Shown piece after piece: positions 1 to 64,000 of a DNA stretch of 64,000 bases (position 1 is its first letter; each line of letters starts with the position of its first letter). The position numbers and the translations under genes were made by a program. The DNA lies in the NCBI GenBank assembly GCA_030429045.1, contig JAUIEA010000004.1, forward strand, positions 1 through 64,000, written 5' to 3'. The stretch is from Bacteroidia bacterium (GTDB lineage: Bacteria; Bacteroidota; Bacteroidia; Chitinophagales; Saprospiraceae). The notes below the pieces were generated by a model. It ran no database searches and had not been told where the DNA came from. It saw only the letters and a program-made list of their open reading frames with translations.

Positions 1-1830
1 TGGAGAATGGACCTTCCCCATGCGCCTTATCTGATGATGATCGCAGTCGGCGATTTTGCCGTTATTCGAGATACCTGGCAAGGCATCCCCCTGGAATATT
101 ATGTCGAACATGATTTTGCAGGCGATGCAAAGGCCATCTTTCCGGATGCTTCCTCCATGCTCAGTTTTTTCTCGGATTATGTCGGAGTGGCCTACCCCTG
201 GTCAAAGGTCGGGCAGATCATCGTACGCGATTATGTATCGGGTGCGATGGAGAATACCACCGCGATCGTATACAGTGAATCCATCCAGAAGACTGCAAGG
301 GAATTGATCGATGAGATGCGGAATGAGCAGGTGTGTGCCCATGAGATCATCCATCAGTGGTTCGGGGATCTGGTCACCTGTGAGCAGTGGTCCCAGACCG
401 TGCTCAATGAGGGGTTTGCCAATTATGGGGAATACCTCTGGTTTGAGTTCAAATATGGTCGGGATGAGGCAGAGTTGCACCGGCAGGGCGAGTTTGGTGG
501 ATACCTGAGTGAACTGCGCCGCAAACGGCATCCCCTGGTGGACTATCATTATGACCATCCGGATGACATGTTTGACGCCCATTCCTATAACAAGGGAGGC
601 ATGGTGTTGCACATGCTGCGTGACCTTCTGGGTGAATCCACTTTCCGGGTGGGCCTGACCCGGTATCTGGAAGACAACGCCTATGATGCGGTAGAGATCC
701 ATCATTTGCGACTGGCCATGGAAGCTGCTTCCGGCCAGGACCTGAACTGGTTTTTCGATCAATGGTATTTTCAACCCGGACATCCTAAAGTGGAGTGGGA
801 TTGGCACTATAACCCGTCGTCTCAAACCCTGACGGTTCGCACCACCCAACAACAGGATCCTGCTGAAAATGCGCCGGTATATCGATTGCCTACGGAGATC
901 GTAGTTCTGCTCTCCCGCGACCGGCAACTCCGTTTTCCACTGACCCTGGATGAAAGGGAACAGTTTTTCACCTTCCAGGTGGAAGAGGAGCCGGTGTTGG
1001 TCGACCTCGATCCGGACCGGGTATTGATCATGGAACAGGAACGAGCTGAGTGGACCCCACGGGGGTTGCAGGCCTATTGGCGTATGCAACCTTCTGCCTG
1101 GGTCCGCCTGGAGCTTCTCGACCAGTTGGGTCCGAATGTCCGGTCATTGGAACCCTATCCCTGGCAAGATGCCCAATGGCAGGTGAGGGCAATGGCTCTG
1201 GATCAGATAGAAGCGATTGACGAAACCCTTCGAAACGAGTTGATCCGGATCAGCGTGGAAGACCCTCATTCTGACCTTCGTGCCCGGGCGACTGCCATGC
1301 TGGCCGAGCAGGAGTTTCCAGAAAAGCAACAATTCCTCTTGAACCTGATCAATACTGACCCGGCTTATCCAGTGGTGGCCACAGCGCTACATGTCCTCAT
1401 GAGTCTGGATGCGGAATCTGCAAAGACAGCCATGCGTCCTTTGGAGGCGGATACCTCATTGACCAATATCCTCATCCTCAGCAGCCTGTATGCACGAATG
1501 GAGGACCCGGGGCATATCGAATACATCCTGCAGCATTGGGACAGGGTAAACGGGTTCGCCCGTATGGGATTTACCAAGAGCTACGTGGACCTGGCCCGAC
1601 GAGGGGATGAACAGGTCATAGACGAGGCCATTGCCCGTCTGACCGAGGAGGCCGGATCGACTTCCTGGACGACCCTGCGTCGCTATGCAGCCTTCCGGGC
1701 CCTGGCAGTATTTCGTCAGCATCTGTTGAACCAGGATCCTGTCCGGGCAGAAGTCATCAAGAAAAACCTGGACGCCGTAAAGGCTGGGGAAACGGACCCG
1801 GGATTGTTGCGGTACTACAACAATTACTAA
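1..1830 (+). CDS. M1 family metallopeptidase (aminopeptidase), 5' end outside window
   Basis: Zinc-dependent aminopeptidase of the M1 (gluzincin) family, which removes N-terminal residues from peptides. The frame is open from base 1, so the N-terminal domain lies outside the window. Counting from the first internal Met (base 7), the substrate-binding GAMEN motif is at residues 79-83, the zinc motif HEIIH at 112-116, and the third zinc ligand Glu at 135 in NEGFA, giving the canonical HExxH-18-E spacing. The C-terminal half (about residue 370 on) is helical and HEAT/ARM-like, as in many M1 enzymes. All catalytic residues visible here are intact, so the enzyme is probably active. A GNAT gene follows after 44 bases on the same strand and could be co-transcribed. 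Confidence 0.93.
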   Translation, partial: WRMDLPHAPYLMMIAVGDFAVIRDTWQGIPLEYYVEHDFAGDAKAIFPDASSMLSFFSDYVGVAYPWSKVGQIIVRDYVSGAMENTTAIVYSESIQKTARELIDEMRNEQVCAHEIIHQWFGDLVTCEQWSQTVLNEGFANYGEYLWFEFKYGRDEAELHRQGEFGGYLSELRRKRHPLVDYHYDHPDDMFDAHSYNKGGMVLHMLRDLLGESTFRVGLTRYLEDNAYDAVEIHHLRLAMEAASGQDLNWFFDQWYFQPGHPKVEWDWHYNPSSQTLTVRTTQQQDPAENAPVYRLPTEIVVLLSRDRQLRFPLTLDEREQFFTFQVEEEPVLVDLDPDRVLIMEQERAEWTPRGLQAYWRMQPSAWVRLELLDQLGPNVRSLEPYPWQDAQWQVRAMALDQIEAIDETLRNELIRISVEDPHSDLRARATAMLAEQEFPEKQQFLLNLINTDPAYPVVATALHVLMSLDAESAKTAMRPLEADTSLTNILILSSLYARMEDPGHIEYILQHWDRVNGFARMGFTKSYVDLARRGDEQVIDEAIARLTEEAGSTSWTTLRRYAAFRALAVFRQHLLNQDPVRAEVIKKNLDAVKAGETDPGLLRYYNNY

Positions 1831-1874
1831 CGGCGCCCGTGACGATCTACCCTTGACAGACAACCCCTGATAGC

Positions 1875-2402
1875 ATGACCCCATTTCCCATTGAGACGCC
1901 GCGATTATTATTGGTGCCAGCCCAGGCTGTTCACCTCCAGGCCGCCCTGGTCGGGCGGGAAGAGCTGGAGCGATATATCGGCTTTGCTGTCCATCCGCAA
2001 TGGACGGAATTCGGCACGGACCCGTTGGCATTTGCCCTGGAGCGATTGCGGGCCAGTGAGCAGGATGCAGGCTGGTGGACCTGGTTTCCCGTCCTCAAAA
2101 CAGAAGAACGGATCATCGGCACCTGTGGCTATAAGGGTTTGCCCAATGAGGCCTCGCAAGTCGAGATCGGATATGAGATCGCACCTCCTTACCGGGGCCA
2201 GGGACTGGCCACGGAGTGTGCCCGGGGGCTGGTCGAACGGGTCCGGCAGATGGAGGTCATTTCTGGTGTATTGGCCCATACCCTTGCTGCAGAGAATGCG
2301 TCTGTGGCCATCCTCCGCAAACTGGGATTCACAAAGACCGGAGAATTGAATGATCCGGATGATGGCCTGGTATGGTCCTGGTTGATTGATCTGGAGCGAT
2401 AG
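1875..2402 (+). CDS. GNAT family N-acetyltransferase (RimJ/RimL type)
   Basis: A 175-residue acetyl-CoA-dependent N-acetyltransferase. The N-terminus (IETPRLLL) is typical of the RimJ/RimL subgroup, motif A for acetyl-CoA pyrophosphate binding is RGQGLATE near residues 112-119, and the C-terminal AENASVAILRKLGF segment is the usual motif B. The substrate cannot be read from sequence; relatives modify ribosomal proteins, small amines or antibiotics. A strong bidirectional hairpin lies just downstream and separates it from the convergent isocitrate dehydrogenase gene. Confidence 0.88.
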   Translation: MTPFPIETPRLLLVPAQAVHLQAALVGREELERYIGFAVHPQWTEFGTDPLAFALERLRASEQDAGWWTWFPVLKTEERIIGTCGYKGLPNEASQVEIGYEIAPPYRGQGLATECARGLVERVRQMEVISGVLAHTLAAENASVAILRKLGFTKTGELNDPDDGLVWSWLIDLER

Positions 2403-2441
2403 TCCTTTCTGGGTTGCCAATTTGTCCTACCGGATCAATAG

Positions 2442-2473
2442 AAAAGCCGGCCCGTGACACGGGCCGGCTTTTT
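2442..2473. terminator. Bidirectional intrinsic terminator
   Basis: An A-run, a GC-rich stem (GCCGGCCC pairing with GGGCCGGC around a short TGACAC loop) and a T-run make a hairpin flanked by A and T tracts on both strands. It lies between the convergent GNAT and icd genes and can end transcription from either side. Confidence 0.85.
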
Positions 2474-2497
2474 CAGGATGAGTTAGACTTTCCTGCT

Positions 2498-3727
2498 TTA
2501 CGCCTTCAGTCGTGACTGAAGTTCGGTGTCAAGCGCATCAAGGAATTCCTCTGTGGTCAGATAATGATCGGTGGTGACAGACTTTGCACCATGGATGCAA
2601 ACGGCCAGGTCCTTGGTCATCTTACCACTCTGGACAGTGTCAATGCAAACTGACTCCAGCGTTTCAGAGAAGCGAATGAGGTCCTGGTTATGATCCAGTT
2701 TTCCGCGGTGGGCCAGGCCACGAGTCCAGGCAAAGATGCTGGCGATGGGGTTGGTACTGGTCTTTTTTCCCTGCTGGTGCATGCGATAGTGCCGGGTGAC
2801 CGTACCATGCGCAGCCTCCGCTTCGACTGTTTTACCATCCGGAGTGATCAAGACACTGGTCATGAGGCCAAGGGAGCCAAATCCCTGGGCGACCGTGTCA
2901 CTTTGGACATCCCCGTCATAGTTCTTGCATGCCCAGACAAAATTGCCATTCCACTTGAGCGCAGCGGCAACCATATCATCGATGAGGCGATGTTCGTAAG
3001 TGATGCCGGCAGCGTCGAATTTTCCTTGGAATTCGGTTTCATAGATCTCCTGGAAGATATCCTTGAAACGACCATCATATTTCTTGAGGATGGTATTCTT
3101 GGTACTCAGATAAAGGGGCCACCCTTTGCTCAGTGACATGTTGAAACATGACCGGGCAAAACCGCGGATACTTTCGTCTGTATTGTACATCGCAAGGGCC
3201 ACTCCGTCACCTTCGAAGTTATACACTTCGAATTCCTGGTTGGTGCCATCTTCTCCCTCAAACTTGATGGTCAGCTTTCCCTTACCCTTGGTCAGGAAGT
3301 CGGTCGCCTTATACTGGTCGCCGAACGCATGACGTCCGATACAGATCGGAGCTGTCCAGTTGGGGACCAGTCGGGGAATATTGGTGCAGACAATGGGTTC
3401 GCGAAATACAGTTCCCCCCAGAATGTTCCGTATGGTTCCATTCGGGCTTCTCCACATTTTTTTAAGTCCAAATTCTTCCACCCGAGCCTCATCGGGGGTG
3501 ATGGTGGCGCATTTAATGCCAACGTTGTACTTTTTGATGGCCTCCGCAGCATCCACGGTGACCTGGTCATTGGTCTCATCGCGGTGTTCCATTCCGAGAT
3601 CATAGTATTTGATATCGATATCCAGGTATGGAAGAATGAGCTTCTCCTTGATAAAAGACCAAATGATCCGGGTCATTTCGTCACCATCCAGTTCAACAAC
3701 GGGATTGGCTACTTTGATTTTTGACAT
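2498..3727 (-). CDS. icd: Isocitrate dehydrogenase, NADP-dependent
   Basis: TCA-cycle enzyme converting isocitrate to 2-oxoglutarate and CO2 with NADP+. The product is 409 residues, the normal length for the short eukaryote-like subfamily (IDH1/2 type) found in many Bacteroidota rather than the E. coli type. The N-terminus has ELDGDEMTR, followed by the substrate loop SPNGTIRN and the metal/cofactor region near AHGTVTRH. The start chosen is the ATG at 3727, giving MSKIKVAN; an in-frame start 75 bases further upstream would add an unconserved tail running into the divergent adenosine deaminase gene. The gene is monocistronic. Confidence 0.95.
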
Positions 3728-3783
3728 TTTGTAGGGGTTATTTCCAGAAAGGCCCAAATATAAGGGCTTTTTCAGGGGGAATC

Positions 3784-4842
3784 GTGTGGGGTGTGGCGAC
3801 AATTCACAAGAAAACGCACCTTTGGGGGGTGGGACCTTCCAGCATCATATCCTTTCAGGATCTACCCAAGATCGAGTTGCATGTCCATCTGGACACTTCC
3901 CTGAGTTTGGCGAATGTCCAGGGCTTGCATCCAGGACTGTCCCGGGCGGATTATCTCAGGGAATATGTGGCACCGGAAGTGTGCCGGGATCTCACAGACT
4001 TTCTCCGGTATCCGGCCTCTGCCATTGCCTTGTTGCAGACCAGGGAAAACCTGGAAAGGGCCCTTCTTCAACTGGTCAGAGAGATGGCATTAGATGGGGT
4101 GATCTATACCGAGATCCGGTTTGCACCTCTCCTGCATACGACACAGGGGATGACGGGTGAAGCAGTGGTGAGCACGCTTTGTCTGGCTGCAGAACGGGCA
4201 GAACAGGAGACGGGAGTGGTTACGCGATTGATCCTGTGCACGCTGCGCCATAATCCAGTGGAGCACAGTATGGAAACCGTCGAATTGGCGCTGGCATTTC
4301 GCGACCAGGGGGTGGTTGGTCTGGACCTTGCCGCAGATGAAGGATTTTCTCTGAACGCACACATTCCGGCATTCCGAAAGGCAGCTGAAAACCACCTGCC
4401 CTGCACGGCTCATGCAGGAGAGGCAAGAGGCCCGGCAAGTGTGAGTGAAGCCCTGGAATTTCTGGGCACCCGCCGAATCGGACATGGGGTGAGAAGTATA
4501 GAGGATCCCCGATTGGTGCAGTTCCTTGCACAACATCGCATCCACCTGGAGATCTGTCCGAGCAGTAATCTCCAGACAGGTGTCTTTCGGAAAATGACCG
4601 AGCACAGTATTGATCAGCTGTATCAAGGAGGGGTTTCCCTTTCGATCAATACCGATGGCCGGGGGTTGACCCAAACGACGTTGAGCCGGGAATATGCATT
4701 GGTCGCCCAGGCGTTTGGATGGCAGAGCCACGACTTCCTGGTGATGAACAGGATGGCTTTGCAGGCGGCATTTATTTCTCCGGAGAGAAAGGATCAGATC
4801 CGACCCAGACTGGAAGCGGGGTATGATGTATTGGGTGCGTGA
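3784..4842 (+). CDS. add: Adenosine deaminase family protein
   Basis: Purine salvage enzyme that hydrolytically deaminates adenosine (or a related aminopurine) to inosine. Visible motifs are the N-terminal zinc pair HVHLD, the TAHAGE motif with the general-base Glu, the RIGHG motif, the CPSSN segment, and the zinc/catalytic SINTDGRG motif. All metal and catalytic residues are present. The start is uncertain. An ATG at 3721 would overlap the divergent icd start, so GTG at 3784 is used; GTG at 3793 or 3829 is also possible because family members normally begin only a few residues before the HVHL motif. Confidence 0.88.
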
Positions 4843-4915
4843 TAGCCATTGGACAAATCGTCCTCGCTCATTATAATCAGGAGAATCCAGTAACTTGAAG
4901 GAAAGTTCTCCCACC

Positions 4916-6388
4916 ATGAATCCAGTAAAACAATTGATGCTTACCGGAATAGTTGCCAGCTTCCTGATGTGTGGCCATAGCCAGGAAGTGACCTGGTCAG
5001 ATCCCATACCGGTGGCGACCTCCAGCTATGGGCACTCCGGACCACGCATTGTCGTCAACGGGGATGGAGATCCCGTGATTCTCTGGTCGTACGAAGCACT
5101 GCACAAGATCTACCTGAGCCGGTATGAGCAGGGACAGATGACTACGCCCAAACAGATCAATCCGATCGGCACCCAGTATTTCGGGGCGACCTGGGCAGGC
5201 CCTGAACTGACGGCCTTTGGTCAGGATGTCTATGTTGTCGGCAAGGAACAACCGGAAAATGAAACCGGCGTCAGTATGTTTCATTCTGCAGACGGGGGGG
5301 TGACATTCATTCAGAAGAGTGATGTCGATTGGGCATTGGGTGATAACCTCAGCCGCTTCCCGGATGTAGCAGCCGGACCTGCCGGACAGGTGTGGGTCGG
5401 GTTTATGCGCTTCGAATCCGACTTTTCCGGAGCGCGCTATGTCGTGTCCCGAAGTACGGACTATGGGGTGTCATTCAGTGAAGATGTCAATGCATCCTCG
5501 GAGATCATCGAAGGAGAAGCCTGTGACTGTTGTGCTGCTCAACTAGCTGTGGATGATGAAAAGCTGGCGATGATCTATCGGAACAATGACCAGAACATCC
5601 GGACGATCTGGGCGGGCATTTCTACGGATGAGGGAGAGACATTTCCAGAAGGATATGAGGTTGACCAAACCGGAAGTTTTTTTGCCTCCTGTCCGGCTAC
5701 TGCTCCGGATGGGTACTGGGCGGGCAATCGGTTGATCTCGACATTCCGGGCGGCCCCGGGCGGCCGAGAACGGGTCTTTTTTTCAGTGTTTGACCTGGAT
5801 AGCCAGAAGGTGGTTCTTCATCAGTATCTGTCCAATTCACCGGAGAGTCAACTGGTCCAGGATCATCCCCGGATCACGGGTAATCAGGATACGGTATTCC
5901 TGATCTGGGAGGAGTCCTATGCGGGTGACCTGGATATCAAATACCGATTGTCCACTACCGGGCCGGAAGGCCTGGTGACCGCCGAGACCAAGACCCTCAA
6001 TCCCTCTACAAGTGGCAATCAATTGCGTCCCGACGTGCATTTTGCAAATGGTCGTTTGCACGCCGTCTACCAGGACAAGGTGACCAATCGGGTGATCTAT
6101 ATCGCAGGAGATATTGAGTCTGTGAATTCGCTGGATCCCGGTCCGTCCCTCCAGACGATCCAATTCAGCCCCAACCCGACAACGGGTATGCTGCAATTTC
6201 CTAACAGTCTGGAGGTACGACGGATACAAGTGATGGATCTGTTCGGAAGGGTCGTTTGGGACCGGCAATTTGATCAGAATCCAGGCGCCGTGGATCTAAC
6301 TTCGATCGGATCTGGTTCGTTCCAGGTGGTCATTTGGGAGAATCAAAAACGAGCTGGCGCAGTGGGGCGATTGATCATTGTGGAGTAA
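4916..6388 (+). CDS. Secreted sialidase/BNR-fold protein with type IX sorting domain
   Basis: A 490-residue exported protein. It has an N-terminal signal peptide (MNPVKQLMLTG... ending near residue 22), then repeated Trp/Asp-box-like beta-propeller segments (SADGGVTF, STDYGVSF, STDEGETF) typical of exo-alpha-sialidase/BNR folds. An unusual Cys-rich segment, GEACDCC, lies near residues 202-208. The last ~75 residues (FSPNPTTG ... GRLIIVE) are a Por secretion C-terminal sorting domain, so it is predicted to be secreted or surface-anchored by the T9SS. Substrate is unknown, and sialidase activity is not implied because the Arg triad is not evident. ATG 4916 is chosen because it directly precedes the signal peptide; a TTG at 4895 is less likely. 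Confidence 0.82.
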   Translation: MNPVKQLMLTGIVASFLMCGHSQEVTWSDPIPVATSSYGHSGPRIVVNGDGDPVILWSYEALHKIYLSRYEQGQMTTPKQINPIGTQYFGATWAGPELTAFGQDVYVVGKEQPENETGVSMFHSADGGVTFIQKSDVDWALGDNLSRFPDVAAGPAGQVWVGFMRFESDFSGARYVVSRSTDYGVSFSEDVNASSEIIEGEACDCCAAQLAVDDEKLAMIYRNNDQNIRTIWAGISTDEGETFPEGYEVDQTGSFFASCPATAPDGYWAGNRLISTFRAAPGGRERVFFSVFDLDSQKVVLHQYLSNSPESQLVQDHPRITGNQDTVFLIWEESYAGDLDIKYRLSTTGPEGLVTAETKTLNPSTSGNQLRPDVHFANGRLHAVYQDKVTNRVIYIAGDIESVNSLDPGPSLQTIQFSPNPTTGMLQFPNSLEVRRIQVMDLFGRVVWDRQFDQNPGAVDLTSIGSGSFQVVIWENQKRAGAVGRLIIVE

Positions 6389-6420
6389 TCGGCAGTGATG
6401 CCTCGCACTGATGTGAGTTA

Positions 6421-6864
6421 TCAGGCTTCATCCTCTGGAAACCACAGTTCCCCGCCCCGGAAGACGGTCCCTTTAAACAGGGCAACCATCTTTCCTTTCT
6501 GGTTCATTACCTCTACGCGATACACACCGGTCTTTCGGCCCAGGTTATCCTCGGTGGCGATGGCCGTCAGGGTATCGTCCACCTGGACGGGTCGCAGGTG
6601 TGAAATCGAAGTTTCGATGGACACTGCCTTGATGCCATGGCCATTGGATGCAAATGCGAGCGCGCTATCTGCCAGGGAATAGGAGATGCCTCCATGGGCG
6701 ATGAAAAATCCATTGACCATTTCTTCGCGCACAGTCATTCGCAGTGTACAGTGGCCGGGACCTTCTTCCATGCGTTCGATGGCCAGCCATTGACTGAAGG
6801 CATCGCCGTTCATCATCTCATCGACCACCCGGGTGGCGAGTGGTTTTTTCGGTTCACTGGGCAT
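6421..6864 (-). CDS. PaaI-like hotdog-fold thioesterase
   Basis: A 147-residue single hotdog domain of the PaaI group, which hydrolyses acyl-CoA or phenylacetyl-CoA-type thioesters. The signature VNGFFIAHGGISYSLADSA holds the catalytic HGG-x(n)-D arrangement. The start is the ATG at 6864, one base after the TGA of the upstream 3-hydroxyacyl-CoA dehydrogenase, so the two are translationally coupled. This context suggests a role in aromatic or fatty acyl-CoA catabolism, perhaps freeing CoA from dead-end intermediates. Longer starts would overlap the upstream gene heavily. Confidence 0.87.
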   Translation of the reverse strand: MPSEPKKPLATRVVDEMMNGDAFSQWLAIERMEEGPGHCTLRMTVREEMVNGFFIAHGGISYSLADSALAFASNGHGIKAVSIETSISHLRPVQVDDTLTAIATEDNLGRKTGVYRVEVMNQKGKMVALFKGTVFRGGELWFPEDEA

Positions 6865-6865
6865 A

Positions 6866-8047
6866 TCAGATGTTTTCTTCCGGGTAGAAGCGTTCTCCAT
6901 TCTGGGCGAGAGAGCGGAGAAGGGGGCTACACCGGTATCGTGGATCGTGGTACGAGTTGAAGAGGCGATCCAGACGGGATTCGCAGGTGGCGATCCCCCA
7001 TTCATCGGCCCAGCGCAATAAGCCTTTCGGGTAGTTGACCCCGAGTGTCATGGCCTGATCGATATCGTCGCGCGAAGCTACCTGATAATACAGGGCATCT
7101 GCGGCTTCATTGATGAGCATGACCACCACACGCTCACACAGTCGCCTCATTTTTTCTGAATCGGGTGCTTCCACTTTTACGGTTGAGGCATCGGCTTCAG
7201 GGCGGTAGTCATAAAATCCACGGCCAGACTTGCGGCCGAGCCAACCGGCATCTACCAGCCGGCGCTGGGTAAAGGAAGGTTGGTATCTGGGTTCATAATA
7301 GCAGGCGCTCCAAACGGATTCGGTGACTGCATAATTGACATCATGACCGATGAAATCCATAAGTTCAAAGGGTCCCATTCGAAATCCTCCGATCTCCTTC
7401 AGTGCGGCATCGATCTCCTCTTTTGTGCCGAGGCCCTCTTCAAGCAGACGAATGGATTCACTGTAAAATGGCCGGGCGATGCGGTTGACGATAAAGCCGG
7501 GGGTGTCTTTGGCCAGGACCGGAAATTTACCCCAGGTGATCATCAGCTGGTGCAGGGTGGATGGCAGTGCTGCATCTGTTTGCAGAGCCGGTATGATCTC
7601 CACCAGTTTCATCAGGGGTGCCGGGTTGAAAAAGTGGAGTCCGATCACCCGTTCCGGATGTTCACAGGCTGCGGCGATCGAGGCGATGGACAGCGAGGAA
7701 GTATTGGTCGCCAGGATGGTGTCGACACTGACCAGCTTTTCCAACTCCTGGAATAGCGAGCGCTTGATGTCCAGGTCTTCGACGATGGCTTCGATGATGA
7801 GTCCGCAGTCGGCCAGGCCATTCAGGGATTCGGCATAGACATGACGGTCCTGGATAGCTGTCGATTCCTGGGCAGTCATGCGGCCTTTTTCCACCAGCCT
7901 GTTCAGGATCTTTGTCAGATGATCACTTGATCGAGTCAGGGCCTCCTGTCGGGTATCATAGAGAACCACTTCGTGGCCTGCCGAAGCTGCGATCTGAGCA
8001 ATTCCTGAGCCCATGGCTCCACTACCAATTATTCCAATACGCATCAT
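6866..8047 (-). CDS. 3-hydroxyacyl-CoA dehydrogenase (PaaH/Hbd-like)
   Basis: NAD-dependent oxidation of 3-hydroxyacyl-CoA to 3-ketoacyl-CoA, as in beta-oxidation or phenylacetate degradation. The N-terminal Rossmann motif is GIIGSGAMGSGIAQ (residues ~5-18). The catalytic region has the His in GLHFFNPAPLMKLVE and the Asn/Glu of the 3HCDH fold, followed by PGFIVNR and GPFELMDFIGHD. A second short 3HCDH C-terminal repeat (VMLINEAADAL ... NYPKGLL) follows, as in PaaH. The start MMRIGIIG at 8047 (or 8044) fits the family; an in-frame extension upstream runs to 8119 and overlaps rnhB. Confidence 0.92.
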   Translation of the reverse strand: MMRIGIIGSGAMGSGIAQIAASAGHEVVLYDTRQEALTRSSDHLTKILNRLVEKGRMTAQESTAIQDRHVYAESLNGLADCGLIIEAIVEDLDIKRSLFQELEKLVSVDTILATNTSSLSIASIAAACEHPERVIGLHFFNPAPLMKLVEIIPALQTDAALPSTLHQLMITWGKFPVLAKDTPGFIVNRIARPFYSESIRLLEEGLGTKEEIDAALKEIGGFRMGPFELMDFIGHDVNYAVTESVWSACYYEPRYQPSFTQRRLVDAGWLGRKSGRGFYDYRPEADASTVKVEAPDSEKMRRLCERVVVMLINEAADALYYQVASRDDIDQAMTLGVNYPKGLLRWADEWGIATCESRLDRLFNSYHDPRYRCSPLLRSLAQNGERFYPEENI

Positions 8048-8084
8048 CCTGTTCTTTGTGACAAATGTACGGCATCCCCGGGTG

Positions 8085-8693
8085 TCAGCCGGGAAAGCGT
8101 TCGCCGATGGGGATGCCATCTATTTTGAAGGTGAGTCGATGCAGGGGGGAGGGTCCCCGGAGGAGGATGGCTTCGCGATGTGCGCGGGTCGGATAGCCCT
8201 TATTCTCCAGCCAGTGATAATCGGGATGCTGTTCATGGGCCGCAGTCATCCAGGCGTCACGATGGGTTTTCGCCAGGATGGAGGCCGCAGCAATAGGTTT
8301 GTACTTGCCATCACCTCCGACAATGCACGTGTGGGGGATGCCCAGGTAGGGTTTGAATCGGTTCCCGTCGATCAGGAGGTGTTGTGGTCTCAGTGCCAGG
8401 GCGTCGATGGCCTTATGCATGGCCCGGATGGAGGCTTGCAGGATATTGATCTCATCGATCTCAGTGGGTGTGCACATGGCTACCGCCCAGGCGAGTGCTT
8501 TCTGCTCTATGATTGGCCGGAGCATTTCCCGGTCCGCTTCACTCATTTGCTTGGAATCCTGGAGCAGAGGATGATGCCAGCGAGTGGGGAGGATCACGGC
8601 AGCTGCGAAGACCGGTCCGGCCAGGCAACCCCGTCCGGCTTCATCGCATCCGGCTTCCCTGAGGGCTTTTGAATAGCTGCTCCGTAATGCCAT
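8085..8693 (-). CDS. rnhB: Ribonuclease HII
   Basis: A 202-residue endonuclease that nicks the RNA strand of RNA-DNA hybrids and 5' of single ribonucleotides in DNA. The signature [19 protein letters not shown] gives the first two acidic metal ligands (DE), and LLIDGNRF provides the next Asp. Length is normal for bacterial RNase HII. The ATG at 8693 starts [22 protein letters not shown]. The 3-hydroxyacyl-CoA dehydrogenase gene begins 37 bases downstream on the same strand. Confidence 0.94.
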
Positions 8694-8826
8694 CCGGCAA
8701 AGGTAGGTTGCCGGGAGTTCACCGGATGGCAAATTAGAAAGCCATTAGATTGAAGTGAGAACGGGTTCCATCCACAACCGTGAGAGGTGTAGTTCCGTTA
8801 TTTTCCGTTGGCAAAAATGAATACAC

Positions 8827-10383
8827 ATGGAGTTAGGACATCAACATAAGTTATTTGCACACTGGCGGAAGGATATTCCTGCGGGTATAGTTGTATTTCT
8901 GGTGGCGTTGCCACTGTGTCTGGGTATTGCCCTGGCATCCGGGGCACCTTTGATGTCTGGATTGATCACCGGCATTATTGGCGGGATCGTTGTTGGCGGT
9001 TTAAGTGGATCTGCATTGAGTGTTTCGGGACCTGCGGCAGGCTTGGCAGTGATCGTCCTGGATTCCATAGCCTCGTTGGGGTCATTTGATGCCTTCCTGG
9101 CTGCAGTCGTTCTTGCCGGTGTATTTCAGGTCATTCTCGGTTATCTCAAGGCCGGGATCATCGGTCTCTACTTTCCGGTGTCCGTGATCAAGGGCATGCT
9201 GGCTGCAATCGGGATCATCCTGATCCTGAAACAGATACCCCATTTCCTGGGTATGGATATGGATGCCTTCGGAGAAATGAGTTTTCGGGGCACTGATGGC
9301 CGGAATACGTTTGAAGAACTGATCTATGGATTCACACACATCCACCAGGGGGCCCTCATCATTGGTATTGTCGCACTGGTAACCATGTTGGGGTGGGATA
9401 ATTATATCAAAAAATGGATTCCATCCCTGGGTCTGATCCCAGGGGCGTTGCTGGCGGTGATCCTGGGTATTGTGATCCGGCAACTCATGGCGACGGCTGG
9501 TCCTGGAATGGAGATCGGGATGGAGCACGCCGTCCAGATTCCAATACCTGCACCAGGTGAGGGTCTGACCAGTCTGCTGACATTCCCGGATTGGTCTGCA
9601 TTGTCTTCCATGGAAACCTGGAAGGTTGCCCTGGTCATTGCCATCATTGCCAGTCTGGAGACCTTACTAAGTGTAGAAGCGGTCGACAAACTGGATCGCC
9701 ACAAGCGGCATACCCCGTTGAACCGGGAAATGAAAGCACAAGGTGTCGGTAATTTTCTCAGCGGTCTGGTCGGTGGTCTCCCCATGACGGCCGTTATTGT
9801 CCGAAGCAGCGCCAACGTCGAAGCCGGGGCTGAAAGCAAGGTTTCTGCCATTGTCCACGGGCTGTTGCTTGCAGGCTGTGTGATCGGATTGCCCCATCTG
9901 CTCAACCTGATCCCGTTGTCTGCGCTGGCGGCCATTCTGTTGGTCATCGGATTCAAGCTGACCAAGCCAGCGCTGTACCGGTCTCAATTGAGAAACGGGA
10001 TCCGTCAATTCCTTCCCTTTATCACGACCATCGTTGCAGTCCTGCTGACAGATCTGCTGACCGGTATCATGGTGGGGATGTGCGTCGGTATCTTTTATGT
10101 CCTGAAAACGAATTACAAGACACCTTACTTCTATCATGAGGAGGCCCACCCGGATCGGGATGGTCATAAGGTCATCAAGCTGGTCTTGTCCGAACATGTC
10201 TCCTTTCTCAATAAGGCGAGTCTCCAGTTGACCCTGGACCACCTGCCTGAAAACAGTGATGTGATCATTGATGGCAGCCAGTCCAAAGAGATCGACTTCG
10301 ATGCCGTACGGTTGATCCATAATTTCAAAGAAATGGCCCGGGATAAACAGATCACTCTGGAGTTGATCGACATCCCTGACTAG
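8827..10383 (+). CDS. SulP/SLC26-family anion transporter (first of tandem pair)
   Basis: A 518-residue inner-membrane permease with about 10-12 hydrophobic segments. The N-terminal HWRKDIPAGIVVFLVALPLCLGIALASGAPL is the SulP signature, and SGPAAGLAVIVLDSI is the conserved anion-binding region. A cytoplasmic C-terminal tail (residues ~440-518) resembles a minimal STAS domain. Several bacterial SulP proteins with this type of N-terminus transport bicarbonate; the substrate here is an inference. The stop at 10383 is followed by about 220 bases before the second SulP gene. Confidence 0.9.
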   Translation: MELGHQHKLFAHWRKDIPAGIVVFLVALPLCLGIALASGAPLMSGLITGIIGGIVVGGLSGSALSVSGPAAGLAVIVLDSIASLGSFDAFLAAVVLAGVFQVILGYLKAGIIGLYFPVSVIKGMLAAIGIILILKQIPHFLGMDMDAFGEMSFRGTDGRNTFEELIYGFTHIHQGALIIGIVALVTMLGWDNYIKKWIPSLGLIPGALLAVILGIVIRQLMATAGPGMEIGMEHAVQIPIPAPGEGLTSLLTFPDWSALSSMETWKVALVIAIIASLETLLSVEAVDKLDRHKRHTPLNREMKAQGVGNFLSGLVGGLPMTAVIVRSSANVEAGAESKVSAIVHGLLLAGCVIGLPHLLNLIPLSALAAILLVIGFKLTKPALYRSQLRNGIRQFLPFITTIVAVLLTDLLTGIMVGMCVGIFYVLKTNYKTPYFYHEEAHPDRDGHKVIKLVLSEHVSFLNKASLQLTLDHLPENSDVIIDGSQSKEIDFDAVRLIHNFKEMARDKQITLELIDIPD

Positions 10384-10553
10384 TGCGGCGACCTGCATTC
10401 GTATTACGTCAGGACACAGTGTTAACGAGAATGCAAAGCAGTACAGGACAATCATCGTGAGATTCATTTTGGACGGATCACTGGATTACGGCCCGACACC
10501 CATCCGCGGATATTCAGTTGATTCTATTGAGGATCAGGCTGATGGGTGCTTGC

Positions 10554-10593
10554 TTTGATTGTTATTTTCGAAAGTGATAGAATTTTTTTCTAT
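10554..10593 (+). promoter_or_regulatory. Possible Bacteroidota promoter with inverted repeat upstream of second SulP gene
   Basis: A TTTG at 10554-10557 lies 20 bases before a TAGAATTT element, roughly matching the Bacteroidota -33/-7 spacing although the -7 box is imperfect. The -7 region is also an inverted repeat (ATAGAA-N5-TTCTAT, 10577-10593). The gene start follows 11 bases later. This is a weak prediction. Confidence 0.3.
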
Positions 10594-10604
10594 GTTTAGC
10601 GAAC

Positions 10605-12374
10605 ATGGGAAAAATACAAGCCTGGGCATCTACACTTTCACTGAAGAATTTTCGCGGTGACCTGTTTGGGGGTCTGACTGCGGGAATCGTGGCGCTGCCG
10701 CTTGCGCTGGCTTTCGGAGAGCAGACCGAGCTGGGTGCCATTGCCGGTCTCTATGGTGCCATCGCCCTGGGGATCATCGCTGCCCTGTTCGGTGGCACGT
10801 TTACCCAGATCAGTGGTCCGACAGCACCCATGACCGTGGTATCTGCTGTTGTGATCACGGAAGCACTCCAATACACAGGAAGTCTTGAAGCGGGCATTCC
10901 ATTCATTTTCGCCACCTTTTTTCTGGCGGGGATCATGGAAAGCCTGATGGGGGTGTTCAAGCTGGGAAAATATATTCGGTTCATTCCCTATTCTGTGGTT
11001 TCCGGCTTCATGAGCGGGATCGGGTTGATCATTATCATCACCCAGTTATTTCCATTCCTGGGCGTACATGCTCCTTCCGGTGGACCACTGGGCACATTCC
11101 GTGCCCTGCATGAAATACCCGAGGCCTTCAACTTCTGGAGTGTCCTCATCGCCATCGCCACCATCGTCATCATTTACGGATTCCCGCGGGTCACCAGGAA
11201 GGTGCCTTCCGCCCTGGTTGCACTGATCGTCCTGACACTCGTGACCTATTTCTTTTTCAAGCCGGATGTGATCCTTCAACTGGATTCGGAGGGTCCGATA
11301 CCGGTCGGACTGCCCAAGATCCAACTTGGATTGTTTGCTGTATTTGCAGATTGGGAGCACTGGCTGCATATTTTTGAATATGCCCTTACCCTGGCCTTTC
11401 TGGGTGGGATCGATTCATTGCTCACCTCTGTGGTGGCCGATAACATGACCAAAACCCGACATGACAGTGACCAGGAACTGATCGGCCAGGGATTGGGCAA
11501 TATGGGTGCGGCTCTGATCGGCGGCCTGCCCGGGGCCGGCGCTACGATGCGGACGGTCATCAATATCCGTACCGGAGGGAAAACCCGGATCTCAGGGTTG
11601 GTTGCCGGTGTTTTTCTGGTGGTCGTCCTGCTTGGACTAGGGCCTGTTGTGGGTCATGTCCCCAATGCCGTGTTGGCCGGTATCCTGATCACGGTGGGCA
11701 TCGGGATCATCGATTATAAAGGAATGCGCCATTTGTCCAAGATCCCCAAGGCAGATGCGATCGTGATGATCATCGTCTTGCTGTTGACCGTATTCGTGGA
11801 CCTGCTGGTCGCGGTAGCTGCAGGGATGGTCATGGCCGCCATCCTTTTCATGAAGAATATTTCGGATGTCATTGAGAATAAGGCCTACTCTTCACCCCTG
11901 CAGGACTTTGCCCGTGAACAGACCTGGACGGATGAGAAAAACTTCCTTGAGAAGTATGGTCAACACGTCTATATCAAACACCTGGATGGACCACTCTTTT
12001 TCGGCTTTGCCACCCGATTCAAACAAATGGTGGAGGCCCTGCCATCCGTGCGCTATGTGGTCATCCGGATGGACCGGGTGCCCTATGTCGATCAATCCGG
12101 CCTGTATGCATTGGAAGAGGCTGTTCAGGGATTACTGGATCGGAATATTCGGGTCTCCTTTACAGGCTTGCACGGTCAACCCAAGGACATGCTGGAAGGG
12201 ATCAACCTGGTTCCCGGACTGGTGAGTACGAAAAAATGTTTCCCTGATTTCAATTCCTGCGCCAACTGGATCCTCGACGAATTGAACAATGCGCCGGCTG
12301 ATGAGAAAGGTCTGATGGGCATATTCGGGAAATGTGAACACCGGGCATCCCTCATCCTGATGCTGTATATTTGA
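10605..12374 (+). CDS. SulP/SLC26-family anion transporter with STAS domain (second of tandem pair)
   Basis: A 589-residue permease with a membrane core (residues ~15-420; FRGDLFGGLTAGIVALPLALAFG at the start, SGPTAPMTVVSAVV as the anion-site motif) and a full cytoplasmic STAS domain (~445-555). The STAS loop contains YVDQSGLYALEEA, where relatives have D-x-S/T-G. It is clearly diverged from the preceding SulP gene, so the pair is not a recent duplication. Likely substrate is sulfate or bicarbonate. The ABC ATPase starts 4 bases after its stop, implying one operon. Confidence 0.9.
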   Translation: MGKIQAWASTLSLKNFRGDLFGGLTAGIVALPLALAFGEQTELGAIAGLYGAIALGIIAALFGGTFTQISGPTAPMTVVSAVVITEALQYTGSLEAGIPFIFATFFLAGIMESLMGVFKLGKYIRFIPYSVVSGFMSGIGLIIIITQLFPFLGVHAPSGGPLGTFRALHEIPEAFNFWSVLIAIATIVIIYGFPRVTRKVPSALVALIVLTLVTYFFFKPDVILQLDSEGPIPVGLPKIQLGLFAVFADWEHWLHIFEYALTLAFLGGIDSLLTSVVADNMTKTRHDSDQELIGQGLGNMGAALIGGLPGAGATMRTVINIRTGGKTRISGLVAGVFLVVVLLGLGPVVGHVPNAVLAGILITVGIGIIDYKGMRHLSKIPKADAIVMIIVLLLTVFVDLLVAVAAGMVMAAILFMKNISDVIENKAYSSPLQDFAREQTWTDEKNFLEKYGQHVYIKHLDGPLFFGFATRFKQMVEALPSVRYVVIRMDRVPYVDQSGLYALEEAVQGLLDRNIRVSFTGLHGQPKDMLEGINLVPGLVSTKKCFPDFNSCANWILDELNNAPADEKGLMGIFGKCEHRASLILMLYI

Positions 12375-12377
12375 TCC

Positions 12378-13016
12378 ATGATCCGAGCAAAAGGATTGAC
12401 CTATCAATATTCCGGTGGATCCCTGATGTCCTTCCCGGATATTCAATGTGAGGCAGGTGATCAACTGTTGATCCTCGGTGAATCCGGATCAGGCAAAACC
12501 ACGCTACTGCAAATCCTTTCCGGGCTGCGACAACCCCAGACTGGTTCGGTCAGCATTCACGGGACCGACCTGCAGGCGGTTCCCCGAAGGAAACAGGACC
12601 AGTTTCGCGGAAAGCATGTTGGGCTGGTTTTTCAGACACCCCATTTTCTGCAGGCCTTGAATGTGGAGGAGAATGTAGCCCTGGCACAGCGACTGGCGGG
12701 TCAGAAGATCGATCTGCCAGAAGTTCGTGATCTGCTGGAGCGATTGGGTTTGGCCCACCGGATCCATGCCTATCCCCGTCATTGCAGCCAGGGTGAACAG
12801 CAGCGCATTTCCCTGGCCAGGGCCTTGATCAATCAACCGGATATCCTGCTGGCAGATGAGCCGACCAGCGCATTGGACGACCGCCATTGCCTGGAGGTGT
12901 GCGGATTGTTGGAGGCACATGCCTCGGAAAGTCGTTCGGCATTGATCATCGTCACCCACGACCAGCGAATAAAGGATCGGATTCCTCACACCATTACCCT
13001 GGAACGCCATGTATAG
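12378..13016 (+). CDS. ABC transporter ATP-binding protein (LolD/MacB type)
   Basis: A 212-residue ATPase subunit. Walker A is GESGSGKT (34-41), the ABC signature is CSQGEQQRISLARAL, and Walker B is ILLADEPTSALDD, followed by the H-loop His in IIVTHDQR. Size and sequence fit the LolD/FtsE/MacB class that pairs with FtsX-like permeases. The downstream permease overlaps its last 8 bases, so the two form one transporter, probably a mechanotransmission-type complex acting on envelope substrates. Confidence 0.92.
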   Translation: MIRAKGLTYQYSGGSLMSFPDIQCEAGDQLLILGESGSGKTTLLQILSGLRQPQTGSVSIHGTDLQAVPRRKQDQFRGKHVGLVFQTPHFLQALNVEENVALAQRLAGQKIDLPEVRDLLERLGLAHRIHAYPRHCSQGEQQRISLARALINQPDILLADEPTSALDDRHCLEVCGLLEAHASESRSALIIVTHDQRIKDRIPHTITLERHV

Positions 13017-14223
13017 CCTCTGGTTGAGCTGGAAACACCTGGTGTACAAGCCGGCCCAGTTGACCCTCAATCTGGTCTTGCTGGCCCTCAGCACTGGGTT
13101 GATCGCCGGGGTCTTCCTGTTTGACAGGATGATCACCGAACGACTGGATCGGAACCTGGCCGGTATTGACCTGGTGATCGGTGCCAAGGGCAGTCCACTC
13201 CAGTTGATCCTGTCCGGGATGTACCACCTGGATGTGCCAACTGGAAACATATCCCTGCAAACCGCGAAGCCCTTCCTTCGACCCGGGCATCCGTTGATCA
13301 GCCGGGCTGTTCCGCTGTCCTTGGGCGACAGTTATCAGGGGTATCGCATTGTCGGGACCGATACCGCTTTCTATGCCTTGTATGACCTGGAATTAGCCGT
13401 TGGGAGTCAACAGAAAGCGGCCATGGATATTGTCGCCGGAGCCGGTGTGGCCAGGGCCCTGGGTTTAACGATCGGCCAAACCTTTCAAAGTGTTCATGGA
13501 CTGGACGACAATGAAGACCTGATACACGAGGATGGTCCGGGATTCCGGATCGTCGGCATTCTTCAACCCAGCGGTTCGGTTGCTGATCAACTGTTGCTGA
13601 CACCACTGGAAAGTGTGTGGCTGGTCCATGATCACGGCCATGGAGATCATGATCATGCTGCGGAAGACGAAGCTGAAGATCGGGAGATCACCACCTTGCT
13701 GATCCAATACAAGGTGCGGAATCATCTGACCTTGAACCTGCCCCGGAATATCAATGAAAATACGGACCTGATGGCGGCATCGCCGGCCATGGAAATGAAT
13801 CGGCTCTATGCCCTGATGGGTGCTGGCACTGAATTATTACGCATCCTGGCCTGGATCATCCTGGCGGTTTCCGGGTTGAGCATTTTTGTGAGCCTCTACA
13901 GTTCGCTTCAGGCCCGCCGGTATGAACTGGCCCTTCTCCGCATGATGGGTAGTTCCCCCGGAGGCGTCTTCCGATTGATCGTCCAGGAAGGTTTTTTACT
14001 GGCATTTTTCGGCGGATTGCTCGGTCTTCTTTTTGCACATACTGGCCTGTGGCTGACCGGGCGATTTCTGGAGGAGGAATGGCATTACGCCTTTGATGCC
14101 TGGGTTTTCCTGCCCGAAGAGTTCTGGCTGTTTCTGGCTGTCCTGGGATTTGGTATCATTGCCGCTTTATTCCCGGCCTGGCAGGCGCGAAAAGTGGATA
14201 TTGCCAGTACCCTGATCGGATGA
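13009..14223 (+). CDS. FtsX/MacB-like ABC transporter permease with His-rich loop
   Basis: A 404-residue permease with one N-terminal transmembrane helix, a large periplasmic domain, and three C-terminal helices (from about residue 280), the usual FtsX layout. It partners the ATPase encoded immediately upstream, with overlapping genes. Within the periplasmic domain, residues ~206-217 read VHDHGHGDHDH followed by an acidic stretch, a candidate divalent-metal (for example zinc) binding loop. Similar His-rich FtsX permeases occur near metal-uptake genes in other bacteria, but no such neighbour is seen here. The exact substrate is unknown. Confidence 0.87.
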   Translation: MYSLWLSWKHLVYKPAQLTLNLVLLALSTGLIAGVFLFDRMITERLDRNLAGIDLVIGAKGSPLQLILSGMYHLDVPTGNISLQTAKPFLRPGHPLISRAVPLSLGDSYQGYRIVGTDTAFYALYDLELAVGSQQKAAMDIVAGAGVARALGLTIGQTFQSVHGLDDNEDLIHEDGPGFRIVGILQPSGSVADQLLLTPLESVWLVHDHGHGDHDHAAEDEAEDREITTLLIQYKVRNHLTLNLPRNINENTDLMAASPAMEMNRLYALMGAGTELLRILAWIILAVSGLSIFVSLYSSLQARRYELALLRMMGSSPGGVFRLIVQEGFLLAFFGGLLGLLFAHTGLWLTGRFLEEEWHYAFDAWVFLPEEFWLFLAVLGFGIIAALFPAWQARKVDIASTLIG

Positions 14224-14268
14224 TCAGGGGCCATCTGCCTGAACAGGTCTCGTTGTCCGGTCAGGGGA

Positions 14269-15900
14269 CTATTCTACTCCGTTAGCAATGATCAAAGGGG
14301 ATTGCCAGATCCGCTCTGGAGTGTAAATCCGAATGAAATATATGCCCTGGGGGAGTCCGGCCAGGTCCAGATATCCGGATGACGGGTCGGGTTGAGGAGT
14401 GTGGATGACCCTGCCATGAGCGTCGATCAGCTGAAGGGAATGGAGCGGATTCCAATATGCATCATCCGTGGTTTTCAGGAAAATAAAATGCGATGCCGGA
14501 TTGGGGTAGATCGTGAAGAAATGGCTGGGATGCTGATCATCCGTATGCACTGGTGGACCGGACAGGGTTTTTTCTTCCAGGGCAAGATGCCACCCGGGAT
14601 TATTGCCATCTCCATGATAGGCACCCCGGTAGGTCCAGTCGCGATCTGTTCCATTAAAATCATGCTGGAAGGCTGTAAATGTCAGAAATGGATCATTGGG
14701 GATAATGGATCCTTTTAACGGACTGTTCAGGACCGGAAATACATTGATGGTGTTGAGATCGGAAGTCCCATCATGGACGAAGGTATTTGTGTTCATCATT
14801 GGAGCGCTTACATTTTCCGAGAGAAGCGCTGTATTTATTCCTGAACCCACAATACGGATCGGCGTGGCATGATCGGAAAAAACGGCATTTCCATAGATAT
14901 ACTTTTGGTAGGCAGGGTCAGTATCCATCAGGCGAATGCCCCAGCTTTGATCAGAGATGACGGTATTGTGAAAGACATGAATATTCCGGGGTTGAAAACC
15001 GTTGTGGCTCTGGAATGAAATGCCTCCACCACCAGCATGATTGAGGCAGATATTGTTGTAGAATGAAATATTCCCGGTGCCCTGAAAAAGTGATTCAACC
15101 GGATTTTGCCAGAAGAAATTTCCATAGATCTCATAGACATCATTTGCGCCATCTCCCGAGGCAGGAAAATTTCCCACCAGCAGATTGGGCCTGGCATTTC
15201 CGCCGGAATTGGCATTGTCCGATTTTGACCAGACGTTGTGACGAATAATGGTTTTACCATTGAGTGTCATGCCGGGAATATTTCGACTTCCCACGTTCTG
15301 GTGTTTGATCTGCATGTTATACCCGAGTGTATTGATCACGAGGTTGTATTCGATCAGGCCGTTGACGAAGGGGGCGGTGCCATCGGAATTTCCCAGGTAC
15401 ATACCCGTACCTGCCCCCACAATGTGGCAGTGTTTAATGACCCAGTCCCAGGTGGGACACTTGGTACTGATGCCTACCGTCTGTTGATCTCCTCCATGGC
15501 CAATAATGTGGATGCCGGCGATGGTCATATGGTGTGCCCAATTGCCAGCGGTGCCTTCTGCTTTGATGGCATCGATGTAGGGAATGCTTTTTCCATCGAT
15601 GCTAAAATCATGTAATTCCACATAAGCCGACATTTTTATGCTGACGGTATTGCAACAGGCATTGCCGGTAAATACGGTTGCATCACCATCGCCAATAATG
15701 ACGATGGGAGATTGTGGCGTTCCGACCAGATCAAAGATCTTCAGCTGACTGGAATAGATGCCCGGACTGAGAAGCAAGGTGTCACCGGCGATCAGATCGG
15801 CGACTTTTGCCGAATAATCTGCCGGGGTGGCATGAATGGGTTGGGCAATATTTTTTCCCTGAAGCAGAAGTACGCAAATCAAGAGGAACAGTTGTTTCAT
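14269..15900 (-). CDS. Secreted right-handed beta-helix protein with type IX sorting domain
   Basis: A 543-residue exported protein. It has a signal peptide (MKQLFLLICVLLLQG), then a pectate-lyase-like parallel beta-helix with repeating short strands and Asn ladders (for example VELHDFSIDG, GLIEYNLVINT, VYEIYGNFFWQN, IHVFHNTVIS). The C-terminal ~80 residues (FFTIYPNPASHFIFLK ... PLIIANG) form a T9SS sorting domain. It probably binds or cleaves a polysaccharide outside the cell, but catalytic residues cannot be assigned. ATG 15900 is chosen for the signal peptide; an in-frame extension to 16008 would run through the upstream terminator. Confidence 0.83.
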   Translation of the reverse strand: MKQLFLLICVLLLQGKNIAQPIHATPADYSAKVADLIAGDTLLLSPGIYSSQLKIFDLVGTPQSPIVIIGDGDATVFTGNACCNTVSIKMSAYVELHDFSIDGKSIPYIDAIKAEGTAGNWAHHMTIAGIHIIGHGGDQQTVGISTKCPTWDWVIKHCHIVGAGTGMYLGNSDGTAPFVNGLIEYNLVINTLGYNMQIKHQNVGSRNIPGMTLNGKTIIRHNVWSKSDNANSGGNARPNLLVGNFPASGDGANDVYEIYGNFFWQNPVESLFQGTGNISFYNNICLNHAGGGGISFQSHNGFQPRNIHVFHNTVISDQSWGIRLMDTDPAYQKYIYGNAVFSDHATPIRIVGSGINTALLSENVSAPMMNTNTFVHDGTSDLNTINVFPVLNSPLKGSIIPNDPFLTFTAFQHDFNGTDRDWTYRGAYHGDGNNPGWHLALEEKTLSGPPVHTDDQHPSHFFTIYPNPASHFIFLKTTDDAYWNPLHSLQLIDAHGRVIHTPQPDPSSGYLDLAGLPQGIYFIRIYTPERIWQSPLIIANGVE

Positions 15901-15992
15901 ACAGGAGAAATCAAGGACATTATAAACGTAAAATTTACAAACTTTCCCTGACAATGCTGTCCTTGAGGTCTCTGCGAAATAATGGGGTGAAT

Positions 15993-16022
15993 GAAAAAGG
16001 GCCGACACAATGTCGACCCTTC
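15993..16022 (-). terminator. Intrinsic terminator downstream of M24 peptidase gene
   Basis: Read on the minus strand, AAGGGTCGACA pairs with TGTCGGCCCTT across a 3-nt loop, with one mismatch, and is followed by a T-run. It lies between the stop of the M24 peptidase (16072) and the start of the beta-helix gene. Confidence 0.7.
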
Positions 16023-16071
16023 CAATAGCTCAGTAACGGCTGGTTGATTTTTCTTGATTGACGAGGCTGAA

Positions 16072-17370
16072 TTATTGAAGCACTTTTGCGTTCATCAGTT
16101 CTTCGATTTCCTCTGCTTCAACGGGAATATGGCCCATCAGGTCGACCGGCTCATGGTCGGTGACCAGAATATCATTTTCGATGCGGATGCCGAATCCTTC
16201 TTCCGGGATATAAATGCCGGGCTCGCAAGTGAACACCATGCCTGCCTGGATGGGATCATAGCGGTGATTGCTGTCATGGACATCCAGACCCAAATGATGG
16301 GAAGTGCCATGCATGAAATACTTTTTATAGGCGGGCCAGTCGGGGTCCTGCTTCTTGATGTCGTCCTTGCTGATGAGGCCGAGACCAAGCAGTTCGCTTT
16401 CCATCAATTGACCCACTTCTTTCTGATAATCTGTGAGGTTGTTGCCAGGAACCAGCATGGTTGTGGCTTCCTTCATCACGCGCAATACCGCATTATAGAC
16501 GGCCTTCTGCCGGTCGGTAAACGTCCCGTTTACCGGGATGGTCCGGGTGAGGTCAGCAGAATAGTTGGCGTATTCCGCCCCGAAATCCAGGAGGAGCAGT
16601 TCGCCATCCTGGCAAACCATATTGTTTTCGTTATAATGGAGGACACAATTGTTTTTTCCTGAACCGATGATCGGGTGGTATCCATGCCAGGCGCGATTGC
16701 GAATGAATTCATGACCGATCTCCGCTTCGATCTCATATTCCATCACTCCCGGCTTGACAAAGTTCAGCACTCTGCGAAAGGCCGTATTGGTGATGTCCAT
16801 ACAATGGCGCATGATCCCGATCTCGATATCGGTTTTGATCATGATCTGCTTTTTCAGGATGGGTTGTGCACGGTGGTATTTATGAGCCGGATATTTCGCC
16901 ATCAACTCGCGGGCCATGCGGGTATCCCGTGATTCGACCTCTGGCTGAAAGCGATCATTTTCAGGAGTGTTGACATAAATTCTCTTTGCCAGGAGAATGA
17001 GCTCATGCATCACAGGTTCCATTTCATCCAGGAAATACACCTTTTCTATTCCCGACACTTTGCGTGCGTCTTCCTTGGTGTATTTATATCCTTCCCAGAT
17101 GGAGATCTTCTCATTGGTACGCTTGATAAATGCCACTTCGCGAAACGCCTCCTTGATGCAATCGGGGAACAGGATCACGATGGCTTCAGGCTGATCCAGC
17201 CCGGACAAATAGAAGAGGTTGCTGTTCTGCCGGTACTCGAAATACTGATCGCCATTCCGGGGCATCTGATCATTCGAGTGAAAGATGGCAATGGATTCAG
17301 GCTTCATCTCCCGTGTAAAACGGCGGCGGTTCTGAATGAACAGTTGTGGATCAATTGGATCGTAACGCAT
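16072..17370 (-). CDS. pepP: Aminopeptidase P family protein (Xaa-Pro aminopeptidase, M24B)
   Basis: A 432-residue cytosolic metallopeptidase that releases N-terminal residues adjacent to proline. An N-terminal AMP_N domain (residues 1-~140) precedes a pita-bread domain. The dinuclear metal ligands are visible: LLDFGAEYANYSADLTRT (both Asp), GTSHHLGLDVHD (His), CEPGIYIPEEG (Glu) and IRIENDILVT (Glu). Length and motifs are normal for the family. Confidence 0.93.
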   Translation of the reverse strand: MRYDPIDPQLFIQNRRRFTREMKPESIAIFHSNDQMPRNGDQYFEYRQNSNLFYLSGLDQPEAIVILFPDCIKEAFREVAFIKRTNEKISIWEGYKYTKEDARKVSGIEKVYFLDEMEPVMHELILLAKRIYVNTPENDRFQPEVESRDTRMARELMAKYPAHKYHRAQPILKKQIMIKTDIEIGIMRHCMDITNTAFRRVLNFVKPGVMEYEIEAEIGHEFIRNRAWHGYHPIIGSGKNNCVLHYNENNMVCQDGELLLLDFGAEYANYSADLTRTIPVNGTFTDRQKAVYNAVLRVMKEATTMLVPGNNLTDYQKEVGQLMESELLGLGLISKDDIKKQDPDWPAYKKYFMHGTSHHLGLDVHDSNHRYDPIQAGMVFTCEPGIYIPEEGFGIRIENDILVTDHEPVDLMGHIPVEAEEIEELMNAKVLQ

Positions 17371-17561
17371 GGGCTTTGCTCTCTTAATTTGCGTAAAAGG
17401 AACGTAAAGTACGGGTAATGAAGGGAATTCGCAAGATGCCTGAGGCGGAAGAAAACAAGTGCAGGCACTACGACCGTCTCCAGTCTGGACTTGTCGCCAT
17501 CACCGAAGAAGTTAGAGGGGTTCTACCGATCACCGGAAAGACGGGGTATTGCAGGAAGAGA

Positions 17562-18551
17562 TCAGGTTCCTCGCATGAGATACAAATGCGGCCCCCATTC
17601 TATGGAGCTGACATGTCGCCAGGTGTCGAGAAAAACATGGATGATCTCGCCATTCCTGAGGGTCACTTCCCACAGATACTTTTCTCCTCCTTCCGCTGCA
17701 TTTTTGTCGACTTTTTCATCGATGCCCTTGATCTCCAGTCGCTTTTCCACCCATTCAGTGCCACCATCATCAAAGAGGATGCGGGTTTTGAAGGTGAGAT
17801 AGTCCACAATGTCTGTTTCGATACGGGCACCGGATTCGGCCAGGAGGGTGCTATCCGCCAGCAGGTCTTCAATGGTCAATTGCAGTGAATCGATGATGTC
17901 GACCTCCTTTTTTTTCAGTTTTTTCTTTTTCAGGGTGTGTTCGATCTCCCTGGTAAACCGAAATGACGTACTGTCATCAATCGACAGGATCTGCTGTTTG
18001 TCGGACTGCAGATCGATCAGCAGGAAGGGCATAATGGATGCCCCCCAAATAGAGTCCACATGGAGGAGCATCAATTCACGGCGATCCGTGTACCACTCCC
18101 CTTTTGTGTCGTATTCCTTCTGGGATAACAGGGGAAGCCAGAAGATGATCTCCTTGTCATTCGGCGAGCGCTTGTAGATCACGGCGTCTGCCTGGCGATA
18201 TTTGTTGAGGATGACCTTGAGGTGGCCCTGCAAGGTTGGGTTGCGGGCATTCATCAGGTTGAGGATATACCCGTATTCCGCCGGATTGATATTGTTGATG
18301 CTATAGACACCGGCGATCTCAGGTCCTTCGATGAACAGATTGTTCTGGGTGATACCAAAGCTGTATTCTCCCGGACCGAACTTGGATTTGCGGGTGTCGG
18401 GTATTTCCAGTTCTGACGGACGGAACTGCCATCCGATCAGATCGGTGGGGTCCTGGAATTTTCGGTCCGATACGTAGGTATAGGAGACAAATTGGGCAGA
18501 GGCCATTGAGCCGGCCAACAAGAGGATTAGAAGGGTCATCCAATGCTTCAT
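17562..18551 (-). CDS. Exported protein of unknown function
   Basis: A 329-residue protein with a clear signal peptide (MKHWMTLLILLLAGSMASA) and no recognised catalytic motif. The mature part is hydrophilic with mixed alpha/beta character. A very basic run of Lys residues (LKKKKLKKKE, around residue 218) is followed by an acidic helix, which suggests an exposed linker. It starts 35 bases downstream of the GT51 gene stop on the same strand, so it could be part of the polA-GT51 transcript and act in the envelope. I do not recognise the family. Confidence 0.75.
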   Translation of the reverse strand: MKHWMTLLILLLAGSMASAQFVSYTYVSDRKFQDPTDLIGWQFRPSELEIPDTRKSKFGPGEYSFGITQNNLFIEGPEIAGVYSINNINPAEYGYILNLMNARNPTLQGHLKVILNKYRQADAVIYKRSPNDKEIIFWLPLLSQKEYDTKGEWYTDRRELMLLHVDSIWGASIMPFLLIDLQSDKQQILSIDDSTSFRFTREIEHTLKKKKLKKKEVDIIDSLQLTIEDLLADSTLLAESGARIETDIVDYLTFKTRILFDDGGTEWVEKRLEIKGIDEKVDKNAAEGGEKYLWEVTLRNGEIIHVFLDTWRHVSSIEWGPHLYLMRGT

Positions 18552-18586
18552 CCTCCAAAGATAAGGGAATCCGCAGGGTGTTTCGG

Positions 18587-20608
18587 TCACTTTGTCCGAA
18601 GGGAGTCACCGGGTGCCAACCAGTCGATCGGGATGAGGTCTGCCGGTACCAGGTCCAGTGAGTCTACGCCAAGTGTATCCGGTCGGGCCAGGGTGGCCAG
18701 AGCGGGCCCTCTCAAAACAATATCGCCGGTAAAGCCCGATGAATCGATGGGCGGGATCAGTCCACGGCTCTCCATTCGTCGGGCGATAAAGCGGTTGAAC
18801 TCCGTCCACTGGGGGCGGAGTTGCTGGCCTTCGAAATACCACCGATATTTTTTGGGTTTGGGAACGATGCTGGCCAGGTAGATACTTTCGGCCAGGTCCA
18901 GATCGATCGGATCTTTGGCAAAATAGAACTGAGCGGCCTGGCGAACACCATAGATCCCCGGTCCCCATTCAATGAGATTGAGGTAGGCCTCGAACATGCG
19001 TTCCTTGGAGGTCAGTCGTTGCCCCTCGATGAGCCAGACCAGCAGGATCTCCTCCAGTTTCCGGGACAGGAATTTTTTTCGACTGAGAAATACATTCTTG
19101 ACCAACTGCATGCTGATCGTACTGCCTCCACGGGCGAATCGTTTCTCTTTCAGATTCTGGATCATCGACTCCCGGATAGCATCCACCAGGAAGCCGCGAT
19201 GGGAGAAGAATGAGGGATCCTCACAGGTAAGAATGGCATTCCGGACATCCGGTGCAATCGCCTCCAATGGCACCCAGTCCGGATTCTCAGGGCCGACCAT
19301 AAACTTGTGCGTCAGACGTCCATCCTCATAGACCTGGTGCAGGAAGGTTCCATTCATTTTTCGAAGATCGGTCCTGCCATATTCGAGAATCTTGAAATCC
19401 CTGGAAGACAGTCGGGATGTCAACACTGATTGATCCAGGCTGTCTTCCCGGATGTGGAGATCAAAGGAATAGTCCAGAGACCCGGAGGTGCGGATCCCTT
19501 CAAGGTTGCGAAACATTCCGGAAGGGAGGGAGGAGAAGAAGTCCTGCGAAGGCAGGGGAGGTATTCTGACCTGCAGGGCCACTTGCCGGAAGGGTTTGAC
19601 CTGGAGAGAACCTCCAAAATGTCCACTGACCCGATCGACAGTGAATGTGCTCAACGAGTCCAGGACAATATCCCGGGAGCCGATCTGCCAATAGACCTCC
19701 ATTGCGAGAAGGGGCAGGGTAACCAGGCTATCCGACAGGCGAGCATGAGCCAGGTGCAATTGATCCGTTTGCCCGAACAACCGGAAGGTCAGCTGGTCCC
19801 CTTTGGTGTGAAGGTCGGACAGGCGCAGTCGGGCATCTTTCAAAGCGGTCCACAGGCCGCCCATTTCATAAAATCCTGGTAGCGTGAGGAATTGACCTTT
19901 GTGACCGGTTAGAGCGATATCAAAACTCTTCTGGCTTCGCTGAACCCGCCCATTCAATGATCCCTTTTGTGTGAGCAGCGGGCTCACAACTGTGAAAGCA
20001 GTTTGGAGTACCCCCTTGTCCAGGCGAACGGTGTCCGCGACAAAGGCATAGGTATTGCCGACATAATCCAACCGAACGGACACATCTTCCATATCCAGCC
20101 GATCGGGCAACCAGCGGAAGGCCAGATCCACCAGATCGGAAAGGCGTTTGTTCAACCGGGTGGTCGTTTGGGACGAAAGGGTATCGATTTTGACTGATCT
20201 GGATCTATTGAGCCACAGGTAGTTATTGTCCAGCGAGTCGCAATATACCAGATGGAGGCCACCGTGATGCAGGCTGACGGAGGCAGGTAATGCGCGGCCG
20301 AGAAACAGTGGCCAGATCCTCAGTTGAACCCGGAGATCCCCCAGGGTGAACAGGGTATCCTGATCAGGTGAACTGACCAAAATGCCCCGGAGTTGGACAC
20401 TGCGCCAGGAATCAAATCGGGCTTCCCGGATGGACAATTCCCCACCCGAAAGGCTGTGGAATCGCGCCTCTACCTTTTGGATCGCCGTTTGCAAGAGGCT
20501 GTTCCGAACCGTGAAATACACCAGGAAAACACCGATCAATATTCCGCCCAGGATCCATCCTGTGCGACGGACCCACTTTTGACGGAACAGATTTTTAACA
20601 TCAATCAT
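18587..20608 (-). CDS. GT51 peptidoglycan glycosyltransferase with long AsmA-like N-terminal region
   Basis: A 673-residue membrane-anchored protein. One transmembrane helix (residues ~15-33) is followed by ~400 residues of beta-rich periplasmic sequence resembling AsmA/DUF748-like repeats (DTLFTLGDLRVQLRIWPLF, FDIALTG). The C-terminal GT51 domain (~440-620) contains the catalytic Glu in CEDPSFFSHRG, then GGSTISMQLVKNVFLSRKK and KERMFEAYLNLIEWG. It has no transpeptidase domain, so it is a monofunctional lipid II polymerase or a relative. The gene starts 6 bases after the polA stop, implying co-transcription. Confidence 0.85.
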   Translation of the reverse strand: MIDVKNLFRQKWVRRTGWILGGILIGVFLVYFTVRNSLLQTAIQKVEARFHSLSGGELSIREARFDSWRSVQLRGILVSSPDQDTLFTLGDLRVQLRIWPLFLGRALPASVSLHHGGLHLVYCDSLDNNYLWLNRSRSVKIDTLSSQTTTRLNKRLSDLVDLAFRWLPDRLDMEDVSVRLDYVGNTYAFVADTVRLDKGVLQTAFTVVSPLLTQKGSLNGRVQRSQKSFDIALTGHKGQFLTLPGFYEMGGLWTALKDARLRLSDLHTKGDQLTFRLFGQTDQLHLAHARLSDSLVTLPLLAMEVYWQIGSRDIVLDSLSTFTVDRVSGHFGGSLQVKPFRQVALQVRIPPLPSQDFFSSLPSGMFRNLEGIRTSGSLDYSFDLHIREDSLDQSVLTSRLSSRDFKILEYGRTDLRKMNGTFLHQVYEDGRLTHKFMVGPENPDWVPLEAIAPDVRNAILTCEDPSFFSHRGFLVDAIRESMIQNLKEKRFARGGSTISMQLVKNVFLSRKKFLSRKLEEILLVWLIEGQRLTSKERMFEAYLNLIEWGPGIYGVRQAAQFYFAKDPIDLDLAESIYLASIVPKPKKYRWYFEGQQLRPQWTEFNRFIARRMESRGLIPPIDSSGFTGDIVLRGPALATLARPDTLGVDSLDLVPADLIPIDWLAPGDSLRTK

Positions 20609-20614
20609 AGGTTG

Positions 20615-23404
20615 TCAATGCGCTTCCAACCAGGTCTTGCCCGTACCCATACCCACCAGGATCGGCACCTTCAGGTCTGGAATGGCATTCTTCATCAACT
20701 CCTCAATGATCGGGCTCACTTTTTCCAATTCGGATCGATGGACATCGAAGACCAGTTCATCATGGACCTGGAGGATCATTTTCGTTTTGAAATTACCAGC
20801 CTCCAGGGCTTCCTGTATGCGGATCATGGCGACCTTGATCATGTCCGCAGCGGTGCCCTGGATGGGTGTGTTGACCGCCATGCGTTCTGCATTGCTCCGT
20901 TCGAGTCCGCTCTTGGAATTAATATCCCGAAGAAAACGCCGGCGGCCCAGCAGGGTCTCTACATACCCATGTTCACGGGCAAATTCGACAGTGGTATCCA
21001 TGTAGTTTTTCAAGCCCTGATATTGGGCAAAATAGGCTTCGATGAGGGCACCGGCTTCCTTCCGGGGAATATTCAGCTGGCGGCTCAGATTTGTCGCTCC
21101 CGCCCCGTAGATAATGGAGAAGTTGACCGTTTTTGCATTGCGTCGCTGATCGCTGCTGACCTCTTCCAGAGGGACATCATACACGCGTGCAGCCGTGGCT
21201 GCATGGATATCATGCCCGGCCTGAAAGGCCTCCAGCATGGCCTGGTCATCACTGATATGGGCGATCAGGCGCAGTTCGATCTGACTGTAGTCAGCTGCCA
21301 GCAGGAGATAATCCTCATCCCTGGGGATAAAGGCTTCGCGCACCTTCCGTCCTTCTTCAGTCCGGATGGGAATATTCTGAAGATTGGGATTATTGGAGCT
21401 GAGTCGTCCGGTGGCCGCGATGGTCTGGTTGAACGAACTGTGGATCCGCCCCGTCCGCGGATTGACCATTTTGGGCAGTGCATCCACATAGGTGGATTTG
21501 AGCTTGGTCAGACCCCTGTAACGCAGGATCTGGTCGACGATCGGATTCTCCGGGGCCAGTTCTGTGAGCTTTTCTTCGTCGGTACTGTATTGACCGGTCT
21601 TGGTCTTCTTCCAGCGATAGGGGATCTGCATCCGGTCGAAGAGGATCTCTCCAACCTGTTTGGGGGAGGACAGGTTGAACGGTGATCCTGCCACCTTGTA
21701 GACATCGCGCTCGGTATTCCGGATCTCTTCCTCCAGCTGTTTTGAATAGGTTTTGAGGAAGGCACTATCCAGGCGAATACCGTTGAATTCCATTTCCGTC
21801 AGCACCCGGATCAGTGGTCCCTCCATGGTGTTGTAGAGGTTTTCCAATTGTTCTTCCTGGATACGTGGCCACAGATAGTGATACAGCTGAAGGGTGATAT
21901 CGGCATCTTCTGCGGCATATTCAGCTACCTTTTCCACCTCGATATCCCGCATGCTGAGTTGTCGGACACCCTTTTTGCCGATCAGGCTGGTAATGGAAAC
22001 CGGCTGGTACTTCAGGTAGGTTTCAGCCAGGTAGTCCATGCCATGTCGGAGGTCGGGTTCGAGCAGGTAGTGGGCCACCATGGTGTCCAGGTACTCTCCT
22101 TTCAATTCAATGCCGTACCACTTGAGGATCTCTGCATCGTACTTGATGTTCTGCCCGATCTTGGGCGTTTTGGGATCTTCAAATATGCCCTTGAATTCGG
22201 CCACGATTGCTTTGGCCTCAACCTGATCAGCGGGAATGGGGACATACCAGGCCTCATGCGGTTGCAGGGCGAAGGAGATGCCGACGATCTCCGCGACCAT
22301 GGCGTCGACACCGGTAGTCTCGGTGTCAAAACAGATCTTTTCAGCTGCTGCCAGCTGTTTGATCAGGTCCTTCCGTTTTGCGGGCGTGTCAACCAGGTGG
22401 TAGTTATGTTCTACGGAATGGATATTGTCCGTGGCCACGGAATGGGCTGCAGGGGTAGTGCTTTTCTGTTGAGGACGAGCGGTCGCCTGACCGCCAAAGA
22501 GATCACCCTGACTGCCTGCGGGGGCATCCTCCTCTCCGAGGATCTTTTTAGCCAGGGAGCGGAATTCCAGTTCCCGGAAGAGCTCGGACATTTTGTCTTT
22601 ATCCGGTGGGTCCAGATTGAAGTCTGATGCGTTGAATTGGATGGGTGCCTCGATATCGATACGTGCCAATGTTTTTGACAGGAGGGCCTGGTCGCGAAAT
22701 TCTACCAGTCTCTCGCCGTTCTTGCCCTTGACCTGGTCTGCATTGTCCAGCAAGTTTTCGATGGAGTCGAATTCTGCCAGGAGCTTGGCAGCTGTCTTGG
22801 GACCGATGCCGGGTACGCCCGGGATGTTATCGACGGCGTCGCCCTGCAGTCCGAGCATGTCCACGACCTGATCCACGCGCTGGATGCCCCAGGTTTCGCA
22901 GACCTCCTTATCTCCGAGGATCTCTACGCCATTCCCCTGTCGGGAGGGTTTGTACATAAAGACCTTGTCTGATACCAGTTGGCCATAATCTTTGTCTGGT
23001 GTGACCATATAGACGGTAAACCCTTCCTTCTCGGCCTGCTTGGCCAGGGTGCCGATCACATCATCGGCTTCATACCCTTCGAGCTCGACGACGGGGATGT
23101 GCCAGGCCCGGATGATGTCGCGGATCCAGGGCAGGGCAAAGCTGATGTCTTCGGGTTGTTCCTCCCTTTGTGCCTTGTATTCCGGGTACATCACATGGCG
23201 AAATGTGGGTCCGGGGAGGTCAAAGGAGACCGCCAGGTGGGTGGGTTTCTCATTTTGCATGAGATCCCAAAGGGTATTGACAAAACCGGTAACGGCGGAG
23301 GTGTTCCAACCTTTGGAGTTGATCAACGGGCGGGCAATGAACGAAAAGTGGGCGCGATAGGCCAGGGCGTGACCGTCCAGGAGGAAGAGTTTCTTTTCAG
23401 CCAT
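20615..23404 (-). CDS. polA: DNA polymerase I
   Basis: A 929-residue repair and Okazaki-fragment processing polymerase. A 5'-3' exonuclease domain (residues 1-~290; EGYEADDVIG, GDAVDNIPG) is followed by a 3'-5' exonuclease with intact catalytic acidic residues (FDTETTG, NIKYDAEILK, YAAEDAD). The polymerase domain has motif A LLAADYSQIELR, motif B RRNAKTVNFSIIYG and motif C LQVHDELVFDV. All three activities therefore appear intact. Confidence 0.97.
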   Translation of the reverse strand: MAEKKLFLLDGHALAYRAHFSFIARPLINSKGWNTSAVTGFVNTLWDLMQNEKPTHLAVSFDLPGPTFRHVMYPEYKAQREEQPEDISFALPWIRDIIRAWHIPVVELEGYEADDVIGTLAKQAEKEGFTVYMVTPDKDYGQLVSDKVFMYKPSRQGNGVEILGDKEVCETWGIQRVDQVVDMLGLQGDAVDNIPGVPGIGPKTAAKLLAEFDSIENLLDNADQVKGKNGERLVEFRDQALLSKTLARIDIEAPIQFNASDFNLDPPDKDKMSELFRELEFRSLAKKILGEEDAPAGSQGDLFGGQATARPQQKSTTPAAHSVATDNIHSVEHNYHLVDTPAKRKDLIKQLAAAEKICFDTETTGVDAMVAEIVGISFALQPHEAWYVPIPADQVEAKAIVAEFKGIFEDPKTPKIGQNIKYDAEILKWYGIELKGEYLDTMVAHYLLEPDLRHGMDYLAETYLKYQPVSITSLIGKKGVRQLSMRDIEVEKVAEYAAEDADITLQLYHYLWPRIQEEQLENLYNTMEGPLIRVLTEMEFNGIRLDSAFLKTYSKQLEEEIRNTERDVYKVAGSPFNLSSPKQVGEILFDRMQIPYRWKKTKTGQYSTDEEKLTELAPENPIVDQILRYRGLTKLKSTYVDALPKMVNPRTGRIHSSFNQTIAATGRLSSNNPNLQNIPIRTEEGRKVREAFIPRDEDYLLLAADYSQIELRLIAHISDDQAMLEAFQAGHDIHAATAARVYDVPLEEVSSDQRRNAKTVNFSIIYGAGATNLSRQLNIPRKEAGALIEAYFAQYQGLKNYMDTTVEFAREHGYVETLLGRRRFLRDINSKSGLERSNAERMAVNTPIQGTAADMIKVAMIRIQEALEAGNFKTKMILQVHDELVFDVHRSELEKVSPIIEELMKNAIPDLKVPILVGMGTGKTWLEAH

Positions 23405-23505
23405 GGATATGGGGGTGATTGGACTGCAAGATAATTGAATTCTATAGGCAGGACGGACTGGATTTCGGACCTGAATGTATCTTTAGAGCACTTAAACGAC
23501 TTCGT

Positions 23506-24369
23506 ATGAAATGGCAAGGAAGAGAATCCAGTCGGAATGTAGATGACCGGCGCAAAGGCACCACAGCAAAGAAGGTCGGCGCTGGCCTGGGGATCGGGTC
23601 CATCCTGATCGTGATCATTGGCCTGCTCCTGGGTCAGGATCCGGCACAGCTGTTGTCCCAGTTCCAGGGTGCTGGTAGTCCGGCCAGTGAGGCTAGTGGT
23701 GTTCAGCAGGCGGGTACGGCCGAGGATGAACTGGCTGCATTTGTCGGGGTTGTGCTCAAGGATACGGAAGACGTCTGGGATAAGCTGTTCCCGGAGCAGT
23801 TGGGCAGAAGTTACCCGCATCCCACCCTGGTCCTGTATACCGACCAGGATCGTTCTGCGTGCGGTTATGCCAGTTCGGCCACCGGGCCATTTTACTGTCC
23901 TGCAGATCAGAAAGTCTATATCGATCTCGGGTTTTACCAGGAGTTAAAGACGCGTTTTGGTGCCACGGGCGACTTTGCCATGGCCTATGTGGTGGCGCAC
24001 GAGGTGGCTCATCATGTCCAGAATCTCCTGGGGATCACCGGGCAGGTCAGTCAGCAGCAGGCCCGGATGTCCAAGGCCAATGCCAATGATCTTTCGGTGC
24101 GGCTGGAGCTGCAGGCTGATTTCCTGGCTGGCGTCTGGATCCATCATGCCCAGAAAATGAAGAACTTCCTGGAAGAGGGTGATCTGGAAGAGGCGCTGAG
24201 TGCCGCCCAGGCGATCGGGGATGATCGCATCCAGATGCGCAGTCGCGGGTATGTGGTCCCCGAGTCGTTCACCCACGGCAGCTCCGAGCAGCGGATGCGA
24301 TGGCTGACCCACGGGATGAAGACCGGAGATTTGCGCGAGGGCGATACGTTTGCGGCGCGGCAGTTGTAG
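23506..24369 (+). CDS. Neutral zinc metallopeptidase, YpfJ/KPN_02809 family
   Basis: A 287-residue single-pass membrane protein. A short cytoplasmic N-terminus rich in Arg/Lys is followed by a transmembrane helix (GLGIGSILIVIIGLLLG, residues ~30-46) and a zincin-like domain with HEVAHHVQNLLG and a downstream ELQADFLAG Glu/Asp that is probably the third metal ligand. SACG and FYCP form a possible disulfide pair, as in the family. Substrates are unknown. ATG 23506 (MKWQGRESSRN) matches the family start; upstream codons overlap the polA promoter region. Confidence 0.9.
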   Translation: MKWQGRESSRNVDDRRKGTTAKKVGAGLGIGSILIVIIGLLLGQDPAQLLSQFQGAGSPASEASGVQQAGTAEDELAAFVGVVLKDTEDVWDKLFPEQLGRSYPHPTLVLYTDQDRSACGYASSATGPFYCPADQKVYIDLGFYQELKTRFGATGDFAMAYVVAHEVAHHVQNLLGITGQVSQQQARMSKANANDLSVRLELQADFLAGVWIHHAQKMKNFLEEGDLEEALSAAQAIGDDRIQMRSRGYVVPESFTHGSSEQRMRWLTHGMKTGDLREGDTFAARQL

Positions 24370-24677
24370 GGGGTGTTGGGCGTTGGGTATTAGGCGATGG
24401 CTTTCCTTAGGGTCTAAGGCGGGGTTATTTCGTTAAGGCGTTACGGCCTCCGGCGGTCAGGATTTCGTTATTGCGAGGGACGAGGACCGAAGACCGAGGG
24501 AAGATGTCGGATGACTGCAGAATGAGGAACCAGGAATCAAATCCCAGGCCCAAACATCACGTTAAACATTGAACTGGCTCCCCGAGACTTCGGGGATGCC
24601 TTGAACGTTGAACGGTCCGTCCGTTCAAACCAACTTAAAATTCCTTGTCTGTGTCTGATATAAGTTTACCGGAACTG
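24370..24677. other. Intergenic region with REP-like hairpin, no gene seen
   Basis: About 308 bases with no convincing coding frame. It contains repetitive-looking text (TTGCGAGGGACGAGG, GAGGACCGAAGACCGAGGG) and a perfect hairpin, TCCCCGA-GACT-TCGGGGA, at 24579-24596, both like dispersed repeats common in Bacteroidota. It marks the transition from core genes to the accessory island. Confidence 0.5.
24579..24596. repeat. REP-like palindrome (TCCCCGA stem)
   Basis: A 7-bp perfect stem with a 4-nt GACT loop. There is no T-run, so it is more like an iterated intergenic palindrome than a terminator. Confidence 0.45.
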
Positions 24678-25688
24678 TTATTCTGCATATAGCTCGGAAG
24701 CTTGTTGGAAACGCTCCTTTATTTGAAGCCTGAGGGTTTCCGGTTCCAGTACTTCGATCCGTTCACCGTAAGAAAGCAACGTGCTTTCCAGTTCGAAGTT
24801 GGGGATGACATTGATCGCAAAAATGGTCCCCCCCGGTTCTTCACGAAGTACACGTTGACTGTGATGGATGGGCTTGGTGGCTATATAGAAGGCTTGTTCC
24901 GTAATGGCTCGGATGACGACTCGTTCTTCTTCCCGGTCGGGAAGAACGGTAACACCGACCACCTTGCGGTAATGATCCCGCAGGTCCACTGAAGACGGTA
25001 AGATAGTGACGTTGAGTTGCGTCAGATCAATGATGCGATCGAGTCCATAATTCTGTAGACGATCGTTCGGATGGTCATACCCAGCGAGGAACCATCGGTT
25101 GTTGTATTCTTTGAGCAGGTAGGGACTGACTTCAGTCGAGTAGGGTTCCGGTGACGAAAAGGGCTGGTAAACAATGCGCACCCGCTTTTCATTTTTCAAG
25201 GCTGTAAAGAGCGGATCGATCCATTTCTGTCCCTGCATTTTCGTGGACTGGTCGATCTGCATGGCTTCCTTGAAAGGGCTGGCCTCTCCTAATACACCAT
25301 GTTCCAAATGGGTGATGATGCCTTCCAATCCGGGTAGATGACTGAAGCCCCGAAACTGTTTGAGGATGAAGAGGGCATCTTCCAAATTGGTCTTGTCTTC
25401 CGAAGTGAGTGGATGCTTGGATATGGAAAATTCCGGATCGGCATAATGATAGCCCAGTTTCCTGGAGTGTACGATCGGTGCCTCATATCCCAATTTGCCT
25501 GATTTCATGGCCTCCATATCTCCGAAGATGGAACGCCGGGAAGGGCTTTTCATATCACTGCGATCATATTCCCGGATGGCATCTCCACATGCTTCTGCCA
25601 GGTCTTCCCAGGTCTTGTTTCGGCGTCTTTCCCGAAAACACTTATCCAAAGCGCGGTAGCGGATCATCGCATGCAGATTGGTTGACAT
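24678..25688 (-). CDS. WYL-domain transcriptional regulator
   Basis: A 336-residue DNA-binding regulator. The N-terminal ~120 residues hold a winged-helix-like region (ALDKCFRERRRNKTWEDLAEACG). The WYL core (~170-215) contains RIVYQPF and YLLKEYNNRWFLAGYD, which align with the ligand-sensing W-Y-L segment, and a C-terminal WCX-like extension follows. WYL proteins often repress phage-defence genes (BrxR and CapW are known examples). The gene is divergent from a secreted HNH nuclease and shares with it a perfect palindrome at 25716-25738, so autoregulation is likely. ATG 25688 gives MSTNLHAMIRYRALDKC. Confidence 0.88.
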   Translation of the reverse strand: MSTNLHAMIRYRALDKCFRERRRNKTWEDLAEACGDAIREYDRSDMKSPSRRSIFGDMEAMKSGKLGYEAPIVHSRKLGYHYADPEFSISKHPLTSEDKTNLEDALFILKQFRGFSHLPGLEGIITHLEHGVLGEASPFKEAMQIDQSTKMQGQKWIDPLFTALKNEKRVRIVYQPFSSPEPYSTEVSPYLLKEYNNRWFLAGYDHPNDRLQNYGLDRIIDLTQLNVTILPSSVDLRDHYRKVVGVTVLPDREEERVVIRAITEQAFYIATKPIHHSQRVLREEPGGTIFAINVIPNFELESTLLSYGERIEVLEPETLRLQIKERFQQASELYAE

Positions 25689-25715
25689 CACAGTTGGTTT
25701 TAAGTGCGGATAAAT

Positions 25716-25738
25716 ATAGTGCAAATATGTTGCACTAT
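25716..25738. promoter_or_regulatory. Palindromic operator, site 1 (WYL / HNH intergenic)
   Basis: Perfect inverted repeat ATAGTGCAA-N5-TTGCACTAT between the divergent WYL regulator and HNH genes. A -7-like TATTCTTG (25746-25753) begins exactly 9 bases after the TTGCACT half-site, toward the HNH gene. On the other strand TATATTTA overlaps the edge of the palindrome, toward the WYL gene. The AGTGCAA-N5-TTGCACT core recurs at 26267 and 31503. Confidence 0.8.
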
Positions 25739-25774
25739 CAAGGTCTATTCTTGTTCAATCAAAATCAGATCACC

Positions 25775-26230
25775 ATGAACAAGTCACTCATTCTGTTAAT
25801 TATTCCCCTCTTCTTTTCACTGGCGCAAATGAATGCACAAACCACCTATACCATCGGTGACACAGAATATATCTATGGGCAAACCTACGAGACCACCGGT
25901 ATGCCAAAGGTCAAGCGAAGCAGTGCGAACCGGCAAGCCTTTCTGGATAGTCGGGGTCTTGAACATGTACCTTATGGTTACGAGGTCGATCACATCATTC
26001 CTCTATCCAGGGGAGGCACAGATTCGCCATTGAACATGCAACTCCTGACGATCGAATCACATGCACGAAAAACAGCAATGGAGCGCTCTTCCAGTTCGAT
26101 CTTTTATACCAATCCGTCTTTCCCATCTTCTAGCTTTGGATCGACATCTGCTCGCATCATGCAGACAGGTCCCAGGGGAGGGCAATATTATATCAACAGT
26201 TCGGGGAATAAGGTCTATTCACGAAAGTGA
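25775..26230 (+). CDS. Secreted HNH endonuclease-like protein
   Basis: A 151-residue protein with a signal peptide (MNKSLILLIIPLFFSLAQMNAQ, cleavage after ~22) followed by an HNH nuclease core: EVDHIIPLSRGG (Asp72-His73), LNMQLLTIESHARKT (Asn and final His/Lys). HNH domains cut DNA using one metal ion. Export to the periplasm or outside is unusual for a restriction-type nuclease and suggests action on extracellular or incoming DNA. The C-terminus (GPRGGQYYINSSGNKVYSRK) resembles a short tail seen on other small secreted proteins. Transcription starts next to operator site 1, so the WYL protein probably controls it. Confidence 0.85.
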   Translation: MNKSLILLIIPLFFSLAQMNAQTTYTIGDTEYIYGQTYETTGMPKVKRSSANRQAFLDSRGLEHVPYGYEVDHIIPLSRGGTDSPLNMQLLTIESHARKTAMERSSSSIFYTNPSFPSSSFGSTSARIMQTGPRGGQYYINSSGNKVYSRK

Positions 26231-26266
26231 TCGGATCCGTTGTAAGTCAATCAAGATCTTAGTTAA

Positions 26267-26285
26267 AGTGCAATTTTGTTGCACT
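26267..26285 (+). promoter_or_regulatory. Palindromic operator, site 2
   Basis: AGTGCAA-N5-TTGCACT, identical in both arms to site 1 with a different 5-base spacer. A -7-like CATCTTTG (26295-26302) again begins 9 bases after the right arm. It lies 38 bases upstream of the start of the following gene. Confidence 0.8.
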
Positions 26286-26323
26286 ATCTCGATCCATCTT
26301 TGCCATGCATCAAATCAAACACC

Positions 26324-26989
26324 ATGACCATCTCCCAACGCGCTCAACGATTCTGGACCTGGTTTGACACCGCTCGTTTTGGTCTGTCCTTCATGCATGA
26401 AGTGCAAGCTGAAGAGCAGGAGTCCATGCTTATGAACCTGTATTCAGCACTGCAGGAATATTATCCTGGACTGACCTTTGCCATTAAGGTGGAAAAGGAT
26501 GGATCATCTGCTCACCTCATCATTTATGATGATGGAAAGCCTGTTTCCAAACGGCGCAACAAGCAGCTTTTTCAGCATTGCCTTTCCTTCTCCGGGTGGA
26601 CGTTTGGAATGGCGAGTGGGAACCCCTTATTGCAGGATCTGCCAGACCTGACAGATGAGCTGGAGAATTGCAAAGGTGTCTATGTAGACTTGCTGGCCGT
26701 TCATGCATCTGATGAAGACCCTCGTTTTCTGATCTTCATCTATGTGCCAGCGCAATGGGAGAGGGGGTTCCGGGCTCACCTTGAATATCTGGTTCGACTG
26801 TTTATTGGCCCGGAAAGATTTGAGTCTCTGGTCCACAGCGTCGTCTTTGCCCCAGCGGGAAAGACGCTACCCAGGGGGTGCGTTCCGATCGGCAAACTCC
26901 AATCCTGGGTGAGCAGGATCCAGTCAGCTCATCTGGTATCACAAGATCCGATACCCTTGTATCGGGACCAGATAGAAGAGTTGAACTGA
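26324..26989 (+). CDS. Uncharacterised protein preceded by WYL-type operator
   Basis: A 221-residue soluble protein with no signal peptide and no motif I recognise. It is mixed alpha/beta: a helical N-terminus (RAQRFWTWFDTARFGLSFMHEV), a central strand-rich part (LTFAIKVEKDGSSAHLIIYDDG) and a C-terminal region. A Cys in LENCKGVYVD is the only striking residue. The perfect palindrome upstream suggests it belongs to the WYL regulon and is functionally linked to the neighbouring nuclease and protease genes. Start ATG 26324 (MTISQRAQRF). Confidence 0.7.
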   Translation: MTISQRAQRFWTWFDTARFGLSFMHEVQAEEQESMLMNLYSALQEYYPGLTFAIKVEKDGSSAHLIIYDDGKPVSKRRNKQLFQHCLSFSGWTFGMASGNPLLQDLPDLTDELENCKGVYVDLLAVHASDEDPRFLIFIYVPAQWERGFRAHLEYLVRLFIGPERFESLVHSVVFAPAGKTLPRGCVPIGKLQSWVSRIQSAHLVSQDPIPLYRDQIEELN

Positions 26990-27021
26990 ATAATTCGCCT
27001 CTACCATTTGTCATTTAAAAC

Positions 27022-27705
27022 ATGATCATCATGACACAGCAGAAAAAAAAGACCATCCACAACCTCATTATTCTGGATGAAAGCGGATCCATGGAAGCCA
27101 TCAAACAGGAGACGATCTCCGGGTTCAATGAGCTGGTTCAGACTATCCGCAACAGCCAAAAGGAATTTCCTTATCAGGATCATTTTATCACCCTTGTCAC
27201 ATTCAATGGCAAAGGTGTTCGCAACCTGATCGTTCGTCAACCTGTGGCCAGTCTGCAACCGCTGGATGAACAGCGGTATCGCCCGGATTCCATGACTCCA
27301 TTGTTTGACGCGATGGGCTTCAGCCTCACTGAGCTGGACCATGCCATTACTGGACAACCGGATACCTGGTCACTAGTCACTGTGCTGACCGATGGGATGG
27401 AAAATGCCAGCAGGGAATATTCTGGTAAGGCTATCCGTGACCTGGTCACCCGACTGGATGAGGGCAATTGGACCTTTACCTATATCGGCGCCAATCATGA
27501 TGTCGCTCGTATGGCTTCCGATCTGAGTATCACCAACCATATGCAATGGCATTCCGATCAGCAGGGATCAAAGGAAATGTGGGCCAAAGAGCGTCATTCC
27601 CGGATGGCCTTTTCGATGCGGATGGACAGTGGTTCCTCTGCCGAGGAATTGAAAAAGGAGTATTTTGATGTTGATGAAAAGCCGGGAGACCTCAATGCTA
27701 AATAG
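27022..27705 (+). CDS. von Willebrand factor A (VWA) domain protein
   Basis: A 227-residue, mostly single-domain VWA protein. The MIDAS metal site is intact: DESGS (19-23), the Thr in SMTPLF, and the Asp in LTDGMEN. VWA domains mediate metal-dependent protein contacts; similar free-standing cytosolic VWA proteins (TerY-like) occur in stress and phage-defence clusters. There is no signal peptide or transmembrane segment. It lies 32 bases after the preceding gene and 37 bases before the next, so it is probably in the same transcription unit. ATG 27031 is an alternative start. Confidence 0.85.
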   Translation: MIIMTQQKKKTIHNLIILDESGSMEAIKQETISGFNELVQTIRNSQKEFPYQDHFITLVTFNGKGVRNLIVRQPVASLQPLDEQRYRPDSMTPLFDAMGFSLTELDHAITGQPDTWSLVTVLTDGMENASREYSGKAIRDLVTRLDEGNWTFTYIGANHDVARMASDLSITNHMQWHSDQQGSKEMWAKERHSRMAFSMRMDSGSSAEELKKEYFDVDEKPGDLNAK

Positions 27706-27742
27706 CTGCGTTATGATTCCCTGATCCCGTAAGAAATATGCC

Positions 27743-28483
27743 ATGATCGATATCGAACAACTTTATAAGTTACCCTATCTGACCTTTCCAACAGTGGTGA
27801 GGGAAGCATTACGGGCCTACCCCTTTGAAGGTTCGTGGAGTGACGAAGGAGAATTCTCAGTTGACCTGTCATTTTCAGATGGCTTTACCAACATGCTGAA
27901 TGAAGCGAGTGTGGACCTGCAGGACTTCTTTTTTGATCGTTTGATGGAGATCATCCGGGACTATACGGGGGGGCACCAGTTCCATCGATTTGCTACAGGA
28001 GAAATTACAGTGAATGAACAGGGACTCAAGGTGACCAAAGACGAATTTATCCCGGCGGATATGTACGACGTTCCCCGCAAGGAAAAGGTGATCTGGAAGG
28101 TCAGACCTCCAGTAGAGCTGCTGGTGCCTGGGGCAAGGGTCCGATTTGATCTGATCTCTTCCGAGGAGATCAGTTCCACTGCCGTTCAGTCCATCACCTG
28201 GGAAGGTCCTGATGGAAAAGCCCCGCAGGCATTCGGACCCTGGGCAGCAGAGCTCATACGGGTCTATGGCACAATGGGTTCAGGGCTTGCTGAGAAGATG
28301 CTCCCAGACATCCCGGATAGTCTCGCCAGTATTCCGGAGCTGACCGGCTCCTGGGCATATGCCTCCCTGGGTGGCACCTATGATCTGGCTCTGGAAATGC
28401 TCCTTACAGTGGAGTTGGGCGGGAGCAAGACCGAAAGCTGGGAGGATGTTGCACCTTTTGAATATGTTGACCTGCAACGCTGA
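27743..28483 (+). CDS. Uncharacterised protein in WYL cluster
   Basis: A 246-residue acidic cytosolic protein without recognised motif. It contains a repeated-looking beta region (ITVNEQGLKVTKDEFIPADMYDV, VRFDLISSEEISSTAVQSITWEG). The secreted EEP nuclease gene begins 3 bases after its stop, so they are co-expressed. I assign no function. Confidence 0.65.
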   Translation: MIDIEQLYKLPYLTFPTVVREALRAYPFEGSWSDEGEFSVDLSFSDGFTNMLNEASVDLQDFFFDRLMEIIRDYTGGHQFHRFATGEITVNEQGLKVTKDEFIPADMYDVPRKEKVIWKVRPPVELLVPGARVRFDLISSEEISSTAVQSITWEGPDGKAPQAFGPWAAELIRVYGTMGSGLAEKMLPDIPDSLASIPELTGSWAYASLGGTYDLALEMLLTVELGGSKTESWEDVAPFEYVDLQR

Positions 28484-28486
28484 CGC

Positions 28487-29311
28487 ATGAAACAATTACG
28501 TTGCTTCGCAATTTTCCTACTGTATCTCTTGGTCGTGCCGGTCTGGGGGCAATCCCTCTCATTGCTCACCTGGAACATCCAGAATATGGGTCGTTCCAAG
28601 AGCCATGCAGAGATCGAGGTCATGGCACAGATCATCAAAGAGGCCGATATTGTTGCTGTTCAGGAAGTGGTGGGCAAAGATCCGGCCGGTGTCCAGGCAG
28701 TAGCACGTTTGGTTGATGCTCTTGATCGCACCGGGGCCGATTGGGACTATAGCGTCAGTGAGCGGACCAGCGGTACTTCACATGAGTCAGAACGGTATGC
28801 CTTCTTGTGGAAGACCTCCAGGGCCAGTCTTATTGGACGTCCCGGCCTTGTCAGCGAACTTGCTGATCTGGTGGTTCGGGAGCCTTTTGTGGCTCGCTTC
28901 CGGACAAAGGCAGGTGATCTGGTGCTGGTCAATTTCCACGCGGTGCCTTACAACAAGCAACCTGAAAGAGAGATCAAGGTGGTCCGTAGCCTGGCTGGTG
29001 CATTTGGTGAAACACCTGTGGTGTTTCTTGCCGACTGGAATGTGGTCGATCACCATACGGTATTCAACCCCCTTCGAAAAACAGGGTATCGGTTCGCGGT
29101 ACAGGGACAACTGACGACCCTGAAAAGGGATTGTGCAGGAGGTCAGTACAAAAATCACGGTATTGACAATATCTTCTATCCTTCTGTATTCGAGCCGGTC
29201 AGCTCCGGTGTTTTAGACTTTGTAGGAGATTGTCACCGATCGGATGAAGCGCGCAAGATCAGTGATCATCTGCCGGTATGGTTGGAAGTGAGGCAGGTGG
29301 TGCGGCCATAG
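28487..29311 (+). CDS. Secreted endonuclease/exonuclease/phosphatase (DNase I-like) family protein
   Basis: A 274-residue exported protein. A signal peptide (MKQLRCFAIFLLYLLVVPVWGQS) is followed by an EEP fold with LTWNIQNMG, DIVAVQEVVG (catalytic Glu), VNFHAVPYN, FLADWNVVDHH (Asp-Asn motif) and a terminal ISDHLPVWL (Asp-His). These are the metal and catalytic residues of DNase I-like nucleases. Its likely role is to cleave extracellular or periplasmic nucleic acid, although some relatives are phosphatases. It sits in the same cluster as a second secreted nuclease (HNH). Confidence 0.85.
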   Translation: MKQLRCFAIFLLYLLVVPVWGQSLSLLTWNIQNMGRSKSHAEIEVMAQIIKEADIVAVQEVVGKDPAGVQAVARLVDALDRTGADWDYSVSERTSGTSHESERYAFLWKTSRASLIGRPGLVSELADLVVREPFVARFRTKAGDLVLVNFHAVPYNKQPEREIKVVRSLAGAFGETPVVFLADWNVVDHHTVFNPLRKTGYRFAVQGQLTTLKRDCAGGQYKNHGIDNIFYPSVFEPVSSGVLDFVGDCHRSDEARKISDHLPVWLEVRQVVRP

Positions 29312-29427
29312 TCAAAAAGTGTTCTTGAACGATGAATGTGACAGTTGATCTTTTCTTCAATTCGTATCTTAACTTGCTATGATCGCTAAGAAAGTGGAAT
29401 AATAATTAGCATAAAAGGTAACATTAA

Positions 29428-29458
29428 TTGAAAATTAGCGTTTAAGTGAATATATTTG
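29428..29458 (+). promoter_or_regulatory. Predicted Bacteroidota promoter of the TAC module
   Basis: TTG (29428-29430) is separated by 20 bases from TATATTTG (29451-29458), an exact match to the Bacteroidota TAnnTTTG -7 element. The predicted transcript start near 29465 would lie downstream of the GTG start of the toxin gene, implying either a later start codon or a second promoter. Confidence 0.5.
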
Positions 29459-29967
29459 CATCCCTGATCGATCTGAGTGATGAGTTGCCTACTTCAAGAG
29501 TTCGGTATTACACGATCCAGATCGAAGGGGAGGAGCACAGTGTGTTTGAGCAGTTTATCCTCCGGTATCAACAGGATCCATTGCTTTCGGAAGAGTTCAA
29601 TGATCTTATGGCCTGGATAACGATCAGGATGGGTGAGCAACGAGGAGCATTGGAGCGTTTCTTTCGCCATGAACGAATGGCCAAAGCCTTGCCCCCACCC
29701 CCACGATATTTGGAGATCAGCTATGAACAACAACTTAGGCTGTACTGTATACGGATCATTGACAGGATCGTTATTCTGTTTGATGGTGCTGTTAAAACCG
29801 CAGCCACAGCGCAGGAGTGTCCTTTCGTTGGACCTCATTTTCAGAGGGCTAACCAGTACGCTGAAGCAATTGATCAAGCGATGAGGACAGGTGAAATATG
29901 TATTTGTCCACACCGAGGTGATCGACTACTGTATCCAAATGGTTTTGAACTAATGATCAGAATATGA
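29446..29967 (+). CDS. Probable toxin of a toxin-antitoxin-chaperone (TAC) module
   Basis: A 173-residue protein overlapped by 4 bases by an XRE antitoxin gene. The central segment LRLYCIRIIDRIVILFDGAVKTA looks like the core strands of RelE/HigB-type toxins, but this is a weak assignment. Gene order (toxin, HTH antitoxin with extension, SecB-like chaperone) is that of TAC systems, in which the toxin is usually an mRNA-targeting enzyme. The GTG start at 29446 overlaps a predicted -7 promoter element; TTG at 29485 (giving PTSRVRYYTIQIEG) is a credible true start that fits RelE-like N-termini better. The codon use is more AT-rich than in the genes before it. Confidence 0.55.
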   Translation: MNIFASLIDLSDELPTSRVRYYTIQIEGEEHSVFEQFILRYQQDPLLSEEFNDLMAWITIRMGEQRGALERFFRHERMAKALPPPPRYLEISYEQQLRLYCIRIIDRIVILFDGAVKTAATAQECPFVGPHFQRANQYAEAIDQAMRTGEICICPHRGDRLLYPNGFELMIRI

Positions 29968-30389
29968 AAAGTATTATCCATAATGCGGTGAAGAACATCC
30001 CAGAGGAGAATCGCATTTTTATTCGAAAGCAGGGTGAGATCGCAGATCACATAGAAGTCTTACTCGAAAAAAAGGGTTGGTCGCAAAAAGACTTGGCGAA
30101 GGCTATGAAGAAGACTGAAGCGGAGATCAGCAGAATGCTCAATACGCCTCAGAACCTGACGTTAAAAACGTTGGCTCGGATTGAAGCAGCATTAGGGGAA
30201 GAAGTAATCATCGTCCCAAAGCGACCGCAATATTCAAGTTTTGTATGGCAGACCAGATCGATCCAGCAAGAAGAACGGATCATGTTGGGACAATTTAATT
30301 TTTCAAACAGTATGCGCGTGACCCAAAAACAATTTGGCATAACGAGAAAAGAAAACTCTTTCCTGCAGGAGATGTACATGAATCAATGA
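29964..30389 (+). CDS. XRE-family antitoxin with C-terminal extension (HigA-like, TAC)
   Basis: A 141-residue DNA-binding antitoxin. The helix-turn-helix lies at about residues 27-72 (LLEKKGWSQKDLAKAMKKTEAEISRML). A C-terminal tail of ~65 residues follows (QYSSFVWQTRSIQQEERIMLGQF...), as in TAC antitoxins, where a hydrophobic chaperone-addiction (ChAD) segment binds a SecB-like chaperone. It overlaps the toxin gene (ATGA) and is followed 15 bases later by the SecB-like gene. Presumably it neutralises the toxin and represses the operon. Confidence 0.8.
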   Translation: MKSIIHNAVKNIPEENRIFIRKQGEIADHIEVLLEKKGWSQKDLAKAMKKTEAEISRMLNTPQNLTLKTLARIEAALGEEVIIVPKRPQYSSFVWQTRSIQQEERIMLGQFNFSNSMRVTQKQFGITRKENSFLQEMYMNQ

Positions 30390-30404
30390 GTGGAATGAAT
30401 CACT

Positions 30405-30896
30405 ATGACAAAGCCTGAACAGAAAAGACACCTTCAGCCTGAAAAGATCCGGTTGCTAGACTTTCGATTACTGACAGGTCGATTGGATAGTCGATTGGAT
30501 TTTGATCCTGAGAAGACTTCAGGGTATGGGTTTTCTGTAGACTTTGATATGCAATTTGACCTGAAGCACAAAGGCATTAAGGCAGACTTTCATATTTCTC
30601 TTAAAAGTCAATCAGAACTGGAACGCGAAGAGGCAGAAGCGGAGTACCATTTGATCTTTGCCTATCATGTAGAGAATCTTCTCGATCTGGTGCATATTCA
30701 GAAAGATAAAACTCTACAGGTAGATCATCAATTAGCCAATGCCATTTCATCTATTACTTACTCAACTGCACGAGGCATTCTGATCGCACGCTTCCAGGGT
30801 ACAGCGTTTCGGGATTTCTATTTACCCATTGTTGATCCGAATACACTTTTTGAGAATAAGAATCACGGCTCTGATGATTCCGTCATTGAATCTTAA
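30405..30896 (+). CDS. SecB-like chaperone of TAC module
   Basis: A 163-residue protein with the SecB layout. Antiparallel strands at the N-terminus (RLLDFRLLTGRLDSRLDF, YGFSVDFDMQFDL) and a helical C-terminal half end with RGILIARFQGTAFRDFYLPIVDPNTLF, which strongly resembles the conserved C-terminus of SecB-like proteins. In TAC systems such a chaperone stabilises the antitoxin rather than serving general secretion. Context (15 bases after an extended XRE antitoxin) supports this role. The tail is charged and lacks the Zn-binding end of proteobacterial SecB. Confidence 0.72.
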   Translation: MTKPEQKRHLQPEKIRLLDFRLLTGRLDSRLDFDPEKTSGYGFSVDFDMQFDLKHKGIKADFHISLKSQSELEREEAEAEYHLIFAYHVENLLDLVHIQKDKTLQVDHQLANAISSITYSTARGILIARFQGTAFRDFYLPIVDPNTLFENKNHGSDDSVIES

Positions 30897-30978
30897 GTGA
30901 ACCATTCGGTATAATTTAACTTCTCATTGTTCTTTTTCAACAGCTTTCTGGTATTGTGCCCACAGCAATTGAATAAGT

Positions 30979-31401
30979 TTGGAAAAAACAGATCCCATCG
31001 ACCCTTTCGCTGGTCCCGCCGCCATTGAGCTGATCTTTCCCGACCTGGAGGATCAGCCTCTATCGTTCAGCCTGGCATTTATCAGGGCATTGGACCAGAG
31101 TTGCCGTCATCTCGATGTCCAATATCTGGCCGCTTTTCTTTTTAATGAGCCCTATTTAGCTTCACTAGACCTGGTTCCATTCCTGCGTGGACTTGAAACG
31201 TTGATCGAGTTTGCACGAGGAGAAGGAGCCCGTCAAATGATCCCCAGACAGATCCGCTGTGCTCATTGCAAGCCCGGGGTGGCTGGTGTGCAATATGCAG
31301 ATCCGAATATTCCTGAGGAAAACGAGATATCCATCGCCTTCATTTTTGAGGAGGAGAAGGGCAAGTTGAAAGAGGTGCTGGAGTGTCGGGCGGTGTGTTA
31401 A
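30979..31401 (+). CDS. Small uncharacterised protein with two Cys clusters
   Basis: A 140-residue protein from a TTG start; an in-frame stop lies 9 bases upstream, so no longer start exists. The middle is helical and Leu-rich (SLAFIRALDQSC, LFNEPYLASLDLVPFL). Cysteines occur as IRCAHCKPG (CxxC) near residue 93-96 and as ECRAVC at the very C-terminus, a possible zinc site. No family is recognised. It sits just upstream of a strong terminator and may close the TAC transcript. Confidence 0.5.
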   Translation: MEKTDPIDPFAGPAAIELIFPDLEDQPLSFSLAFIRALDQSCRHLDVQYLAAFLFNEPYLASLDLVPFLRGLETLIEFARGEGARQMIPRQIRCAHCKPGVAGVQYADPNIPEENEISIAFIFEEEKGKLKEVLECRAVC

Positions 31402-31430
31402 CCTCCCGCCAGGGGGCGGACATACACCCC

Positions 31431-31475
31431 AACCCCTCTCCCCTGATGATTCGGGGGAGAGGGGTTGCTTTTTTG
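31431..31475 (+). terminator. Intrinsic terminator (strong GC hairpin plus T-run)
   Basis: AACCCCTCTCCCC pairs with GGGGGAGAGGGGTT across a short loop and is followed by GCTTTTTTG. It separates the TAC/small-protein transcript from the protease gene, which has its own operator. Confidence 0.75.
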
Positions 31476-31502
31476 TCAAAATTGGACCTAGGACAATTTG
31501 TG

Positions 31503-31521
31503 AGTGCAAAAAAATTGCACT
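31503..31521 (+). promoter_or_regulatory. Palindromic operator, site 3
   Basis: AGTGCAA-N5-TTGCACT, arms identical to sites 1 and 2, with spacer AAAAA. A -7-like TAATTTTA (31531-31538) again begins 9 bases after the right arm. It controls the trypsin-like lipoprotein gene that starts at 31557. Confidence 0.8.
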
Positions 31522-31556
31522 CCTTCATTGTAATTTTAAGGAGACAATGACAGATC

Positions 31557-32708
31557 ATGAACCGTTCTATCCTGCTTATCCTGCTTTCCTTTTTCGCCTG
31601 TAAAACAGATTCCACGGAGGACACGGCCGAGTTGCAAGCCACTTTGCAAGCCGAGAACGAACAAGAACAGGCTTTGCTCGATTCGGTCCGCACCGCAACA
31701 ATTACATCTTATCTGGATTCGCTTGCAGCTGCAATGCCCGAACAGCCTGTTCCTCTGGCAGATCTATATGAACGGGCCAGTGAAGGAGTCTATCTGATCA
31801 TTGCCGTAGACCATATTGGTAATGTATCCCAGGGGACCGGATTCCTGATCAATGCCAGCGGTCTGTTGGTAACCAATTACCATGTCATTAAAGACATGAT
31901 GGAGGGAGCAATTGTCTACGATCAGGAAAAGTATGTCTTGATCGATCGGGTGATCCGACAGGATACGCTAAATGATTGGGCCGTCATAAGGGTGATGCCG
32001 GGACTGCCTCCCGGTGTAGTTCTCCCCATCGCCCGGGAGATGCCTCGAATCGGAGAGGAGTGTTTTGCCATCGGCAATCCTTGTGGCTTAACCCAGACCC
32101 TGTCCACAGGTGTGGTTTCCGGATACCGTGGTCCAGAACGGCTGATCCAGACGACAACGGAGATCACCCATGGCAGCAGTGGTGGCCCCCTGTTCAACCG
32201 CCGTGGAGAAGTGATCGGTATCACGACCAAAGGTATTGGTGAAGCCAACCTCAACTTTGCAGTGAATATCGGCCAGCTGAAGATCGACGACCTCTTTGAC
32301 TTTCCAGTACCCCATTTGAACGTATATGCAGACTTGCCTTTTGCCGGGAAGGTGCGGACCTGTCTTGACAAGTATTATCGCGCCCGGATATCCGGCGAAA
32401 CCGACCAGTTGATCAACTGCTATGCCCCAATGGTAAACCAACATTTTCACGAATATGCCCTGTCACCAGTCGAGGCCGCTGCAAGCGACACCGAGGAGCG
32501 CTGGTCCGGCCGGGATATTCCGGTAGCCTATGAGCCCCAATGGGACCAGATCATTATCGATGCTCTGGAGGATGGGATCGCCATTCGGCTTCCAGTCGTT
32601 TATTCTGCCATTGACCGGACCGGGGAAGGATCCAGACAGGAAGATCGTCTCTATCAGTTTGAGCTGGACAGCCTGTACAGGATCCGTCGGGTGGAGATGC
32701 TGGAATAA
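31557..32708 (+). CDS. Trypsin-like serine protease lipoprotein (S1C/HtrA-like)
   Basis: A 383-residue envelope protease. The N-terminus MNRSILLILLSFFACKTDS has a lipobox (FFAC), so it should be a lipoprotein. A helical spacer is followed by a chymotrypsin-fold domain with the complete triad: His109 (NYHVI), Asp140 (NDWAVIRV) and Ser208 (GSSGGPL). No PDZ domain is evident in the remaining ~140 residues, unlike DegP. It is preceded by operator site 3 and so probably belongs to the WYL regulon. The catalytic residues imply activity; the substrate is unknown. Confidence 0.88.
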   Translation: MNRSILLILLSFFACKTDSTEDTAELQATLQAENEQEQALLDSVRTATITSYLDSLAAAMPEQPVPLADLYERASEGVYLIIAVDHIGNVSQGTGFLINASGLLVTNYHVIKDMMEGAIVYDQEKYVLIDRVIRQDTLNDWAVIRVMPGLPPGVVLPIAREMPRIGEECFAIGNPCGLTQTLSTGVVSGYRGPERLIQTTTEITHGSSGGPLFNRRGEVIGITTKGIGEANLNFAVNIGQLKIDDLFDFPVPHLNVYADLPFAGKVRTCLDKYYRARISGETDQLINCYAPMVNQHFHEYALSPVEAAASDTEERWSGRDIPVAYEPQWDQIIIDALEDGIAIRLPVVYSAIDRTGEGSRQEDRLYQFELDSLYRIRRVEMLE

Positions 32709-32728
32709 GTGAAAATCGCGAACCTCAT

Positions 32729-35700
32729 TCAGCCGCTCATCCTGCTCAGCACCTGCCGGTAGAATGGACTATGCTGCAGTGCAGGTTCATATCCCAATAA
32801 TATGATCTGTTCTTCAGCACGACTCAGTGTGACCACCAACTTCCGGTCGACCTTTCCATCCGGATCCAGGGACTGAAGGGAGGCCAGCTGAGAAGAGGAA
32901 TAGATGGCCAGGGAAGCGATGATGTGTTTCTTCTCCAAACCCTGGAATCGTTCGACCGTGTCGATCAAGACCAGTTCGCGAAGCTCGTCGTCTTCGATCA
33001 GGGACCGGATCAGGGCGATCTGGGCCCGCCATGGTGTGACCACCCCAACCGTATCTGTATTGAAATGCCGGCCGTAAGTCCGTTTGATAGTCTCCAGCAT
33101 GCGTACCACTTTCTTCGCTTCTTCCTGATTGGTCTTGTTGCTGGCTTTCTGATCCGTAGGGATGAAAAGGGTACGCGATCGGGACAGTAATACTTCGACC
33201 GGATCGGAAGAGTTGGCATCGAACACCTCAAACGGAGCCCGCTGTCGGTCATTTCCTGAAGCTAGCCGGTTGTCGTACCAGGGATTGATCAATCCTGCCA
33301 CCTTATCGTGCATGCGGTAATGGGTTTCCAGCATTCCGATGGCATGATCCCACCCAGCCGCCTGACAACGCCGGTACATCCGACCGAAGAGTGACTCACT
33401 CAGGCTGCGATAGCCAGCCTCAGCAAGAGGACCTTCCGAGATAATGCACCGTTCTTCAGGTTGAGCCACCACGGCAGGAAGCTGATTCTGGTCGCCAATC
33501 AGGATGAACTTCTTGAATCCGGCCATGATGCCGGCCAGGGCAGGTTCGGTCAATTGGGAGGATTCATCCACCATCAATACATCAAAGCGGGTGATGGCTG
33601 ACAGATCCTTCATCTTCATGGCAAAACCAGCAGAGGTGCCGACCATTACCCGATAGCCAGCGATGGCATGCCGCATCTCTTCGATCGTGGCTTCCTCGGC
33701 CAGCCCCTGAATGCTGACATCCTCATCCGAACCCCGGTGACCAAGATAGAGGAAGGGGATATCCCGGGATCGCAGCTTGTTGCAGATCTCATTCACCGCC
33801 CGGTTGGTAAAGGCCAGGATGACGATATTGGCCTTGGTATGGCTGAGCGTATTGGTGACCATTCCCGTCAGCATGGTGGAGGTCTTGCCGGTGCCCGGAG
33901 GGCCCTGGAGGAGGAAGTACTCACTTGCCTGAACGGCTTTCCTGAGCAGGTCGTTCTGATGGTCATCCAACTCCTGATCCGGTGAAAAAGGGTAATTCCC
34001 CACTTTTGGTTCTTGTAGGCCAAAGATCAGAGCACGAAAGGAAGCAGACGAGGATAGAAAGGTAAGCAGAAGGCCGACCTGCGTCCACAGGCCACTTTCA
34101 TAAAAATCATGTTCGATAGCCCATGTCGATCCTTTTTTGAACGTATCGGGATCGAGCTGCCGATTCTTCAGTCTGAACGAAAGCTGGTCCTTACCTAGAT
34201 GGGTAATATCCCCTTTCAGGATCTGTTGATGCAACGGGTCGAGAAACAGATCCTTGACCTGGTAAATGATACCAATATCACCCTCCCGAAAGTTGTGATG
34301 CAGATCCGGCGGATAGGTCAGGGTGACAATTCCGGTATCCTCGTCGTACTGGAGAAGTTGCAGTCCGTCAAGGATCTGAAATCGTCGTTCTTTTTCTGTG
34401 CGATCATCCAGCCACAGGCTGGCGAAACCATTGCCGATCCGTTCGTCATCACCGGGGCCGCCCACCTTGGCGGTGATCAGTTCCCGGATCAGGAAGGAAA
34501 GATAGGCACTGTACCAGGCCTGCCCGAGTTCACCAGCCTGTCGCCAGGCTTCTTCCAGGCTCCGCACAGTATCCACTTTGAAGGAAGGGATCTGTCCGAT
34601 CTTCTCGGGATGCAAGCGTCGGAGAATCCAGAGGTTGTTTTTGGCCAGATCGAAGATCCCACGGACGATCATATTGCGAACGAACTGGACCTCGGCTTCA
34701 AAATGGGCATTGGGTGCGACATTTCTCAATGGCAATGCAGGAGAAGAGCTGTAGAACACGGCACTGGTGCCATGCCGTCGGTCGCCAAAGGCAGAGCGCA
34801 GCAGCAGATGATAACAGACCACCTGCACCTGATTATTGATCCAGACCTGATCACCTTTTGGCGCCTTACCACTTTTCAATTCGAAGATATCCTTGAGATC
34901 CTTCTGGCGCCGGTCCTCGATCAGCGCATCCAGTCGGCCCTGGAGGCCGTAGGCCGCAGAGACGAATGTCGGTTCCAAACGAACGGGCTTGCCTTTATAT
35001 GCCTGGGCGACGTTGCGAAGGTTGGGCAGATGGATATCTCGAATCGTTGCGAGGACATTGTCGATGTCCTCCTGGCCATAGCGGGCCGCCGTGAGGGCTT
35101 TGGCATGAATGGCCTTCTGCAAGACATCGGTAGTATCCGCGCCAGGGTCCTGGATGATGCGGTCCAGCAGGTCGTTGACCAAATTACCCTGAAAGGCGGG
35201 GATGCCGGCATCGGAGCCGCCTAGTTTGCTCAGAAAGAACAGGTAGGGGTTGGCCCCGTTCCATTGAAAGCAGTCGGCCACTTCCGTTGCATCGATCAGA
35301 TAGTCAGGCTCCAGGATGACCTGGGTCTCGGGCACAGAGGAATAGGTGTCAGCCACCTTTCCATCCTGACGAAGGGTGTGGACCTGCAACGTGCAGTAAG
35401 GCCAGACCAGGCGATGGAGGCGGGACAGGTCATTGAGCTCACTTTTCCAGAGGAAGAGGGTGAACGTCCCCAGGTCGACATCTTCTGCGGAGCAGGTCAG
35501 TTTGAAGAAGGGCGTACCGTTGGATGCTTCCTTGAGCTCCCCAATCTCCAGGACCACGCAGCGGACGCCTTGGATCAGGTCCCCTTTGGGACGAGGTGGT
35601 TTTTCAAAAGGTGTGGTCTTGTCAGTGTACAACGCTGCCAGCTCTTGTGGTATGGACTCCCCGGAAAAATGGTGAATAATGGCGGCCAGGGCTTCCAGGC

Positions 35701-36001
35701 AGGCCAGGTAGCGAGTCTTCGAGATGGGGAATGCTTCTTCATGCACCACCTTGTTGGCAAACCGACGAAAGCCGTGGATACGGTCGATGATCTCCTGTGG
35801 CGTCAGTTGCGTCTCCATCACGAAGAGCGTCCGGGCGTAGATATTCGAAAAGGCGCGTTCCTCACCCACGGTCAAGGTCTTGAAGATCCCTTCAAAAAGG
35901 GGGCGCATATCCCGGATCGCATTGCGCGCATCTGCCTTGTTGGTCTGATGGTATTCCAGGAGTTGGGCGTAGAGGGTGGTCGCGGTATCGGTGGTGAGCA
36001 T
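32729..36001 (-). CDS. Dna2-like nuclease-helicase (SF1B, UPF1/Dna2 type)
   Basis: A 1090-residue protein. An N-terminal helical region is followed by a PD-(D/E)xK/Cas4-like nuclease (about residues 345-400; LDALIEDR ... DIFELKSGK) and a C-terminal SF1B helicase. Helicase motifs visible are Walker A QGPPGTGKTS (~696), Walker B MVDESSQL (~810), motif III GDQNQLPAVV, motif V RFQGLEKKHII and motif VI TLSRAEEQI. It is encoded convergently with the protease and preceded by a degenerate operator (site 4). Such nuclease-helicases act in DNA end processing or phage defence. ATG 36001 (MLTTDTATTLY) is preferred over an upstream TTG that would put the operator inside the gene. Confidence 0.87.
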   Translation of the reverse strand: MLTTDTATTLYAQLLEYHQTNKADARNAIRDMRPLFEGIFKTLTVGEERAFSNIYARTLFVMETQLTPQEIIDRIHGFRRFANKVVHEEAFPISKTRYLACLEALAAIIHHFSGESIPQELAALYTDKTTPFEKPPRPKGDLIQGVRCVVLEIGELKEASNGTPFFKLTCSAEDVDLGTFTLFLWKSELNDLSRLHRLVWPYCTLQVHTLRQDGKVADTYSSVPETQVILEPDYLIDATEVADCFQWNGANPYLFFLSKLGGSDAGIPAFQGNLVNDLLDRIIQDPGADTTDVLQKAIHAKALTAARYGQEDIDNVLATIRDIHLPNLRNVAQAYKGKPVRLEPTFVSAAYGLQGRLDALIEDRRQKDLKDIFELKSGKAPKGDQVWINNQVQVVCYHLLLRSAFGDRRHGTSAVFYSSSPALPLRNVAPNAHFEAEVQFVRNMIVRGIFDLAKNNLWILRRLHPEKIGQIPSFKVDTVRSLEEAWRQAGELGQAWYSAYLSFLIRELITAKVGGPGDDERIGNGFASLWLDDRTEKERRFQILDGLQLLQYDEDTGIVTLTYPPDLHHNFREGDIGIIYQVKDLFLDPLHQQILKGDITHLGKDQLSFRLKNRQLDPDTFKKGSTWAIEHDFYESGLWTQVGLLLTFLSSSASFRALIFGLQEPKVGNYPFSPDQELDDHQNDLLRKAVQASEYFLLQGPPGTGKTSTMLTGMVTNTLSHTKANIVILAFTNRAVNEICNKLRSRDIPFLYLGHRGSDEDVSIQGLAEEATIEEMRHAIAGYRVMVGTSAGFAMKMKDLSAITRFDVLMVDESSQLTEPALAGIMAGFKKFILIGDQNQLPAVVAQPEERCIISEGPLAEAGYRSLSESLFGRMYRRCQAAGWDHAIGMLETHYRMHDKVAGLINPWYDNRLASGNDRQRAPFEVFDANSSDPVEVLLSRSRTLFIPTDQKASNKTNQEEAKKVVRMLETIKRTYGRHFNTDTVGVVTPWRAQIALIRSLIEDDELRELVLIDTVERFQGLEKKHIIASLAIYSSSQLASLQSLDPDGKVDRKLVVTLSRAEEQIILLGYEPALQHSPFYRQVLSRMSG

Positions 36002-36063
36002 AAGTCTTTCCTGATCAGGTGGTTTCACATCTCTATTATGCGTCCAAAAAGTACGGTTTTTCG

Positions 36064-36082
36064 AATGCAAATAGGGTGCACC
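36064..36082 (-). promoter_or_regulatory. Degenerate palindromic operator, site 4
   Basis: AATGCAA-N5-GTGCACC matches 11 of 14 arm positions of sites 1-3. On the minus strand a -7-like TACTTTTT follows 10 bases after the half-site, close to the spacing of the other sites, and the nuclease-helicase start lies ~60 bases further on. Confidence 0.5.
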
Positions 36083-36770
36083 TCACCGGTTCATATTTGT
36101 TTATCACAGTGCCCTAGGGTAAATACTTAGAGCTTATAAAAGCTGTGATCTACGCATACAGTCGGATCAAAAAGGACAGCGTAAATAGTTTTCATATGAT
36201 AAAACATTCATGTAATGTAGGGTCAATAGTGAGGGATGTGCAGTTTTTCATGCCAGATATCCTGCTGAAAATTGAATCGCTCGAACTTTATACCTGGCCC
36301 GCCTCTCGCCGGCGAGGCGCCTACTTTTTGTCTTGGCAAAAAGTAGACAAAAACCGCTGTCGCCAAAATGGGCCTTCATGTTCCTGTGAGCATATCTCAC
36401 ATTGCATTTATTGTTCGATAACACAGCTGCATCAGGACCCAGCCGCTCGTATTTGATTTGTGGTACATCACCTAGCCAGCATTCGCTCACCTCGATTAAC
36501 TGAATAGATTGAACACGGAATCCAACCAAATAATGCGGCACTTCTCAAATTCAATGGCCGGTATTATAGGATAAAATATCGTTTGATGGATGAATGCATG
36601 GGTCACTGATGTGCTTAGGAAGCCCTGGTTTGGCGACGATTAAAGACATTGTGGCAAGGAGATGCCTAGTTGAAATAGAAAGTGAATAAGGGCACACCTG
36701 AGAATTCCATTATTTGAAAATATTGTATTGGTATTCAAGTCTTTAATTTAGAAATATTTACGAACAAAGG
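36083..36770. other. Non-coding stretch with REP-like inverted repeats
   Basis: About 690 bases without a credible gene. It holds a perfect inverted repeat CTACTTTTTG-N6-CAAAAAGTAG (36321-36346), preceded by a TCGCCGGCGA palindrome (36306-36315); this paired arrangement looks like a dispersed Bacteroidota intergenic repeat. The remainder is AT-rich with no recognisable RNA. Confidence 0.45.
36321..36346. repeat. Inverted repeat CTACTTTTTG / CAAAAAGTAG
   Basis: Perfect 10-bp arms around a 6-base loop (TCTTGG). It has no neighbouring stop codon, so it is more likely an iterated intergenic element than a terminator. Confidence 0.55.
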
Positions 36771-37184
36771 ATGAACTATTTTACTGTGATCCTCCTGGTG
36801 TCATTCGTGACAACATTGCAAGGACAAGACGTATTCCATTCGTTCGACAGGACGAAATACGAGCAGATGAGTTTTCTGGAAAGGACCTATCCGAACTGGT
36901 TGTCCAGTTACGATGAGGACGGGGATATTGTCCTAAAAGGAAATGGTCTGGTGACCTTTTATGTGTACAACGGTGATGCGCAATTGGATGATGTAGTGGT
37001 CCACTGTCTGACCCGGGAACAACAGGACCAATGGGCATCAGCCGTCACTGAGCATGGTGTGTTCTTACAAACCGCAGAAGTAGATGATGTGACTGTATAT
37101 TGGTATGAGATCGGTGATTTTTATACGGGCAGTTCTATTAACCTTCGAAATTGGTCAAGACTAAAGAAAAGCAAGCGAGACTAG
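36771..37184 (+). CDS. Small exported protein of unknown function
   Basis: A 137-residue protein with a signal peptide (MNYFTVILLVSFVTTLQGQ). The mature part is acidic and beta-rich (IVLKGNGLVTFYVYNGD, VDDVTVYWYEIGDFY) with a single Cys. No family is recognised. It stands alone between two non-coding stretches; TTG (36723-36725) and TAATTTAG (36744-36751) upstream could be its promoter, with a slightly short spacer. Confidence 0.65.
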   Translation: MNYFTVILLVSFVTTLQGQDVFHSFDRTKYEQMSFLERTYPNWLSSYDEDGDIVLKGNGLVTFYVYNGDAQLDDVVVHCLTREQQDQWASAVTEHGVFLQTAEVDDVTVYWYEIGDFYTGSSINLRNWSRLKKSKRD

Positions 37185-37227
37185 GCATTTCGAAAGAACC
37201 TAGCCGTAGCTAAGTGATTGAGAAATA

Positions 37228-37289
37228 ATCCCGAGTACTCGGGATATCGCGTAGGTTTACTTTAGTCAGAATCCGCCAGCTGGCGGATT
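37228..37289. repeat. Two adjacent perfect palindromes (REP-like)
   Basis: ATCCCGAGTACTCGGGAT at 37228-37245 is an 18-bp perfect palindrome. Twenty-four bases later a 20-bp perfect palindrome centred on CCGCCAGCTGGCGG spans 37270-37289. Both resemble highly iterated intergenic palindromes of Bacteroidota genomes. Confidence 0.6.
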
Positions 37290-37378
37290 GGATTGGCCAT
37301 TGAGTGGGGTTGATAGAGGTGCCCATAAACCATGCGCCTGGATGAACACCTGGTCATCACGATCAAACCCAAGAGACC

Positions 37379-38485
37379 ATGAAATATGTACCCTTGATCC
37401 GAACGTCCACAGTTGAAGCAGTCACCAGTGTTTTGTTGATGACAATTTCAGTGCTACTGGGTGCCTGCCAGTCGACGGAAGCTACCGGAAGTCATCCAGG
37501 CCAGTCAGAACAATCCGGGCCCATTCTGGTCTTCACACTGGTCCCTCCGGAAGAGCCGGCATTTATACACGGCACCGCCTGGGATATCTATGCTGAGGGT
37601 CCGGTGGATGAAGGTAGTGCCCAAAGGCTGGAGGCCCTGCTGGAGCAGCACGGTATTCCCTCCCGTTCGACGCTGTATCTGGATGTGGATGGTGGTGATC
37701 TTGAGGCCGCTATGGCTCTTGGTCGCTCAATAAGAGCGGCAGGTCTTTATACCACTGTCGGATCAAAAACAGACAGCATGTATGTGACTGGCCCGGCCTT
37801 GTGCAGGGATGCGGGGACCCTGGCCTTTCTGGGAGGACTGTTCCGTTGGGTATCGGAGGGGTCTGCAGTTGTCTTCTCACCAGCTCTGATGGACTTGCCT
37901 CCTGAGGACCTGGCAGATTATCTATTGGAGATGGACATTCACACTGACCTGGTGGAGCATGTCCTGGAGCAGTTATCCCGGACGGAGGAAGTCTACCTTT
38001 CACGCCTGGAGATGGAAGCATTGAAGGTTGTACACTCCGGCTATGAAGAGGTGGCCTGGACCATCGAGCACTTGCCTGAAGGATTGACTTATCTGAAGGG
38101 TGAGATGAACACCTGGCGGGGGATGAACAAGATCCTGATCTATTGTCCTGACGACACGGGTCTGAAGATCCATGCGATCTTTGATCCGGAAGGTCGGGCG
38201 GAGGAGATCATGGGGATGCTGAATGCCCATTCCCTCTGCCTGGATGGCGATTATATCCCCATTCCTCCCGAATGCCTGGTGAACAAAGCCGAAAAGTGCG
38301 GGTGGATCAATATCATCATCGATCTGGACGAGGCCATAACTACCCGGCTCCTGAAGGCGACGCAGATCGGCATGATCTGCCAGGCCGCATTTGACGGACC
38401 CACTTTCATGGGCTTCGATATGATGGATTTTACAGAAGGGGCGGTGCTGTTGCCGCAGATCCTCCGGAATTGTCCGGGTCGGTAG
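37379..38485 (+). CDS. COG3904-like lipoprotein (ClpP/crotonase-fold), probably catalytically altered
   Basis: A 368-residue envelope protein with a lipobox (VLLGAC, Cys30). Residues ~70-175 resemble the periplasmic ClpP-like COG3904 family: DIYAEGPVDEG, LYLDVDGGDLEAAMALGRSIRAAGLYTTVG, then CRDAGTLAFLGGLFRWV. In the usual family the last motif is C-A-S-A-C-x-L-A-F-L-G-G with the nucleophilic Ser; here Ser is replaced (RDAG), so it is likely a pseudo-protease. The C-terminal half is unassigned. The family call rests on a motif match only. Confidence 0.6.
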   Translation: MKYVPLIRTSTVEAVTSVLLMTISVLLGACQSTEATGSHPGQSEQSGPILVFTLVPPEEPAFIHGTAWDIYAEGPVDEGSAQRLEALLEQHGIPSRSTLYLDVDGGDLEAAMALGRSIRAAGLYTTVGSKTDSMYVTGPALCRDAGTLAFLGGLFRWVSEGSAVVFSPALMDLPPEDLADYLLEMDIHTDLVEHVLEQLSRTEEVYLSRLEMEALKVVHSGYEEVAWTIEHLPEGLTYLKGEMNTWRGMNKILIYCPDDTGLKIHAIFDPEGRAEEIMGMLNAHSLCLDGDYIPIPPECLVNKAEKCGWINIIIDLDEAITTRLLKATQIGMICQAAFDGPTFMGFDMMDFTEGAVLLPQILRNCPGR

Positions 38486-38850
38486 GAAGATGAACAACAA
38501 TGGACTTCCAGGTTTCGATACTCTTCGGCCTTCCGACTTCAGCCTTCCACCTTACTTCATATACGCATCATATACGCATCCCTGGTACACCCCTGGTACT
38601 ATGGTCGTACACTAACCGTACTCTAATGGTACACTGATAACGCACTGATAGTACTCTAAAATGAAGACTCACTCGAGAAAAATAATTTGCATTATCCGGA
38701 TACAGAACAGACTGTAATCCGCTTAATGGCCAGAAACAAGAAAAACCAGGTCAAAACTACAGGTTAACTATAGGTCTAAAATGTCTGAATTGGTTCATAT
38801 GCGACCAGAAGGCCATTTTGGATTTACCTGGAAGGATAATTATTAAAAAC
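38486..38850. other. Intergenic region containing an 11-bp tandem array
   Basis: About 365 bases with no gene. The central 99 bases are a tandem repeat (listed separately). The downstream part is AT-rich and leads to the next start. Confidence 0.5.
38560..38658. repeat. Nine 11-bp tandem repeats with GTAC/ACGC core
   Basis: Nine consecutive 11-base units in constant phase. Units 1-2 are TATACGCATC(A/C); units 3-7 and 9 carry GTAC at positions 4-7 (starts 38585, 38596, 38607, 38618, 38629, 38651); unit 8 carries ACGC again. All units fit NNN-R-Y-R-C-W in the first eight positions. The 11-bp step is close to one helical turn, so the cores face one side of the helix. Confidence 0.75.
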
Positions 38851-39588
38851 ATGATCATGATGGATTCCAAGAAAACCTACGATCCGCGGCTACAGTCTGC
38901 GATCCCGATCTATTCACAATATCCCCAACTCCTCCCGCTGATCGGACAGGAGTTTGGCCATTTTGGCAAGCGATTGCTGTTGATCGGAGAGAGTCATTAT
39001 TTACCACAATTGGATGAAAGCGGAAAGGAGATCACCATTCACCATAATGATGAAGCCTGGTATGAGGCGAATGAAAGTCTCCTGGATACAACCCAGAAGA
39101 AATGGCTGAATACGCGAGAGAATGCCGGATCTGGAGAAAACCAAAAGTATACATCAAAGGCCTATTCGATTTACAGAAATATCGAATACGCGATAAAGGA
39201 ATCAGGATTCAATCCGCCGGATACCTCCAACATGCTGAACTATGTAGCTTATGCCAATTACTTTCTTCGGCCTGCCCGGACAGGTGTCAGCTTGCAGGTC
39301 ACCGGAAAGGACTCCGAGGTCTCTTATGCCGCATTTCGATCCCTGGTTCAGATCCTGGAAGTGGATTACCTCTACTTCGTGAGTAAGCTGGCCTGGCAAT
39401 CCTTTATGTATATGAACAGGGACAGTGACCGGCTCGAGCAGGCACAAGTCCGCGTCTTCCCTCATCCGGCTTCGTCGTGGTGGAACCGAACCAGTGCGGA
39501 TTATTTCATTGAGCCTGAAAAGCCACTTACCGGGAAGCAGTTTTTTATCGCTTCTCTTCAACGAGACTGCATTTTTCGAACGAGTTAG
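38851..39588 (+). CDS. Uncharacterised protein, possible uracil-DNA-glycosylase-fold
   Basis: A 245-residue soluble protein. RLLLIGESHYLPQ near the N-terminus and VRVFPHPASSWWNR near the C-terminus resemble the first strand/loop (GExPG-like) and the HPS motif of the uracil-DNA-glycosylase superfamily. Between them VAYANYFLRP and SYAAFRSLVQILEVDYLYFVS match the order expected for that fold. Catalytic equivalents are not certain. Start ATG 38851 is preferred over a TTG 33 bases upstream. It is followed by ~110 bases before the DUF262 gene. Confidence 0.55.
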   Translation: MIMMDSKKTYDPRLQSAIPIYSQYPQLLPLIGQEFGHFGKRLLLIGESHYLPQLDESGKEITIHHNDEAWYEANESLLDTTQKKWLNTRENAGSGENQKYTSKAYSIYRNIEYAIKESGFNPPDTSNMLNYVAYANYFLRPARTGVSLQVTGKDSEVSYAAFRSLVQILEVDYLYFVSKLAWQSFMYMNRDSDRLEQAQVRVFPHPASSWWNRTSADYFIEPEKPLTGKQFFIASLQRDCIFRTS

Positions 39589-39697
39589 GCTATAAGGAAG
39601 GTCATCCATCAGGGAGGAAACGTGCTGAGTATGCTGTCATGCACATCCACTGCACTCCATCCCTGTAGCTTTTGGACTTGATCAGATTGTCACGCCC

Positions 39698-41629
39698 ATG
39701 AACACAACTTTGCCAACGACTGATTACTACTCCTTGCAGGAGTTTGTCACGGCCAACCGCATCCATATTCCCCACAGTCACCGACCCTATTCCTGGGACA
39801 AACGTCAATGGACGACGCTCCTGAATGACCTGGTTCGGGCGGCCCGGTCCGGCAAAGGGTTGGATCTGGGTACAGTGACCTTGCAGAAAGCTTCCTCGGA
39901 AGAGGGATTCCTGACCCTGGTCGATGGCTATCAGCGAATTGCTACCCTGGCCATCCTGGGGCATCTGACGGAACCATACCGTACTCCAGAACTTGGTGCC
40001 CTGAAACCTCAGTGGTGGGCAGACATGGATTGGGGTGCGGACCATGCATACATAGTAAGCCTCTTCAGGGGGGATGCACCTGAAGCAGCGGACTTGACGC
40101 GCAGCCAGATCCTGCTGACCCGTGCGTTCGAGTACGTCCAGGCCTGGCTGGACCGACAGTCGGCCAACAACAGGGAAAGGATCCGGATCACTGCGGATCA
40201 ACGGTGTTGGTGCAGTATCGTCATCCGGCCTGCCGATCAGATGATCCATGCCTGTTCATCTTCTGGCTTGACCGGACTGGCTCTGACTGTGCTCCATTGC
40301 ATCCTGACACATTTTGCAGACCTCGTTCGCACCGAAGGACGTGCAGAACAGGCCCTCCTGATCGACGAAGCAGGCATCACGATCCGGCAATCCCTGGGGT
40401 GGGCCGGTCTGACTGGTCCGGACGATGAGGACCATCTGTTTCGGGCTGCCTACCAGGTATACTATGAAGGCGGAGCTGTGCAGGCCGCCACGGCTTTACC
40501 GGTTCTCCTGGATCGCTACCGGACGAGCGTTGACTGGGCAGTATTGCAGCCGTATGAACTCGATGAGATCAAGGAATTCGTTACCCTGCTCAAGTCTTTT
40601 GCCGGGTATTTGCCCTGGATCTATCGAGCACCTGACAAGATGAAAGCTGTAGGCTTGTTTCTTTCTCCTGCTGATAATCAGAAGTTGACCCGTGTGCTGG
40701 AGCGATTGGCGAGTTTACCCAATCCGATCATCCTGTGGCCCCTGCTGTTCGCCATCCTGCACCGGCTGGGTCAACGGGAAGCGGCTGACTCGAATGAGAT
40801 TCGTCAGGCGATCGATCTGCTGGTATGTCTTGAGGTAGCGCATGTCCGACTGGCTGTCCTTCCGCGGGGCAGGAGCCGATCCAGGAGCCCGGAATGGTAC
40901 TATGCGCAACTGGGTCATACCCTGTTTCATCATGACGATGAGGGGGAGCCATCCCTTTATACGGAGGACAGTGACGATCCCTTTGACGGGGATATCCTGG
41001 ACTGGATCCGGCAGGATCTGGTCCAGGAAGTCGGCCGGCATGGCAATGACGCGCAGGTCAGGGCGGCATTGCAGTTGCGACCAGAGGAGGAGTTTCAGTT
41101 TACCAGATGGCCTCATGGCGGGCTGGCCTGGTTTCTGGCGGCCTATGAACACCACCTGCGCGCCCCGGAAAGTCGGTCCTTCCACTTGCAGGATCATCAT
41201 GCCGGACGGGAGGATCTGGACAAACGCCCGCCGGGCAAGGTGGTATGGAGCGACTTGTGGCGCTGGGAGGATCAGGCGGAACCCTTCGGCTATTCGTCCC
41301 ATGAAAAGATCCGACTGGGCAACTTCTTCCTTCGCGACCTGACCATGGACGACCGGCATCCTGCTGTCGGCCTGCCCGACTACATCCAGGTGCTGCAGGA
41401 GGCCAATGTAGCTCTGCCTGCTCCATATCGCCTGGCCCAGGTCGATGAATTGACCGGTATCCTGGCCGAGACCCGGCAGCGATTGCAGGACCAGGGTATC
41501 CCACCGGACCGGTATCCCGATCTGCCCCGGGTGGTCTGCGACCTGCGGGAGGAAAGGATGATCCGGTTTGCACTGGAGCGGTGGTCAATGTCAGTCGCAG
41601 AAATGACGAAAACAAAAGCAGCAGACTGA
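39698..41629 (+). CDS. DUF262-domain protein (GmrSD-like) with altered DGQQR motif
   Basis: A 643-residue protein. The N-terminal DUF262 fold is recognised by IHIPHSHRPYSWDKRQWTTLLNDL and the nucleotide-site segment LVDGYQRIATLAIL (residues ~73-86), where nearly all relatives have DGQQRLTTL. The C-terminal part (~540-570; KIRLGNFFLRDLT) resembles the GNL segment of DUF1524, but the HNH His of active GmrD-type nucleases is not obvious. Relatives are modification-dependent or NTP-driven nucleases of phage defence. It may be a diverged or inactive member. Confidence 0.75.
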   Translation: MNTTLPTTDYYSLQEFVTANRIHIPHSHRPYSWDKRQWTTLLNDLVRAARSGKGLDLGTVTLQKASSEEGFLTLVDGYQRIATLAILGHLTEPYRTPELGALKPQWWADMDWGADHAYIVSLFRGDAPEAADLTRSQILLTRAFEYVQAWLDRQSANNRERIRITADQRCWCSIVIRPADQMIHACSSSGLTGLALTVLHCILTHFADLVRTEGRAEQALLIDEAGITIRQSLGWAGLTGPDDEDHLFRAAYQVYYEGGAVQAATALPVLLDRYRTSVDWAVLQPYELDEIKEFVTLLKSFAGYLPWIYRAPDKMKAVGLFLSPADNQKLTRVLERLASLPNPIILWPLLFAILHRLGQREAADSNEIRQAIDLLVCLEVAHVRLAVLPRGRSRSRSPEWYYAQLGHTLFHHDDEGEPSLYTEDSDDPFDGDILDWIRQDLVQEVGRHGNDAQVRAALQLRPEEEFQFTRWPHGGLAWFLAAYEHHLRAPESRSFHLQDHHAGREDLDKRPPGKVVWSDLWRWEDQAEPFGYSSHEKIRLGNFFLRDLTMDDRHPAVGLPDYIQVLQEANVALPAPYRLAQVDELTGILAETRQRLQDQGIPPDRYPDLPRVVCDLREERMIRFALERWSMSVAEMTKTKAAD

Positions 41630-41730
41630 CGTAGGAAGATTGAGTTCCATATCTTAATACCCCGGTAAGGATTGTCTACCCTGGAAGAAGTCCGGTACGG
41701 AATAAAAGGAGAATATAAAATCAGGAGAGT

Positions 41731-42354
41731 ATGGCTACAAAGGTGAATGCACAGAGCTACTTCGACCGGATCGGAAAGGCATGGGATGAAAGTGACATCA
41801 AGAAGAGGCATCCGGAATGGGCCTGGTCGTTGGCTGCTACGCAGTTGTATACGGATAGTTTGGTCATTGTGGGCTTCAACTGGGGAGCAGCCCAAATGGA
41901 GAAGTATGATCCGCAAGAGAGCCTGCCCGATCAGCCATGGCTACAGCAGGATCTCGGAACACTGTCTCGTACGATTCCCTATCTGCGCAAATATTTTCCG
42001 GATATCGACCTGGATAAAGTCGTGCAGACCAATTACTGTTTTTTCCGGTCGCCCGAGCAAAGCGACATTACATCGGATGACATTGACCGTTGCCATCCCC
42101 TATTCATGGATTTGCTGAAAGATCTTCAACCAAAGCAGGTCTTGATCTTTTCATCCGTCCTACGAGACCGGATCAAGGACCAGCTTTCCAATAGAAAGAT
42201 TGCCGAAATTCCTTCAGGTGATCGAACAGCTATAGCCATCCGGGCTTCCTGGTCCATTGGTGGAAGGGAGATTCCGGTTGGGATTGTGCCTCACCCCAAC
42301 AATGCGATTACAGGGGAGGCAAGAGAGAAGTGTTGGGAATGGCTGCGAAAGTGA
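41731..42354 (+). CDS. Uncharacterised protein, possible uracil-DNA-glycosylase superfamily
   Basis: A 207-residue protein. SLVIVGFNWGA, then VQTNYCFFRSPEQSD, DIDRCHPLFMDLLKDLQPKQVLIFSS and a late VGIVPHPNNA match the order of the UDG-superfamily landmarks (first strand/loop; N-x-x-x-x-R; C-x-P...L-x-P-k-v-i; HP motif), especially family 4/5 enzymes. Whether it removes a modified base or only shares the fold is unknown. It is preceded by a purine-rich stretch (AGGAGA) suitable as a ribosome-binding site. Confidence 0.55.
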   Translation: MATKVNAQSYFDRIGKAWDESDIKKRHPEWAWSLAATQLYTDSLVIVGFNWGAAQMEKYDPQESLPDQPWLQQDLGTLSRTIPYLRKYFPDIDLDKVVQTNYCFFRSPEQSDITSDDIDRCHPLFMDLLKDLQPKQVLIFSSVLRDRIKDQLSNRKIAEIPSGDRTAIAIRASWSIGGREIPVGIVPHPNNAITGEAREKCWEWLRK

Positions 42355-42378
42355 GGGCGGACTAAATTGAGGACAAAC

Positions 42379-43266
42379 ATGGAGAGTGGATTGAACGAAG
42401 ATTGGGCTAAAAAGGCATTAGATGAACTTTTTAATCTGACTACTACCTATAGGAGTTCAGCGAGTTATCACGAATTGTTCAAGTTTATAGTTCGATTCAG
42501 AAGTTATTCTCCGTATAACGCAATGCTTATCCATCTTCAACGATCGGGAGCGAGTTTCGTAGCGCCAGCTTCTAGGTGGCTTCGTGATTATCAAAGAGCA
42601 ATAAGGCCCGGTGCGAATCCAATAGTTATCCTGCAACCCTTCGGGCCAGTCATGTTTGTGTACGACGTAGCGGATACGTTACCTCTTCCTGATGCTATGC
42701 CATTACCAAAAGAAATTTATAGCCCTTTTGAAGTGCGTGGAGGTAAAATTGGTAAAGAGTTTGAAATAACCGTCCAAAATGCAAAACGGGATGGGATCCT
42801 GGTTCACTTGGAACGAGCCGGTTCCCAAAGCGCTGGGAGTATTCGTAGCACTACGCGTGGAGGTTCTATTCCATTTTTAGTAAGAAAAAAGCCAAAGGAA
42901 GAACACGTTATGGTGCCGATAAAGTACGATCTTCTGGTAAATAGTGCCCACCCAAGGGAAGTCCAATACGCTACACTGGCTCATGAATTGGGGCACTTGT
43001 ATTTGGGGCATCTAGGGAGCCCCAACAAGAACTGGTGGCCCGATAGGGGCAAGCTGGATTTTTCTTCACGTGAATTTGAAGCTGAATCGGTTAGCTATCT
43101 TGTTTGTCTTCGACTTGGATTGGATACACCATCTGAAAAGTATTTAAATGGTTATTTGTCAAAAAAGAAGGAAGTGCCACAAATCAGCTTAGAGGCAGTG
43201 TTGAGAGCTGCGGGACTCATTGAATCAATGGGCCTATCCAGAATGAAGCCAAGAAATTATGGCTAG
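42379..43266 (+). CDS. ImmA/IrrE-type metallopeptidase domain protein
   Basis: A 295-residue protein with the zincin motif HELGH (His at ~202) in YATLAHELGHLYLGH and a downstream EFEAESVSYLV that supplies the third ligand, as in ImmA/IrrE (COG2856) peptidases. ImmA-type proteases cleave repressors or antitoxins after damage or phage cues. It begins an AT-rich segment unlike the preceding genes and lies 117 bases upstream of the SNF2 helicase operon, where it could regulate or belong to the defence cassette. ATG 42379 is used rather than a TTG four codons earlier. Confidence 0.82.
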   Translation: MESGLNEDWAKKALDELFNLTTTYRSSASYHELFKFIVRFRSYSPYNAMLIHLQRSGASFVAPASRWLRDYQRAIRPGANPIVILQPFGPVMFVYDVADTLPLPDAMPLPKEIYSPFEVRGGKIGKEFEITVQNAKRDGILVHLERAGSQSAGSIRSTTRGGSIPFLVRKKPKEEHVMVPIKYDLLVNSAHPREVQYATLAHELGHLYLGHLGSPNKNWWPDRGKLDFSSREFEAESVSYLVCLRLGLDTPSEKYLNGYLSKKKEVPQISLEAVLRAAGLIESMGLSRMKPRNYG

Positions 43267-43383
43267 CAGATTATCGGATACAGAAGTTTATAACAAAAAA
43301 GAATATGTGCTAGATTCTGTCAAGGATGTCTGATCAAAAGTGTCAATTCTCAATATAAGATTCGAATAAATTAATGATTAACT

Positions 43384-46300
43384 ATGTCAATCGAAATAGG
43401 TCAGATCGTAAAGAACTTAGTTGCTAATGAGGCTGTTGTGATTAATCACATTCAGCCTTTGGGGGATATGATTTCTATAAAGTATACTGGTATTAATTCA
43501 AGTCGATCCAGTACGAAGATAATATCTGCACTTGATTTTGATTCATTGGAGATATTATCTCAGGAAGGAAAATTCAATTTTAAAGGAGATCCTGCGAAGT
43601 TTAGATTGTTTGCTGAGGCTGAACGGATCAATTCTGCTTATCAATTTGATCCGTTATTTGCCGTAAATTGCAGTATTGTGGATCCTTTGCCGCACCAGGT
43701 TGAGGCTGTGTATAAATTCTTGTTGCCTCTTCCTAAAATTCGTTTTCTTCTTGCCGACGATACAGGAGCAGGAAAAACAATTATGACAGGTCTTCTAATC
43801 AAGGAATTGATGATGAGAGGACTTGCTGAGCGAATACTAATTGTCACTCCTGGCGGTTTGACCAAGCAATGGCAAGAGGATGAGTTAGGAATTAAATTTA
43901 ATATCCCATTTACGTTAGTCAACAGGGCGTTATTTTCATCAGATCCAAACGTTTTTCATTCCACTCAAAAGATAGTCACATCAATCGATTTTATTTCCCG
44001 TGAAGATGTTTTAAATGTGGCCAGTAATTCTCATTGGGATTTAATAGTATTTGATGAAAGCCATAAGTTGTCTGCCTATGAATACGGTAGCAAGCAATAC
44101 CTGTCGCAACGCTATAAAGCAGCACAGGTTTTATCGCAACAGTGTGAACATATTTTGCTGCTTACAGCTACGCCACACCGTGGACGAACGGATACATTTA
44201 AAAAGCTTCTTCAGCTTCTTGATGAAGACATTTTTGCAACAGATGAAATTGCTTCTACAAGGATAAAGGAACTGGAGCATAATGGCATTAATAAGTTCTT
44301 TATACGTCGATTGAAGGAAGACATGAAGGATTGGCAAGGTAAACCGCTCTTTAAGGATCGATTTACCAAGACTGTGGCCTACCAATTGACTCCAGAGGAA
44401 AAGGAACTGTATGATGCAGTTACAAAGTATTTAACGAAGAAGAAAGAGGAAGCATCAGAAACAAGGAATATTCATGTTTCCCTTGCGCTAACGGTGATGC
44501 AGCGGAGATTGGTAAGTTCGATTTTTGCAATTAAAAATACACTGGAACGAAGATGGGGCGCTTTGCAGGGAATTATTGATGAGGTGAATAAAAACCCGAA
44601 CCTATGGAGTCAGCGGCACAAACTCGAAGGCTTTGATGTCGACAATATCGAAGATTATGAGGATCTTGAGGATGATGAGCGAGATGCGTTGGATGGCATA
44701 TTGTCTGATCCTCGAAAGTTCAAACTTTTTACGACGGCAAAGAGTATTGGTGAGATTCAGCAGGAGGCCACTGAGGTGAAGAAGTTGTTTGATATGGCTC
44801 AATCACTTTATCACCGAAATCAAGAGGAAAAGAAGTTCCAGGAGTTGCAAGAGTTGCTTAAATCCAATGGTGTAGTGGACAAGGGGGAGAAGCTGGTTAT
44901 CTTCACCGAACATAAGGATACTTTATTATATCTGGAGGAGCGACTCACCAAGCGAGGAGGATATAAAGTGGCTACTATTCATGGCGGTAAGAGTGTAGAT
45001 GAGCGTAGGGATGCGCAATGGGCTTTCGCAAAACCCGATACCCAGATCTTGATTGGAACTGATGCAGCCGGTGAGGGTATCAACCTTCAGTTCTGTCGTT
45101 TGCTGATCAATTGGGATATTCCTTGGAATCCTAACCGATTGGAACAGCGGATGGGACGGATTCACCGATACGGTCAGAAGCAGGATGTACTCGTCTTTAA
45201 TATGGTAGCGAGCAATACTAAAGAAGGTAAAGTATTGGAACGTTTATTGACCAAGCTGGATATTATTCGGGAAGGAATGGGTGATGATCGAGTCTATGAT
45301 GTCATTCAAGACGTACTGGAAGGTGTTGGATTGGATGATATTATCGAATCTGTATTTAATGGTCGGGAGACAGCATTGGATAGATTCTTATCTCAAGATG
45401 ATGCAGCACTTAAATTGAAGTTCAGAGAAAAGATCGATGAACAGAAGGATAAATTGGCACATAGTGTTGTGGATTATAAGGATGCAAGGACCTTAAAGGA
45501 AGACTCGGACGAAAAGCGTCTCCAGCCTATTTATATTCGCTTATTCTTCGAGAAGGCATTCCAGAATCTCGGTGGTTCATTTACAGAGTTAAGACAGTCA
45601 ATATTCAGGATAGATAAGATGCCTGACAAAGTTATAGGCGAATTGAAAGATACCTATAAAATTCACTTTGATGCCATTAAGTCCATCCAATTTTGTTTTG
45701 ATAAACAGATCTTCCTTGACTATCAAAGTATTGGTGATCTGGGCCATGTTCATTATATCAATCCGGGGAATCCTGTCTTTGACAGCTTGGTTGCTGTGGT
45801 ACGAAACCAGTACCGAGAAGATATGATCAAAGGAACTATCTTGATTTCCCCTGATGATAAGGAAGATTATTTTGCGTTCTTTGTGAAGAGTCAGATCGTT
45901 GACAATCGACCAAGCAAGGTTGATGATAGTGTCGCAGATGAGAGACTGGTTATGGTATATCAATCCGGGAAAGGTGAATTTCATATTACATCACCAGCAA
46001 AATTTATTGATTTACATCCACCTATGGAATTCACCAAGCCCATTGCTCCCCCAGAAGTCATTGACACCAATGAAGTGATTCAATGGAGTTTTGAAAGAAT
46101 AACCACGCAACAATTTGAAGATACAAAGTCTCATGTGGCCAAAGACGCGGCTGATCGTAGGGGCTACCTTGAATCGGCGTTTACCCAGGTCATCATGGAC
46201 TTGCAAATATCCATACATGAATTGCAAAGTAAATTACTCTTAGGTGACAATAAAGTACAGGAATTGATCTTGAAGAAGCAAGAGCGTATCCACGAGTTGA

Positions 46301-46818
46301 TCGAGAAAAAGAGAGACCGCCTTGAACGTCTGGATTTGATGACACAACTCAATCCAAAGGCACCGGAGGTGTTAGGATGTGCCTATATAGTTCCACTTAC
46401 GCAGGTGGAATACGTCGGACATTATGGTATGAGTAGAGATGACGAGGCTGAGGCGATTGCTATGAAGGCCACCATGGATTATGAATTGGAACATGGATGG
46501 GAGCCACAAGACGTAAGTGCCAACAACGAAGGCTATGACGTGAAAAGTATCAGCCCAGAGCAACTGAAGCGCTATATTGAAGTGAAAGGTCGAAGTGGCC
46601 AAGATGGCAGTGTGATGCTCAGTGAGAACGAGATGAACCGTTTGGCTCAGTTAGATGATGCTGCCTGGTTGTACATTGTGATGAATTGTAAGAGCAAACC
46701 AGAGCTATACCGGATTCAAAATCCAGCAAAGGCACTCAGATTCGAATTGAAATCAAAAGGCGTACAATACTTTCTGCCGATGGCAGAATGGAAACAAAAA
46801 GTGGATCAACATGCCTAA
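43384..46818 (+). CDS. SNF2-like helicase with C-terminal DUF3883 (DrmD-like)
   Basis: A 1144-residue SF2 helicase. Walker A is LLADDTGAGKTIMTGLLIKEL (~125-140), the wording typical of DrmD-type defence helicases. The Walker B box is VFDESHK (~223), motif V/VI appears as GTDAAGEGINLQ and RMGRIHRYGQ, and a C-terminal DUF3883 domain (~1050-1110) contains RYIEVKGRSG, a PD-(D/E)xK-like core. It likely translocates on DNA to detect or process phage genomes with its partners. The DUF262 gene overlaps its last 8 bases. Codon use is AT-rich compared with the chromosome. Confidence 0.9.
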   Translation: MSIEIGQIVKNLVANEAVVINHIQPLGDMISIKYTGINSSRSSTKIISALDFDSLEILSQEGKFNFKGDPAKFRLFAEAERINSAYQFDPLFAVNCSIVDPLPHQVEAVYKFLLPLPKIRFLLADDTGAGKTIMTGLLIKELMMRGLAERILIVTPGGLTKQWQEDELGIKFNIPFTLVNRALFSSDPNVFHSTQKIVTSIDFISREDVLNVASNSHWDLIVFDESHKLSAYEYGSKQYLSQRYKAAQVLSQQCEHILLLTATPHRGRTDTFKKLLQLLDEDIFATDEIASTRIKELEHNGINKFFIRRLKEDMKDWQGKPLFKDRFTKTVAYQLTPEEKELYDAVTKYLTKKKEEASETRNIHVSLALTVMQRRLVSSIFAIKNTLERRWGALQGIIDEVNKNPNLWSQRHKLEGFDVDNIEDYEDLEDDERDALDGILSDPRKFKLFTTAKSIGEIQQEATEVKKLFDMAQSLYHRNQEEKKFQELQELLKSNGVVDKGEKLVIFTEHKDTLLYLEERLTKRGGYKVATIHGGKSVDERRDAQWAFAKPDTQILIGTDAAGEGINLQFCRLLINWDIPWNPNRLEQRMGRIHRYGQKQDVLVFNMVASNTKEGKVLERLLTKLDIIREGMGDDRVYDVIQDVLEGVGLDDIIESVFNGRETALDRFLSQDDAALKLKFREKIDEQKDKLAHSVVDYKDARTLKEDSDEKRLQPIYIRLFFEKAFQNLGGSFTELRQSIFRIDKMPDKVIGELKDTYKIHFDAIKSIQFCFDKQIFLDYQSIGDLGHVHYINPGNPVFDSLVAVVRNQYREDMIKGTILISPDDKEDYFAFFVKSQIVDNRPSKVDDSVADERLVMVYQSGKGEFHITSPAKFIDLHPPMEFTKPIAPPEVIDTNEVIQWSFERITTQQFEDTKSHVAKDAADRRGYLESAFTQVIMDLQISIHELQSKLLLGDNKVQELILKKQERIHELIEKKRDRLERLDLMTQLNPKAPEVLGCAYIVPLTQVEYVGHYGMSRDDEAEAIAMKATMDYELEHGWEPQDVSANNEGYDVKSISPEQLKRYIEVKGRSGQDGSVMLSENEMNRLAQLDDAAWLYIVMNCKSKPELYRIQNPAKALRFELKSKGVQYFLPMAEWKQKVDQHA

Positions 46819-48508
46819 CCAAACCGAAACAATTAGAAAGTTCATCAAATGCCTTAATAATAAGGATGAACAAGGAGGCTTCTGGCTTCCAAACATACAA
46901 CGTCCATTCGTCTGGAAGAAAGATCAAATCGAGCGATTGTATGATTCAATTTTACGAGAATACCCTATTGGAACTTTGCTCATATGGAAGACAAAAAGTG
47001 AATTAAGGAGAAGAAAGTTCATCGATAATTTCAAAAGTGGAATAAGCCTATCTAATTTCTATATTCCTCAGGACAATGCTCAGAAAATGATGGTATTGGA
47101 TGGCCAGCAACGGCTTCAGTCCCTATTCATTGGCCTAATGGGAAGTTATGATGGAGAAGAACTTTATATTAATATTCTTAGTGGTGACATAGTGGCTCCT
47201 GAGGATATCAAATTTGACTTTAAATTCAAGCCTAAATCTAGTACACCTTTTCCATTTGTGCTTTTTAAGGAGTTGGTATTTACTGATAACAAACCAAAGG
47301 AAATTGTTAAACAGATTGTATCTATAAATGAAGTTTCCGAGAAACAAGAAGATAGAATTTATGACAATGTCGAGTTGATTCGAGAGGTATTTTGCACCCA
47401 AGAGAATATACTTTACCAGTTGGTTGATAGCGTTGACCGTCCAAATACCTACACTGAAGAGGATATAGTTGAAATTTTTATCCGGGCAAATTCCGGAGGC
47501 ACGCCATTGGGAAAATCTGACCTCCTCTTTAGTCTTCTTACAGCTAGTTGGGAAGAGGTTGAGAATAATATGGATGAATTGCTTGATGACTTAAATAGAA
47601 CGGGCTATAAATTTGATCGTGACTTCATCTTAAAAATTTCTTTGGTTTTATTGGACAAAGGGGCTAAATACGAGATAAAGAAATTTAGACTTCCAGAAGT
47701 AAAGGAGGGAATCGAAAAGAACTGGCAATCAATTGCTGATGCAATACGCTATGTAAAGGACTTTATTTATGGTAAGACATTTTTGAAGACAGACAAAACT
47801 ATACCTTCATATGCTAGTTTGATTCCAATTATCTACAGTAAATATCATTTTCCGAAGACTTGGGGTGATAATTTGGAAGCAGATCTTGTTGATTATTTAA
47901 TTAAGGTTAATCTTACAGGTGTTTTTGGAGGTGTATCTGATAGTTTCACCGATGCTTTGGTCTCAACAGTGAAAACTAATGAAGGATTTGTAAAGACTGA
48001 AATATTTGGCGAAATCCGATCAAAGGGAAAGAGCATGGAGATTACTAAAGAAAGTTTGCTAAGTTATCATTTTTCATCTAAGGAATTACACTTGTTGCTA
48101 AACCTTTGGTACGGCTTTAATTACCAGCCATCATGGGAGCAAAACAAGCCTCAGGTAGATCATATATTCCCGCAAAGCGCATTAAAAAGTATTAAAATAT
48201 CGAATCCAGAGACAGGTAAAATGAACATCATGAAATACAAGTGGTGGGATCGAGATCAGATTGCAAATTTAATGCTTCTTACTGCTCGTGAAAATGGAGC
48301 AGGCAATAAATCCGATTCCTTGCCGAATGTTTGGTTCTCAAATAAAACTGAAGATTATCTCAAGATGCACCTTATTCCAAATGATCCCTCGCTTTGGGAA
48401 TTAGACCGATATGAGGATTTTATCATAGAGCGGAAGAAATTACTCATTGATCAGTTTGAGGACATACTGTATATACCTAAAACTGAGTCAGAAACAAAAG
48501 TCGAATGA
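46811..48508 (+). CDS. DUF262 and HNH (GmrSD/DUF1524-type) nuclease
   Basis: A 565-residue protein. The DUF262 core has IQRPFVWKKDQIERLYDSIL and LDGQQRLQSLF (~96), the intact NTP-site motif. The C-terminal HNH-type region has QVDHIFPQSAL (~448) and IANLMLLTARENGAGNKSDS. Type IV GmrSD enzymes use these two parts to cleave modified phage DNA. It overlaps the upstream helicase gene by 8 bases and the downstream methyltransferase gene by 4, so it is an integral operon component rather than a passenger. Confidence 0.9.
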   Translation: MPNQTETIRKFIKCLNNKDEQGGFWLPNIQRPFVWKKDQIERLYDSILREYPIGTLLIWKTKSELRRRKFIDNFKSGISLSNFYIPQDNAQKMMVLDGQQRLQSLFIGLMGSYDGEELYINILSGDIVAPEDIKFDFKFKPKSSTPFPFVLFKELVFTDNKPKEIVKQIVSINEVSEKQEDRIYDNVELIREVFCTQENILYQLVDSVDRPNTYTEEDIVEIFIRANSGGTPLGKSDLLFSLLTASWEEVENNMDELLDDLNRTGYKFDRDFILKISLVLLDKGAKYEIKKFRLPEVKEGIEKNWQSIADAIRYVKDFIYGKTFLKTDKTIPSYASLIPIIYSKYHFPKTWGDNLEADLVDYLIKVNLTGVFGGVSDSFTDALVSTVKTNEGFVKTEIFGEIRSKGKSMEITKESLLSYHFSSKELHLLLNLWYGFNYQPSWEQNKPQVDHIFPQSALKSIKISNPETGKMNIMKYKWWDRDQIANLMLLTARENGAGNKSDSLPNVWFSNKTEDYLKMHLIPNDPSLWELDRYEDFIIERKKLLIDQFEDILYIPKTESETKVE

Positions 48509-51500
48509 CCCTAGCCAAAAAACTCATCGAAGTGGCTATGCCAATCAAGGAAATATCGGCAGAAAGTGTACGAGACAAATCCATCCGGCACGGGCATATA
48601 TCTACCCTGCACTTGTGGTGGGCAAGACGACCATTACCTGTCTGTAGAGCTGTAGTATTTGCCAGTTTGGTGCCTGATCCGGAGGATGAGCATTGCCCAC
48701 AAGCTTTCAAGGATGCTTGTAGGATGTTGTTGGGCGAGCCATTCGCCTTGGATAATGGAGGCAATATATTGGATTGGTATGAACCTTATGACGACATCCC
48801 CTATACCTCGGCCATTGACCGTATGGAGGATACCCTGCGCAACAGGTTGTTGATGTTCATAGGAAAGTTCTCAGAAAAGTACATCCTGGCTGCGAGGCAA
48901 GGTAAGACAGCGGCAGCAAAAGATATGCTGTCAGATGCCAGCCTGATTAAGTGGGACAATAAGAATAATAATAACATCATTGGTAAAGCTCGAAAGCTGA
49001 TATGGGTTGCCCACAATGCTTCTAGCGGCAAGACAGCCAAAGTACTGCTTGCAGATTTTGATGCAGCTTACAAAGCCATAAAAACAGCAGAAAATGAACT
49101 CTATAGCATAGCTGACCGCCATTTAGCAACCAAGCAAGTTCAAGCTAACGAAACTGCGTTACAAAAAGCCATTGATGACTTTCAGGACAAAATGCCGAAG
49201 GTATTTGACCCTTTTGCTGGTGGTGGGGCTATTCCTTTAGAATCGGCAAGATTGGGCTGCAAAACCTACGGCAACGACATTAACCCGGTAGCCCATATCA
49301 TACAAAAAGGAAGTTTGGAATTTCCACAGAAATATGGTAAGCCGATTACTTACTCAAATGCCGAGTTTACTTTACTATATGGTGCCGAAACGTTAAAGAG
49401 TATTCCTAATGAATGGAAAACCTTCTATGCTGGAAATACCACTGGAGTGCGGATTCCAAACAGACTGAGTTTTGATGTAGAGTTTTATGCCAAAAAACTT
49501 CTATCTGAAACGGAAAAGTTAATTGGTCATCTGTATCCCACTGATGAAAAAGGAAATAAGCCAATCGCCTATTATTGGGCAAGAACAGGATTATGTTCCA
49601 ACCCGAGTTGTAGAGCTCAAATTCCTTTATTAAAAGGGTTTTATCTAGTTAACACAAGCCAAAAGCATATTTACTTAAAGCCACAAATAACTAATAATGA
49701 AATAAATTTTGAAATCAGAATTGGGAAAACCAATGATATGGGCTGGATGGGTAAAAGCCTTACCTGCCCCTGTTGTGGAGCCACTACTTCGGTCAAGGAC
49801 CTAAAACAGCAGTCATTGGATGGTAAGCTGAATGAGAGATTGATTGCAATTATCGAACATTCAGAAAATGGTAAGGCCTATCGCCTCCCTTTTGAATCGG
49901 AATTGAAAGTTTCAAAAATCAAAGAAGAGGCTTTTTATCAATCCATAATACCTACCGAAACTATGAAAGATATTCCTGATCTAGTCAGTGGTAGAGGCTG
50001 GGGAATTTCAAAGTGGTCAGAGTTGTTCTCTAAAAGACAACTCCTTTTAATGCAGACATTAATTATGCAATTGAATGAATTAAAAGCTGAATTGAATACT
50101 GACAATTCAGAATATTCTAAAGCCATAATTACCTATTTATCCATTTTGATAGATAGGGGATCTGCCATCAACACTTCTTTTGGTAGATGGGATGTTAGTC
50201 GTGAAAATGTTCAAAGTCCATTTTCAAAGCAAGCAATCCCGATGATGTATGACTATCCTGAAGCAAATCTATTAGGTAATTCCTCGGGCAGCTTATTAAA
50301 TCAACTGGAATGGATAAAGCGATATATAGAATCAGAAAATGGTTATCCGTTTTCAGTAAATTTAAATAACGCCAGTAGTGGTGACAAATCTCAGTTTAAA
50401 GATAAGTTTCTAACAGCAGTAATTACCGACCCACCATATTATGATGCGATTGCTTATGCTGACCTTTCTGATTTTTTTTATGTATGGCTGAAGAGAACTT
50501 TAGGAGATATATTTCCATTGAATTTCGCAACGCCAAACACCCCTAAAACAGAAGAATGTACTGCATTAAAACATCATCATAATGATAGTAAAGAAGAAGC
50601 TAAAGTCCATTTCGAAAGGAAACTAACGCAAATATTTGATGCCATTGAGCATCAAACTTCAGATATTGTGAGTATTATGTTTGCTCATCAGAGTACGGAG
50701 GCATGGACAACCCTTTGCAACTCTATTCTTGGGGCTCGAATGAATATTACAGGTTCTTGGCCTGTTGATACTGAAATGGCAAACCGAAGTTTGGGTCTAG
50801 CAGGTGCTGTTTTAGCTTCCTCAGTCACAGTATCCGCCAGACCTTCTCAAAGACAAGGGTACGGTACCTATAAAGATGTCAAAAAAGCAATTGAAATAAC
50901 AGTTGCCAAAGAGGTAGAAGAACTCTACCGCTTAGGCTTTAGAGGAGCAGATTTATTAACAGCATGTTTTGGTCAAGCTGTTAGTGATTTTGGCAAATAT
51001 GAAAAAGTAGAAAAAGCAGATGGCAGTGAAGTTACTGTGGCTGAATTATTAGAGATGGCTCGTGAGAGTGCCTTTAATGCTTTATTAAAAGGCTTTGACG
51101 GGGATGACTTTACTAAGTTCTACATCGGATGGTTGCAGCTCTACGGCTTTGTAGAAAGTGACTTTGATGATGCGGCCAAGTTCAGCCGTGTAGGGTTGAG
51201 CATCAATGTTCAGGATTTGTTCACAGATCACATTCTTATCAAAAATGGCAACAAACAAGCTTTAGGTGGTTTTGCCGATAGACTAGCCACTAGTAAGAAC
51301 CTGGGAGAAAAAGCCAACAGTCATTTGATAGACCAGGTGCACAGAGCCATGCATTTGTACCAAGGCAGCAATCGGGGCAATTTGTTAGAGTTCATCCATC
51401 GGGTAGCCTCTAATCCAGACAATCCGTTTTGGCGGGTACTTACCTCGCTTTGCGAGATATTACCAGGTGGCAGTGAGGATCATAAACAAGCTACTGGCCT

Positions 51501-51585
51501 AATCACCAACAAAGAAAGTCTCATTCGTGAAAGTGCAACAGCACAGCGAGACAAGGCATCACAAGGAGGTCTTTTTGACTTATAA
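48505..51585 (+). CDS. DUF1156-domain DNA methyltransferase
   Basis: A 1026-residue protein starting with the DUF1156 signature (IEVAMPIKEISAESVRDKSIRHGHISTLHLWWARRPL). SAM-binding motif I is VFDPFAGGGAIPLESARLGC (~232-251), and the catalytic motif IV is DPPYYD (~642). Two Cys pairs (CSNPSC ~363, CPCC ~420) form a probable zinc ribbon. It presumably methylates adenine in host DNA to mark self, in step with the helicase and nuclease encoded in the same operon. Length is normal for the family. Confidence 0.9.
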   Translation: MTLAKKLIEVAMPIKEISAESVRDKSIRHGHISTLHLWWARRPLPVCRAVVFASLVPDPEDEHCPQAFKDACRMLLGEPFALDNGGNILDWYEPYDDIPYTSAIDRMEDTLRNRLLMFIGKFSEKYILAARQGKTAAAKDMLSDASLIKWDNKNNNNIIGKARKLIWVAHNASSGKTAKVLLADFDAAYKAIKTAENELYSIADRHLATKQVQANETALQKAIDDFQDKMPKVFDPFAGGGAIPLESARLGCKTYGNDINPVAHIIQKGSLEFPQKYGKPITYSNAEFTLLYGAETLKSIPNEWKTFYAGNTTGVRIPNRLSFDVEFYAKKLLSETEKLIGHLYPTDEKGNKPIAYYWARTGLCSNPSCRAQIPLLKGFYLVNTSQKHIYLKPQITNNEINFEIRIGKTNDMGWMGKSLTCPCCGATTSVKDLKQQSLDGKLNERLIAIIEHSENGKAYRLPFESELKVSKIKEEAFYQSIIPTETMKDIPDLVSGRGWGISKWSELFSKRQLLLMQTLIMQLNELKAELNTDNSEYSKAIITYLSILIDRGSAINTSFGRWDVSRENVQSPFSKQAIPMMYDYPEANLLGNSSGSLLNQLEWIKRYIESENGYPFSVNLNNASSGDKSQFKDKFLTAVITDPPYYDAIAYADLSDFFYVWLKRTLGDIFPLNFATPNTPKTEECTALKHHHNDSKEEAKVHFERKLTQIFDAIEHQTSDIVSIMFAHQSTEAWTTLCNSILGARMNITGSWPVDTEMANRSLGLAGAVLASSVTVSARPSQRQGYGTYKDVKKAIEITVAKEVEELYRLGFRGADLLTACFGQAVSDFGKYEKVEKADGSEVTVAELLEMARESAFNALLKGFDGDDFTKFYIGWLQLYGFVESDFDDAAKFSRVGLSINVQDLFTDHILIKNGNKQALGGFADRLATSKNLGEKANSHLIDQVHRAMHLYQGSNRGNLLEFIHRVASNPDNPFWRVLTSLCEILPGGSEDHKQATGLITNKESLIRESATAQRDKASQGGLFDL

Positions 51586-51597
51586 AGGATTTGAATC

Positions 51598-54500
51598 ATG
51601 AAACAGATACAAATTGACAATTTATTTAAAGCTTTCGGCTTGTTTATCGAAGCTTTTAGGCCATATGTGGTTGAATTGTTAAGCAAAGAAGCTGGTGATA
51701 AGTGGCCGGCTGAATTTGTAAAGGCATTATACCCCCAGCAAGTTGAGAATTGGAATCAAGGACTACGTTCAGGTTCGGAGCCCATGTCTTTGATAGATTA
51801 TCCGTATTTAAAGAGTTTTGCTCTCAAATATCGAGATGAATTGCGTGCCGATTTTGGTAGAGATGTAAATAAATTGGCAACGCGGCTGGAAACCATCTAT
51901 GATGTACGCAACAAGTTGGCTCATTTTCAGGAAATTAGTGAGGATGAATATACAGAGGCATTCATCAATATGAAGAGCATTGCCAGAGCCATTCAAATGG
52001 ATGAATTGGAAGAGAGCCTGGCAAGACTTCAGGAATCCAAAGAAGACCACCTATCAGCAAGCTCAGCGCTCCGGGATAATATTCTTCTTGAACATGGAGC
52101 TTTGATACCTTGGTTTAGAGTGGTGGCTCCTCATATGGATATCAAGCAAGGGCGATTGGATGAATCTGTGTTTGCAGCCAACCTGGCTGAAGTGGCATTA
52201 GGTCACGGCAGGGAGATTTACAGTAACCCGGGGGTATTCTTCTCCAAAACATACTTCACTGCGGGACTGAAAAACGTTGCCAAAACTGTTTTGAAAGGAT
52301 TGAACGGAAAAGAGGATGCGGAGAATCGTGTCATTTCCCTTCAAACAGGTTTTGGAGGTGGGAAGACGCATACCCTTATTTCGCTTTACCATCTAAGTAA
52401 ATGGGGCAAGAATGCCATCAACTCCAACTATACCAAAGACTTATTGGCCTACACGGGTCATCCAGAGTTTGATTCAGCCAATATTGCTGTTTTTACCAAC
52501 ACCACCAACGACCCTGCCAATGGCAGAGAGCCTGAGGAGGGTGTTCACATCCAAACCATTTGGGGCGAACTGGCCTATCAATTGGGTGGGAAAGCCGCTT
52601 ATGAGATTATTCGTAAGAATGATGAAGGACTCATTGCTCCAGCTGGTCTATTCAAGCAAGTTCTAGCACAATGTAAGCCTGCTCTCATATTGATTGATGA
52701 GTTGGCAGATTATTGCGTAAAAGCATCGGCACGAAGGGCGGGTAGCAGCAGTTTGGCTGACCAGACTATTAGCTTTATGCAGGAGCTGACAGAAGCTGTA
52801 TCAGGCACGAACAATTGTGTAGCTGTGATTACCTTGCCTGCGAGTGTTCAAGAAGTTGGCAACACTCCAGAGGCACAGGCTATTTTGAGCTCTTTGCAAA
52901 AACGTGTGAGCCGGGTAGGTGCTGATACGCAACCCGTTGCGGATGAAGAGATTTATGAAGTCATTCGAAGAAGGTTGTTCGAGGATATTGGTGATGCGAT
53001 TACGATAGAGTCCATAGCCGATCAATACATGGCCATGTATCAGGAATATTGGTCAGAACTTCCACCAAACGCCAATAAGTCCGATTACAAGCAGAAGATA
53101 ATAAAATCCTACCCTTTTCATCCAGAACTAATTGATGCTTTTAGAGTAAGATGGGCAAGCCATCATGATTTTCAACGAACAAGAGGAGTCTTACGCTTGT
53201 TGGCCGCCATAGTCAGTGACTTATGGAAGCGTCAACAGTCTCTACCTGGAGGAAATGCCATGATACATACGGGTGTGGTGAATTTCGCCAACTTAGATGC
53301 ACTATCAGGCCAGCTAAAGAAACTATATGGTAATGGCTATGACTCGGTTATTTCAGCTGATGTGGCAGGATCTTCATCCAATGCATTTAAGGTTGACAGC
53401 AACAAAAAGGAGTATGGAGACTGGTATTTGACCCAGGCCATTGCCTCCGTCATTCTAATGAACTCTTTTGGAAGTGAAGGAACGAATAAGGGCATTTCAG
53501 TCCCTGAATTAAAATTGAATCTGCTAGTTCCACATGGCTTCAATCATAACAGTATTAATGGCGCTCTGGATGAATTGGAAAGTAATGCATACTACCTATA
53601 TTATGCACAATCTTCTTCTTCAGGTAAACGGTATTGGTTTCATACCAAACCAAACATCAATATCCTTATCAATCAGGCAAAGAGTGATGTAAAAGCTGAG
53701 GACATAACAGCAGAAATTATTAATCGTCTGCACCAAAAGAGCAAGAATATCAATGGGTTTAATGTATTGGTCAACCCAGCTGAAGATATACCGGAACAAC
53801 TAAAACCAACACTTTTGATATTGAGCCCTATTCATTTGGCAAACCCAAATGGACTAAATGGAAAGACGTTGCCACTTATTGAGCAGATAGCCACTAAAAA
53901 GGGAAATAGCGAACGTATTTATAGAAATACGATGCTCTTTTTGATTTGTTCTGAGCTTGGGATTGGAAAGCTGCAATCGGATGTAAGGGAATACCTGGCT
54001 TGTCAGAAGATCAACGCTGAATACAACAATCAGTTGGAACAAGATCAAAAAACTGATTTGCGAAAGAGAATGGAAGAGGCATCAAAGAGTTCAGACGCTT
54101 CTCTTGTAGCTGCGTATTCCATCGTCACAAAGTTTTCCGTAAAAAATGGAACAGACGTTCTTCAGATTAGGCAGTTTAGAGACAGTATTGATGCACAGAT
54201 CAATACCTATATTTTGGATGCCTTAAAAGAAGAAGAGTGGCTCTTAGATTCGATTGGATTGAGTACACTGGGTAATAATAACTTGCTACCAACCTTAGAA
54301 CAACCCATCAAAGCAAAAGACATTTATGAAGCTTTCCTGCGTTTTGATGATAAACCCATGATTACTGGGCCCGAGGCTGTTTCAAGAAGCCTTCAGAAGT
54401 ATTGCACCAATGGGGAGTATTGTGTTGCCACAGGTGATGGTGCAAATTTTACCAGGTTCTTTTTTAAAGAGGCTATTCCATTTTTTGATGTGAATGATGT

Positions 54501-54900
54501 TACTTATTGGTTAGTAGATAAGAGCCTAATGTCTTCGCCCCAATCTGGTAGTCCTTCAACCCCTACTGCTACCGGATATTCAATAACAGTAGTTCCCGGT
54601 GTAGTTGAGGCCCCTGTTGAACCGCATGGCTCAAGGCCAGGACAGACAACCACAGGAGCAAGGCAATTAAAGTCAGTTACAGTAAGTGGCAATGTTCCGT
54701 TAGAGCGATACACAGAGTTGTTCAACTATTTCATTACACCATTTGCTATGAGTGGTAATAAGATTGAAATAGAAGTAAGATTTAAGATCAAGTCTACAAG
54801 TAGCAGTCCATTAGATGAAAGCAGGCCTCAATATAAGTCTGCAAAAGAGGCCGCAAGGCAATTGGGATTGAATTTTGAGGAAGAAGGCATGGAGGGCTAG
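51598..54900 (+). CDS. DUF499-domain P-loop ATPase
   Basis: An 1100-residue AAA-like ATPase. An N-terminal Swt1/HEPN-like region (RNKLAHFQEI near residue 103) precedes the Walker A LQTGFGGGKTHTL (~248-256) and Walker B ALILIDELADYC (~362). It ends in a region including a SITVVPGVVEA... segment and a small domain. DUF499 (COG1483) ATPases co-occur with DUF1156 methyltransferases and SNF2 helicases in defence islands and resemble BREX BrxC/PglY in layout. The gene starts 12 bases after the methyltransferase stop. Confidence 0.87.
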   Translation: MKQIQIDNLFKAFGLFIEAFRPYVVELLSKEAGDKWPAEFVKALYPQQVENWNQGLRSGSEPMSLIDYPYLKSFALKYRDELRADFGRDVNKLATRLETIYDVRNKLAHFQEISEDEYTEAFINMKSIARAIQMDELEESLARLQESKEDHLSASSALRDNILLEHGALIPWFRVVAPHMDIKQGRLDESVFAANLAEVALGHGREIYSNPGVFFSKTYFTAGLKNVAKTVLKGLNGKEDAENRVISLQTGFGGGKTHTLISLYHLSKWGKNAINSNYTKDLLAYTGHPEFDSANIAVFTNTTNDPANGREPEEGVHIQTIWGELAYQLGGKAAYEIIRKNDEGLIAPAGLFKQVLAQCKPALILIDELADYCVKASARRAGSSSLADQTISFMQELTEAVSGTNNCVAVITLPASVQEVGNTPEAQAILSSLQKRVSRVGADTQPVADEEIYEVIRRRLFEDIGDAITIESIADQYMAMYQEYWSELPPNANKSDYKQKIIKSYPFHPELIDAFRVRWASHHDFQRTRGVLRLLAAIVSDLWKRQQSLPGGNAMIHTGVVNFANLDALSGQLKKLYGNGYDSVISADVAGSSSNAFKVDSNKKEYGDWYLTQAIASVILMNSFGSEGTNKGISVPELKLNLLVPHGFNHNSINGALDELESNAYYLYYAQSSSSGKRYWFHTKPNINILINQAKSDVKAEDITAEIINRLHQKSKNINGFNVLVNPAEDIPEQLKPTLLILSPIHLANPNGLNGKTLPLIEQIATKKGNSERIYRNTMLFLICSELGIGKLQSDVREYLACQKINAEYNNQLEQDQKTDLRKRMEEASKSSDASLVAAYSIVTKFSVKNGTDVLQIRQFRDSIDAQINTYILDALKEEEWLLDSIGLSTLGNNNLLPTLEQPIKAKDIYEAFLRFDDKPMITGPEAVSRSLQKYCTNGEYCVATGDGANFTRFFFKEAIPFFDVNDVTYWLVDKSLMSSPQSGSPSTPTATGYSITVVPGVVEAPVEPHGSRPGQTTTGARQLKSVTVSGNVPLERYTELFNYFITPFAMSGNKIEIEVRFKIKSTSSSPLDESRPQYKSAKEAARQLGLNFEEEGMEG

Positions 54901-54901
54901 A

Positions 54902-55702
54902 ATGTTGAATGGGTTATCAAGTTGTTTGCGTTTTTCTTTGAAATGGATTCTATCAAGTAATAACAATTGCCTTATGCTTTCTGAAAGTGAAATACTGCTA
55001 CGTGGAAAGATTAAAAACGTTGTTTTGGCACTGGATGATGGCGATGACCACTATCCTTCTGGTCATTGGTTGAATAGCACGGGAGTCCGAATGTATTCAG
55101 AGGATCGTGTTCTTTTGGCCGAGGAGTTGGTCGATTCATTTCAGGATGGATGCTATTACCATAAGGATGCAGATCGAATTAATGCGCTTCTTACACCTGT
55201 TACAAAGCCATTCGTCATTATTGATTATCGATTGATTTCAAGGCATATTGTAAAATTATTTCCGATTAGAAAATATCCAAAATTTAATCCATTTGCCTCG
55301 TTTGATGATCGAGTTAGTCAATTACGTCTAAGGGTTTTGGGGAGCCTGCTGAATATATCAAATTATACGAATATTGATTTAAATATTACAAATGAGACAG
55401 AATTGAATAATTATTTGGATCTGTTGCTGGATTTATCATATGATTTGTATGCCTATCCCTGGCCTAATGCAATTCTTAGACCTCAGGTGATGAAGAGGAA
55501 TATATATGGTGGAAAGAGCAGAATAGCTGCTCTGCGAGTTCTGAAAATTCTTGCTTTGATTAGGAGGAATGTAATTGATATGAATACGATTGCTTCTCAT
55601 GGTGAGTATTTTAACAAGGATCATACTATTGATATATGTAAGTTATTGGCCGTGCACCCAATTTTGCGACTCGATTACAGAATTTGTTCGGATAAGATTT
55701 AG
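54902..55702 (+). CDS. Uncharacterised last gene of the SNF2/DUF1156/DUF499 operon
   Basis: A 266-residue protein whose ATG lies one base after the DUF499 stop, so it is translationally linked. Its N-terminus is basic and hydrophobic (MLNGLSSCLRFSLKWILSS). The remainder is mixed alpha/beta with HHYPSGHW-like and DDGDDHYP aromatic/acid segments and a Leu/Ile-rich helical C-terminus. No family is recognised. Position suggests an accessory subunit of the same system. Confidence 0.65.
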   Translation: MLNGLSSCLRFSLKWILSSNNNCLMLSESEILLRGKIKNVVLALDDGDDHYPSGHWLNSTGVRMYSEDRVLLAEELVDSFQDGCYYHKDADRINALLTPVTKPFVIIDYRLISRHIVKLFPIRKYPKFNPFASFDDRVSQLRLRVLGSLLNISNYTNIDLNITNETELNNYLDLLLDLSYDLYAYPWPNAILRPQVMKRNIYGGKSRIAALRVLKILALIRRNVIDMNTIASHGEYFNKDHTIDICKLLAVHPILRLDYRICSDKI

Positions 55703-55783
55703 TTTGGGACAATTTTAAACAAATTCAACCGTATTTTTCTGGTGATTGTTTTTAGCACTATGTAAATTTGATAATAGCAACTT

Positions 55784-58303
55784 TTGAAATTGTCATTCTC
55801 ACATCCAATTTTCAACACGCCCTGGCTTTATGACCTTCCCCTTGAAGCATGGGCAAAGGCATTCGATCTGGCAGAAGTGGTATTGAGACGCCTTGCTCTG
55901 AAAGCTGATGATCCCCGGTTGGCGATCACCTTCCGCCAGGATTCTACGGAGCGGTTTGTTGTGGTCTTCGGTGGAAAGTACGCAGGGGGATTCTACCAGG
56001 AGAACGGTCAGGTCTTTTTACGATTCGTAGTGGCTGGTGACTTTGACCTGGGTATAGATGATCGACTTCTTGATCTAGAAGAGCCTTTCAAGGATGGTCA
56101 GACAAGATTGGTCTATATGGCCCTGGAGGATTGGCAGGGGATCAATGACCCGTTTTTGGTGGAGGTGGTCAATGGAGCCAGGCTGGCCTTATCTCGGGCA
56201 GGTCGGTCCAACCAGCGAAAGCATCACGTGGATATGCTCTATGACGTGATCATGGATCCCAACGCCCGGAAGGAATGGATGGACTGGATCGTTCTGTCCC
56301 CGCAGGAGCGGATCATTGCAGCACATAAGTCCAATCTGCGTGAATCCGGGAATAAGGAAGAATGGTATAAATGGGAATTGGCAGCCCGTTTTCAACAGCA
56401 TTGGGATCTGGAAGCTCCGGATTTTGGGGAGATGCTGTCCCGTCTGGATTTCAGTAATCTGCTCTACAACCAGAGTATTTCATTCATCAACGAGGCCAGG
56501 GTTCACCCGGAAGAAGCACGGGCCTATTATCGCGCCCTGTTTGATGAATCAGTTCCGCTGGATGACCGGCTGAAGCAATGCAAGCAACATGGTGATGCCC
56601 TGATCCAGGCATGGCATCCCGGCTGGAAGAATGCAGGGCAGGATGAGCGTTGTCTGTCTGTATTCCTGAGTTTTCACGACCTGGAACACTATGCCCCCTA
56701 CAAAGCCTCCTTTTATGTGGCCTATTGTCGTTATCTCGGTATCTCACCGAAACGTGCGGGGCTGCGGTATGGCCATTACCTGGAGCTGGTAAACGATCTG
56801 GTGGCGAACTATATAACAAGGGATGAAGAGCTGATCCGATTCTATCAGGAGGCCATTTCCGGCAACGAAGCCTATGCCCGTGATCCACAGCATCATTTGC
56901 TCGCGCAAAATATCCTGTACACCGTATTTGATCAACTGTGGAATACCTCGCCGGAGGATGATTCCGAAGAAACCTTTGCTCCGGATATAGTTCCAAAAGA
57001 AGAACCTATGCATGACTCACCTGTGCTCAACCAGATCCTGTATGGTCCTCCCGGAACGGGAAAGACCTGGCGCACCATCCGTCAATCTGTAGCTATTGTC
57101 GATCCGGATTATTTTCAAAAACACAAGGATGAACCGGACAATCAGGCCATCAAGAAGCGATTTGATGAGCTATTGATCCGACCAGATGATGGTGGAAAGG
57201 GGAGAATTGCGTTCACCACCTTTCACCAGAGCATGAGTTACGAGGATTTTGTGGAGGGGATCAAGCCGGAAGCGATAGATGGGCAGATCACCTATGCAAT
57301 TAAGCAAGGTATTTTTCGGCAGATCTGTGATCTGGCAGAGGCAAAAAAGTTCATATTAAATTTTGATTCTCATTATGATGAATGGATCGTTGAGATCCAG
57401 GAATCAGAGGGTCTAGACTTAGTTACACATAAACTTAAGAAACCCTTTCACGTTGATGTAAATGCAGCGGGTTCATTTGTTGTGACTCCAAAGAATGGAG
57501 CAATCAGTTCTCAAGTGATTTCTAGAGATCGATTTAGAAAGTATATCTATTCTGGCCAAATTCAAAGATCGCGTTCATATCTCACACCAATAGCGGAAGA
57601 GTTTCGTAGAAAGTTTTCTCTTGTAGAGGAGCCCAAAACCTATGACCGTTTCGTTCTAATCATTGATGAGATCAACAGGGGTAATGTGGCCGGCATCTTT
57701 GGTGAATTGATCACCCTCCTGGAACCGGATAAGCGAGCAGGCGCAAGAAATGAGCTGACCATCACCTTGCCCTATTCACGGGATGTGTTTCAGGTGCCTG
57801 CCAATCTATACGTCATCGGCACAATGAACACGGCGGACCGCAGTGTGGAAGCCTTGGATGCGGCTTTGCGGCGGCGGTTCCACTTTTCGGAAATGCCTCC
57901 GAAACCTCGTCTTCTGGCAGGAAAATTCATTGGCGAGTATTCCCTCGAGGCGATCTTATCCCGGATCAACGAGCGTCTTTTGTGGCTCAAGGATATGGAT
58001 CATACCATAGGCCATGCCTGGTTTATGGAGCAGGACGCTCCCGGGTGGAAGGAGATCAGGAATGTGTTTCGAGACAAGATCATTCCCTTGCTTCATGAGT
58101 ACTTCTTCGGCGATCCCGGTCTGATCGGACTGGTGCTTGGACCGGGTTTTGTGAAAAGGTTGGAGATGCCCGGTCAATCACCCTTTGCCTCATTCGATCA
58201 TCCCGGCAGGGATCTGGTCCATGACAAGGTCCGTTATACCGTGATCATGCCGGAGAATGAAGAGGAGATGACCCGGGCGATCCATCAATTGATGTCAAAC
58301 TGA
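55784..58303 (+). CDS. mcrB: McrB-like AAA+ GTPase subunit with AT-rich insert
   Basis: An 839-residue restriction subunit. An N-terminal recognition region (1-~400) is followed by an AAA+ module: Walker A YGPPGTGKTWR (~421-428), FHQSMSYEDFVEGIKPE, Walker B LIIDEINRGN (~624), and sensor/arginine segment IGTMNTADRSVEALDAALRRRF (~680). The family hydrolyses GTP and drives the McrC nuclease on modified DNA. Between Walker A and B, residues ~525-610 (FILNFDSHYDEW ... EFRRKFSL) form an insert whose codon use is visibly more AT-rich than its flanks. The start is a TTG at 55784. Confidence 0.88.
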   Translation: MKLSFSHPIFNTPWLYDLPLEAWAKAFDLAEVVLRRLALKADDPRLAITFRQDSTERFVVVFGGKYAGGFYQENGQVFLRFVVAGDFDLGIDDRLLDLEEPFKDGQTRLVYMALEDWQGINDPFLVEVVNGARLALSRAGRSNQRKHHVDMLYDVIMDPNARKEWMDWIVLSPQERIIAAHKSNLRESGNKEEWYKWELAARFQQHWDLEAPDFGEMLSRLDFSNLLYNQSISFINEARVHPEEARAYYRALFDESVPLDDRLKQCKQHGDALIQAWHPGWKNAGQDERCLSVFLSFHDLEHYAPYKASFYVAYCRYLGISPKRAGLRYGHYLELVNDLVANYITRDEELIRFYQEAISGNEAYARDPQHHLLAQNILYTVFDQLWNTSPEDDSEETFAPDIVPKEEPMHDSPVLNQILYGPPGTGKTWRTIRQSVAIVDPDYFQKHKDEPDNQAIKKRFDELLIRPDDGGKGRIAFTTFHQSMSYEDFVEGIKPEAIDGQITYAIKQGIFRQICDLAEAKKFILNFDSHYDEWIVEIQESEGLDLVTHKLKKPFHVDVNAAGSFVVTPKNGAISSQVISRDRFRKYIYSGQIQRSRSYLTPIAEEFRRKFSLVEEPKTYDRFVLIIDEINRGNVAGIFGELITLLEPDKRAGARNELTITLPYSRDVFQVPANLYVIGTMNTADRSVEALDAALRRRFHFSEMPPKPRLLAGKFIGEYSLEAILSRINERLLWLKDMDHTIGHAWFMEQDAPGWKEIRNVFRDKIIPLLHEYFFGDPGLIGLVLGPGFVKRLEMPGQSPFASFDHPGRDLVHDKVRYTVIMPENEEEMTRAIHQLMSN

Positions 58304-58310
58304 TCCGGAA

Positions 58311-59540
58311 ATGGCCAGGTTGATCCAGCTCTTCGAGCATGAAACGATGCTGGTAGGACGTCCCTACCCACCGGATCAGGCTGTCTTCGAAGACCGGGAC
58401 CTGCTACGACTGCAGCTATTTCATCAGCAGACGGAGCTCAACTATTTCCATCTGCTGCATCGTGGAGTCCGCTTTCGACACTACGTCGGGGTACTTCAAT
58501 TCGGAGACCTGACGATCGAGATCCTCCCGAAGGCTGATCGTACATCCAGTGATCCATTGCGATGGCAATCCTTCTTGATCCGCATGCTGCGCCGGGTGTA
58601 TGATCTTCCCCTGAATAGCCCGGATCGGGCTTCGGTTCGTCCGACCCATCATCCGGTCCTGGAGCTTTTCTTTGAATCGTTTTTACATGAGACAGAGATC
58701 CTGATCAGACAGGGATTGGTCAGACAATATGTGCGCAGGGAACAGACTACCGGTGCGTTGAATGGTCGCTTGCTGATCCACCGGCAGGTGCGGGAGCATG
58801 TGGTCCACAAAGAACGATTTGCGGTAGAGCGAGCCACCTATCAGAAGAAGCACACCATCAATCAGATCCTGTACAGCACCATTCGACGGATAAGCCAATT
58901 TGCCGCACATCCGATCTTACGGGAGAGGGCCAGTCAGATGGGTCTGAGCTTCGAGGATTGGGTGGATCGCAAATGGCTGGCAAGTGACTTTGATCGCCTC
59001 CGGTTTAACCGTCGGACAGAGCGTTACCGACGTGCCATCGAATTGGCCCGGTATATTTTGTTGAGCATCCATCCGGATGTCCGATCGGGTGGCACACCGA
59101 TGCTGGCTTTGTTGTTTGATATGAATGTCTTGTGGGAGAAGTATGTGGTCGGCGAGTTACGCAGGCAATTGCCCCATGGGTGGAAGGTGAGGGAACAGTC
59201 GCCTCGGAAGTTCTGGGAGTCTGATTCATCCTCTGCTTGGTTGAAACCGGATATTTTGATCACCTCGCCGGAGGGCAGGACGGTCGTATGGGATACCAAA
59301 TGGAAGATCCCCAAGGACGACAAACCTTCTGAGGAGGATCTGCGGCAGATCTATGCTTATCTGGCTTACTTTAAAGCGGAGGAGGGATGGCTGGTGTATC
59401 CATCCGCTGGTGAGACGGTCCAGAAAGGTGGAGGATTTCAATTGCCGGGTGTGGAGAAGGAGGCTGGGATGGTGATGTTATCGTGTGAGGGAGAGATGAT
59501 CCTGCTGCCAGCTGTTCTAGATAGGCCGAGATTCGCTTGA
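58311..59540 (+). CDS. mcrC: McrC-like nuclease subunit
   Basis: A 409-residue partner of McrB, 7 bases downstream. The N-terminal DUF region (HYVGVLQFGDLTIEILPKAD) is typical of McrC. The C-terminal PD-(D/E)xK nuclease contains LKPDILITS and VVWDTKWK, the D...D-x-K catalytic triad. McrBC translocates on DNA and cuts between modified sites. Composition matches McrB flanks and is GC-richer than the neighbouring operons on both sides. Confidence 0.9.
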   Translation: MARLIQLFEHETMLVGRPYPPDQAVFEDRDLLRLQLFHQQTELNYFHLLHRGVRFRHYVGVLQFGDLTIEILPKADRTSSDPLRWQSFLIRMLRRVYDLPLNSPDRASVRPTHHPVLELFFESFLHETEILIRQGLVRQYVRREQTTGALNGRLLIHRQVREHVVHKERFAVERATYQKKHTINQILYSTIRRISQFAAHPILRERASQMGLSFEDWVDRKWLASDFDRLRFNRRTERYRRAIELARYILLSIHPDVRSGGTPMLALLFDMNVLWEKYVVGELRRQLPHGWKVREQSPRKFWESDSSSAWLKPDILITSPEGRTVVWDTKWKIPKDDKPSEEDLRQIYAYLAYFKAEEGWLVYPSAGETVQKGGGFQLPGVEKEAGMVMLSCEGEMILLPAVLDRPRFA

Positions 59541-60118
59541 AACAGTGGCAATCGTCATTTGAGGTTGCTGCCCTGCTTTTCGGCCAGATTATACTACAAT
59601 ACTTTGTGGAACCAATCTAGTTGACATGACCCGCTAAGCCTCCTGTAAACTTATCCAAAATCAGGACGGAAAGTCAGTGGAAGATCTGACCGTATCTCGT
59701 AGTAGTGAGCCCAGGGCTGAGAAGTGCAGAAGAGCCGTGAGACCGGAGCCTCTCTTTCTACTGGAAGGGGGTGGAGATTTTGGGGAAATAGTGGTAAATT
59801 AGGGGGGGGAAGGAAGTGATAGTATGTATCGAGTATGATGATATCGCGAAAATTGAGCGAGCACAAACGGTTATAAACGCTTGTAAATGATTATGTGATT
59901 CATTTATAAGAAGTTATGTTCTTTCAGGGAAATTATCAAAACGAGGATATTGGGAATGAGTTGCGTATGTATGTAAAGTTATGTCCAATTAAAAAAACCA
60001 GCCGCACAAACAGCAAATTTGGTTTTCTGCCGATACGTTAGCCAACACTAAAAAAACAAAAGAGCTGTTTTCTTCCAACGCACTAAGAGGCATTTTTAAC
60101 TTTAATATTTTATAAAGT
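59541..60118. other. Non-coding region before reverse transcriptase, possible structured RNA
   Basis: About 578 bases without a credible gene. The first half is GC-richer; the second is AT-rich and has an 11-bp stem with one G-U pair (CTTGTAAATGA / TCATTTATAAG around a 9-base loop, 59880-59910). The region could hold a non-coding RNA or promoter for the reverse transcriptase operon, since defence reverse transcriptases often have one, but no known RNA is recognised. Confidence 0.4.
59880..59910. repeat. Inverted repeat / hairpin upstream of reverse transcriptase
   Basis: CTTGTAAATGA pairs with TCATTTATAAG (10 Watson-Crick pairs and one G-U) with a 9-base loop. It may be an operator or part of a structured RNA. 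Confidence 0.4.
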
Positions 60119-61837
60119 ATGAGTGAAAAAGCATTTAAGAAATATTTTGAAACTGAAAACCTTAAACTTGCTTACTACAGAATAGTATGTTGGCCGGAAC
60201 GTTTGGTAAAGGACCGTTTTGGAATTCATGCATTTGGTGCTCACCTTGACAAAAACCTAAAACAGCTTTCGGAAAAACTCATTTCTGGAGATTACTTTCC
60301 ACAGCGAGCATTCAAATACTACGAACCTAAATCATCAGGAACACAAAGAACAAAAACGCTTTTGATGATTGAAGATGCTTTGGTTTATCAGGCAATAGCC
60401 AATGTGATAGCATCGAGAAGTTATGATTTGTTGGCAGAGAATGATGATTTTGTTTACGGATCTGTGTTAACGCCTGACACGAAAAATGGCCCCGAAATTT
60501 TAAATCAAGAAAATCCAAGGTATTTCTTTTTCAAGTTTTGGAGATCGCTATTTGTTAGATTCAAGAATTCTGTCATCAAGGCAATTGAACAAGACAAAGC
60601 AACACACAAGTTCGAAACTGATATTACTGGCTTTTTTGACTCGATACCACATTACAACTTGCTTTTAACCCTGAGCACTCACTTCAATGTTGAAGATGAA
60701 ATCCTTGATTTGCTTTCCGTTTGTCTGAATGCTTGGTCAGGTACAAAAGAAAGCAGCACGCCTGGAGTTGGAATCCCCCAAGGCCCTCAGCCATCTTATC
60801 TCTTGGCAAATTTGCTTTTATATCCACTAGACAAGCAGTTGATAAGCGAGGCTTTCAAGTATTATCGCTACATGGACGACATAAAAATTTACGGCTATTC
60901 AGAAAGTGAGTTACGGAATGTGTTAGTACTAATTGACAATTATTTAAAGGGTAATGGCCTTTCCATCAATTCAAAGAAGACTGAGATTACCGCCATTGAT
61001 GAAGCAAAAGAGGATGAAACAATAAAAGAATTAAGAAGATTTGAAGTTATTGGTAATGAATATACAAGTGATGAAGCCATAATTAGCGTACTTTCAGAAG
61101 GTGGCTTGGAAAATAATATCATTAAAACTTTGCTGGGACTAAGTGATCAATCACCTGAGGAGCATGATGAAAATGATGCAAAAAAGCAGATAGAGAACAT
61201 CACCGATCCGGATAAAATCATAGCATTTTGGGAAAGGGAAATCAGTGATGTTGAAAAAGAATTGCCAAGTCTTTTCAAAATAGATTCATTGGAATTGACC
61301 GACCCTGAAAACACGGATGACATTGATTTTATCCGACTAAGTGCCAAATACGGAACCGCATTACGTTCGCTATCAGAATACAAGCAAGTAAATGCATCTG
61401 TAGAGCTACTTCCTTACTGGCTTTTTGCTTTAAAGAAATTCTACTGGAGAGCCAGTAATTATGTCTTGACACTACAGTATTACAAAGGAAATAAAATGCT
61501 AAAAGCAGAACTTATAAACATTCATCTAGCCGATAGGAACTATGAGTGCTATCGCTACCATATTGTCACTTGTCTTACTTACAATTTTGAATACTCTGAC
61601 AAAGAGCTAAGGATGTTTTTTAAATATCTGAAGTCGGAAAATTCGGAATTGGTTCGCTACGCCTTGTATTGCATGCTTATCAAACATTCTGACGACCAGC
61701 AATTACAATCAACACTTAGAGTAGAATTAAGTAAAGAATTAAATAGCTACTTAAAGTTAATTACTCTTGACTATTGGAAACGAGATACACATCATGTGAA
61801 CACAATGAACGAACTTGTTAAACAAATGGGATTATGA
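60119..61837 (+). CDS. Defence-type reverse transcriptase (RNA-directed DNA polymerase)
   Basis: A 572-residue protein. The palm motifs are intact: FETDITGFFDSIPH (motif A, Asp ~166), GIPQGPQPSYLLANLLL (motif B, ~218), and YYRYMDDIKIYG (motif C, YMDD ~248). The C-terminal ~200 residues are helical and not the thumb/maturase region of a group II intron, so it fits the free-standing Abi/UG (DRT) class linked to phage defence. A 211-residue gene overlaps its stop by 4 bases, and a sacsin-like ATPase gene follows. AT-rich codon use marks a separate acquisition from McrBC. Confidence 0.88.
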   Translation: MSEKAFKKYFETENLKLAYYRIVCWPERLVKDRFGIHAFGAHLDKNLKQLSEKLISGDYFPQRAFKYYEPKSSGTQRTKTLLMIEDALVYQAIANVIASRSYDLLAENDDFVYGSVLTPDTKNGPEILNQENPRYFFFKFWRSLFVRFKNSVIKAIEQDKATHKFETDITGFFDSIPHYNLLLTLSTHFNVEDEILDLLSVCLNAWSGTKESSTPGVGIPQGPQPSYLLANLLLYPLDKQLISEAFKYYRYMDDIKIYGYSESELRNVLVLIDNYLKGNGLSINSKKTEITAIDEAKEDETIKELRRFEVIGNEYTSDEAIISVLSEGGLENNIIKTLLGLSDQSPEEHDENDAKKQIENITDPDKIIAFWEREISDVEKELPSLFKIDSLELTDPENTDDIDFIRLSAKYGTALRSLSEYKQVNASVELLPYWLFALKKFYWRASNYVLTLQYYKGNKMLKAELINIHLADRNYECYRYHIVTCLTYNFEYSDKELRMFFKYLKSENSELVRYALYCMLIKHSDDQQLQSTLRVELSKELNSYLKLITLDYWKRDTHHVNTMNELVKQMGL

Positions 61838-62469
61838 AGTTTACGGAATTAAGAAATACCATGCAGTCTTTTTCCGGTGCTTCAACTCCGGATTATCAAC
61901 TTGCTTATATCACCTCAGAGGTTAAAGACCTACTCAATGGGCTGAATAATCAATTTATAGAGTACCTGACAAAAGATATAACCAATACCGAGCTTCCGTT
62001 TAACTTGCAGCAATGGCTGGGTTCGCCTTACTATCAGTCTTCCAATGAAAATGCAAAAGACTGCCTGGAATATTGTCCTACAGTAAAACATATCTGGGGT
62101 AGAAAAATCAAAAGCTGGACAGACAGCGCACTGAAGAGTTATGACAATTTTTTACTCAAGTATGTACAAATTGATAAAGGTGAATCCGTTCACAAAACAT
62201 ACTCAGGTCTCAAAGAAACCGATGTGTACAATCACCTGATTGCAAAAGGTGGTGTGGAACAAGAAATTGGACAAAACTTTAAAAGTATATACCAAATAAG
62301 ATCGGTTTTCCAGCATATTCAAGCAGAGGAAAAAGATGGCATTCGGGTACCGAAAAGAATTTCAAATTCTCAGTGCAACAAATGGAGAGATGTAATTATA
62401 CAGTGTTTTAAACTTTCCTTAATTGCTTTATGTAATCTTATTCTTGAAGATGAAAGTAAATCAAGTTAA
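61834..62469 (+). CDS. Partner of reverse transcriptase, candidate HEPN-motif protein
   Basis: A 211-residue protein translationally coupled (ATGA) to the reverse transcriptase. It is mostly helical. IRSVFQHIQ gives R156-x4-H161, the spacing of HEPN RNase catalytic motifs, and is followed by a long helical segment (KWRDVIIQCFKLSLIALCNLI), as expected for a HEPN domain. Abi-type reverse transcriptases such as AbiA carry HEPN domains, so a toxic RNase effector is plausible. This is a motif-level inference only. Confidence 0.6.
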   Translation: MKFTELRNTMQSFSGASTPDYQLAYITSEVKDLLNGLNNQFIEYLTKDITNTELPFNLQQWLGSPYYQSSNENAKDCLEYCPTVKHIWGRKIKSWTDSALKSYDNFLLKYVQIDKGESVHKTYSGLKETDVYNHLIAKGGVEQEIGQNFKSIYQIRSVFQHIQAEEKDGIRVPKRISNSQCNKWRDVIIQCFKLSLIALCNLILEDESKSS

Positions 62470-62531
62470 ATCGGAAATTAAAAAACAAAGTTTCTTACGT
62501 TAATAAAAAGTCTTAATTACTTCAGTCGCTT

Positions 62532-64000
62532 ATGCAGTTCAAGTTACCAAAGCCGAATCACGAGTATAAGGCAATCCTAAAGGATTACTGGGGAGTAGAC
62601 ATAGATAGGGATGAATTAATTGGGAAGTATTCACCATATAGGAATGGCACACAAGGTTTTTTTTCTAATTGCACAACTATTGATGGTAAACCGTTGAAAT
62701 ATCCGGATGATAAATTTCCCTTACGCATTCTGATATGGGCTAATCCTCTTAGAATATTAAAATCGGGAGGGACATATAAATTTAAAGTTCAGTTTGCAGC
62801 GTTAGATAAGAGAATACAATTAAATCCTTTTTTGTTAGTAACTCAAAGGGATTGCGTTATTTCACTGGATGGTACAAATGGGTTAGAAAAGAATCAACCA
62901 TTAAATGGTAGTGAAGATTCAAAAGATATTTCAAGTTTAGATTCTGTCATTAATGATATTTATAATGAAAAGCTCAATCAAAACAATCCGTATAATGTAA
63001 TTGACATTGCAGAGGCGGTGGAGGCTTTGGCAATTGATATATATTCTGAAAATAAGAGATTCATCTATGAGTTAATTCAAAATGCAGATGATGCGGCAGT
63101 AGTAGATCAATCAGAATTGATGATTGAAGTAAAATCTGGTTTTGTTGTTTTGTCGCACAATGGTAAACCATTTGACGAAAGAGATTTGAGGGGTTTATGT
63201 GGCATTGGAAGAGGAACAAAGAGAGATGATGAAGCTAAAACAGGATATAAAGGTATTGGCTTCAAATCAGTTTTTGGCCAGCAGGATGGATTGGTATATG
63301 TAAAAACAAATGACCTGTTATTTAGATTTGATAGGGATCACATACTTCAAAACGGATGGAACCCAAGATGGGGTATTCAGAAAAACTGGGAAAAAACCAA
63401 TCAAACAAAGTTTAAATCACCGTGGCAGCTAATTCCAATATTATCTGATTCTGCAAACAATGCTGATGTTGATCTGATATTAAAATCTGAAGAATTTACT
63501 GTAAAAACAGCAATTAAAATACGAGATGAAAGCGAATTGGCTCGTGACATTAATGAATTATTTTCAGATGCACGATTCCTTTTATTCCTGCGTAAAATAC
63601 ATAAGGTTACTTTAGTTCATGGTACTCATAAATTATGCATCAAAAAGGAATCTGATGATGATATTCCTGGCATACTTTCACTCTTTAAAAATGACAATAA
63701 CATTTCCAACTGGTATTTAAGAACAGGTAGATACCCTATTCCACAAGATATAAAGAAGGAACTACAGGAGGATATTAAGTCACCTAAAAAGTTGCAGGAA
63801 ATGATTCGTGCCGAATTATCTTTTGCTTTTAAATTAGAGGCCGACCTGAAGTCCATTAGTTTATTGCCCAGCAATGATAGCTGCATTTTCACATACCTTC
63901 CAACATCTGTAAGCGAATTTGGATTCCCGTTTCTTGTTAATAGTAATTTCTTAGTAGATGCTGGTAGAGAAAAATTGCATAAGGACCGAGTTTGGAATAA
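62532..64000 (+). CDS. Sacsin/Hsp90-type (GHKL) ATPase, 3' end outside window
   Basis: The frame is open from ATG 62532 (MQFKLPKPNHEYK) to the window end (489 codons). A ~115-residue N-terminal domain of unknown type precedes a GHKL ATPase: FIYELIQNADDAA (N-box, ~177-189), LCGIGRGTK (~222-230) and GYKGIGFKSVF (~238-248) are the Bergerat ATP-binding motifs of the sacsin N-terminal ATPase group. It lies 62 bases after the HEPN candidate on the same strand and is likely part of the same defence locus. Length and C-terminus cannot be seen. Confidence 0.85.
   Translation, partial: MQFKLPKPNHEYKAILKDYWGVDIDRDELIGKYSPYRNGTQGFFSNCTTIDGKPLKYPDDKFPLRILIWANPLRILKSGGTYKFKVQFAALDKRIQLNPFLLVTQRDCVISLDGTNGLEKNQPLNGSEDSKDISSLDSVINDIYNEKLNQNNPYNVIDIAEAVEALAIDIYSENKRFIYELIQNADDAAVVDQSELMIEVKSGFVVLSHNGKPFDERDLRGLCGIGRGTKRDDEAKTGYKGIGFKSVFGQQDGLVYVKTNDLLFRFDRDHILQNGWNPRWGIQKNWEKTNQTKFKSPWQLIPILSDSANNADVDLILKSEEFTVKTAIKIRDESELARDINELFSDARFLLFLRKIHKVTLVHGTHKLCIKKESDDDIPGILSLFKNDNNISNWYLRTGRYPIPQDIKKELQEDIKSPKKLQEMIRAELSFAFKLEADLKSISLLPSNDSCIFTYLPTSVSEFGFPFLVNSNFLVDAGREKLHKDRVWN

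Follow-up and report, generated by a model that had tools for sequence, protein, structure and literature searches.

A probable Hma operon with an embedded HEC-05/BrxU-type GmrSD gene in a Bacteroidia bacterium

The window, the whole 64,000-nucleotide stretch of Bacteroidia bacterium DNA that was analysed, contains five open reading frames on one strand between positions 43384 and 55702 (ORF list of the window, Table 1). According to the coordinates, gene 2 overlaps gene 1 by 8 bases and gene 3 by 4 bases, and a 12-base gap separates hmaB from hmaC. An earlier reading made from the letters of the DNA (the sequence-only reading) had described five tightly spaced genes, with a DUF262-HNH gene lying between the helicase and methylase genes and overlapping both. 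That position was confirmed, as were the two overlaps and the 12-base gap, whereas genes 4 and 5 overlap only if orf5 begins at the TTG at 54875. By codon statistics, the coding signal of orf5 runs from the ATG at 54974 and not from the TTG, and a start at this ATG leaves 73 bases after hmaC. The hmaC/orf5 overlap is probably a start-codon artefact.

Table 1. Genes of the locus and the McrBC-like neighbours
Feature	Position	Strand	Basis
hmaA, SNF2/SF2 helicase-translocase with C-terminal NOV_C (nuclease-like) domain, 1144 aa	43384..46818	+	PADLOC HmaA, Pfam
HEC-05/BrxU-type GmrSD type IV restriction enzyme, embedded, 565 aa	46811..48508	+	PADLOC, Pfam, PDB
hmaB, DUF1156 DNA methyltransferase, predicted N6-adenine (probably), 1026 aa	48505..51585	+	PADLOC, Pfam, motifs
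hmaC, DUF499 AAA+ ATPase with N-terminal HEPN_Swt1 domain, 1100 aa	51598..54900	+	PADLOC, Pfam, motifs
orf5, orphan, 242 aa from likelier ATG (275 aa from TTG 54875)	54974..55702	+	codon score; membership in system unproven
McrB-like neighbour, outside system	55784-58303	+	AAA_5/McrBC families (Pfam); G+C of McrB/McrC pair 49-54%
McrC-like neighbour, outside system	58311-59540	+	AAA_5/McrBC families (Pfam); G+C of McrB/McrC pair 49-54%

The AT-rich composition claimed for all five genes was borne out: their G+C content is 36-42%, against 49-58% in four nearby genes (those at 41731 and 39698, McrB and McrC). The M78 gene directly upstream of the operon has 44%. The McrB/McrC-like pair, assigned by Pfam to the AAA_5 and McrBC families, scored under the NCBIfam cut-offs for McrB and McrC, and its composition is unlike that of the Hma genes. 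Plasmids searched by megablast contained no match to the operon DNA, and a search for repeats within 24000-25800 found none inside that stretch.

Pfam found families corresponding to the earlier domain calls (SNF2-DUF3883, DUF262-HNH, DUF1156 and DUF499) in genes 1-4. The best PADLOC model for gene 1 was HmaA (PDLC00659, 680.9 bits, residues 3-1114). Its Pfam domains are SNF2-rel_dom, Helicase_C and NOV_C, and the motifs GAGKT, DESH, QRMGRIHR and GYD...EVK were found. NOV_C we take to be DUF3883, and presumably the PD-(D/E)XK-type nuclease domain of Type-1 BR helicases. A C-terminal domain of this type was reported for these helicases in 79% of taxa (PMC12839542). The HmaA C-terminus, with its NOV_C match of 70.9 bits and GYDVK...EVK, is compatible, at the level of sequence, with a PD-(D/E)XK-type domain.

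Gene 3 was matched best by the HmaB model PDLC00661 (448.5 bits, best stretch 224-895), closely followed by a second HmaB model, PDLC00660 (446.6 bits, 227-1015). Pfam located DUF1156 at residues 11-61; DPFAGGG stands at 235 and DPPY at 642, and the DPPY motif favours N6-adenine over m5C. The literature is divided, HmaB being called an m5C methyltransferase in PMC8565338 and an N6-adenine methyltransferase in PMC12839542. The longest stretch of low conservation (approximately 401-600) lies between the two motifs, and further blocks of low conservation, at 281-320 (0.37) and 121-160 (0.47), are outside the proposed recognition region. A scan of viral contigs found no HmaB relatives.

For gene 4 the best PADLOC model was HmaC (PDLC00662, 465 bits, 168-959). 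Pfam agreed with the DUF499 label given before, but also detected an N-terminal HEPN_Swt1 domain, which had been overlooked. The motifs GFGGGKT, LILIDE and RNKLAH are present, and five of nine compared HmaC relatives have an N-terminal extension of HEPN_Swt1 size.

Gene 2 matched the PADLOC HEC-05 model PDLC04151 end to end with 325.1 bits (residues 5-554 on 25-594 of 600). Pfam assigned GmrSD_N and GmrSD_C, and the only PDB match at E<=0.01 was 7p9k/7p9m (E 8.1e-42). The protein contains IQR, DGQQR, FIRAN and VDHIFP; by the definitions given in a part of PMC11411939 these correspond to the DUF262 motifs QR, DGQQR and FxxxN and to the DUF1524 His-Me motif. HEC-05, Hma-embedded candidate 5, is equated with BrxU in a section of the same paper, and was defined in a 2024 preprint by Payne.

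The helicase had previously been labelled DrmD-type, and the gene set had been proposed as an unnamed, DISARM-like system. Read as a DISARM variant lacking drmABC, the locus would draw on the matches of HmaA to DrmD models (439.6 bits at best) and, through its helicase, to one DrmA model (253.1 bits, PADLOC). The DrmD label did not survive the comparison, the HmaA model scoring far above DrmD, and the NCBI DrmD equivalog gave 391.4 against a cut-off of 610. The methylase was matched best by HmaB. MZB (PF09369), which we take to be the mark of DrmB, had no match anywhere in the genome; among the PADLOC matches listed for the window proteins there was no DrmB or DrmC, and the one DrmA match was HmaA itself. 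The earlier statement that drmABC are missing agrees with the matches listed for the window, and with the DrmB mark absent genome-wide, the DrmD cut-off missed and the helicase matching HmaA better, DISARM membership was rejected; we give it next to no credence. BREX membership was rejected as well: PglZ is absent from the locus, and the genome yielded a single match to it, in a 520-aa frame of contig C23, the window lying on contig C177.

We conclude, with a probability of roughly 0.9, that the locus is an Hma system (hmaA-hmaB-hmaC) into which a complete type IV restriction enzyme belonging to the HEC-05/BrxU group has been inserted as cargo between hmaA and hmaB, with an orphan gene at the 3' end. 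In support, no PADLOC models scored better than those for Hma and HEC-05, whose matches extend over most of each gene, and the expected catalytic motifs are present in all four proteins. The Hma (helicase-methylase-ATPase) system was named in 2021 by Payne et al. (PMC8565338) and later placed under the DUF499-centred 'BREX-related' systems (PMC12839542); the predicted domain make-up of the locus is consistent with the 'Type-1 BREX-related' class. The nesting of a GmrSD-type gene in Hma is already in print. The sequence-only reading had itself named a whole-array match to a described system as what would refute it, and, such a match having been found, the proposal of a new system is not supported. 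Its idea of a modification-linked defence agrees with what has been predicted in print for these genes (PMC12839542).

Besides the locus of the window, 41 hma loci were compared, and 22 complete A-B-C loci were counted. Not all of the 22 count as separate cases: L043, L044, L045 and L057 belong to a single genus, L043 and L050 share a genome, and L093 and L097 are near-identical. Four loci consisting of B and C contributed only to the comparison of the B/C junction. Fifteen (L035, L036, L040, L041, L047, L055, L056, L058, L059 and L100-L105) were dropped as having no recognised hma core or another gene order, or as incomplete or distant. L053, L057 and L097 carry a broken or interrupted HmaB. 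The hmaA/hmaB junction is empty in 10 of the 22 complete loci, and in nine it holds assigned defence or toxin-antitoxin genes: HEC-05 in one, Septu genes in four, PDC-S02 nucleases in two, and toxin-antitoxin or PIN genes in two. The L044 pair was assigned by blastp to that of L043, and the junction contents of L037 and L038 by record annotation; a part of the ORFs at the junctions was scanned against family libraries. The remaining three loci have junction genes without assignment. At the matching site in genome G636, one of six ORFs had PADLOC matches (ATPase-type, best mad3 with 97.6 bits) and five had none.

The single HEC-05 case is L091, which has the same four-gene array, A-GmrSD-B-C, with identities of 71, 55, 62 and 63%, respectively. 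The proposed search for conserved arrays thus yielded one relative, and DUF262 is not absent from all homologous operons. One could take the locus for a single integrated system, in which the helicase-methylase-ATPase core has GmrSD as its dedicated effector nuclease. Given the overlaps on both sides of its gene, translation could be coupled and the products might perhaps act together, the preserved junction and orientation in L091 could mean selection for linkage, the G+C range is common to all five genes, and nearby nucleases, HNH types included, have been proposed to compensate in Type-1 BR systems (PMC12839542). However, HmaA bears a nuclease-like domain and motif of its own, and no HEC-05-type gene stands at the junction in 21 of the 22 other complete loci, of which 10 are empty there and others hold unrelated cargo. 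Two plasmid relatives of GmrSD (54 and 47% identity) had no hma gene in the stretches fetched, which for the latter reached only 3 kb on one side. Long relatives (at least 500 of 565 residues matched) occur in 10 genomes, the window's own and G542 included; of the ten, only these two have an HmaB match, and the GmrSD relatives in the other eight are only 24-35% identical. HEC-05 and HEC-06 are described, in part of PMC11411939, as embedded in Hma and independent in function. We consider the integrated reading very improbable; GmrSD as an obligate effector is disfavoured by the neighbourhood survey. Since the contents of the junction vary among the 22 loci, the gene looks like exchangeable cargo and is more probably an embedded system working on its own than the attack arm.

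The claim that an unknown protein closes the operon held in so far as orf5 had no relatives in our searches; its supposed overlap with hmaC did not. No match was found in Pfam, PADLOC, NCBIfam, PHROGs or PDB, nor any relative other than itself in sets of 296 and 396 genomes or in viral contigs and plasmids. The contig scans used six exact peptide patterns, which distant relatives would escape. The sole match among genome contigs was the same DNA (100% over 19126 bases), and a single-sequence fold was of no use (mean pLDDT 32.7). Orf5 might be a functional part of the Hma system, as a regulator, inhibitor or extra effector. It lies on the strand of hmaC, closely behind it from the likelier start, is AT-rich like the other operon genes and has a coding signal; in L090, L091 and L095 the gene directly after hmaC is likewise on the same strand and within 105 bases. 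Against this, no relative of orf5 was found beside the other hma loci examined or in the two genome sets, the 3' gene differs among these three loci (model matches to pAgo, 297 bits; PD-T4-1, 57.5; and EAD11, 38.9, respectively), and in several others (e.g. L043, L046, L049 and L094) the ORF that follows most closely has the opposite orientation. A functional role is thus a possibility of minor weight; the 3' gene being varied and in several loci on the opposite strand, the position of orf5 looks at most like another cargo slot.

Trees of HmaA, HmaB and HmaC were discordant, with post hoc p-values, the tree groups having been named after the first trees were seen. The HmaC tests covered three groupings and one further, left out the HEPN part and two outgroups, added L096, and used a simpler model than those for HmaA and HmaB. 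The discordance suggests exchange of subunits among hma loci, possibly a new observation. Hma could even be a modular cassette, whose A, B and C genes recombine independently at cargo-accepting junctions (A/B, B/C and after C), specificity and passengers being swapped and the motor-nuclease kept constant, with orf5 as new, unrelated cargo of the 3' slot; this we regard as rather unlikely.

Homology and the published work suggest how the preferred arrangement, Hma with an independent GmrSD, might operate. HmaB would mark self DNA by methylating adenine in a target motif, and HmaC would be an ATPase assembling or licensing the complex, its HEPN domain perhaps acting as a last-resort RNase. HmaA would translocate on DNA lacking the mark and cut it with the nuclease-like domain at its C-terminus. 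The GmrSD enzyme nested in the operon would recognise modified cytosines by its DUF262 NTPase domain and cut with the His-Me (HNH-type) nuclease; it would therefore cover phages whose modified DNA escapes Hma. As its substrate would be modified cytosine, it should spare host DNA in which HmaB adenine methylation is the only modification. Complementary cover has been reported, in a section of PMC10952713, for BREX and BrxU.

What seemed at first pass a new system resolves into a described one, and offers a clear example of nested defence, a modified-cytosine enzyme within a presumably adenine-methylating system. Two questions are raised: whether the subunits of Hma are swapped in the manner of type I specificity subunits, and whether the nesting provides complementary cover.

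Among known systems, DISARM shares a related SNF2 helicase and a methylase, but this genome has no MZB-domain protein and the helicase is closer to HmaA than to DrmD. Type-3 BREX has homologous ATPase, methylase and helicase (PMC12839542); it differs by PglZ, absent from this locus. TgvAB, according to a portion of PMC11411939, is likewise a modification-dependent enzyme of GmrSD type that lies within a restriction operon based on modification, but it has two proteins and its host operon is a type I restriction system, whereas here one protein lies inside Hma. Gene 2 resembles HEC-05/BrxU in its end-to-end model match and its place within hma genes, yet is only 27.6% identical to E. fergusonii plasmid proteins; BrxU comes from E. 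fergusonii (part of PMC12409352). In Hma and the Type-1 BR systems HEPN is an optional addition to the DUF499 AAA+ ATPase. With Hma the locus has its three core proteins and their order in common, an SNF2 helicase with nuclease-like C-terminus, a DUF1156 methylase and a HEPN-DUF499 ATPase (domains following the description of Type-1 BR), and adds to them the embedded GmrSD gene and the orphan 3' gene.

Five open reading frames were called on one strand between 43384 and 55702 of the window. Pfam and PADLOC-DB assigned the first four (Table) to the three core genes of the Hma (helicase-methylase-ATPase) system, hmaA, hmaB and hmaC, and to a GmrSD gene of the Hma-embedded candidate HEC-05, and all expected motifs were found. 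The only PDB sequence match of the GmrSD protein at E ≤ 0.01 was 7p9k/7p9m (E 8.1e-42), which we take to be BrxU. The common AT-rich composition described in the sequence-only reading was confirmed: G+C is 36-42% in all five genes vs 49-58% in four nearby genes (those starting at 41731 and 39698, McrB and McrC). The M78 gene directly upstream of hmaA has 44% G+C.

HmaB matches were obtained in 29 of 296 genomes of the phylum, many of these being weak, and in 24 of 396 genomes of the order. The neighbourhoods of part of these matches (18 + 16 stretches) and seven plasmid records were mapped by blastp. One relative, locus L091, has exactly the order hmaA-GmrSD-hmaB-hmaC (71, 55, 62 and 63% identity), with a GmrSD protein that scores 350.4 bits against the HEC-05 model; the four-gene array thus recurs. 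The hmaA/hmaB junction is empty (≤80 bases) in 10 of the 22 other complete loci and filled in 12. Besides HEC-05 in L091, it holds Septu PtuAB (L043, L044, L045, L095), PDC-S02 (L052, L057), toxin-antitoxin or PIN genes according to record annotation (L037, L038), or genes without clear family (L046, L049, L051), the L051 gene giving only weak matches (best 45.6 bits). Genes occupy the hmaB/hmaC junction in 5/22 complete loci, among them NsnABC (L090, L092) and PDC-S01 (L095). L044 also carries an NsnA-like DUF262 protein. Cargo at identical junctions varies from locus to locus, and the proposal that the genes form a single integrated unit was not supported, the hmaA/hmaB junction being empty or holding other cargo in 21 of the 22.

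Some match to the GmrSD gene was present in 65 of the 396 genomes of the order, five of which (G000, G427, G528, G542, G655) belong to the 24 HmaB-positive genomes; as the genome handle numbers indicate, both scans drew the same sample. Matches spanning at least 500 of the 565 residues occurred in 10 genomes, only the window's own and G542 being HmaB-positive. The other eight are only 24-35% identical and therefore show the family, not this exact clade, living without Hma. No hma genes were found near the closest plasmid relatives (54% and 47% identical) in the stretches fetched, which for the second extended only 3 kb on one side. Because relatives occur without hma genes, the GmrSD nuclease appears to move independently of the Hma core.

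The fifth gene, orf5, had no family (Pfam included), PDB, plasmid, viral or genome match except its own DNA. Its codon score from the ATG at 54974 is 0.142 (other forward frames -0.323 and -0.575), and that of the stretch 54875-54973 is -0.036. These values support the ATG as coding start, so that, of the gene overlaps described for the operon, the one between hmaC and orf5 is probably a start-codon artefact; those flanking GmrSD stand. In L090, L091 and L095 hmaC is followed, at most 105 bases on, by a different gene of the same strand, which matches pAgo, PD-T4-1 and EAD11 models, respectively; these differences suggest a possible third cargo slot at the 3′ end. Several further loci have an opposite-strand ORF as the nearest one downstream.

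The longest low-conservation stretch of HmaB (about 401-600) lies between motif I (235) and DPPY (642), as expected for a target-recognition region; shorter blocks are 121-160 and 281-320. In L097 (genome G594) hmaB is broken by about 970 bases at 9622-10593, and the near-identical L093 has it intact. A HEPN-sized N-terminal extension is present in 5 of 9 HmaC proteins compared and is variable among close relatives (L090-L095, L049, L050, L096).

Trees of the three core proteins from the window (43384-54900), L050, L090, L091, L092 and L095 were mutually discordant. HmaA of the window groups with L090 and L092 (support 99/99), rejecting window+L050 (p 1.4e-6) and window+L091+L095 (p 1e-4). In the HmaB tree the window pairs with L050 (95/97); here window+L090 (p 0.002) and window+L091+L095 (p 0.003) are rejected, and window+L090+L092 only weakly so (p 0.03). 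HmaC, tested with the HEPN part removed and left without firm grouping, rejects window+L090+L092 (p 7e-6) and window+L050 (p 1.5e-6) and is compatible with window+L091+L095 (p 0.44). A fair reading of this discordance, from post hoc tests on few loci, is that it suggests exchange of subunits between Hma loci.

Synteny with G636, the one same-genus genome seen, stops near 24378 (stretch 20615-31400 compared), which places the hma operon beyond a break. Relatives of the two genes directly upstream of hmaA were not found among ORFs of the other loci examined, and the pair is therefore probably a separate system.

Table. Features of the window and their best assignments
Feature	Position	Strand	Pfam domains or description	Top PADLOC-DB or other model match	Motifs
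hmaA	43384-46818	+	SNF2-rel_dom, Helicase_C, NOV_C	HmaA, 680.9 bits, residues 3-1114	GAGKT, DESH, QRMGRIHR, GYDVK...EVK
GmrSD	46811-48508	+	GmrSD_N, GmrSD_C	HEC-05, 325.1 bits, residues 5-554 on 25-594 of 600	IQR, DGQQR, FIRAN, VDHIFP
hmaB	48505-51585	+	DUF1156	HmaB, 448.5 bits, best stretch 224-895	DPFAGGG, DPPY
hmaC	51598-54900	+	DUF499, N-terminal HEPN_Swt1	HmaC, 465 bits, 168-959	GFGGGKT, LILIDE, RNKLAH
orf5	54974 (ATG) or 54875 (TTG) to 55702	+			
Short element at synteny stop	24372-24613		many matches in G636; possible edge of variable island		
Second DUF262 protein	39698-41629		643 aa, G+C 58%	N-terminus resembles HEC-06 and similar models; nothing past residue 88 among the matches listed	
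Upstream pair	41731-43266		207-aa protein without clear family; M78 (ImmA/IrrE-type) peptidase		
McrBC-like genes	55784-59540		same region as operon		
Reverse transcriptase	60119-61837		with the next two genes, likely another defence system (60119-63998)	RT_UG19, 383.8 bits	
RTas1465-like gene	within 60119-63998		small, next after reverse transcriptase		
TmtA/Sacsin-like gene	up to 63998		cut by window end		

Judged from homology and published work, the locus would mark DNA by adenine methylation, HmaA/HmaC would restrict unmarked DNA, and the HEPN domain may act as a last resort; GmrSD is predicted to cut DNA with modified cytosine. The chemistry first proposed, methylation for self-marking and an NTP-driven nuclease for attack, would be roughly right.

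Among known systems, DISARM fits the helicase less well than Hma does: DrmD is second best for HmaA in PADLOC-DB (439.6 bits vs 680.9), and the protein falls below the cut-off of the NCBI DrmD equivalog (391.4 vs 610). Novelty of the operon was not borne out, as its first four genes match Hma and HEC-05 models and Hma, named as a candidate system from 1,638 three-gene operons (PMC8565338), is already published. PMC12839542 places Hma among DUF499-centred BREX-related systems; for Type-1 it reports that HEPN is fused in 1370 taxa and that the helicase is joined to a nuclease in 79%. By its domains we would assign the window's locus to this type. Auxiliary effectors of BREX and BREX-related systems include GmrSD-type HNH enzymes (PMC12839542), and antiviral activity has been reported for several Hma-embedded candidates, including HEC-06 (PMC12988326).
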